From a virus, in IMG/VR virus record IMGVR_UViG_3300023176_006145, positions 1-28,624 of that record: DNA of 28,624 bases. One strand, given 5' to 3'. The notes under the pieces were generated by a model, which searched no databases, was not told where the DNA came from, and saw only the letters and a program-made list of their open reading frames with translations. This document shows, piece after piece, positions 1-28,624 of this stretch; position 1 is the stretch's first letter, and the number at the start of each line of letters is the position of its first letter. A program made the position numbers and the translations under genes.

Positions 1-54
1 AAGTGATATTACTTTTCGTGAACTTCTATTTATTCTGACGTTATAACTTGACAT
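1..54 (-). CDS. Start of an unidentified gene, cut by the window edge
   Basis: An ATG at 54-52 on the minus strand opens a frame that stays open to the left edge (18 codons, MSSYNVRINRSSRKVISL). The start lies one base past the TAA stop (56-58) of the preceding gene, in the sequence TAAAATG. This tight coupling is used throughout the structural operon, so a co-transcribed late gene is likely. Too little is present to assign a family or function. The reading frame and start are supported only by position and by the lack of a stop. Confidence 0.55.
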   Translation of the reverse strand, partial: MSSYNVRINRSSRKVISL

Positions 55-55
55 T

Positions 56-409
56 TTAGAATACTGAAGGGTTGACTTCTATTACACCAGAAATAACTTT
101 ATCAGTTACTGCATTAACATTATCAATTAAATATAAATCGTAAACATATCTACCAACTTTTAATGCATCTACACCAGTTACAAAGTTAGTACTAACTTTT
201 GGTAAAGAAAGTTCAACTAATCCTTCCTGTCTATTAATTATGTTAGGATTTAAACTGATTTTATTAGATGTAGTATAATTTCTTGCCATATATGCTGCAA
301 CCGAATACCCGTCCAAGTCAAAAAACGTAGTATCAAATTGCTTAATATTCAGAGAAATTTTAAAGTCAGTTCCTTTATATAATGTTAAATTAATAGGGAT
401 CGCTGCCAT
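56..409 (-). CDS. Small structural-region protein, BppU N-terminal-like
   Basis: 117 aa with no signal peptide or membrane segment. The pattern is that of a beta-sandwich: an opening LTLYKGTDFKISLNI, a central stretch with DLDGYSVAAYMARN, a GLVELSLP strand, then RYVYDLYLID and a final SGVIEVNP. This order (KGTDF, DL.GY, G.v.lsL, Y.YDl.l, G.v.v.P) is common in small phage tail or baseplate proteins resembling the N-terminal domain of the lactococcal baseplate protein BppU. The family link is by remembered pattern. A role as a baseplate or fibre-associated virion protein is inferred from its place directly after the wedge genes. It has its own late promoter 23 bases upstream of the ATG, and the next gene follows after one base. 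Confidence 0.75.
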   Translation of the reverse strand: MAAIPINLTLYKGTDFKISLNIKQFDTTFFDLDGYSVAAYMARNYTTSNKISLNPNIINRQEGLVELSLPKVSTNFVTGVDALKVGRYVYDLYLIDNVNAVTDKVISGVIEVNPSVF

Positions 410-432
410 GATCTTCCCAGTGTCTTATTAAG

Positions 433-441
433 TATTTATAG
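433..441 (-). promoter_or_regulatory. T4-type late promoter (CTATAAATA)
   Basis: The minus strand reads CTATAAATA, which contains the T4 late-promoter octamer TATAAATA. It sits in the 32-base gap between two minus-strand genes, with 23 bases between it and the ATG at 409. In T4-like phages this site is read by host RNA polymerase carrying phage sigma gp55 and gp33. It should drive the 117-aa gene and the gene entering at the left edge. Confidence 0.75.
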
Positions 442-672
442 TTATTTATTTGTAAGTTCAATCAAGAGATTTTTGATCTCGTTCATTTCTGATTTCAACT
501 CAGATAATTCTTTGGCAGTATTATCTACTTTATCTTCTAAATTTTGTCTTCGATTACGCTCCGTAATATACTTCTCATAATCTGAAGTATTTGTACTTAT
601 AATAGCATTTGTATTTCGGTCACGCTTTAAATTAGAGTGACCATCAACTGGAATCAAGCGAGAGCTATGCAT
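442..672 (-). CDS. Small coiled-coil protein after the DUF4815 gene
   Basis: 76 aa with a charged N-terminal half and a C-terminal half (about residues 38-76) that is almost entirely helical with hydrophobic residues at heptad-like spacing (NLEDKVDNTAKELSELK, then MNEIKNLLIEL). A short coiled coil is likely, implying a self-associating or partner-binding protein. The ATG overlaps the end of the 2095-aa gene by 19 bases, so translation is probably coupled to that large structural protein. I do not recognise a named family. A role as a small virion or assembly protein is inferred from the operon only. Confidence 0.72.
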   Translation of the reverse strand: MHSSRLIPVDGHSNLKRDRNTNAIISTNTSDYEKYITERNRRQNLEDKVDNTAKELSELKSEMNEIKNLLIELTNK

Positions 673-3600
673 CTTAAATCTTTAATAAGTGGAGTAAATG
701 ATTGGTTATTAGATCTCATTCTAATTTTAACTTGGAACTCTGTGAATGGGTTTCCATTTGGAGTAAGATCAGTAATATCAAAATTCCATTTTTGATCTGT
801 AAAATAATCATTTCCTCTGGAATTTGTATTGCCGGAGAAAACAGTAAGATCATCTAAATCAATCCAATCAATTTGATTTGGATCACTTTCTTCACCAGAT
901 AATACTTTGACCAAAACGTCAATATCTGCAATTTGAAGAGGATTATATCCAGCAAATTCAATTCTTAGTCCTGTTGCTGGATCTTGCAACGAGATTAATT
1001 TAGTAATGTAATTAGCAGAGTTATAATCAGAAATTGCATTTAATTCAATATTTGTAAATACTTCACCAGGATTATCACCAAAATACTCTTGCTTATAATT
1101 TCCATCAATATTAGAAACTCTATTTGATGTAGTAATTAAACTAATTCTTTCTGCATCAATGACTGGAGATAATAATGGATTTGTACTTGATAAAGTAAGT
1201 CTAAGGTCCACAGAAGGTTGACCTTGCATGAGATTCTCTGCATTAGGATAAGATGCTACAAGTCTTGGAGTTTCATAATAATTATTATCATTCATATTAA
1301 CCGAAGAGTAATTTGACTCTTTAATGTAGGATCTATCTGGTGGAATATTAGAGTTACTTGGATCCGAGAAACTTGAATCCGATATAGAGGTTCCAGATGT
1401 GGTTCTCATTTCAGCAGTTACTGAAGTTCCTGGAAGTTCCTGGTATGTAACAGATGGGAGAACATTAGTAAACATAGTATTAGTAGATACGTCTACATTA
1501 ATTCCACCAAAATTCAAATTCTCTGTTGTATTTCTTTCAACATCGATATTAATTTGATATGAATCTAATGTAATCCACCTCAAATTTCTATGTGTTTTAT
1601 TAATTTCAGTCAATGGAACTCCATTATAAACATAATATTCTACTGTAATGTCATCATCAGATTCAAATGTAATTCCAGTCGGTCCAGAAATTTGTGCAAT
1701 TAAAGTAATAGTAAATGTACCTCCAGACTGATTATTTGTCTGGGAAGGATCATATGAATAAACCGAATCATTAATTCTAATGTATGCTGGATTTGCTGCA
1801 CTACCAACAGCACCATCAATATTATTGCTATTTTTAAATAAAGCTTCAGTATTAGCATCACCAGTCAAAGGAATAGGAGTACTAACACCACCGGTCCAAT
1901 TTGATGCTAAAGTAGTCCCAACTCCAGAAGAAACACCATCAATGGTTACATATGATGCTGGATCATGCATACCGTGATTTGGATGGTTTACTTTAATATA
2001 TCCAGTAGTTGTTTTTGCAACTGCACTGTACGCAGCAGTTCCAGTATTTAATAACAATTCAATAGGATCTGGTGGTAGTCTCTTAACTCCAGAAGATCGT
2101 AAAACTGGAGTCTCAAATTCAATTGTAGGAGTTTCTGTAATATCAAACTCAGCACGATATAATTTAAATTTAAGGTCTTCTAATTGATGTGCTGTCCAAG
2201 TAGAAGCATTTTGAGATTTAAATAAGACACCTGCATAAGGTTGAGCAGTAATACGATTACCATCTAAATCATCTTGACCCATTGCAGAAATCCACATCTT
2301 ATACTCAAGTGAAGATGTTAATACCGCAAAGCAATATTCTTGAAGTCCTTCAACAAATACTGGTGCGTCAAAGGTAAACGTTGTTACTGCAGTAGCATCA
2401 TCTGAAACATTAACTTGATCTGGGGTTAATGTTGCTACGCCAATAACATTTGGAGATGGATAACCATTCACCATGGTTCTAAGTTCCATTGTAATAGGAA
2501 GACCTGAAGTATCCTTAGATTGGAAGTATGTGTCAACTTTGGTAACGAACATACCATCTTCTTCTGGAACTAAGAAAGATTGTGCAAGTGGATCTCTCCA
2601 AGCACCTGTTCTTTGTGTTGTTGTTCTTCTTGTAACAACTCTTCTTTCACGTACAGTATCTCTTTGAACATTAGCATTTCTTACTAAAAGAACATCAGTT
2701 TGTTTTGTAAGTATAGTTCCTCTTGCAGTATAAGTTCCTTCTGCAGAACTATCAACGATTCCTTGAACTTTACTATTTACTGGTGAGTCTGTAAATAAAA
2801 CAGTAGATTCACCAACTCTCCATCTTGGATTGCCTGGTGTATCTGGAGATGGGATAAAGAATCCTGCTATAAGATCACCATTTTCAGTAGTAACAAATCT
2901 CTTGTTAGTAATTCTTGCCCTTGCGCCACTTTCTTGACCTTGAACAATATCACCCTCAATTAAATATCCACCTTGACCCTCAGCAGATCTAAAGGTTTCA
3001 GATCTTCCGGCAGTAGATATTCCATTGGTTACAGATGTTGTAGTTTTAAGAACATCCCAATTCAAAAGAGTAGAAGATGCACTATACGTCGATGGAATTT
3101 CTTCTTTAGTGTATGGATTTATTAGTGTGCTGGGTCCGCTGCCGCCTTGGGGAAGAAAGCATGTCGCAGAAAAGAATCTTCCTGGAGCGTTAGATACTAA
3201 ACTAAATGTTTCACCGGGAATAAAAGATGCATTATTAAGCATTTCGATTTCCAGAAGTTTAGGAGTTACATAAGTAAAAATATTTTTCTCATCCAAGAAT
3301 GGATATAGTTCTACATATGGTTTTAAACGTCTACAGAAAAATCTAACATTTCTTGAACGTTTCCATCTTGCATATGTAATGTCAACAACTCTATCTCCAA
3401 GTACCTCTCTATCAAATCTTGGGGTTACACTTGTTCTTACTCCGGTTCGCGTTTGACCTCTTCTGGTGGTTCTGGTAGTAGTTGCAACGTCTCTAATGAA
3501 TGGCCATTCACTTCTACGTTCAGTGCCACCGGTTCTGGTGGTCCTTGTGCTTGTCCACTGTGTTTGCCATGAACCCCATTGAGTAGGAGCAAATCCACCG

Positions 3601-6600
3601 GTACTAAAATTCGTTACGCCCGCTGCTGCTGCAGTTGCAATAAAGTTACCCTCAACCCGTGTAGTAGTTTCTGGTAATCTAATTTCATCTACCCAATCAT
3701 CTGTTGCTGGACTGACTTTAATATCTCCAACCCAAGAGATAACTGCAAATGGGTTTACATTCTCTACGCCAGACGCAAGGGGTTGTTCGATTACAGCAAT
3801 ATCATCATATTTCAATAAAATAAAACTATCATTCAAATAATTTGATGGTTCTACATTATTTTTATATCGTAATGATACATTAGTAGTATAATGTTGTGGT
3901 CTTAATTCACCTGCCTCAAAATCCATAGAACATGAATAATTTGGATGTCTTGGTTCTCCGATATTATGAGTTGTAAAATTATCTACAATAAATCCGTTTT
4001 TAAGTCTATTTAAACCACCACTATCTGGAATAAAGAGATTTTCAGTTTCAGTTTCTAAAAGAGATAAAGCAGTATAATACTCAAGATTTTCAAGTCTATC
4101 TTCAAGTCTACCAATATCTCTCATAGTATATCTGTTATTTTTATAACGAGTGTAAACTACGTCATTCAAATCCCTGGTGTATGCTGGAACAAAAATATCC
4201 AGAAGTGGCATCGCATTTTTTAATTCGTAAGTTTCACGTGAATCACTATCTTCTGAGTTGTTAAGTTCCTTAATAAAAAATTCACCAGTTTTTGTTAAAT
4301 ATAAAGTATTATAAGTTGGAATATAATACTCTAAAGAATCGCTTTGGGCATATCCTTCAGGACTGAGTAAATTATCTGGGTAAGTTTGATAATTATTATT
4401 ACCAAAATTAGATAAATCTGTATTTGCAATAATTTCTGCGGCATCAATTTCATATGGAATGTTAGGGGTTCCATCAAATTGTAAAATACTCTCTTGATCA
4501 ATTCTAAAATCGATTAAGTCAGATAAGTAAATAGGTTCAATTTCAGTAGATGGAATGTATTTTGGACTTTGTTCAAGAGTTGAATTATAGAAAGAATTTA
4601 CAGTGGTATATAATCCAGTTCCAGGATTAATATCTTGAAAATAATCAAAAACGGTATAAACTAAAGCAGTGGAGGGAACATTAAACCCAGAACTTTTTGT
4701 TATAGAAGAAAATTCAAATGTTTGGTCTGTTTGCCCATCATTTAATTGATATTTGTCTTTAAAGTTGGTAAACCCACTTTTAACGCTACTAACACCTGTA
4801 GATAGGTTTGTTTTAAATGATTTAACGTTTTCGTTTGGTATAAATCTAAGATCATTTTCATATACAAAATAAACAACGTTTCCATTTATCCAAATTACTC
4901 TACCCTTAGCACCAGTAGTAACACCTTCAATAATTTCTCCCTCTTCAAAATTTACAACATTAGATATCACTATATTTGGAATAATGTCACTAACAGAATC
5001 ACTGGAAGATGCAATATAAACCGCCCTTATATTAGATACTCTGGTTACGCCAAGATTTAATGTATTAGCACTTGTATCATATTTAGTAGCAATAGGACTA
5101 TATTTGGCAACTTTCATCTGCCTGTAATCCATCAGTTTTTCTTGTGGATTTGCTACAGTAGTAGGACCAAATACAACAAAAGTGCCATTATTTGATGTAT
5201 TATCAATATTAACAACAAGTTCACCTTGCTCTAAATTTGGTGTAACCGTAGCAGATGCCCCAGGTATATTTCCAGTGTCTGATAGAACAAAAGTATAATC
5301 TGAAAAATTTGAACTATTAAATTTTACGTTAGTAAGAGTTGCTGTACCAGAAGAAAAAGTACCACTTGCATATGCTCTAACATCAGTTAAAGATACGTCT
5401 TCGACAGATTTAATTACATCACTTTTGTGTAATTTAAAAAATCTTTTAGCAGGAACTCCAGATGTTCCTGACACAGAAACACTGGCACCGCCACTAACTG
5501 TATTAGTTTCAAAGTTTATAGATGAAGTGGGAAAATACAAATTAGCAAGATCATTCAGTGTCTTTCCTGTAAGAAACTTAATTGCAGTTACCTTGTATTC
5601 CCAAGTTGATGGATATGTTCCAGAAGCAGAAACTAAAAGTGCATAACCAATAACATTATTACCACTATCCTGAAGTGCTACTATCCTATCACCAGTAAGA
5701 ACAGTTTGAAGTGTCAATTGGGGAATACTATTAGAAGAAGTAATTACAAATCCTTTTGCATCAGTATTTGTAATATAATCTTCAACTGATTTAAATTTTC
5801 TTGCCTTTTTGACATCAACATATCGAGTTGATAAAGTTGATAACTCATATCCAAGAACATATGACTTACCAGGACTTACTGTAATCTCAAATAGATCTGA
5901 AGATGCTTCATTATCATCTGCTGTTTTTGAACCAAGTGCATACACACCATTATTAGTACCATCATCTAAACACTCATCTTTAGCAAATGTATAAGGTTCT
6001 ACTTCATAGTTGCCAGACTCATCATAAGTTCTTCTTGCAAGAGAATTTTCAAGAGCACCATCAAGTTGATTGAGACTACCATTTACGATCTCAATCAATT
6101 TACCATTATCCAGTCTAAGTAATTCAATAAAATCAGTTGCAGAATTGTCAGATAAAGACTTTTTAACTAATTTTGCCTCAAGTTTAAATCTATCTGCGCC
6201 TGGAGCAGCGAAATTAGAGAATCCCTGTGATGGATCATTTAAACTTTCATCAGATGTAGAACTGACAATATTTTCTAATACTTGTAATCCAATTTTATAA
6301 GAAGGAGTAACTCCAAATTGATCCAGAATGATTTCTTGTGGATCTACGGTAACAAAATAACCTTTTGTGTAATAAATGCCAGTTGTGATAGATGAAGCAG
6401 ACCCAGTAAAAGTTGCATTGTTTGTAATGCATTTTGCAAAATCAGTATTTTCCGAAATTACAGTTCCACCAATACTAAAAGATTCATTAGCAATTAAAAT
6501 TTCATCATCCTCAAATGTTGATGATGTATTAGTGTTCGATGCACCAATATACTTAATGAATAACGTAGTATACCCCTTTTCAGATTGCTCTGCCGTAATA

Positions 6601-6941
6601 GCATTAACAACCTTTGCCCTAACCCCAGAAGATTGACCTGTTATGGTCTTACCAACAATATACTCAACCAGTTGTGAAGATGGTAATCCAAAATACTCAT
6701 CTTCAATCAAAACTGACGTATACAGAAGGTCGAATGAAATCTGACCCGGAACTACCATAGCACCTTCTTTATAGATGCTCGATCCCATCTTTTCAATCTG
6801 ATCCTGCAGGATAGATTGTAAAGTTGTTAGTTCTCTTGCCTGAAGGGGAACTCCAGGTTTAAACAATACCTTGTGAAATTTTTTATTTGGATCAAAATCC
6901 TCAAAGTATGGGGTGGTGTTGAGGTTAGTTGACTGCGGCAT
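654..6941 (-). CDS. Giant structural protein with DUF4815-type domain (2095 aa)
   Basis: The N-terminus (TPYFEDFDPNKKFHKVLFKP, then VPLQARELTTLQSILQDQIE) is the opening typical of DUF4815 virion proteins of cyanophages. The following several hundred residues fit that domain (SPGKSYVLGYELSTL, KSVEDVSLTDVRAY). Around residue 1190 is RRLKPYVELYPFLDEKNI, and near 1450 DPLAQSFLVPEEDGMFVTKV, both blocks I associate with this family. Two Thr/Arg-rich linkers lie near residues 1140 and 1435. The last third is beta-rich with Asn/Ser-rich stretches. No enzymatic motif or membrane segment is visible. The ATG at 6941 sits one base past the gp8 stop, so the two are co-transcribed and probably coupled. A baseplate-periphery or fibre-connecting role is inferred from following gp8; the family itself has no established biochemical function that I know of. 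The frame is open over 6.3 kb. Confidence 0.88.
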   Translation of the reverse strand: MPQSTNLNTTPYFEDFDPNKKFHKVLFKPGVPLQARELTTLQSILQDQIEKMGSSIYKEGAMVVPGQISFDLLYTSVLIEDEYFGLPSSQLVEYIVGKTITGQSSGVRAKVVNAITAEQSEKGYTTLFIKYIGASNTNTSSTFEDDEILIANESFSIGGTVISENTDFAKCITNNATFTGSASSITTGIYYTKGYFVTVDPQEIILDQFGVTPSYKIGLQVLENIVSSTSDESLNDPSQGFSNFAAPGADRFKLEAKLVKKSLSDNSATDFIELLRLDNGKLIEIVNGSLNQLDGALENSLARRTYDESGNYEVEPYTFAKDECLDDGTNNGVYALGSKTADDNEASSDLFEITVSPGKSYVLGYELSTLSTRYVDVKKARKFKSVEDYITNTDAKGFVITSSNSIPQLTLQTVLTGDRIVALQDSGNNVIGYALLVSASGTYPSTWEYKVTAIKFLTGKTLNDLANLYFPTSSINFETNTVSGGASVSVSGTSGVPAKRFFKLHKSDVIKSVEDVSLTDVRAYASGTFSSGTATLTNVKFNSSNFSDYTFVLSDTGNIPGASATVTPNLEQGELVVNIDNTSNNGTFVVFGPTTVANPQEKLMDYRQMKVAKYSPIATKYDTSANTLNLGVTRVSNIRAVYIASSSDSVSDIIPNIVISNVVNFEEGEIIEGVTTGAKGRVIWINGNVVYFVYENDLRFIPNENVKSFKTNLSTGVSSVKSGFTNFKDKYQLNDGQTDQTFEFSSITKSSGFNVPSTALVYTVFDYFQDINPGTGLYTTVNSFYNSTLEQSPKYIPSTEIEPIYLSDLIDFRIDQESILQFDGTPNIPYEIDAAEIIANTDLSNFGNNNYQTYPDNLLSPEGYAQSDSLEYYIPTYNTLYLTKTGEFFIKELNNSEDSDSRETYELKNAMPLLDIFVPAYTRDLNDVVYTRYKNNRYTMRDIGRLEDRLENLEYYTALSLLETETENLFIPDSGGLNRLKNGFIVDNFTTHNIGEPRHPNYSCSMDFEAGELRPQHYTTNVSLRYKNNVEPSNYLNDSFILLKYDDIAVIEQPLASGVENVNPFAVISWVGDIKVSPATDDWVDEIRLPETTTRVEGNFIATAAAAGVTNFSTGGFAPTQWGSWQTQWTSTRTTRTGGTERRSEWPFIRDVATTTRTTRRGQTRTGVRTSVTPRFDREVLGDRVVDITYARWKRSRNVRFFCRRLKPYVELYPFLDEKNIFTYVTPKLLEIEMLNNASFIPGETFSLVSNAPGRFFSATCFLPQGGSGPSTLINPYTKEEIPSTYSASSTLLNWDVLKTTTSVTNGISTAGRSETFRSAEGQGGYLIEGDIVQGQESGARARITNKRFVTTENGDLIAGFFIPSPDTPGNPRWRVGESTVLFTDSPVNSKVQGIVDSSAEGTYTARGTILTKQTDVLLVRNANVQRDTVRERRVVTRRTTTQRTGAWRDPLAQSFLVPEEDGMFVTKVDTYFQSKDTSGLPITMELRTMVNGYPSPNVIGVATLTPDQVNVSDDATAVTTFTFDAPVFVEGLQEYCFAVLTSSLEYKMWISAMGQDDLDGNRITAQPYAGVLFKSQNASTWTAHQLEDLKFKLYRAEFDITETPTIEFETPVLRSSGVKRLPPDPIELLLNTGTAAYSAVAKTTTGYIKVNHPNHGMHDPASYVTIDGVSSGVGTTLASNWTGGVSTPIPLTGDANTEALFKNSNNIDGAVGSAANPAYIRINDSVYSYDPSQTNNQSGGTFTITLIAQISGPTGITFESDDDITVEYYVYNGVPLTEINKTHRNLRWITLDSYQINIDVERNTTENLNFGGINVDVSTNTMFTNVLPSVTYQELPGTSVTAEMRTTSGTSISDSSFSDPSNSNIPPDRSYIKESNYSSVNMNDNNYYETPRLVASYPNAENLMQGQPSVDLRLTLSSTNPLLSPVIDAERISLITTSNRVSNIDGNYKQEYFGDNPGEVFTNIELNAISDYNSANYITKLISLQDPATGLRIEFAGYNPLQIADIDVLVKVLSGEESDPNQIDWIDLDDLTVFSGNTNSRGNDYFTDQKWNFDITDLTPNGNPFTEFQVKIRMRSNNQSFTPLIKDLRCIALA

Positions 6942-6942
6942 T

Positions 6943-8319
6943 TTAGAACTCTAATATAATTTTAAAATCTTCTGTTTGGTCCGTTGCCCGTGTAATTGGA
7001 CTCCTATTATCTATGTAGATGATTTCTCCAGAACCTCTTAAAATATCTGGATCCGTAAGACCATCTGATGCAATGGTGCCAGTTTTATTGTCACCAACTG
7101 TAATTGTTTCATCTACTTGGAAAGGTACTTTTACATTCGATGAATTTAAACCTTCACCAAGTACGTTTTCTTGGGTGTAGTAGATATACCAAATACCATC
7201 TTCTTCTACATATTGAATTAATTTTCCAGAAGCACCGCTACTTCCTCCAGTAATCAATTCATCTGCATTTGGAGTATTACTTAATTGACCAACTAATTTA
7301 AGTTTTTTAGTTCCAATGGCAGTATTTGTAACCCCAGGTGCCATAATTGGATTATAAATGATTCCAACAACAGTGAAATCATTTCGGAAAGGAAATTCTG
7401 CAGATTCAATTTTTGCATTTAACCCAAGACGATAAGATCCGAGTTCAAGAGCAATTGTATTTGCTAAACCTTCTTTTGGTGAAAAGATAGGATAAAAGGT
7501 TGCATTACTTCCGGCAGCATTGTCTGGAGTTGCAGCACCAAAAGTATACCCCTGACCGGGGTTTAATATCCTTACTGATAAAATTTCTCCGTTTTCACCA
7601 ATAGAAGTTACCTCAAATCTTGCGTTTTGTCCATCTCCAACAATGTTAAAAGTATCTTCTAAATTATACCCTGTTCCTGGGGCAGATATTACTACGTTAT
7701 ATACAGCACCACCAAAGTTGGTGGATGGTAAAATTTCATTTCCTGCAACAGAAGTTAAAGGAATTGGAATGTAATCATCAGTTTTAAACTTCTCAAAATC
7801 ACTTGCAGTAACACTATACATATACTTCCATACATATCCATCCGGTGTGGTGAATGGAGCACTTGATGTAGAAGTAGGTTCTTCGGTTGATGCAGTAGCG
7901 TTATTATTATTCAAACACTTATATACTTTAAATTCGGAAGTAACTACATAATAGTTTGTTTCATATAATTTGACTTCAAAATTTAATCCAGAAATATATT
8001 GATTTGTGCCAACTTTTGTTCCATAATCATGACGATAAATATCATACTTTGTTCCAGACTGCCAAGTTTTATTTCTGACAACTCCCCTAATATTAGACGC
8101 AGGAATTTTTTTAAGACCAAGCATTTGGTCATACAAATTAAATGCTGCCTCTTGATTATCAGTAGGATCTGGAGGTAGTCCCCCATCCCAGGTTTCCGAC
8201 CTGGCAAAGAACAACCAGAGATTAATTGGATCAGCACCACCGCTTTCTCCAAGCAATACTCTATCTCTAAAATTCTCCGCAAGTACTACGCGGAATCTAT
8301 CTGTTAGTAACGCTGCCAT
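6943..8319 (-). CDS. 8: Baseplate wedge subunit gp8
   Basis: 458 aa. Homology to T4 gp8 is visible at both ends. Near the N-terminus are NLWLFFARSETWDGG, corresponding to T4 TIFITFGRSEPW, and a later PDGYVWKYMYSV, corresponding to GDGYVWEYLFEI. The C-terminus GSGEIIYIDNRSP, followed by DQTEDFKIILEF, matches T4's SGEMIYMENRPP and DQTEEINILF (T4 sequence recalled). T4 gp8 is about 334 aa; part of the excess is a central stretch around residues 205-265 with GTGY and GQGY motifs also found in the neighbouring 3236-aa protein. gp8 dimerises and joins gp10, gp7, gp6, gp53 and gp25 to build the wedge. A late promoter lies 19 bases upstream of the ATG. No clear Shine-Dalgarno sequence is seen. The next gene begins one base after its stop. 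Confidence 0.93.
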   Translation of the reverse strand: MAALLTDRFRVVLAENFRDRVLLGESGGADPINLWLFFARSETWDGGLPPDPTDNQEAAFNLYDQMLGLKKIPASNIRGVVRNKTWQSGTKYDIYRHDYGTKVGTNQYISGLNFEVKLYETNYYVVTSEFKVYKCLNNNNATASTEEPTSTSSAPFTTPDGYVWKYMYSVTASDFEKFKTDDYIPIPLTSVAGNEILPSTNFGGAVYNVVISAPGTGYNLEDTFNIVGDGQNARFEVTSIGENGEILSVRILNPGQGYTFGAATPDNAAGSNATFYPIFSPKEGLANTIALELGSYRLGLNAKIESAEFPFRNDFTVVGIIYNPIMAPGVTNTAIGTKKLKLVGQLSNTPNADELITGGSSGASGKLIQYVEEDGIWYIYYTQENVLGEGLNSSNVKVPFQVDETITVGDNKTGTIASDGLTDPDILRGSGEIIYIDNRSPITRATDQTEDFKIILEF

Positions 8320-8338
8320 TGTGAAACAGTTTTTTTAT

Positions 8339-8347
8339 TATTTATAG
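8339..8347 (-). promoter_or_regulatory. T4-type late promoter (CTATAAATA) before gp8
   Basis: The minus strand reads CTATAAATAAT in the 30-base gap between the 3236-aa gene (stop at 8350) and the gp8 ATG at 8319. It contains the T4 late octamer TATAAATA exactly and leaves 19 bases to the start codon. Late promoters act through phage sigma gp55 in T4. This one would let gp8 and the DUF4815 gene be made without reading through the preceding 9.7-kb gene. Confidence 0.78.
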
Positions 8348-8349
8348 GG

Positions 8350-11300
8350 TTATGTTGTGGATAATAATTTAGTGCCAGCGGCAAGAGTTTGATATTCGGC
8401 AATCAAGTCATTATCCAAAATTGTCGCTTCAGCAACAGTTGCATTAGAATATTCAATTCTAATTTTCCAATCTGCCTGGAATGCACCGCCAGAGGTTGCT
8501 GCTGGATTAGCATTACTGTCAAGTTTTAGGAATAATATACCGTTATCGGGATCCCAGTTTACAACCTTAGCACCAAAATCTGTATATGGTCCTGGAGGAG
8601 GTCCATAAGTAATACGCTGAACTGTATTTATAATTGGTCGAGAAACTACATTACTACCTTCAATAATTTCAGATCCATAAATTAAATCATCAAACAGTTC
8701 AGGGGCGGTGGAATTAATTACAATAATTTGATCAAATGGTAATTTAGCACCAACAACTACATTACTCAAAGTCTCATTAGTTCCGTTAGTATCGTATGCA
8801 ATAGTTCCATATGTTGCATCAATAAATCTTTCTGGAAAATTGGTAGTGGCAGGAATGATGAAATTAAATTCAGCAAATTCTCCTTCGCCAACTGCAGGCA
8901 AATATTGATCTTGAATAGTTTCAATTTCAACAGTATTTGCATTCAAATCTACAACTGGATCTGAAAAAGTTAATAAAGTAACAACATTTGCTTGTACAAG
9001 TTGTCTGGATCTTAAAGACTCTCTAACTGGTTGTAACTGAATAATATCAGAGAAATACAAGTTAGGAACACCCAATAAATTAGGAAAAAATTCAATAGGA
9101 TTTCCAGATTTTGGTTTAGTTATATTGACCGACAATCTGGTAGAACTTAAAATATTATTAATATCTCTCGGTACTATCTGATCATCTTGAATAATGACAT
9201 CTCCAGCTTCTACGGGAGGATCAATATCAACATCATTATAGTCATCATCAGAACCAACATAAATGTATGCTTCAAAAGAAGATCCAAATTTTGGAGCAGC
9301 AGAAAACTCAATAACACTACCAAAAAGTCTATATGAAGCAAGATTGTTATCGTATGCAGGTTCTCTGTCTGTAGCTTCTACTGACGGAATTTGATAAACA
9401 CCGTCAATGAAGATAATTAAGTTTGCAGAAATATTTGCTTCTGGTTTATTTTTAGCATTAAAACTAAAGATTTCACCAGCAGGATCTCTCAATTCAAATA
9501 TTCTATCAGATCCATTAAATTGTGTGGAAACATCTTGTACACTAATTGTTTGACCAAGATAGAATATATTACAAGGACTTTCAGTTTTTGGTGGTTCTGA
9601 TACAAATTCTATCGCACGATCTCCATCTGTATCTGTAGTTAAGGTATATGAAGAAGGAACATTTTGTAATATGCCATTAAGAATTACAAAAATATCAGAA
9701 TTAATTGGTAATGTAACTGGTTCAAATTGTTCTGTTAATTTAAATACTGTTTTTTCACCATCAAAACCTCTTCTAAACGATTTAACTGTTAATTGTTGTG
9801 GAATAATTTTCTCAAAAGAAGTTCCCCGTACATAGAATGTTATAAGACTACTGTTTAATTGAGATCTATCAATAGTTAATTGGTCACCTGTAATGTTGGC
9901 AATTTTGCAGATTTCAACATCATTAATTAAAATATAATCATTTTGTAAAAATAATGCTCCTTCTCCGGTAGGGACAGTAAGTATGCTCTGGGTTGGTGGT
10001 TCAATAATGATCGCAGGTAAATCTGCTGCATCGTACCCAGTACCGCCGCTAAGGGCAATCTGAGTGACTTGACCCCCTACTACAGTCGCAGTAGCAGTAG
10101 CACCCTCTCCAGAACCTCCTACGAGGGTTACATTCGGTGTAAACGTGTAGTCACTACCCTCAAAAACTTGAATTGCATTTCCAGTAAGAGCACCCCCACT
10201 TATATTACCTGCGTCTACTACATAAACTGCAGTTCCAAGTCTTAATCCAGAGGCATCATCAATACTACTAATTACTCCTGTAGATTGTGAACTTGCAAGA
10301 CCACTCAAAATAGTGTCGCCATCGACAAAACCATTATCCTTATTTGGAATAGAGTCATCAATATTTAAATTAATAATTTCAAAGGTGTTGTGTACAAAGT
10401 CAATAGCAGTGGTAATTGGAATATTGATGTTGAGAGTGATGCCACTGATATTTTCAAGTGTAACCACTCGTGTTGCACGATCTATAGATACAATTTCAAG
10501 TTCATCATTATTTGGACTTGTTAATCCAATGCCAGCATTAAATATTACTCTGTCGCCCTCAAAAATATTTCTTGTAGTATTAAAAGTTACTGTAAATTGT
10601 TGTCCTGCAGTTACAGAACTAACTTGCGATGTTTCTGCTATAATTTTAGTAACTTTACTGGATTTGGATTTAATTACACCGAACGATAATTCGTCAGATC
10701 TAACAATATTGTCTCCTATTACAAAATTAGAAATATCTTCCTTAACCTGAATGATATTTTGACTAATATCATCAAATTGGTAGTTTGGTGTCGTTGTGTT
10801 TCCTTCAGGATCACTTCTTTGATATAAAAGACCAATAAATTGTCTTCCAACAGAAGAGAATTCATCTTCAGGAGTATTTGGGTTATCTTCAGAAAGAATT
10901 GTTTTATATGGAGGTTCAGTAAAATTAATTTTTCTAACTCCACTTGATAATGTATCATATACAATAGATGGAGATTGTATAACTCCAGCGATATCTACAA
11001 TATAACTATTTGAATCAACTACAAAACCTTCTGGAATTTCTTCTTGACCGTCTTCAATTTTATAAGTATATTTTTCAGCAATGATAATATCAGTTTTTGT
11101 AGTTAAAGATACACCAACTGGATCGATAAAGACCATCAAAGTAAAATAGTTAAAGTCATCATTAAATACTATGTTTTTACTACCATTAATAGTATAAACA
11201 TCTGTAGACATTAATGCACCATCAACGAATACAAAATAACTTTCGTTGGAAGTTGCTCCGGGAGGAGTATTGGCAAGAACTATCTCTGTCCCACTTGTAT

Positions 11301-14300
11301 ATGATTGTTGATTAACGTTTTCAAACGTATTATTGAGAAATCCTGAGAAATATCTAACTGAAATTTCACTACCTTCAGGAATAGTTTCAGTAAATGTAAT
11401 TTCTCCATTATTATTACCAGAGATCGTAAATGCTGAAGTTGGTAACTGTACAACACCATCGATAAGTACCAAATAATTGTTTAAATCAATGACTGAGAAT
11501 ATTCCTGCTGGCCAAGGAGTATTGTTCGCATCTAAAAGTGAAAAAGTAGTCGCATCTGCAGTGGTAATTTCTGAAGATTCGTATATTACCGTAGTTTCAT
11601 TTACTTTTCTATAAGTTAATGATTCGCCTTCAGGTAATAATTGTCCCTCCGCCCGACTGCTTGTAAAAGTAATATTCTTATCAGATGCAGTAACAAACCA
11701 AGAAGTTCCATACGTTTGAATTACATTATCAAGTAAAATAACCATTTGATCTACATCATAATCTTCAATATAATTTGGATTTCCTTGATTATCTGTTGGA
11801 TTTAAAGGATCAACAACTTTCAATTCAAAAGAAGTTTGTGCTCCATCAAATTCCTCAGAAAAATCTTCAAAAACTGCAACAATTGCCGCTTCTGTTTCTT
11901 TAATATCAGTTAGTTGTCTATTATAGACTTGAACTTCATCAAGACCTTGACTCTTAGTAACCAAATAATTATACTTTCTTCTAAAAGAAACTTCCTCAGA
12001 AACATCTGTAGAGATTGTCAGATCAGTTGCTGCAGTAACAGTAGGTTGAAGTTCAATATTTTTGTAAGTCGTTTCGTCTTTATCTGCACCCAATGGAATA
12101 GTATTTTTAATAGTTGTTCTTGCAAAAATATTATATCCAGTTGGGTGAGCAGCACCAATATAATTTTCTTTCCATTCACTAAATGGAACATCTACACCAA
12201 TTTCATATGAAAATCTCTGATATTTAAAGCTGTCTTGAATTCTTTCAAAATTAGATCCAAGGAAAGAATCAACTGTTAAGAAACTTTTTGGTTTTTCAAT
12301 AACTGTTCCAAGTATTGGAGCAGCATTTGTTCCTCTTGATAAAGTAACAACACCAGTTGATTTACTACTTTCCCCAAAAACAATGTCACCAATACTTACG
12401 TTGGAATTGAATCTTTCAACACGTAACGTAGAACTGGAAGGTTGCCATCCTTGATTTGCGGTTACAAATCCAAACTTAGATTGATCATTGTTGATAATTA
12501 TTTTTTCTGTAGCACTAAACGTTGATTGAGAAACAATAGCAACAGCAGTTGCAACTCTACTCAATGAAATGTACTCGTATCTTGTGTCAGTGACGGTATT
12601 AAAGTCTATGCTTGCAATTTCTCCACTGGTTCTTGGATCTACTCCATCTGCTGCAGGTGCAGATTGAACTGAATTTGCTCTACACTCTATACCAGATACC
12701 TCTATTTTTGCAAAAAATACATCACTCTCTGCGGTTTTCTCTACTCCACCTTCTGTATAGTATAATCTAACTTTAAATTGATCATCTTGTAAGATGTAAT
12801 TATTAAAAGCAAATTTGAAAGTTAAAATAGTATCAATGCCAGTTCCAGTTAGTGAGGTAAAATAATACTTTTCAATATTGAGATCTGGTGCAGAATTGTA
12901 TCTCTGCCCTTCATTAACAATAAATAATCCAGTTAAATTTCCCGAAATACTGGAGTAAGTTGCAGATATTTCAGCATGAAATTCTGAATTATTTGGCAAC
13001 CCTCCGCCAGTTACAACAACTCTTGGATCAAACAAATAATTAGACCCAATAGAAGTTAATTGTACGTCAGTTACCGTAAAATTGTTACTAATTTGTAAAA
13101 TTCTTGGGAATTGAATAACAGGTTTTTGTCTAAAATCTGAACTAAATCCATACCCAGAAAATCTCTTCTCAACATTTAAAATCAAACCAATACTTTTTGT
13201 AAGTGGTGAAATAATTGCACCAATTCCATCATCAGAATTAATACTCTTTATTCCCGGAGCAGTTATATATGAAAATCCACCAGAAGATAACGTAGCAAAA
13301 TTTATTGGACCTTTTGCATTTTTGGAAGTAGTTGTATAAGAAATTGTGTTTGAGTTATAAAGACTTAATTGAACGTCTGCATTTTCTGGGTCAATATTAT
13401 TAACTACAGAAAATTCTGTAGAATTTGCTGTTAAAATTTTATAATTGTCATTAATAGGTTCTTGTAAAGTTTTTACTAAAATTGTCTTTGTTATTGATGA
13501 ATCATTTGGATTTGTAATTACCATAAAATATGAAGTCAAATCAGAATCATCTGGAGAAATAACAAAATTAGTTAATCGATTATTAGAATCAAATGTTTTA
13601 TCGATAGTAATGTCAAAGTATTTTCTACCAGGAACTAACTCACCATCTTCATTAGTAGAGGGACCAAAGAACGAAATATCAAGATTGTCAGTTGTAAAGA
13701 AATAATCATAATTTTCATAGAATGATATTCCAGTATCAACTCCAGGTATGTTAGTAATTGCATAGGTAGCAGGATTGACTGGGTTACCATCTAATGTAAC
13801 ATCAATAGAATTGCCATTTACTGATATATCTCTAACTTCTTGCTTATTTAAAGATGCGGTTACTGTAATATCATCTCCTGGAACCAATTCTGTATTACTT
13901 GAGGTAAATGTAGTGATAATTTTATCTTCTTCATAAGAAGATACTTTAGCAGTAATAAATTTTCGAATAGGAGCATTTGTATATTTGGTATGAGTATCTA
14001 CAGCAGTACCAAAAAGTCCTCTTTCAATATCTAATGTATGTTTTTGTGTGGTTCCTACAATTTCAACAGGGAAGAAAGTTCCTAATCCATAAGTTGGACT
14101 ATCACTAACTTCTACCAATACATTATCATCAAATTCAGTTAAAGTAGCATCAAATTGAATATCTTGAATTTCAGTTCCATCAAGAACTAAACAATCTTGA
14201 TTGCTACCACCAAAAGATTGAAGTTCTTGATCAAAATATACGTAATATGGACCAGGACCACCAAGATCAGGTTCAATAATATCAAATGCCTGAACAGAGG

Positions 14301-17300
14301 TGGTGTTTTCTACAGTAATTTCAACAATTCTTGCATATTCATTATCTAAACTAATAATATCATTAACAACATATTGATTACTGTTATATACAGTAACTTT
14401 ATCGATAAGAGTTAATGGACTTGTAGTTTCATGAGACTCTCGAATGCTATTATTAACGCCTCTAATTACACCAAGCAATAAATTTCCAGAATCTATAAAA
14501 ATAACTTTAATTATTTCATTATCAATTTTAAAATAATCATATAATTGATATCCAGCAACAGTGTCTACTGCAATCAAAGATAAGTCAGAATTAATATTTG
14601 CAGTTAAATTAATAGTTGTTTGTGTAGGTGTTAATTCTAAAGATGTCTTACTTCCAGTAACTGTATTAATAAAATTAATATCGTCAAATACATTCTCTCC
14701 AATAGAAATTGGAGAACTGACAGTATCTACATAAACTTCTTTCTTTTTACTATCAACAGCAATTACAGTTCCTTGGAATCCAGAATTAGTCTTAATGACA
14801 CTTCCAGATATAAATGGTGAAGTGTCTTCATCATAAGTGAAGAAGTCATAGGTATTTTTAGTTACCTGAGTAATTTCTTTACCTTTGAGTGAACTTACAA
14901 ATCCACTGGCACCAAAACCTCCAGTTCCCTCATTGTCAAATACTAAGGTATCTCCAATTTTGTATAAATCTCCACCAGAAACTACATCCAGTGCAAATAA
15001 TGTAGAATCGGTAGATTCAGGAATCGCCTCAACTACAAAGTTGCCAGGATCTTCTGGTAAAATGTAACTATCACCTAATTTACTTACATATCTACTTAAA
15101 TTATCAGTTACATTGTTTAGAGTTCTATTTTCTTTAATATTGAATGTATTTTCAGTTTTTCCTCGATATTTTGGTCCAATAAAATATGGGAATCCATCTC
15201 TATTTTTATTTGCATCTGTAGAATGCGTCATGAAATATGCATATACTCCATCTGGATATTCTGGAGTTATACAAAATCTACCATTATTTTCATCTAAATT
15301 GAATGGATTAGCAATCCATTCCCAATCCTCAGCATAGTATCCAATTTCAAAATTTCCTAATCCAAGACCACCAATTTGAGATCTAATTGGTTCAATATTT
15401 TGCTTCTTTTTATAACCACTAACCATTCTTACAACTGCAGAACCAGGAGAAAGTGGATCAGAGTACCCAAAAGGACCATAAATTGGGGCACCATCAAATG
15501 CCCATCCAATAATTGGTGAGTGTGGATTCCCAGCGGTAGTCCACTCGCCAGTTTCATACAATACACGCTGATAAGAGTTTGTGGTATTATTGTAATACCT
15601 TAAATTTTCAGGAATTCCAAGATAATAATAAGTAAGATCATTACCATTGATTTCTTGATAAGATCCGTCACTTTGAATAGTTTCAGCATAATTATTAACT
15701 GGAGTCCATCTTTGAGATCTTATATTTAATACTTCATCCTTTCCACTTTCTAAAATAACTGCAGATGTTGTGGTCAGTCCATAATTAAGTCCTGGATTTA
15801 ATATAACAAAAGATTCAACTTGATCTACAGGTACTGTGTTACCATCTCCAAGTTTAGCAATTACTTCACCGCCAACACCATTTCCAGAAGAATCTACAAG
15901 AGTAACTCTTGGAGGTGAATTATATCCAGAACCTCTGTTAATTACAGATACTGCAGATATTCTTCCATTGGTTACAACAACAGATGCAGTTGCACCAATT
16001 CCCTTTACCAAATTATATTGGGGATCTTCTGTATATTTTGCTCCAGCATTTGTAATATTTACATTATAAATAAATCCTTCAATTAATGCGCTTAATTGTG
16101 CAGGATTTGCAACTGCTGGTGTAATTGTAATTGTTGGAGTTGTTGTATATCCAGATCCTGGATCAATTATTCTAATTTTTGTAATTTTGCCAGATACTAC
16201 AACAGCAGATACAACTGCTTGCCTAAATGTAATATTTGGATCATTACCCGCACCTTTATCTACAAAAATAGATACATTTGTTGGATATCCTGACCCACCA
16301 TCTTCAATATTGACTTTTGCTAAATGACCATTAATTTTCAATTCAGCAGTTGCTTGAACTGCTCCTGCTTCATCTGTAGTTGGAGGATCAATAGTAATTA
16401 ATGGTGGATTTGCAACATTAAATTGAGATCCACCATTTTCAATATTAATAGATTGAATTTTACCAAGAATACTAAAATTATTACTTTTCCAATTAATAAT
16501 TGGAATTCCATCTGTGGCAAGAGCAACAGGGAATTGTGCAATAGTGTTTTCTTGATCTTCTAAATTCCTTTGAACAAAATTTCTTGGAATTTTTACAAAT
16601 TTATCTACAGGAGAAATACGAGTATTTACCGGTAAATTTAAAGGTACTCTATTTACTTCTGGGTTTCCTGGATATAGTTCAAAAGGTGCTTTTGATCTTG
16701 TAAGATACAAATCGGTATTGGAATAATATAAATTAGTAACAGAAGATAGTACACCTTTGGTTTTATTTACTGGAAGAGTATTATTATATGACCAAGTAGT
16801 TAAAATAGGATCATCTGTTAAAGTAATGTAAGAAATGAATCCAGCATCTCCTGGAGTATATCCTACATTATCAGTTCCAGTAATTTCAGTAATTCCAGAA
16901 TAAACAGAAAAGTAAAACTCAGGATTATCTTTTACAACACATAATGTGCTTAAGTCAAATACAATTTTACCTACAGGTGAACCAAGGTCTTGCAATTTAA
17001 AAATAGAATCATCACAAACAAAGAAATTTTCTTGTTTTTGCGAATAAGTTATAAAAATATTTCCATATCTTATAATTCCAGACTCAGGAAATCCATCTGT
17101 GCCATCTACATACAGTCTTTTAAAAACATAATCAGGTTCTGAAACAATTTTAGTAAATTCTGTAGTGACTATATTTTCTGAGTTTGAAATTTCATATTCA
17201 ATTGCTAATGAAGTAAATGTATAGAGACTTTCAGATGAAATTACAGTAAATTCATTTTCACCTTGGACAAGTTGTTTAAATTGTAATTCCGAATTTGGAT

Positions 17301-18060
17301 AATTATCCAAATTTCTAAATCTTACAATACGTTTACCTTCAAAAATAGAATTGGACGGAGTTGTTAGTGAATCTCTAAAATTTCTAAGTTCTGGTGTTTC
17401 CTGGAATAGAAATTTAAAATAAAAATCAATTCCTTGAGGAGTTCCTTTAGTAATATAAAAATCTTTTACTCTTTTTAGGATGGCATCGATGTTTAATCCA
17501 CGATTTAAATTATCTTCTAATACATTTTTAGGAAAATCAGGTAAATACTGTTCTCTAAGTTTTTCTAAAAAGTAAAAAAGATATATGTATGACTGATTAT
17601 ATACGATAGTACCTGCAGTGTGTGCAGATGCTACAGTCTGAATATTTGCAGTAAATCCAGAATCAATTTCTAATGAATTGTATATATACCCCCTTGCAAT
17701 AAGTTCTAATCTTGTTACTTTTTCCCCATCTACAAGATCAGGACCTAAATTTTTATATAAAATAACTTCGTCATCAATTTTTATTAGTCCATTAGGAGCA
17801 AAAACGGGAGTGCCGCTTAATAATAGTTCGTCAGAGTCATCTTCAATATCAGAGTATAGTACTGAAGATATATCTATCCCAGTATACGTCTCTACATTAA
17901 TCAAATCTCCAATATTATTCAGTAAATCTAAAGCATTACTATTTGTTTCTAAGAACGCATAGTAATCCTTTAAGAAATTTACAAAATTAGGATATTCAGA
18001 CGCATAATACTGAGGTACTTGCGATGAAACCGTATTAGATACTCTTAAGTCGTTAAACAT
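8350..18060 (-). CDS. Giant gp7-type baseplate wedge protein with YHYH-like domain (3236 aa)
   Basis: This gene occupies the place of T4 gene 7, between gp6 and gp8. Residues about 20-40 (YPNFVNFLKDYYAFLE) and 195-220 (VKDFYITKGTPQGIDFYF, then KFLF) resemble the C-terminal part of T4 gp7, which has FEAFCEAYIQYL and FYSTKGIEASYKFLF (recalled). Here that domain is at the N-terminus. Residues about 560-790 carry repeated GSGY motifs. Residues about 830-965 resemble a YHYH domain (HSPIIGWAFDGAPIYGPFGY, LDENNGRFCITPEYPDG, FPYFIGP), but the name motif reads YAYF. Residues about 2080-2400 and 2760-2960 hold recurring units such as YLVLIDGVVQLPTSAFTI and EITFTETIPEGSEISVRYF, typical of phage fibre-like beta repeats. 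No catalytic motif or membrane segment is seen. T4 gp7 has 1032 aa, so this is three times longer. The start lies three bases after the gp6 stop. A wedge role is inferred from domain and position; the extension's role is unknown. Confidence 0.88.
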   Translation of the reverse strand: MFNDLRVSNTVSSQVPQYYASEYPNFVNFLKDYYAFLETNSNALDLLNNIGDLINVETYTGIDISSVLYSDIEDDSDELLLSGTPVFAPNGLIKIDDEVILYKNLGPDLVDGEKVTRLELIARGYIYNSLEIDSGFTANIQTVASAHTAGTIVYNQSYIYLFYFLEKLREQYLPDFPKNVLEDNLNRGLNIDAILKRVKDFYITKGTPQGIDFYFKFLFQETPELRNFRDSLTTPSNSIFEGKRIVRFRNLDNYPNSELQFKQLVQGENEFTVISSESLYTFTSLAIEYEISNSENIVTTEFTKIVSEPDYVFKRLYVDGTDGFPESGIIRYGNIFITYSQKQENFFVCDDSIFKLQDLGSPVGKIVFDLSTLCVVKDNPEFYFSVYSGITEITGTDNVGYTPGDAGFISYITLTDDPILTTWSYNNTLPVNKTKGVLSSVTNLYYSNTDLYLTRSKAPFELYPGNPEVNRVPLNLPVNTRISPVDKFVKIPRNFVQRNLEDQENTIAQFPVALATDGIPIINWKSNNFSILGKIQSINIENGGSQFNVANPPLITIDPPTTDEAGAVQATAELKINGHLAKVNIEDGGSGYPTNVSIFVDKGAGNDPNITFRQAVVSAVVVSGKITKIRIIDPGSGYTTTPTITITPAVANPAQLSALIEGFIYNVNITNAGAKYTEDPQYNLVKGIGATASVVVTNGRISAVSVINRGSGYNSPPRVTLVDSSGNGVGGEVIAKLGDGNTVPVDQVESFVILNPGLNYGLTTTSAVILESGKDEVLNIRSQRWTPVNNYAETIQSDGSYQEINGNDLTYYYLGIPENLRYYNNTTNSYQRVLYETGEWTTAGNPHSPIIGWAFDGAPIYGPFGYSDPLSPGSAVVRMVSGYKKKQNIEPIRSQIGGLGLGNFEIGYYAEDWEWIANPFNLDENNGRFCITPEYPDGVYAYFMTHSTDANKNRDGFPYFIGPKYRGKTENTFNIKENRTLNNVTDNLSRYVSKLGDSYILPEDPGNFVVEAIPESTDSTLFALDVVSGGDLYKIGDTLVFDNEGTGGFGASGFVSSLKGKEITQVTKNTYDFFTYDEDTSPFISGSVIKTNSGFQGTVIAVDSKKKEVYVDTVSSPISIGENVFDDINFINTVTGSKTSLELTPTQTTINLTANINSDLSLIAVDTVAGYQLYDYFKIDNEIIKVIFIDSGNLLLGVIRGVNNSIRESHETTSPLTLIDKVTVYNSNQYVVNDIISLDNEYARIVEITVENTTSVQAFDIIEPDLGGPGPYYVYFDQELQSFGGSNQDCLVLDGTEIQDIQFDATLTEFDDNVLVEVSDSPTYGLGTFFPVEIVGTTQKHTLDIERGLFGTAVDTHTKYTNAPIRKFITAKVSSYEEDKIITTFTSSNTELVPGDDITVTASLNKQEVRDISVNGNSIDVTLDGNPVNPATYAITNIPGVDTGISFYENYDYFFTTDNLDISFFGPSTNEDGELVPGRKYFDITIDKTFDSNNRLTNFVISPDDSDLTSYFMVITNPNDSSITKTILVKTLQEPINDNYKILTANSTEFSVVNNIDPENADVQLSLYNSNTISYTTTSKNAKGPINFATLSSGGFSYITAPGIKSINSDDGIGAIISPLTKSIGLILNVEKRFSGYGFSSDFRQKPVIQFPRILQISNNFTVTDVQLTSIGSNYLFDPRVVVTGGGLPNNSEFHAEISATYSSISGNLTGLFIVNEGQRYNSAPDLNIEKYYFTSLTGTGIDTILTFKFAFNNYILQDDQFKVRLYYTEGGVEKTAESDVFFAKIEVSGIECRANSVQSAPAADGVDPRTSGEIASIDFNTVTDTRYEYISLSRVATAVAIVSQSTFSATEKIIINNDQSKFGFVTANQGWQPSSSTLRVERFNSNVSIGDIVFGESSKSTGVVTLSRGTNAAPILGTVIEKPKSFLTVDSFLGSNFERIQDSFKYQRFSYEIGVDVPFSEWKENYIGAAHPTGYNIFARTTIKNTIPLGADKDETTYKNIELQPTVTAATDLTISTDVSEEVSFRRKYNYLVTKSQGLDEVQVYNRQLTDIKETEAAIVAVFEDFSEEFDGAQTSFELKVVDPLNPTDNQGNPNYIEDYDVDQMVILLDNVIQTYGTSWFVTASDKNITFTSSRAEGQLLPEGESLTYRKVNETTVIYESSEITTADATTFSLLDANNTPWPAGIFSVIDLNNYLVLIDGVVQLPTSAFTISGNNNGEITFTETIPEGSEISVRYFSGFLNNTFENVNQQSYTSGTEIVLANTPPGATSNESYFVFVDGALMSTDVYTINGSKNIVFNDDFNYFTLMVFIDPVGVSLTTKTDIIIAEKYTYKIEDGQEEIPEGFVVDSNSYIVDIAGVIQSPSIVYDTLSSGVRKINFTEPPYKTILSEDNPNTPEDEFSSVGRQFIGLLYQRSDPEGNTTTPNYQFDDISQNIIQVKEDISNFVIGDNIVRSDELSFGVIKSKSSKVTKIIAETSQVSSVTAGQQFTVTFNTTRNIFEGDRVIFNAGIGLTSPNNDELEIVSIDRATRVVTLENISGITLNINIPITTAIDFVHNTFEIINLNIDDSIPNKDNGFVDGDTILSGLASSQSTGVISSIDDASGLRLGTAVYVVDAGNISGGALTGNAIQVFEGSDYTFTPNVTLVGGSGEGATATATVVGGQVTQIALSGGTGYDAADLPAIIIEPPTQSILTVPTGEGALFLQNDYILINDVEICKIANITGDQLTIDRSQLNSSLITFYVRGTSFEKIIPQQLTVKSFRRGFDGEKTVFKLTEQFEPVTLPINSDIFVILNGILQNVPSSYTLTTDTDGDRAIEFVSEPPKTESPCNIFYLGQTISVQDVSTQFNGSDRIFELRDPAGEIFSFNAKNKPEANISANLIIFIDGVYQIPSVEATDREPAYDNNLASYRLFGSVIEFSAAPKFGSSFEAYIYVGSDDDYNDVDIDPPVEAGDVIIQDDQIVPRDINNILSSTRLSVNITKPKSGNPIEFFPNLLGVPNLYFSDIIQLQPVRESLRSRQLVQANVVTLLTFSDPVVDLNANTVEIETIQDQYLPAVGEGEFAEFNFIIPATTNFPERFIDATYGTIAYDTNGTNETLSNVVVGAKLPFDQIIVINSTAPELFDDLIYGSEIIEGSNVVSRPIINTVQRITYGPPPGPYTDFGAKVVNWDPDNGILFLKLDSNANPAATSGGAFQADWKIRIEYSNATVAEATILDNDLIAEYQTLAAGTKLLSTT

Positions 18061-18063
18061 GTT

Positions 18064-19920
18064 TTAACTTGATACTGGAATTTGTCCGACACCTGAAGAT
18101 CTTGAAGATGAAGTTAATTCATCTAAAATCACGTTTACATTAACACCAGATGGATCAATTGTTAGATATAAATCACGCAATGCAATAATATCATTAGACG
18201 TTGGGACTACTGAGATACTAATTTCTCCACTATCCCCCAATACACTGTTAATGTTGATGTTATTGATATTTATTTCACCTTTTTCATAATCTATAGAACC
18301 TATATTAGTACTGAAGTATTTTTTTACGTCTCCTACAAGTCTATAAACAGCAATAGTTCCTAAATCATCATATTTTTCAAAGAAAAATACAAATTCTGAA
18401 GGTTGCCCAGTAATCTTAAACCCATTTGAGACTATATTACTGTTTGGTGAAATTCTATTACCAAAACAAACTTCATAAGAAGCAAATACATTAGGAAAAA
18501 CTTTTAAATTCTTTCTCATCCTAATCCTGGTAATATTTGATGTAATACCAGGATCACTGTCATCAATAGTAGAAACTAATTTACTATATTTGAACTTACT
18601 ATTAAATTTATTAAGATCAAATCCTGTAGCAAAGTCTATAACGGTATTTCTGACAACATTTGCCAATTGAACCTGAGTTCTCTTACTTTTTCGAGAGTTG
18701 TAGTACACATAAGTATCAACATCAATATAAAGGAAGGAAGGATCTACTATTTCAGGAACAACTGTAAGTATTGTGTATTGTCTGAGTTTTCTAATCAAAT
18801 CCAATTTAGCACTTGTAGTTAGTGCAGATGCTCCAATTGGTTTTGCAGCAACAAAAACTTTACCATATTGTGGAGGGTTTGCTTCTTCACCTCCATATAC
18901 AGTTAAAGACTCTAAACCAGGACTAAGTTGTTTTACTAAAACTTCATAATCAGAAACAGTAACTGCTCTATTTTGTGCAGAAAAACTTCTTGGAGCAAGA
19001 AACTTAATTGAAGTAATACTTTCTGGATCTGCTCCCCCTGCAGAAAAATCTACTACAGTAATAGAGGGTTGAGATGCAGAATAAGAATTATTTGATTGAT
19101 CAGATAATCTTCCTATAAAGGAAAACTCAGAACAGTCATTACCAAGTGTTTTATCCGTAGTAATGTAAGAAATACTAATTTGATCATTATTTAATAATTT
19201 TCTACCAAATGTACCGTCACCAAAAATTAACTCAAATTGTTCATTTTTATTCTCTTGAATGAAATAAACCCGACTTTCCGAGTTTAATTGAGTAATATCT
19301 TCTACAAGTTTGTATGTCTGCGGTACAGCAAAATCTGTCTCATTAACTATTACCTGAATTAAATTTAAATCTGCGTTTGCATCTGGAATAATAAATTTTT
19401 GCTTGGTTGAAGTATCAACATTATAAGTAAAATTAAATAAATTTCCTTGATAAACTTCAATATCTTCAAACAACACCCTGGATCGTCCGCCATTATTGAG
19501 TGTAGTTTGTTTTGTTATTGGAGTTGGAATTGAAAATACAAAAGATCCATTGTCTCCGGTCCCGGTAAAGACACTTCCAGAATTTAATGTTAATTGAGTA
19601 ACTGAAGAGTTTACTGGAAGTAGTATATCAAGAGTTATTTTTGCTTTTGCCGCTGTAGCAGATCTTGGATTATAACCGATTGTTTGAGCAAGAGAAACTA
19701 CATTCTCTCGAATTGAAGCAGAATCAAGAAATACTTCATTTGCAACAAGATTGGCATTTAACGCACTATAATACGTATTATATGCTAATACATCAACCAA
19801 TTGAGATAATACAGAACCTTCAAAATTATAATCAGTAAAATTTGGTGAAGCACGCAAATACTCCCTCAAACTTTGTTTGACATCTTCAAAATCTAAATTA
19901 GTAACTTGATTAAATGCCAT
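18064..19920 (-). CDS. 6: Baseplate wedge subunit gp6
   Basis: 618 aa against 660 in T4. The N-terminus aligns with T4 gp6: LREYLRASPNFTDYNFEGS and LVDVLAYNTYYSALNAN match T4 IEWLNGQNEFLDYDFEGS and LCDLLAYNTLYIQQFGN (recalled). RENVVSLAQTIGYNPRSATA matches the equivalent SVVQAAQDNGYLPTSKSA. Around residue 300 is the signature GGADPESITSIKFLAPRSF followed by RAVTVSDYEVLV, the 'GG..dPEdi..ir.......R.vTa.DYe' block of gp6/gpJ-type baseplate proteins. gp6 dimers form the inner ring that links wedges around the hub. The ATG overlaps the last base of the gp25 stop (TAATG), so translation is probably coupled. Confidence 0.95.
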   Translation of the reverse strand: MAFNQVTNLDFEDVKQSLREYLRASPNFTDYNFEGSVLSQLVDVLAYNTYYSALNANLVANEVFLDSASIRENVVSLAQTIGYNPRSATAAKAKITLDILLPVNSSVTQLTLNSGSVFTGTGDNGSFVFSIPTPITKQTTLNNGGRSRVLFEDIEVYQGNLFNFTYNVDTSTKQKFIIPDANADLNLIQVIVNETDFAVPQTYKLVEDITQLNSESRVYFIQENKNEQFELIFGDGTFGRKLLNNDQISISYITTDKTLGNDCSEFSFIGRLSDQSNNSYSASQPSITVVDFSAGGADPESITSIKFLAPRSFSAQNRAVTVSDYEVLVKQLSPGLESLTVYGGEEANPPQYGKVFVAAKPIGASALTTSAKLDLIRKLRQYTILTVVPEIVDPSFLYIDVDTYVYYNSRKSKRTQVQLANVVRNTVIDFATGFDLNKFNSKFKYSKLVSTIDDSDPGITSNITRIRMRKNLKVFPNVFASYEVCFGNRISPNSNIVSNGFKITGQPSEFVFFFEKYDDLGTIAVYRLVGDVKKYFSTNIGSIDYEKGEININNININSVLGDSGEISISVVPTSNDIIALRDLYLTIDPSGVNVNVILDELTSSSRSSGVGQIPVSS

Positions 19921-20312
19921 TATACTCTTTCTAAGACAAGATTAAGGGACTGTTGATCTAAGGGAATGCCAACAATAGTATATTTTATCTGCAACTCTAA
20001 ACTATTTGTATATTCATCGTAAATTCCTTCTACTTCATCAAAAGTAATTCTTGGTTCAAAAGATTCTAATGTTATTTTTATCTGATTTGCAATATTATCT
20101 AACGCAACAGAACTAAAATTTTCAAATAAAACATTACCAATATCACTACCAAATAGTGGTTGGAAGGGTTTTTCACCAAATTGTGTCAAAACAAGCGTTC
20201 TTACTGCCTGCTTAATGGCATCTTCATTTTTTAAGACACCAACATCCCCAGTAATAGGATTTGCACTAAAACTGGGGTTTAAATCAACAAATTTTTTGGA
20301 TATAGTTGCCAT
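19920..20312 (-). CDS. 25: Baseplate wedge subunit gp25
   Basis: 130 aa; T4 gp25 has 132. Key family features are present: ALRTLV-like helix (IKQAVRTLVLTQFGEKPF), then FGSDIGNVLFENF, then a helix and FEPRITFDEVEGIYDEYTNSL, ending in a beta pair. This is the gp25/gpW (lysozyme-like) wedge fold, without lysozyme activity in current understanding. It binds gp6 and gp53 in the wedge and helps trigger sheath assembly. Its stop overlaps the gp6 start by one base. Upstream, TATAAAGT is a weak late-promoter candidate. The gene follows a 63-aa unknown gene after 25 bases. Confidence 0.94.
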   Translation of the reverse strand: MATISKKFVDLNPSFSANPITGDVGVLKNEDAIKQAVRTLVLTQFGEKPFQPLFGSDIGNVLFENFSSVALDNIANQIKITLESFEPRITFDEVEGIYDEYTNSLELQIKYTIVGIPLDQQSLNLVLERV

Positions 20313-20327
20313 TTTAGCATCTCTTAT

Positions 20328-20335
20328 ACTTTATA
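20328..20335 (-). promoter_or_regulatory. Possible degenerate late promoter before gp25
   Basis: The minus strand reads ATATATAAAGTATAAG just upstream of gp25. TATAAAGT differs from the late octamer TATAAATA at its last two bases. It lies in the 25-base gap between the 63-aa gene and gp25, 15 bases from the ATG. Position favours it, sequence match does not. Confidence 0.3.
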
Positions 20336-20337
20336 TA

Positions 20338-20529
20338 TCAGGTCAACCACTCGGCATAGTCATCAAAACCTCCTTTACCGCCACATGGACGACTTAAACG
20401 ATCCTCCGGTGGAGTATTTTTGGGTTTTTGTGCTTTTTTTAAGTAATAGTCCGCTCTGGGATCGGTAATTAGTACCATCCCAGACTCAATAAAATCAATA
20501 CTTTGATCTGGTATTGGATGATTTGCCAT
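20338..20529 (-). CDS. Hypothetical 63-aa protein before gp25
   Basis: A short, soluble, proline-rich protein (MANHPIPDQSIDFIESGMVL at the start; LSRPCGGKGGFDDYAEWLT at the end). The C-terminal CGGKGGFDDYAEWLT is the most distinctive part and I do not recognise a family. The start is well supported: GAGG lies six bases upstream of the ATG in GAGGTAAACATG. That GAGG lies in the 3' arm of a hairpin. Gene order places it just ahead of gp25 and gp6, so a small late or assembly protein is plausible. No catalytic or metal-binding set is visible beyond a single cysteine. Confidence 0.68.
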   Translation of the reverse strand: MANHPIPDQSIDFIESGMVLITDPRADYYLKKAQKPKNTPPEDRLSRPCGGKGGFDDYAEWLT

Positions 20530-20534
20530 GTTTA

Positions 20535-20569
20535 CCTCAAAAACTCTGTTTCCAGAACTTTTTGGGAGG
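20535..20569 (-). promoter_or_regulatory. Hairpin covering the Shine-Dalgarno site of the 63-aa gene
   Basis: On the minus strand CCTC..AAAAA..TCTG pairs with CAGA.TTTTTGAGG around a GAAA loop: 13 base pairs interrupted by a two-base bulge and a small internal loop. The 3' arm contains the GAGG that precedes the ATG at 20529. It could act as a translational shutter or as a terminator-like stem after the 168-aa gene. Pairing is read from sequence; function is inferred. Confidence 0.45.
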
Positions 20570-20584
20570 TTTCTATCTCCAATT

Positions 20585-20592
20585 TATTTATT
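20585..20592 (-). promoter_or_regulatory. Possible late promoter (AATAAATA)
   Basis: The minus strand reads CAATAAATAAATTGG at the end of the 168-aa gene. AATAAATA differs from the T4 late octamer at the first base. It would place a start just ahead of the hairpin leader of the 63-aa gene and so feed gp25, gp6 and the gp7-type gene. There is one mismatch and some chance of coincidence in AT-rich DNA. Confidence 0.35.
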
Positions 20593-21094
20593 GCCAATGA
20601 TTATTGGGTCTTTCCCACCAAAAATGAAGGTCTTCAACATCATCATCATAGTAAAGTGACACCAGATCACTCTTAAATTTACTATGAATGTTCTCACAAA
20701 GAGACAATGTGTAGTAATTTTTGGGTGTAAACGTCTCCATAGACTGTGTAATCCAGGTGTAGTTGTCACCACGAATGACTCCTGCCTCAATCAGGACGAA
20801 TTTTTCCCAATCTAACACCCATTCAGCATAATTAAGTTCAAACTGAACTTTGTAATTGAACTTGTCTTCATCAGGAAATGGCACATTTACTGCCTCAACA
20901 TGAAAAATCTCCCCATCCATGGTGAGTGAATGGGAGAGATGTTGAGTAACAATACTGGAATAATCAGGAGAAACGCATAAAAAACAGGTATTTGATGGGT
21001 GAATGTCCCATTTTTCCATTTCTATACGATATGCCATCTCCTGGATGAGTGCCATCTCCTTATCTTGGGATATGTAAAGGAGAGGTTTAGTCAT
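20588..21094 (-). CDS. Hypothetical 168-aa protein
   Basis: A soluble protein of unknown function. The N-terminus (PLLYISQDKEMALIQEMAYR) and the pattern of strands and helices would suit an alpha/beta fold. The segment WEKFVLIEAGVIRGDNYTW recalls the PRPP-binding loop of type I phosphoribosyltransferases (hydrophobic strand, two acidic residues, T/S-G-x-T). The second acidic residue is Ala here and the T-G-x-T loop is absent, so an active enzyme is doubtful. It ends with an aromatic, acidic tail (LYYDDDVEDLHFWWERPNNH). The ATG overlaps the stop of the 44-aa gene (ATGA), so the two are coupled, and both follow the sigma70-type promoter near 21440. It therefore looks like an early or constitutive gene placed among late structural genes. 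Confidence 0.72.
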   Translation of the reverse strand: MTKPLLYISQDKEMALIQEMAYRIEMEKWDIHPSNTCFLCVSPDYSSIVTQHLSHSLTMDGEIFHVEAVNVPFPDEDKFNYKVQFELNYAEWVLDWEKFVLIEAGVIRGDNYTWITQSMETFTPKNYYTLSLCENIHSKFKSDLVSLYYDDDVEDLHFWWERPNNHWQ

Positions 21095-21225
21095 TTTTCT
21101 TCTGTGTAAGTGGGTTTGTGAAAATTACAATACTCATTAAAGGTGATTTTCATCTCCTTATTGCTCAAATTGCAATGTTCTGCTGCTTTTGGAAGGTTCC
21201 ACTTTGCTGTAAACAGCATTTCCAT
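21091..21225 (-). CDS. Small 44-aa protein of a cyanophage type
   Basis: The translation begins MEMLFTAKWNLPKAAEHC and continues NLSNKEMKITFNEYCNFHKP. The arrangement 'W.LPKAA..C.L...EMK.tFnEY...H.P' matches small conserved cyanophage proteins as I remember them; no function is known to me. The stop overlaps the next start in ATGA. A GTG at 21249, overlapping the preceding TGA, would add eight residues (VRPETRES). I prefer the ATG at 21225 because GAG lies five bases upstream and the family usually begins near this MEML. The helix-rich sequence and Leu-Ser-x-x-E turn could suit a small DNA- or protein-binding role, but this is a guess. Confidence 0.72.
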   Translation of the reverse strand: MEMLFTAKWNLPKAAEHCNLSNKEMKITFNEYCNFHKPTYTEEK

Positions 21226-21245
21226 TGATTCTCGGGTCTCAGGTC

Positions 21246-21395
21246 TCACTTACCTTGACCACGATAGGGTTTACGTGCCTTGTTACGACTGGTAGCAGCA
21301 TACTTTGTATTCTTGCTGTTACCTTGACGGGTGCTCTTGGGTTTGCCTGGTTGAAATTGAACGCCAGAAAGACCGATTTTGGAGCGAGTTGCCAT
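21246..21395 (-). CDS. Small basic 49-aa protein (KPYRGQGK tail)
   Basis: The protein starts MATRSKIGLSGVQFQPGKPK and ends SRNKARKPYRGQGK. About a quarter of residues are Lys or Arg and acidic residues are absent, so nucleic-acid binding is likely. The middle TRQGNSKNTKYAATS and the RKPYRGQGK tail resemble a small basic protein common in cyanophages, function unknown to me. It is the first gene after the TTGACA-17-TATGCT promoter. The predicted leader of about 22 bases has no Shine-Dalgarno site but contains CAATCAAACAC, similar to the leaders of the GC-rich genes at 26-27 kb. The 44-aa gene follows 20 bases after its stop. Confidence 0.75.
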   Translation of the reverse strand: MATRSKIGLSGVQFQPGKPKSTRQGNSKNTKYAATSRNKARKPYRGQGK

Positions 21396-21424
21396 GAATG
21401 TAGTGTTTGATTGACGACGTTGTA

Positions 21425-21453
21425 AGCATAACAGGAGTAAACCCCTTTGTCAA
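21425..21453 (-). promoter_or_regulatory. Sigma70-type promoter TTGACA-17-TATGCT
   Basis: On the minus strand a consensus -35 TTGACA (21453-21448) is followed by exactly 17 bases and TATGCT (21430-21425), four of six matches to TATAAT. Transcription should begin near 21418, about 22 bases before the ATG of the basic 49-aa gene. The -35 hexamer forms part of the loop and stem of the hairpin that ends the PAAR operon. Host RNA polymerase could read this promoter unaided, which would make the three downstream small genes early. Confidence 0.65.
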
Positions 21454-21460
21454 GGGGTTT
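21439..21460 (-). terminator. Terminator-like hairpin after the PAAR gene
   Basis: AAACCCCTT and AAGGGGTTT form a perfect nine-base-pair stem around a four-base loop (GACA on the minus strand). The 5' edge touches the TAA stop of the PAAR gene. Downstream on the minus strand is TTTACTCC, so the U-tract is short and termination may be partial. It overlaps the -35 element of the next promoter. Confidence 0.6.
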
Positions 21461-21765
21461 TAGAACGCTCCTGCAAAGACATTGAGACTACCTACGGCAA
21501 TCCTATCTCCACAGGAAATAAAGTCTCCTGCCCTACCAGGAGGTCTCATGTTGAAATAGACGTTCAGAGGACCCTGTGAGATCGCCCTGACGAGGTGTGG
21601 GGGCGGTGGATCAGTGCCAGGGCATGAATGGGGTACAAAGAGGTCTCCGACACGTCCTGCAAGACTTAAATTAACATAGATGTTTTTTGATGAACCAACA
21701 AGATTTGTTGGAGGATAACAAATATGTCCAGTGCTTGCTGCACCAAGAAATGTACAACCTTTCAT
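21460..21765 (-). CDS. PAAR-type baseplate spike tip protein (gp5.4-like)
   Basis: 101 aa; T4 gp5.4 has 97. The sequence shows the PAAR pattern: GHICYPPTNLVGSS, then strand repeats NIYVNLSLAGRVGDLFVPHS and LNVYFNMRPPGRAGDFISCG, and a closing AVGSLNVFAG. These repeats form the three-sided cone that caps the central spike. Candidate zinc ligands are His14, His46, Cys48, His57 and Cys85. In T4 gp5.4 sits at the point of the gp5 spike and crosses the outer membrane first. It is the last gene of a coupled operon: its ATG overlaps the stop of the 251-aa gene by four bases. The location two to three genes from gp25 and gp6 fits the T4 order 5.4-6. Confidence 0.86.
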   Translation of the reverse strand: MKGCTFLGAASTGHICYPPTNLVGSSKNIYVNLSLAGRVGDLFVPHSCPGTDPPPPHLVRAISQGPLNVYFNMRPPGRAGDFISCGDRIAVGSLNVFAGAF

Positions 21766-22517
21766 GGGATTACTATTTTATTGGGATTAACGTATGGATT
21801 TGGTGGTCTACGACCAGTTTGTGCTTCTACCTTTTGTACAAAGCGTTTTGATGAAATATCCTTATTATCATATACAATTTGCCTAATTGTATATGTTCCA
21901 GCACCAATTCCACAAGAACTGGTGATGACTAAAGTATATTGCACAACAATAACATACCTTGGATCTGGAAAATAATGAATCATATGTTCAGGATTAGCAA
22001 TTTCCTCAATCATCCCAACAGTAGGAGTACCTGCAATAGGAGCACCAAGAACAGGATTAAGAAATGTTCCTTTACTAACTGCTGTTAATTGATTCAATGT
22101 ACCAAATTTTGCAGTATATCCATCCTGTCCAACAATAGGTGTTGGAGCATGTGCTGGATTAACAGTAGAATCATCACGATACTTATACTCTTTATTTGGA
22201 AACAAATAATCAGTATAAGTACCTGTAGCATTTAACACTGCAGTCACAGGACCAACAAGAGGTCCGGTTGTAATAACACCAGAACCACCAGTAGTAACCG
22301 TTCCTGGTGTTAATGATAACACAATACCAGGATCACCATTATATGGTGCTGGTGCAATGATTGGTGTGAAATTTGTTACGGTAATACTCCACACCTCAGG
22401 AATAGGAGGTGTTCCGGGACAAAATGTACCTACCCAACTATTAGGAGTCCAAATAACCGGTAAACTAACCGTACTTGCTCTTGGTTGAATTGGTGTATAG
22501 GTTACTGGTATTGGCAT
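21762..22517 (-). CDS. Structural-region protein, paralogue of the 613-aa neighbour
   Basis: 251 aa, rich in Pro, Thr and Gly, beta-strand-like, without signal peptide or membrane helix. Collinear blocks are shared with residues about 265-610 of the neighbouring upstream gene. GTYTDYLFPNKEYKYRD and AHAPTPI near residue 100 match GNYTRLLFPNETWTYAFD and EHLPVLL. LNQLTAV matches PSQLLTAT. TLVITSSCGIGAGTYTIRQI near 195-215 matches TFTVTSS and GAATIQLRQN. Both end with an Arg/Pro/Asn-rich tail. The gene follows the 613-aa gene after three bases and overlaps the PAAR start by four, so it belongs to a spike or hub operon. A virion role is inferred from this context; no named family is recognised. 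Confidence 0.8.
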   Translation of the reverse strand: MPIPVTYTPIQPRASTVSLPVIWTPNSWVGTFCPGTPPIPEVWSITVTNFTPIIAPAPYNGDPGIVLSLTPGTVTTGGSGVITTGPLVGPVTAVLNATGTYTDYLFPNKEYKYRDDSTVNPAHAPTPIVGQDGYTAKFGTLNQLTAVSKGTFLNPVLGAPIAGTPTVGMIEEIANPEHMIHYFPDPRYVIVVQYTLVITSSCGIGAGTYTIRQIVYDNKDISSKRFVQKVEAQTGRRPPNPYVNPNKIVIP

Positions 22518-22520
22518 AAT

Positions 22521-24362
22521 TTAGAATCCATCAGTTCTTGGAGGTTCTTCCAGGGTATTTGGTTTTGGATCACGTCTATTTGGTCTTGAATCAAGAATTT
22601 CAGAATAACGTACCTGACCATTTATATAATTATTTAACACATTTTGTCGGAGTTGTATTGTAGCAGCACCAAATCCACTACCAATAGGATCTGGAATATA
22701 ACGATACACAGGTCCTGAAGGTGTTTCTACTGGAGGAACACCAACAGATACAGTTCCACGGTAATTTGTAGTTCCTATTGGAGGTCCAGTCTCCAGTGTT
22801 GCAGTACCTGCAAGGATAACACGATATAAATTACCATCATTGGTAACATAATCCCCAACCGCATATGTTCCTGCTGCCCATGGAGCACTATTCCATGCAG
22901 GCATACTACTTGTTACCGTAAATGTATAGGTTACATCACGATTTACAACTTGATCTTGCTCATATTTTATAATCTCTGCATCTGTTGGAAACTCTTGAGA
23001 TAAATCAAATACAATTCCATTAATCCTTGATTGATTACTATATGTTTGATCAATCTGATATGCATCAAATACTTCGTTAGGATCTTGTGGAAGTACTTTT
23101 AGTGCTCCTGATGCAGCAGCAAGTTCATTAAGTTTAGTCGCTGAAAAATAAGTAACGGTTATTTCATTACCCGTCTCAGTACCAACGGTTAATTCTTCAA
23201 CTTCATCGGTTACATCTGTTGCTGTTAATAACTGTGATGGATCAAATAATCTTGGTCCCTCACTATCAAGTAATACAGGTAAATGCTCTGGTATAATTGT
23301 ATAATCTTTACTTTTATCAAATGCATATGTCCATGTCTCATTGGGAAATAATAATCTTGTATAATTACCCTCTACATGAATGGTAATCGTCTCTGGATAG
23401 GTTGCACTGATATTGATATTACTAAGATTATTCTTATCACAAGTAACGGTCTGTACTACATTACCATTACCATCTTTTCTAATTAATTGTACAATAAGAT
23501 CTTGATCAATATTGGGTGATGTCCCAAGTATTGGTGGATCAAAACCATTAAACGTTACTGTAACTGTTTCTGCTTTCTCAATCGCAAGTAATTGTGGATC
23601 TACTGTACCATTATTTGAATTCTGTGACGTGTAATAACTATTGATCTGACTATACCAATCAGGACGACCATCAATATCAAGACCAATACAATCAAGTCTA
23701 AAATCTAACCATCGACCAAATCCAATCTCATTATTCCCCGCAAGATCATCACCATATGCTATCACTCGATCATCTGGTGTTGAATATTGAGTCGCACTGA
23801 AATCTTGACTTACAAATGTATCAACATTCATAAACTCAATTGGATTACTTGTAAAGTTTGTTGGTACTTTCTGTTGTATACGATATACACCACCAACATA
23901 CTCCTTTAGATTTGCTTTATGTGCTGAATATGTTGTCGGTGGACTGACTGGTGGTTGAACCTGTGGATCAATCCATTGCTCTGGAAAATCAATGTCACTA
24001 CCTTCTACTCCAACTTCATATAACACATAGATCCCATCAACTTGTCCAATGTTATATGCATACGATGATAATATAACTGATTGATATGTAGTGTCTCCCT
24101 CTGCGTCTGTACCCTCTACTACAAAGACATACGTATCATCAACATTCGGTGGTGTAATTGCCCATGTAACTACACCCGTACTCTCTACAATATTAAATGA
24201 TGCAGCATCTGTACCACTAAGAGCATAAGATACTGCACCTGCTATTGTACCCCATGCAACAGTCTCCCCCGCCACAGTACTCCCACTGTATTGTGCTGTT
24301 GTTGCAGTACCTGGATTGTTAATCTCTCCAAATGTCTCAACAATTGTTGGATAATATGGCAT
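22521..24362 (-). CDS. Multi-domain structural protein with Ig/cadherin-like N-terminus (613 aa)
   Basis: Residues about 30-100 resemble an immunoglobulin or cadherin-like repeat (VAWGTIAGAVSYALSGTDAA, SFNIVESTGVVTWA, DTYVFVVEGTDAEGDTTY). Residues about 265-480 and 565-610 form the region shared with the 251-aa protein. Between them, near 485-540, lies WNSAPWAAGTYAVGDYVTND followed by GNLYRV, which looks like a small carbohydrate-binding module of the CBM5/12 type (aromatics around 'Y..GD.V...G..Y'). No catalytic residues or membrane segments are evident. Host-surface or glycan contact is a reasonable inference. The ATG overlaps the stop of the 75-aa gene (TAATG) and the 251-aa gene starts three bases after its stop, so this is one coupled operon ending at the PAAR tip. 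Confidence 0.82.
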   Translation of the reverse strand: MPYYPTIVETFGEINNPGTATTAQYSGSTVAGETVAWGTIAGAVSYALSGTDAASFNIVESTGVVTWAITPPNVDDTYVFVVEGTDAEGDTTYQSVILSSYAYNIGQVDGIYVLYEVGVEGSDIDFPEQWIDPQVQPPVSPPTTYSAHKANLKEYVGGVYRIQQKVPTNFTSNPIEFMNVDTFVSQDFSATQYSTPDDRVIAYGDDLAGNNEIGFGRWLDFRLDCIGLDIDGRPDWYSQINSYYTSQNSNNGTVDPQLLAIEKAETVTVTFNGFDPPILGTSPNIDQDLIVQLIRKDGNGNVVQTVTCDKNNLSNINISATYPETITIHVEGNYTRLLFPNETWTYAFDKSKDYTIIPEHLPVLLDSEGPRLFDPSQLLTATDVTDEVEELTVGTETGNEITVTYFSATKLNELAAASGALKVLPQDPNEVFDAYQIDQTYSNQSRINGIVFDLSQEFPTDAEIIKYEQDQVVNRDVTYTFTVTSSMPAWNSAPWAAGTYAVGDYVTNDGNLYRVILAGTATLETGPPIGTTNYRGTVSVGVPPVETPSGPVYRYIPDPIGSGFGAATIQLRQNVLNNYINGQVRYSEILDSRPNRRDPKPNTLEEPPRTDGF

Positions 24363-24589
24363 TATTCCTCATCAAGATTTACATTCTCTTTAAAATTTAA
24401 CATCCAAAAATCTTCCGCTCCTTCATAATCTCTGAAGTAATACGTCTCCCCATTCGGTGCATCAAGAATAAATCTGTCAATAAAGGAATCATAACTGATC
24501 ATAGGTTCGTCAATAAGCATCTTGTCCTCGTTTGTACTAAACTCCAAATACTGTGAATAATCATCCATGTCCCAATCCTCTACAGACAT
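24362..24589 (-). CDS. Hypothetical acidic 75-aa protein
   Basis: A very acidic small protein (MSVEDWDMDDYSQYLEFSTN at the start, LNFKENVNLDEE at the end) with the central strand-like segment DRFILDAPNGETYYFRDYEG. I recognise no family. The start is strong: AGGGAG lies five bases before the ATG, among the best ribosome sites in the window. Its stop overlaps the start of the 613-aa gene in TAATG. As first gene of the operon ending with the PAAR protein, it may be a chaperone or assembly partner of those beta-rich proteins, which is speculation from position and charge. Confidence 0.68.
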   Translation of the reverse strand: MSVEDWDMDDYSQYLEFSTNEDKMLIDEPMISYDSFIDRFILDAPNGETYYFRDYEGAEDFWMLNFKENVNLDEE

Positions 24590-24607
24590 CTGTACTCCCT
24601 ATTCTTT

Positions 24608-24616
24608 CTTATATAG
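24608..24616 (-). promoter_or_regulatory. Possible promoter (CTATATAAG) of the PAAR operon
   Basis: The minus strand reads GACTATATAAGAAAG 18 bases before the ATG at 24589. It resembles the late octamer TATAAATA imperfectly and could equally be a -10 element (TATATA). An operon promoter is expected here because the gap to the previous gene is 45 bases. The match is weak. Confidence 0.35.
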
Positions 24617-24634
24617 TCCCCGTAACCGATTTTT

Positions 24635-24826
24635 TTATTTCTTAATCCTATACTGCCCACACCAGAAATCCTCTGGTACTATCCTCCAATCCTTATACGT
24701 AGATTGTTTCTCATTCGCATATGGCATCGGTGCATGATATCGACACGAATACCATTCCTTGCCATCCTTGGCAGGAAATTGGTGTGCCCTTCGAGCATAA
24801 TAACAATTACTACAATGTTCAGTCAT
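24635..24826 (-). CDS. Small four-cysteine zinc-ribbon-like protein
   Basis: 63 aa. Cysteines 5 and 8 form a CxxC (HCSNCYYAR); the other pair is Cys28 (YSCRYHAP) and Cys56 (DFWCGQY). The order 'CxxCxYxR...CR.xxP...W..V..DxWCGxY' recurs in many small phage proteins and most likely binds one zinc ion; this family resemblance is by memory. The function is unknown, with nucleic-acid or protein binding as the usual guess for such ribbons. Upstream bases (TTTTTTTAAATTATG) show no Shine-Dalgarno site. It stands alone between two spacers of about 45 bases. Confidence 0.75.
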   Translation of the reverse strand: MTEHCSNCYYARRAHQFPAKDGKEWYSCRYHAPMPYANEKQSTYKDWRIVPEDFWCGQYRIKK

Positions 24827-24873
24827 AATTTAAAAAAAGGGTTTTGGTGAAATTTTTTCCTGGCGATTTTTTT

Positions 24874-25245
24874 TTATTGCGAAAATAATTTTTCAAGTTC
24901 GGATTTCATCCCAAACACATAAGGTTCGTTTTCTTTAAACCATATGATGATTTCTATATTATGCATATTACTAAACACTCCATGGATTTGGTCGAATAAC
25001 TCCTCCCGCAATTCACTCTCATCCCTCAAATAATGTTCACTACTGTTCTCAATTCCATTAAATTTATAATGATTAATGAGAACTGTTACAATATCATCTG
25101 TTTTTAGTAATCCTTGTATCCTACCCTCAGTTAATATATTGATCATCTCTTCTCGATCATTAATCAGTTCCTCAAATAAATCATCATAATCCATCATCTC
25201 ATCAAGAGTGATTCCATTGTTATTGTTGTCGTTGGGGGTTTTCAT
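24874..25245 (-). CDS. Hypothetical acidic protein, start at internal Met
   Basis: 123 aa when started at the ATG at 25245 (MKTPNDNNNNGITLDEMMDY). A Met 13 codons earlier (25284) is possible, but no ribosome site precedes it, whereas AGG lies eight bases before the chosen ATG (GCAGGTAATTTTAATG). The protein is acidic and helical (DLFEELINDREEMINILTEG; LREELFDQIHGVF) with a C-terminal strand IEIIIWFKENEPYVFGM. I do not recognise a family. It follows a 400-base gene-free stretch of palindromes and is AT-rich like the bulk of the phage. Confidence 0.62.
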   Translation of the reverse strand: MKTPNDNNNNGITLDEMMDYDDLFEELINDREEMINILTEGRIQGLLKTDDIVTVLINHYKFNGIENSSEHYLRDESELREELFDQIHGVFSNMHNIEIIIWFKENEPYVFGMKSELEKLFSQ

Positions 25246-25369
25246 TAAAATTACCTGCGAAAAATTTTTTGGAATTAGTTGCATTTTAAGGTCGCTGGGG
25301 GACCTTTGTAGGTTAGGAGGGACCCACGCATTTAAAACGGGGCATTTGAGGGGATTAAAGGGGGGGGGT

Positions 25370-25375
25370 ATTATA
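25370..25375 (-). promoter_or_regulatory. Candidate -10 element TATAAT before the 123-aa gene
   Basis: The minus strand reads GATATTATAATACC followed by nine C. TATAAT is a perfect -10 hexamer, but no TTGACA-like -35 lies 16-18 bases upstream. The start would fall within or next to the C run, giving a leader of about 115 bases for the gene at 25245. AT-rich surroundings raise the chance of coincidence. Confidence 0.35.
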
Positions 25376-25387
25376 ATATCACATAAC

Positions 25388-25403
25388 GCCCCTAATTAGG
25401 GGC
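25388..25403. repeat. Perfect 16-base palindrome GCCCCTAATTAGGGGC
   Basis: The sequence equals its own reverse complement over 16 bases. It sits at the edge of the 30-base direct repeats. It may be a binding site for a dimeric protein or a short stem in RNA. Confidence 0.8.
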
Positions 25404-25481
25404 ACTGTTTAATTATAATAACTTAGTGAGTTAGTATTATTAACTGTAACTCACTGTTTAATTATAATAAATTAGTGAGTT
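25403..25481. repeat. Palindromic direct-repeat array (left copy)
   Basis: Two 30-base units, 25403-25432 and 25452-25481, start CACTGTTTAATTATAATAA and end TTAGTGAGTT, differing at one base and lying 49 bases apart. AACTCACT (25448-25455) and AGTGAGTT (25474-25481) frame the second unit as an inverted repeat. Between the units AGTGAGTTA and TAACTCACT form another. The element AACTCACTG recurs in the array at 28.04-28.17 kb. Confidence 0.85.
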
Positions 25482-25555
25482 GTTTATACAAATATTTTGC
25501 AATTTGCAAAATTGGAATACTTTGCATTTTGAGTTGTTAATAAGAACTGTCTGAG

Positions 25556-25602
25556 AGTTTCTGATACTTTTTAGGAAGATTTGAAAAAAAGTATCAGAAA
25601 CT
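25556..25602. repeat. 17-base-pair perfect inverted repeat
   Basis: AGTTTCTGATACTTTTT (25556-25572) and AAAAAGTATCAGAAACT (25586-25602) are exact reverse complements around 13 bases. On either strand this would fold as a long hairpin. It lies just past the intrinsic terminator of the KTSC-like gene and may add a second stop or RNA end protection. Confidence 0.85.
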
Positions 25603-25624
25603 GTGGGTTTTGATAATTTATAAA

Positions 25625-25649
25625 AAAAGGGGTCAAATTGACCCCTTTT
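25625..25649 (-). terminator. Intrinsic terminator after the KTSC-like gene
   Basis: On the minus strand AAAAGGGGTC and GACCCCTTTT pair perfectly over ten bases around AATTT, followed by a run of T (TTTTTTT counting the stem end) and ATAAA. It begins six bases after the stop of the KTSC-like gene. The A/T symmetry means it could also work for plus-strand transcripts. Confidence 0.82.
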
Positions 25650-25655
25650 CGATTA

Positions 25656-25901
25656 TCACCACTTGAGAGGAGTAGTGATAACTTTCTCTGCCTGAATGCA
25701 GTGCTTATTTACCCAGAACCCAAGGGACACAGTAGATGACATTTTGAGGGCAAGGATTGCACGGCGGGAGACATTACTGTAGAAGTAAGTATTTCCTCCC
25801 TTAAATGTCACCATGGCGTAGGCATTCTTGAGAGAAACCATGATCGATTCCACGCAAGTGGAAGAACGCTTGGCGGGAGAATCGACGAGGAGAGTGATCA
25901 T
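25656..25901 (-). CDS. KTSC-domain-like small protein (81 aa)
   Basis: The frame is open further upstream, but the ATG at 25901 (MITLLVDSPAKRSSTCVESI) fits the short leader pattern of this block, and the upstream extension is promoter and hairpin DNA. Residues about 15-70 follow the KTSC pattern: Ser near the start, a strand (NAYAMVTFKGGNTYFYSNVS), a helix (RRAILALKMSS), then a S.G.w.N element (VSLGFWVNKH). KTSC is a short domain found in phage and bacterial proteins, sometimes fused to nucleic-acid enzymes, with no settled function known to me. Family assignment is by pattern. A TATACT element lies 31 bases upstream and a strong terminator follows. Confidence 0.75.
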   Translation of the reverse strand: MITLLVDSPAKRSSTCVESIMVSLKNAYAMVTFKGGNTYFYSNVSRRAILALKMSSTVSLGFWVNKHCIQAEKVITTPLKW

Positions 25902-25938
25902 TGAAGTTCGTGTGTTTGTTTGAACTGAAGTCAGTATA
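25902..25938 (-). promoter_or_regulatory. Promoter and conserved leader of the KTSC-like gene
   Basis: TATACT (minus strand, 25938-25933) is followed by GACTTCAGTTCAAACAAACA and then CACGAACTTCA before the ATG. The same GACTTCAGTTCAAAC follows the -10 of two other genes in the block (ATG at 26181 and 27039). No -35 and no Shine-Dalgarno site are seen. Confidence 0.62.
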
Positions 25939-25960
25939 GACCCCATGGGGGGCGATCGTG

Positions 25961-25979
25961 GGGGGTGGTGGACACCCCC
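25961..25979 (-). terminator. G/C hairpin after the 63-aa GC-rich gene
   Basis: GGGGGTG and CACCCCC form a seven-base-pair stem around five bases, 10 bases past the stop of the 63-aa gene. There is no U-tract afterward on the minus strand, so it may protect the RNA end or slow polymerase rather than act as a classic intrinsic terminator. A nearly identical stem occurs at 26849-26870. Confidence 0.5.
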
Positions 25980-25989
25980 TCGACTGTCC

Positions 25990-26181
25990 TCAGATGGCGC
26001 TGGTGCCCACGCTTGCCCACAGGGCAAGGCGCAGGGTGCTCGCCTTGCTGACCTGCTCGGCAGAGCGACCCATGGCACGGGCGCCCGCCTTGAGGTCGTT
26101 GCGGGTCACGTCTGCCAGGGAGGAGGCACGCTTGCCAGTGATGATGTTGCGTGCTGCCTGGAGGGTCTGTTGCTTGGTCAT
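25990..26181 (-). CDS. Hypothetical 63-aa protein in the GC-rich block
   Basis: The start at 26181 gives MTKQQTLQAARNIITGKRAS and an end ALWASVGTSAI. The frame extends 11 codons further up, but those codons are the promoter and conserved leader. The protein is basic and mostly helical, Ala/Arg/Ser-rich, with a weakly hydrophobic end (LRLALWASVGTSA). I recognise no family. Its leader is the best example of the shared element (TATAATGACTTCAGTTCAAA, then CAAACACC) and contains no Shine-Dalgarno site. GC-rich codon use (third positions mostly G or C) contrasts with the structural genes. Confidence 0.6.
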   Translation of the reverse strand: MTKQQTLQAARNIITGKRASSLADVTRNDLKAGARAMGRSAEQVSKASTLRLALWASVGTSAI

Positions 26182-26209
26182 GGTGTTTGTTTGAACTGAA
26201 GTCATTATA
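26182..26209 (-). promoter_or_regulatory. Promoter and conserved leader of the 63-aa GC-rich gene
   Basis: A perfect TATAAT (minus strand, 26209-26204), preceded by GTGCC, is followed by GACTTCAGTTCAAACAAACA, then CC and the ATG. The context GTGCCTATAATGA is identical before the gene at 26816. No -35 hexamer is visible 16-18 bases upstream, where the DNA is a G/C hairpin. Confidence 0.65.
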
Positions 26210-26222
26210 GGCACAGGGTGTG

Positions 26223-26240
26223 CCCCCCCGCGAGGGGGGG
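26223..26240 (-). terminator. Seven-base-pair C/G hairpin with a four-base loop
   Basis: Seven C and seven G enclose GCGA (TCGC on the minus strand), with outer arms GGCACA and TGTGCC extending it. It lies 13 bases past the stop of the 52-aa gene and just upstream of the TATAAT of the next gene. It is probably a terminator or RNA end structure, though no U-tract follows. Confidence 0.55.
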
Positions 26241-26252
26241 TGTGCCAGTGTG

Positions 26253-26411
26253 TCAGGCGTCCGCCCAGTTCAGGGCGTCCTCGATTGCGTCATCCAGATC
26301 AGAAAGCAGATCGGAGAGGTCGTCCTGATAACGATTCAGATCATCCTCAATCCGATCATACATCTGATCTTCGATCTGCAGTTCCATCAGGTAGGCGTCA
26401 GAGACAGGCAT
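26253..26411 (-). CDS. Very acidic helical 52-aa protein
   Basis: From the ATG at 26411 the product runs MPVSDAYLMELQIEDQMYDR through ending DDAIEDALNWADA. Roughly a third of residues are Asp or Glu, and spacing of Leu, Ile and Tyr suggests an amphipathic helix or helical pair. Small acidic phage proteins often bind host proteins or mimic DNA; nothing here is specific enough to choose. The longer frame upstream overlaps promoter DNA (TATACTGATCAAGTCAACC), so I use the internal start. A seven-base-pair C/G hairpin follows the stop. Confidence 0.6.
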   Translation of the reverse strand: MPVSDAYLMELQIEDQMYDRIEDDLNRYQDDLSDLLSDLDDAIEDALNWADA

Positions 26412-26442
26412 GGTGTCGTGTGTGGTTGACTTGATCAGTATA
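26412..26442 (-). promoter_or_regulatory. Promoter and leader of the acidic 52-aa gene
   Basis: CGCCTATACTGA carries TATACT (minus strand, 26442-26437). The leader ATCAAGTCAACCACACACGA then CACC precedes the ATG. It keeps the 'TCAA...AACCACACAC' flavour of the shared leaders but is not the same sequence. No -35 or Shine-Dalgarno site is seen. Confidence 0.55.
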
Positions 26443-26446
26443 GGCG

Positions 26447-26463
26447 GGCGGTGTCTATCCGCC
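26447..26463 (-). terminator. Short hairpin after the 41-aa membrane protein gene
   Basis: GGCGG and CCGCC pair around seven bases, 12 bases past the stop at 26476 and just before the next -10 element. Five base pairs is modest, and no U-tract follows. Confidence 0.35.
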
Positions 26464-26475
26464 AGTGCCTTAGGG

Positions 26476-26601
26476 TCAGTTAGCGGAGCGGCACACCTCG
26501 GCGGTTGCCAGGGAGGCACCTGCCTTCACCCCTTCGATCAGGTAGTCCCCGATCAGCAGGGTGGCAGCGATGGCGACGGCGATGGAGAGGAAGCGGTTCA
26601 T
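26476..26601 (-). CDS. Small membrane or secreted 41-aa protein
   Basis: The ATG at 26601 gives MNRFLSIAVAIAATLLIGDY followed by LIEGVKAGASLATAEVCRSA and Asn. Residues 4-18 form one hydrophobic segment preceded by a positive residue, as in a signal peptide or single membrane helix. AGASLATA could serve as a signal peptidase site, but its distance from the core is long. A single Cys is near the end. No family is recognised. It could sit in the inner membrane of the host. Upstream, the -10 candidate (TGTAGA, 26631-26626) is poor, and the leader ends ACACACCACACC before the ATG. Confidence 0.55.
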   Translation of the reverse strand: MNRFLSIAVAIAATLLIGDYLIEGVKAGASLATAEVCRSAN

Positions 26602-26642
26602 GGTGTGGTGTGTTGTCTGGGGTAGTCTACAGGGGCGCCCGC

Positions 26643-26816
26643 TCAGTGGCGGTCGGAGATGTTCCACACTCCCCACTGTCCACGCTCAGGGGCAGGGGTG
26701 AGGATCTCGGTGCCAGCGGCAACGTCTGCCTTAGAGGCGGCAGACCGTGCCATCATGGCGTTGTGCTGACGGGTGTAGTCAGCGAGGATGGCGGCGAAGT
26801 CAGGTGTTTTGTTCAT
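26643..26816 (-). CDS. Hypothetical 57-aa protein, possibly leaderless
   Basis: The translation starts MNKTPDFAAILADYTRQHNA and ends RGQWGVWNISDRH. The first 35 residues look helical and the end holds two Trp in a strand-like stretch. I recognise no family. A perfect TATAAT ends only six bases before the ATG (TATAATGACAGCATG), so the expected transcription start coincides with the start codon and the message may be leaderless. Codons use mainly G or C at the third position, as in the rest of the block. Confidence 0.6.
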   Translation of the reverse strand: MNKTPDFAAILADYTRQHNAMMARSAASKADVAAGTEILTPAPERGQWGVWNISDRH

Positions 26817-26822
26817 GCTGTC

Positions 26823-26828
26823 ATTATA
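26823..26828 (-). promoter_or_regulatory. -10 element TATAAT directly before the 57-aa gene
   Basis: GTGCCTATAATGACAGCATG on the minus strand. The hexamer is perfect, the preceding GTGCC is shared with the promoter at 26204, and only six bases separate it from the ATG. No -35 is evident. Confidence 0.62.
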
Positions 26829-26848
26829 GGCACGGGGTCTGGCGGTTT

Positions 26849-26870
26849 GGGGGTGCCAGTGGACACCCCC
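26849..26870 (-). terminator. G/C hairpin after the 53-aa gene
   Basis: GGGGGTG and CACCCCC pair over seven bases around an eight-base loop, seven bases past the stop at 26878. The stem is the same as that at 25961-25979. No U-tract follows. Confidence 0.5.
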
Positions 26871-26877
26871 TCAGGCG

Positions 26878-27039
26878 TCACATGCCGTTCAGGAAGTCTG
26901 CCATTGCCTCTTGATACTCTTCAAAGGTAGCGAAGCGATCAGCGAAGCGGGCAGGCACCTGCCGGGTCTCGGGTTGCGCCTTGGGCAGGTCACGACCCTT
27001 GGCAAGGATCTGCTGAGCGTAGGGGTTGGAGTGAGTCAT
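26878..27039 (-). CDS. Hypothetical 53-aa protein in the GC-rich block
   Basis: The ATG at 27039 gives MTHSNPYAQQILAKGRDLPK and the end RFATFEEYQEAMADFLNGM. The last 20 residues form a likely amphipathic helix (F, Y, M, F and L on one face), while the middle is Pro- and Arg-rich and probably flexible. I do not recognise a family. It carries the shared leader GACTTCAGTTCAAACGACAG then ACC, with -10 CATAAT. No Shine-Dalgarno site is present. A G/C hairpin follows. Confidence 0.58.
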   Translation of the reverse strand: MTHSNPYAQQILAKGRDLPKAQPETRQVPARFADRFATFEEYQEAMADFLNGM

Positions 27040-27068
27040 GGTCTGTCGTTTGAACTGAAGTCATTATG
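27040..27068 (-). promoter_or_regulatory. Promoter and conserved leader of the 53-aa gene
   Basis: CGCCCATAATGACTTCAGTT on the minus strand continues CAAACGACAGACC to the ATG. CATAAT (27068-27063) is one base from consensus. The first 15 bases after it (GACTTCAGTTCAAAC) equal those before the genes at 25901 and 26181. Confidence 0.6.
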
Positions 27069-27135
27069 GGCGATCCGGTCGCCCGGTGCTGTATCGGTTG
27101 ATACCGTTTTGGAAATTAGTTAGTGCCGGACGAAT

Positions 27136-27219
27136 AGTGATAGAAACTGCACGAGGAGATAGTAACTCAAACGGGGCACGATGATGCATAACACCATCGT
27201 GCAAAGAATTTCTATCACT
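27136..27219 (-). repeat. Nested inverted repeats after the 203-aa gene
   Basis: AGTGATAGAAA (27136-27146) pairs with TTTCTATCACT (27209-27219), which overlaps the stop codon, and GCACGA (27149-27154) with TCGTGC (27197-27202). The second arm can instead pair locally: GCACGATG (27176-27183, first base mismatched as G) with CATCGTGC (27195-27202). The two foldings exclude each other, so this may be a switch or a bulky terminator. Confidence 0.6.
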
Positions 27220-27826
27220 TAGCGACACCATTCTGCCGCCGCCAGCATACCCAAGTGATCGCTTGAATCTGGGCAGCACTATACTTAGTGCCTTCCAGGT
27301 TGTTGATAGTAACTGCTGCCTCACGGTAAGCATCACTAACCTGCTTGTAGAGTTTATCACTAATGGCAGGAACTTCGTTGAGTGAGGTGTACAAACCCCG
27401 CCAGATATTGAAGGCGTGACCATCAACGGTGATCTCATCACACCCTCCATTGGTATAGATGCCACGGAAGAATGCAATGGTTTTGTTGCCTTTAAGGATG
27501 GCACAAATGTTGTCGCTTGAGTCAATCTCACACTCAAGAATTGTGATCGCTTTGTCTTTGTTGCCAGTGAAAGTGCAGACCTTAGGGTAATCAAACCCCA
27601 TGCAATATGCCTTGATCATCTGCTCAGCATCAAGGATATTGCGATCCCATTTGTTGTTCGGAGACAGTGCAGATACAACCCCCACAACTGTAGCGAGAGG
27701 CAGGTTGTATTTGTCACTCAAACCCTGACAAATAGTGTGGGCATTGTTGTACCAAACCGTACCCTCTTGAGTGTCTACAGGCGTTGCCTGCATGTAGATA
27801 GAGAGAATGTTGCGAATGTCAGGCAT
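27215..27826 (-). CDS. Phage protein of 203 aa (DUF7178-like pattern)
   Basis: The layout is one I associate with a widespread phage family, possibly DUF7178. A first helix block contains TVWYNNAHTICQGLS, then the conserved VVGVVSALSPNNKWDRNI. A middle lysine-rich turn reads LKGNKTIAFFRGIY. A key motif TVDGHAFNIWRGL carries a conserved Asp and His, and the C-terminus AAQIQAITWVCWRRQNG is again typical. The helical sequence with VDGHA recalls DNA glycosylase-like helix folds, but no catalytic assignment is safe. G/C content is intermediate. The ATG follows AATTCAGTTCACTG, which partly matches the shared leaders; -10 is at best TAGGAT. It has no Shine-Dalgarno site. Confidence 0.75.
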   Translation of the reverse strand: MPDIRNILSIYMQATPVDTQEGTVWYNNAHTICQGLSDKYNLPLATVVGVVSALSPNNKWDRNILDAEQMIKAYCMGFDYPKVCTFTGNKDKAITILECEIDSSDNICAILKGNKTIAFFRGIYTNGGCDEITVDGHAFNIWRGLYTSLNEVPAISDKLYKQVSDAYREAAVTINNLEGTKYSAAQIQAITWVCWRRQNGVAK

Positions 27827-27853
27827 CAGTGAACTGAATTGCTTGCGTCCATC

Positions 27854-27943
27854 CTACAGCATCAGGGCACCCTGCCAACCCCCTGAACCATCAGCGGTGC
27901 TGATCAGTGCCATCAGATGCCCTGATGTTTCATTCTGTGACAT
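27854..27943 (-). CDS. Possible 29-aa mini-gene
   Basis: An ATG at 27943 opens MSQNETSGHLMALISTADGS then GGWQGALML and a TAG that overlaps the TAGGAT ahead of the 203-aa gene. Spacing (start 43 bases below the palindromic side, leader GCCAGTGCCCCAAACGCGAG) fits the layout of the other small genes here. It is very short, and the -10 (CATAGG) is weak. It could be a leader peptide coupled to the 203-aa gene or chance. Confidence 0.35.
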   Translation of the reverse strand: MSQNETSGHLMALISTADGSGGWQGALML

Positions 27944-28039
27944 TGCTCGCGTTTGGGGCACTGGCGTGCCTATGCTGGATGGGCGGCATGAGGGAGGGGG
28001 GCACCCTCAGTTGATTGTTGATAAGAATTAAACAACACT

Positions 28040-28165
28040 GTCTAATAGTAATACAAACTCACTGTGTATTACTATTAGACAACACTGTGTATTATTAATA
28101 CAAACTCACTGTGTATTATTAATACAAACTCACTGTGTATTACTATTAGACAGTGAGTTTGTATT
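28040..28165. repeat. Hairpin array with constant AAACTCACTGT loops (right copy)
   Basis: AAACTCACTGT occurs at 28055-28065, 28102-28112 and 28126-28136. The first is framed by exact 15-base complements GTCTAATAGTAATAC and GTATTACTATTAGAC. The second is framed by two copies of GTATTATTAATAC, complementary except at the centre. The third is framed by GTATTATTAATAC and GTATTACTATTAGAC, which pair partly. In addition AATACAAACTCACTGT (28121-28136) is exactly complementary to 28150-28165. AACTCACTG is shared with the array at 25.4 kb. Confidence 0.88.
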
Positions 28166-28169
28166 ATAA

Positions 28170-28385
28170 TTACCCTGTAATTATATCTTGAAGTGTTTCT
28201 TCATCATATTGATCCTTAATTTCTTGAATTAATTCATCAACAGATTCATAATCTTTAGTGATATTATCTACCAAACTTTCAAATGCAAACACTTCTAATG
28301 TTTTGTAATCCATACCATCAATGATAAACATTGCATACTTTTCAACAATTTCTGAGAATTGCATAGTTTTGGTGGATTCTGTCAT
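28170..28385 (-). CDS. Small acidic helical 71-aa cyanophage-type protein
   Basis: The sequence is AT-rich in its codons and helical: MQFSEIVEKYAMFIIDGMDY, TLEVFAFESLVDNI, then VDELIQEIKDQYDEETLQD. The arrangement 'y..tL..fa.e.l..n....s.deL..Ei...yd.e.l.d' occurs in small acidic early proteins of cyanophages as I remember them; no function is known. ATG is preceded by CTTTCTTCAAAA, without a ribosome site. The stop lies in a short hairpin (ATAATTA/TAATTAT, 28166-28184) that could end transcription next to the palindromic array. Confidence 0.75.
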   Translation of the reverse strand: MTESTKTMQFSEIVEKYAMFIIDGMDYKTLEVFAFESLVDNITKDYESVDELIQEIKDQYDEETLQDIITG

Positions 28386-28420
28386 TTTTTGAAGAAAGTG
28401 ATGGTTTTCAGTGAAAGTGT

Positions 28421-28618
28421 TCAGGTTAGTGCAATCTCATAGTTTATGGATTTAATACACCAACCAGTAGAAGTAGTGATTTCTTCAATGAGATCATCTT
28501 CATCATCTGCCTCCCAGAAACCAAGAGAATCATCAGTGATGTCAATCATCTCATCTTCTGATAGTTCCTCACAACTATCAGAGAAGTCAAAGAGAATGTC
28601 AGAAACAATGAACTTCAT
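28421..28618 (-). CDS. Conserved cyanophage-type 65-aa acidic protein
   Basis: The start MKFIVSDILFDF and the block LGFWEADDEDDLIEEIT followed by TSTGWCIKSINYEIALT are features I recognise from a small protein repeated across T4-like cyanophages ('v.DieFDF...eE...i....ig.WeaddeddLveEITtatGWCIKSIdY'). No function is known to me. The ATG is only six bases from the window edge, so upstream signals cannot be judged. It is followed after 35 bases by the 71-aa gene. Confidence 0.82.
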   Translation of the reverse strand: MKFIVSDILFDFSDSCEELSEDEMIDITDDSLGFWEADDEDDLIEEITTSTGWCIKSINYEIALT

Positions 28619-28624
28619 GTGTTT

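Follow-up and report, generated by a model that had tools for sequence, protein, structure and literature searches.

What do two palindromic arrays do on either side of a GC-rich block of tiny genes in a cyanophage genome? The question is raised by a viral contig of 28,624 nt (IMGVR_UViG_3300023176_006145, positions 1 to 28,624; the whole of it is called the window here). It derives from a T4-type, Kyanoviridae-like cyanophage, and both the phage group and the locus are fixed by the gene for the baseplate wedge protein gp25 (19920..20312), which lies next to that of the baseplate wedge protein gp6 (18064..19920). All genes and leaders, element C and the terminator-like hairpin described below are on the minus strand, and the other palindromes are given without strand. 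Comparison with relatives shows a locus of fixed order, in which the DUF7326 gene is followed by tiny genes in an exchangeable cluster, by a conserved putative promoter element (element C) and by the late gp25-gp6 operon. The anchor gene (28170..28385) encodes a 71-aa protein assigned to DUF7326 by Pfam and PHROG (PF24012, phrog_1352). Element C (25258..25339, TCCTAACCTACAAA) is a composite element conserved ahead of the late operon of gp25 and delimited by alignment of relatives; 19 aligned phages have it upstream of gp25. Most relatives carry a late-promoter-like box in it (GATAAATA), which is missing in the window. A hairpin with a T-run immediately precedes the element in S-PM2, S-RIM32 and other phages. 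The first gene past the element (24874..25245) encodes a protein starting with MKTP.

The arrays had been placed at 25403-25481 and 28040-28165 by a preliminary description of this DNA. Both are real and extend over 25403..25490 (array 1) and 28036..28172 (array 2), as delimited by repeats, RNA folding and shuffles. Array 1 consists of two 30-nt copies (25403-25432 and 25452-25481) plus inverted copies. Array 2 is built from 24-bp palindromic units (CACTGTGTATTATTAATACAAACT), partly inverted, so that the orientation of the repeat alternates in part. Counted in 160-bp windows, inverted 8-mers cover 87 bases at array 1 and 116 at array 2, exceeding the maximal coverage in all 2,000 dinucleotide shuffles (80 and 71, respectively), and the two arrays are the top two palindrome-dense windows of the contig. 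The word AACTCACTG or its complement, with one mismatch at most, has eight sites in the window, a total at chance level (7.6 expected). Their clustering is beyond chance, with seven of the eight inside the two arrays (three in array 1, one of them exact, and four in array 2, all exact).

The position of the arrays supports the earlier suggestion of a domain with structural or regulatory elements at its borders, since the stop codon of the conserved anchor gene is where array 2 starts, and array 1 lies just ahead of element C. The latter array is part of a 407-bp spacer, which also contains a terminator-like hairpin directly after the block gene b7 (25622..25649, AAAAGGGGTCAATTTGACCCCTTTTTTT; sequence and fold), a perfect 17-bp inverted repeat with a 13-nt loop between b7 and array 1 (25556..25602), a GC hairpin between array 1 and element C (25388..25403, GCCCCTAATTAGGGGC) and element C itself.

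The GC-rich nature of the block is equally clear. The island at 25701-27300 has a GC content of 57%, compared to 35.5% for the contig overall. The sharp composition boundary that had been described holds at the left edge, where the GC content goes from 37 to 59% near 25.8 kb, and does not hold at the right edge. There, the values form a slope (61, 50, 45, 50, 39 and 30% in successive 300-bp windows), because the DUF7178 gene beside array 2 has only about 47% GC. This gene, b1 (27215..27826, 203 aa; PF23802, phrog_3842), is followed by b2 (26878..27039, 53 aa, phrog_649), b3 (26643..26816, 57 aa, phrog_10986), which is the most widespread block gene, b4 (26476..26601, 41 aa, with an N-terminus hydrophobic by eye), b5 (26253..26411, 52 aa, acidic), b6 (25990..26181, 63 aa), whose counterparts in the closest relatives show 90-94% identity, and b7 (25656..25901, 81 aa, phrog_7365, weakly KTSC-like). 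Comparison of the block proteins with Pfam and PHROG gave no informative function for any of them. In nine genomes of 36-43% GC in which the interval from DUF7326 to element C was measured, it spans 1.1-3.9 kb with 48-55% GC. A gp25 was detected in 16 phage sequences, and 12 of them reach their overall GC maximum at 2.7-6.7 kb upstream of this gene.

A stem-loop and a predicted TATAAT-like promoter are found ahead of the gene, based on sequence and fold, clearly for b2, b3, b5, b6 and b7 and more weakly for b1 and b4. The predicted promoter-leader is a direct repeat, identified together with a motif scan before b7 (25912..25939, CTATACTGACTTCAGTTCAAACAAACAC), b6 (26183..26210) and b2 (27042..27069). 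A simple promoter scan returned 11 sites against 6.0 +/- 3.0 expected; the TATAAT boxes are therefore assigned from the repetition of the leader and from where it lies, and the scan is not used as evidence for them.

Do the block and its repeats move as a unit? The related repeats on either side and the GC contrast had suggested a movable cassette, and Sf-FR1, in which such arrays (at 56.2 and 58.3 kb) enclose different genes, with the b3 homologue located beyond them, can be cited on both sides. However, block and arrays are not present or absent together in relatives. A GC block without such arrays occurs in S-PM2, S-H9-1, S-H9-2, S-CAM1, S-CAM3, Sf-CH11 and S-RSM4, most isolates have no such arrays, and L019 and L020 combine block genes with a variant array 1 and no array 2. 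Site and anchors are the same in relatives, with the locus upstream of gp25 wherever gp25 can be placed, no recombinase or target duplication was seen, and complete genomes have no further copies of the repeats outside the locus. A cassette moving as a whole is thus largely refuted and highly improbable. What is exchanged within the locus are single genes, and the notion of an exchangeable block survives in this form only. Their order is b2-b7-b3 in S-PM2, b4-b7-b3 in S-CAM1 and b2-b3-b4-b5-b6-b7 in the window, b7 shifting its place relative to b3 and b4. Because many relatives retain the block without arrays, the arrays are not essential to the locus.

Instead of being scattered over many unrelated intergenic sites, the arrays are confined to this locus in the complete genomes searched, and in most complete relatives the high-scoring palindrome windows are restricted to it as well. 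A REP-like dispersed repeat was rejected on the grounds that AACTCACTGT occurs in the window only within the arrays and is absent from the four complete genomes in which it was searched. The REP/BIME elements of enterobacteria consist of alternately oriented palindromic units at intergenic 3' positions. The present arrays share the alternating orientation and the intergenic or 3' location, but are not dispersed, each of the complete relatives searched having them at a single locus. Exact array words elsewhere gave one similar site each in L010 and L011, with no array. Two further matches were set aside, one in L012 that falls in apparent coding sequence and the sole one in genome_contigs, on a Saccharofermentans contig, which was taken as chance. 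Array copy number and sequence differ between close relatives, as would be expected if slippage during replication, or inverted duplication, had left them without function in a hypervariable spacer. Such an origin is nevertheless improbable, as the position at both block ends is kept in the window, G001 and G002, the stems remain fully paired, and the arrays occur at no other place in the complete genomes searched.

The predicted RNA folding of the arrays is strong, with z-scores of -7.0 and -8.8 for array 2 and -4.1 and -3.8 for array 1, and no shuffle was equally stable. In L014, array 2 reaches -9.3/-7.6. The hairpin beside the DUF7326 stop is AATACAAACTCACTGT/ACAGTGAGTTTGTATT in the window versus AATACACTAAGAGTTAG/CTAACTCTTAGTGTATT in L014, both fully paired; the pairing of the array-2 hairpin apparently outlives its sequence. 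Folding is about equal on either strand, as it would be for a protein-binding DNA palindrome, and the strand preference is mixed. The arrays might be operators, at which a phage or host DNA-binding protein controls the adjacent promoters. The regular 24-bp spacing, the internal dyads, the units in both orientations and the location ahead of both element C and the DUF7178 promoter are consistent with this function. It is considered unlikely, as the unit changes fast between close relatives (CACTGTGTAT versus CACTAAGTAT, among others), which is unusual for the site of one protein, and no regulator gene was recognised nearby.

When an intrinsic terminator is defined as a GC-rich stem followed by a U-run, the hairpin 3' of b7 fits by eye, and most array hairpins, which are AT-rich and without a clear U-run, do not. 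A simple terminator scan missed the b7 hairpin and returned four sites, no more than chance. These include the GC hairpin next to array 1 but no hairpin belonging to the arrays themselves. A known RNA family was discarded as the identity of the arrays after a scan of 20000-28624 with Rfam 15 gave no match at gathering score. The idea that all palindrome hot spots are one feature was also abandoned, because folding separates the 24-bp boundary arrays from a second kind, a long hairpin in the leader that precedes a KTSC-type gene.

The arrays could also act as DNA, as an iterated dyad site near gp25 that starts replication or packaging. Iterated phage origins, like lambda ori and T4 oriE/oriF, are repeated dyads beside AT-rich DNA, and T4 oriF is located near gene 25. 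The arrays, with their 24-bp dyad repeat beside AT-rich DNA, resemble such origins in sequence; unlike them, they change rapidly in sequence and are absent in several relatives. The top palindrome-dense window lies at most 8 kb upstream of gp25 in 11 of the 16 sequences with gp25, and the records of S-H9-1, S-H9-2, S-BM3 and S-SCSM1 open at most 7 kb upstream of this gene, a close version of which is present in about 420 records. Moreover, Puxty 2015 (PMC4503421) reports a read density of 2-3-fold immediately past the downstream end of the ORFanage in S-PM2, near the present locus, and takes it as DNA ends, and a single theta origin is predicted in Syn9 according to a review (PMC2984593). On the other hand, the sequences vary among phages, and the palindrome in S-PM2, S-RIM32, Syn1, S-H9-1 and S-RSM4 is the long leader hairpin of the KTSC-type gene. 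Nothing comparable is found at the locus in S-CAM1, Sf-CH11, S-H9-2 and P-TIM68, GC skew at the scale of the genome does not turn at this place, and the record starts are possibly assembly breaks, about 14 other unoriented records beginning elsewhere. This role is therefore rather unlikely. Quite doubtful, too, is a broader proposal, in which T4-type cyanophages would start replication or headful packaging at the palindrome-dense DNA upstream of gp25, and breaks in this DNA or the copying of it would make the GC-rich locus and the ORFanage hot spots of gene gain and loss.

The explanation we favour, with about as much confidence as doubt, is a modular gene-exchange locus, closed at both ends by hairpin arrays that would limit read-through between the early genes, the block and the late operon. 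The block genes would be small early genes, and the TATAAT-like promoter-leader that most of them have, together with a stem-loop, would act as an early promoter. Because most block genes have their own leader, single-gene exchange would spare the operon: individual genes could be gained, lost or reordered via recombination, which may use the repeated leaders, and no operon would be broken. The arrays, as tandem hairpins in the end spacers of the block, would most likely act at the RNA level. Array 2 may end or slow transcription that would otherwise run on into the block from the AT-rich early genes, and array 1, together with the further hairpins and the putative terminator in the 407-bp spacer, may do the same between the block and the late operon. 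In favour of this explanation are the position of the arrays, their strong predicted folding with preserved pairing, the fixed GC-rich interval, and the shuffled genes with their PeSL-like units. Against it stand the AT-rich array hairpins without a clear U-run, the similar folding on both strands, the relatives that keep the block but not the arrays, and the fact that inverted duplication can create new palindromes with no selection on pairing.

In T4-like phages, promoter early stem-loops (PeSLs) are described as promoter-terminator composites mediating modular shuffling (Arbiol 2010 and Comeau 2014, as summarised in PMC4503421), and few of them are reported in the S-PM2 ORFanage, the neighbour of the present locus (Puxty 2015, PMC4503421). 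In the same way as in that summary, a stem-loop and a predicted promoter precede most block genes, and gene order is shuffled between relatives. Unlike the PeSLs outlined there, the leader sequence in the block is cyanophage-specific, and AT-rich 24-bp end arrays do not figure in the PeSL description of PMC4503421 in the portion considered. The gp46-gp25 hot spot (Sullivan 2010) corresponds to the same genome region, with gain and loss of small genes of unknown function; a GC island with DUF7326 and element C anchors and palindromic arrays is not mentioned in the consulted part of its description. In S-PM2, the ORFanage deletion (5.8-15.3 kb) is next to the GC island and not within it.

The gp46-gp25 hot spot was thus known already; compared with these accounts, what is new are the anchors of the locus, the GC island, element C and the proposed palindromic walls. 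A region known only vaguely as a hot spot for small genes of cyanophages becomes a defined locus with fixed ends, and cargo genes can therefore be looked for between DUF7326 and element C in T4-type cyanophages. It also provides a testable account of how cyanophages may trade single genes, leaving the neighbouring late operon undamaged. If the arrays were a replication or packaging start, they would bear on where the genomes of T4-type cyanophages begin copying or packaging.

Both palindromic arrays claimed in the preliminary description are present in the window, which is the entire IMG/VR virus record (28,624 bp). All genes discussed here lie on the minus strand, including the T4-type phage genes gp6 (18064-19920) and gp25 (19920-20312), and downstream means lower coordinates. 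Among isolates, the window comes nearest to Synechococcus phages of the Kyanoviridae; in DNA comparison with isolates, its first 20 kb had no match. Array 2 (28036-28172) starts at the stop codon of the DUF7326 gene (28170-28385) and is built of 24-bp units such as CACTGTGTATTATTAATACAAACT, part of them inverted. Array 1 consists of two 30-nt copies (25403-25481), and its inverted tail reaches about 25490. It shares a 407-bp spacer with three hairpins: one is terminator-like, one is a perfect 17-bp hairpin, and a GC hairpin precedes element C, which is conserved and non-coding. The two arrays are the top two windows of the contig in palindrome density, their inverted-repeat content exceeds all 2,000 dinucleotide shuffles, and their RNA folding is far stronger than that of shuffles. 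Across the window, AACTCACTG occurs an ordinary number of times, but with unusual clustering.

The block between the arrays is GC-rich, as had been claimed (57% versus 35.5% for the contig), with a sharp left edge and a sloping right one. A local reversal of GC skew occurs at 25201-27300, where plus-strand skew is positive, being mostly negative across the remaining contig. In nine genomes whose overall GC is 36-43%, the interval from the DUF7326 gene to element C measures 1.1-3.9 kb and has 48-55% GC. The gp25 gene was detected in 16 sequences, three of them shorter contigs and the others complete or near-complete genomes; in 12 of these, the whole-sequence GC peak is found 2.7-6.7 kb upstream of the gene. 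Sf-FR1, Syn1, P-TIM68 and S-CREM1 depart from this pattern. Since the phages are related, these are not independent counts.

Six tiny genes, b2 to b7, follow the DUF7178 gene. Their spacers are short and mostly GC-rich, ordered as a hairpin, TATAAT or a near form, and a leader ending at the start codon. CTATA(A/C)TGACTTCAGTTCAAAC, as such or in a near form, is common to three leaders and also occurs at this locus in S-PM2, Sf-FR1, G001 and G002; outside the locus, a few genomes have it once or twice. Most block genes are present, in order, in the close environmental relatives L014-L020. Block content is exchanged and its order differs between phages: it is b2-b3-b4-b5-b6-b7 in the window versus b2-b7-b3 in S-PM2 and b4-b7-b3 in S-CAM1. 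Such reordering is the outcome expected of the gene shuffling mediated by promoter early stem-loops (PeSLs) in T4-like phages (Arbiol 2010 and Comeau 2014, as presented in PMC4503421).

The frame around these genes is constant across complete isolates: the DUF7326 gene, variable small genes, element C, the first late genes and gp25-gp6. Element C (25258-25339; L007:4080-4320 and L009:3890-4040 in relatives) precedes the late gp25 operon. In 19 cyanophages, some 100 bp ahead of the first late gene can be aligned, and searches placed the element at a single site per genome. Its conserved parts are TCCTAACCTACAAA, then TTCCC or TATCCC and, in most phages, a GATAAATA box about 25-30 bp after TCCTAACCTACAAA. 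This box resembles the T4 late promoter; no clear GATAAATA is found in the window. Several genomes carry a GC hairpin directly before C, such as GGGGGCAGTAATATGCCCCCTTTTTT in S-RIM32.

Arrays of the 24-bp class were found at one or both block ends in the window, G001, G002, L018, G009 and Sf-FR1. Array 1 is present as a variant in L019 and L020, which lack array 2; L015 also has this variant, and its contig stops near the array 2 site. In Sf-FR1 (PV340855.1), the arrays (56201-56440 and 58341-58500) surround different genes, 62-66, without detected homology to the window block save for a KTSC-like last gene; its b3 homologue lies outside them. Two higher-GC viral contigs (L010:428-456 and L011:1890-1918) have CAAACTCACTGTGTATTA at one conserved site each, apparently between genes and without an array.

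The 24-bp-class arrays are absent from S-PM2, S-RIM32, Syn1, S-H9-1, S-RSM4 and S-CAM3, in all of which a KTSC-type gene 5-7.5 kb upstream of gp25 has a long hairpin in its leader or close to it. This AT-rich, near-perfect hairpin (L009:7290-7480; 19401-19600 in the S-PM2 record; near 58.9 kb in Syn1) is possibly an attenuator, and is a separate feature, not pooled with the arrays in counts. Element D, a conserved promoter region with TATAAT, precedes it. In the arrays, stem sequences change between relatives and pairing persists.

Through the two kinds of palindrome together, this region is the richest in palindromes in most genomes examined: in 11 of 16 sequences, the top window is found no more than 8 kb upstream of gp25. 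Such palindrome-dense DNA could be a DNA-level site, such as a start of replication or packaging, though we consider this improbable. Puxty 2015 (PMC4503421) describes a read density of 2-3-fold immediately downstream of the ORFanage of S-PM2, the region beside the block locus, and proposes DNA ends there. The isolate records of S-H9-1, S-H9-2, S-BM3 and S-SCSM1 (accessions MW117966, MW147367, OQ319121 and MK867354) begin less than 7 kb upstream of gp25 and are four of about 18 judged to be off the usual start convention. These were classed after inspection, and their starts may be assembly breaks. GC skew gives this explanation no support.

We favour the arrays as transcription walls that would close both ends of a gene-exchange locus, because of their positions, their folding above shuffles and the pairing of stems despite sequence change. 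The block leaders would act as early promoters, the array hairpins would terminate transcription, and recombination would proceed through the leaders. Several points weaken this reading: most array hairpins have no U-run after them, terminator and promoter scans were unremarkable, many relatives lack the arrays, and the arrays fold similarly on both strands. No mention of the fixed frame, GC island, element C or palindromic arrays was found in the accessible parts of the literature on this region, and an earlier description may exist. Sf-FR1, an isolate that infects a laboratory Synechococcus strain and has both arrays of this class, offers a good experimental system.
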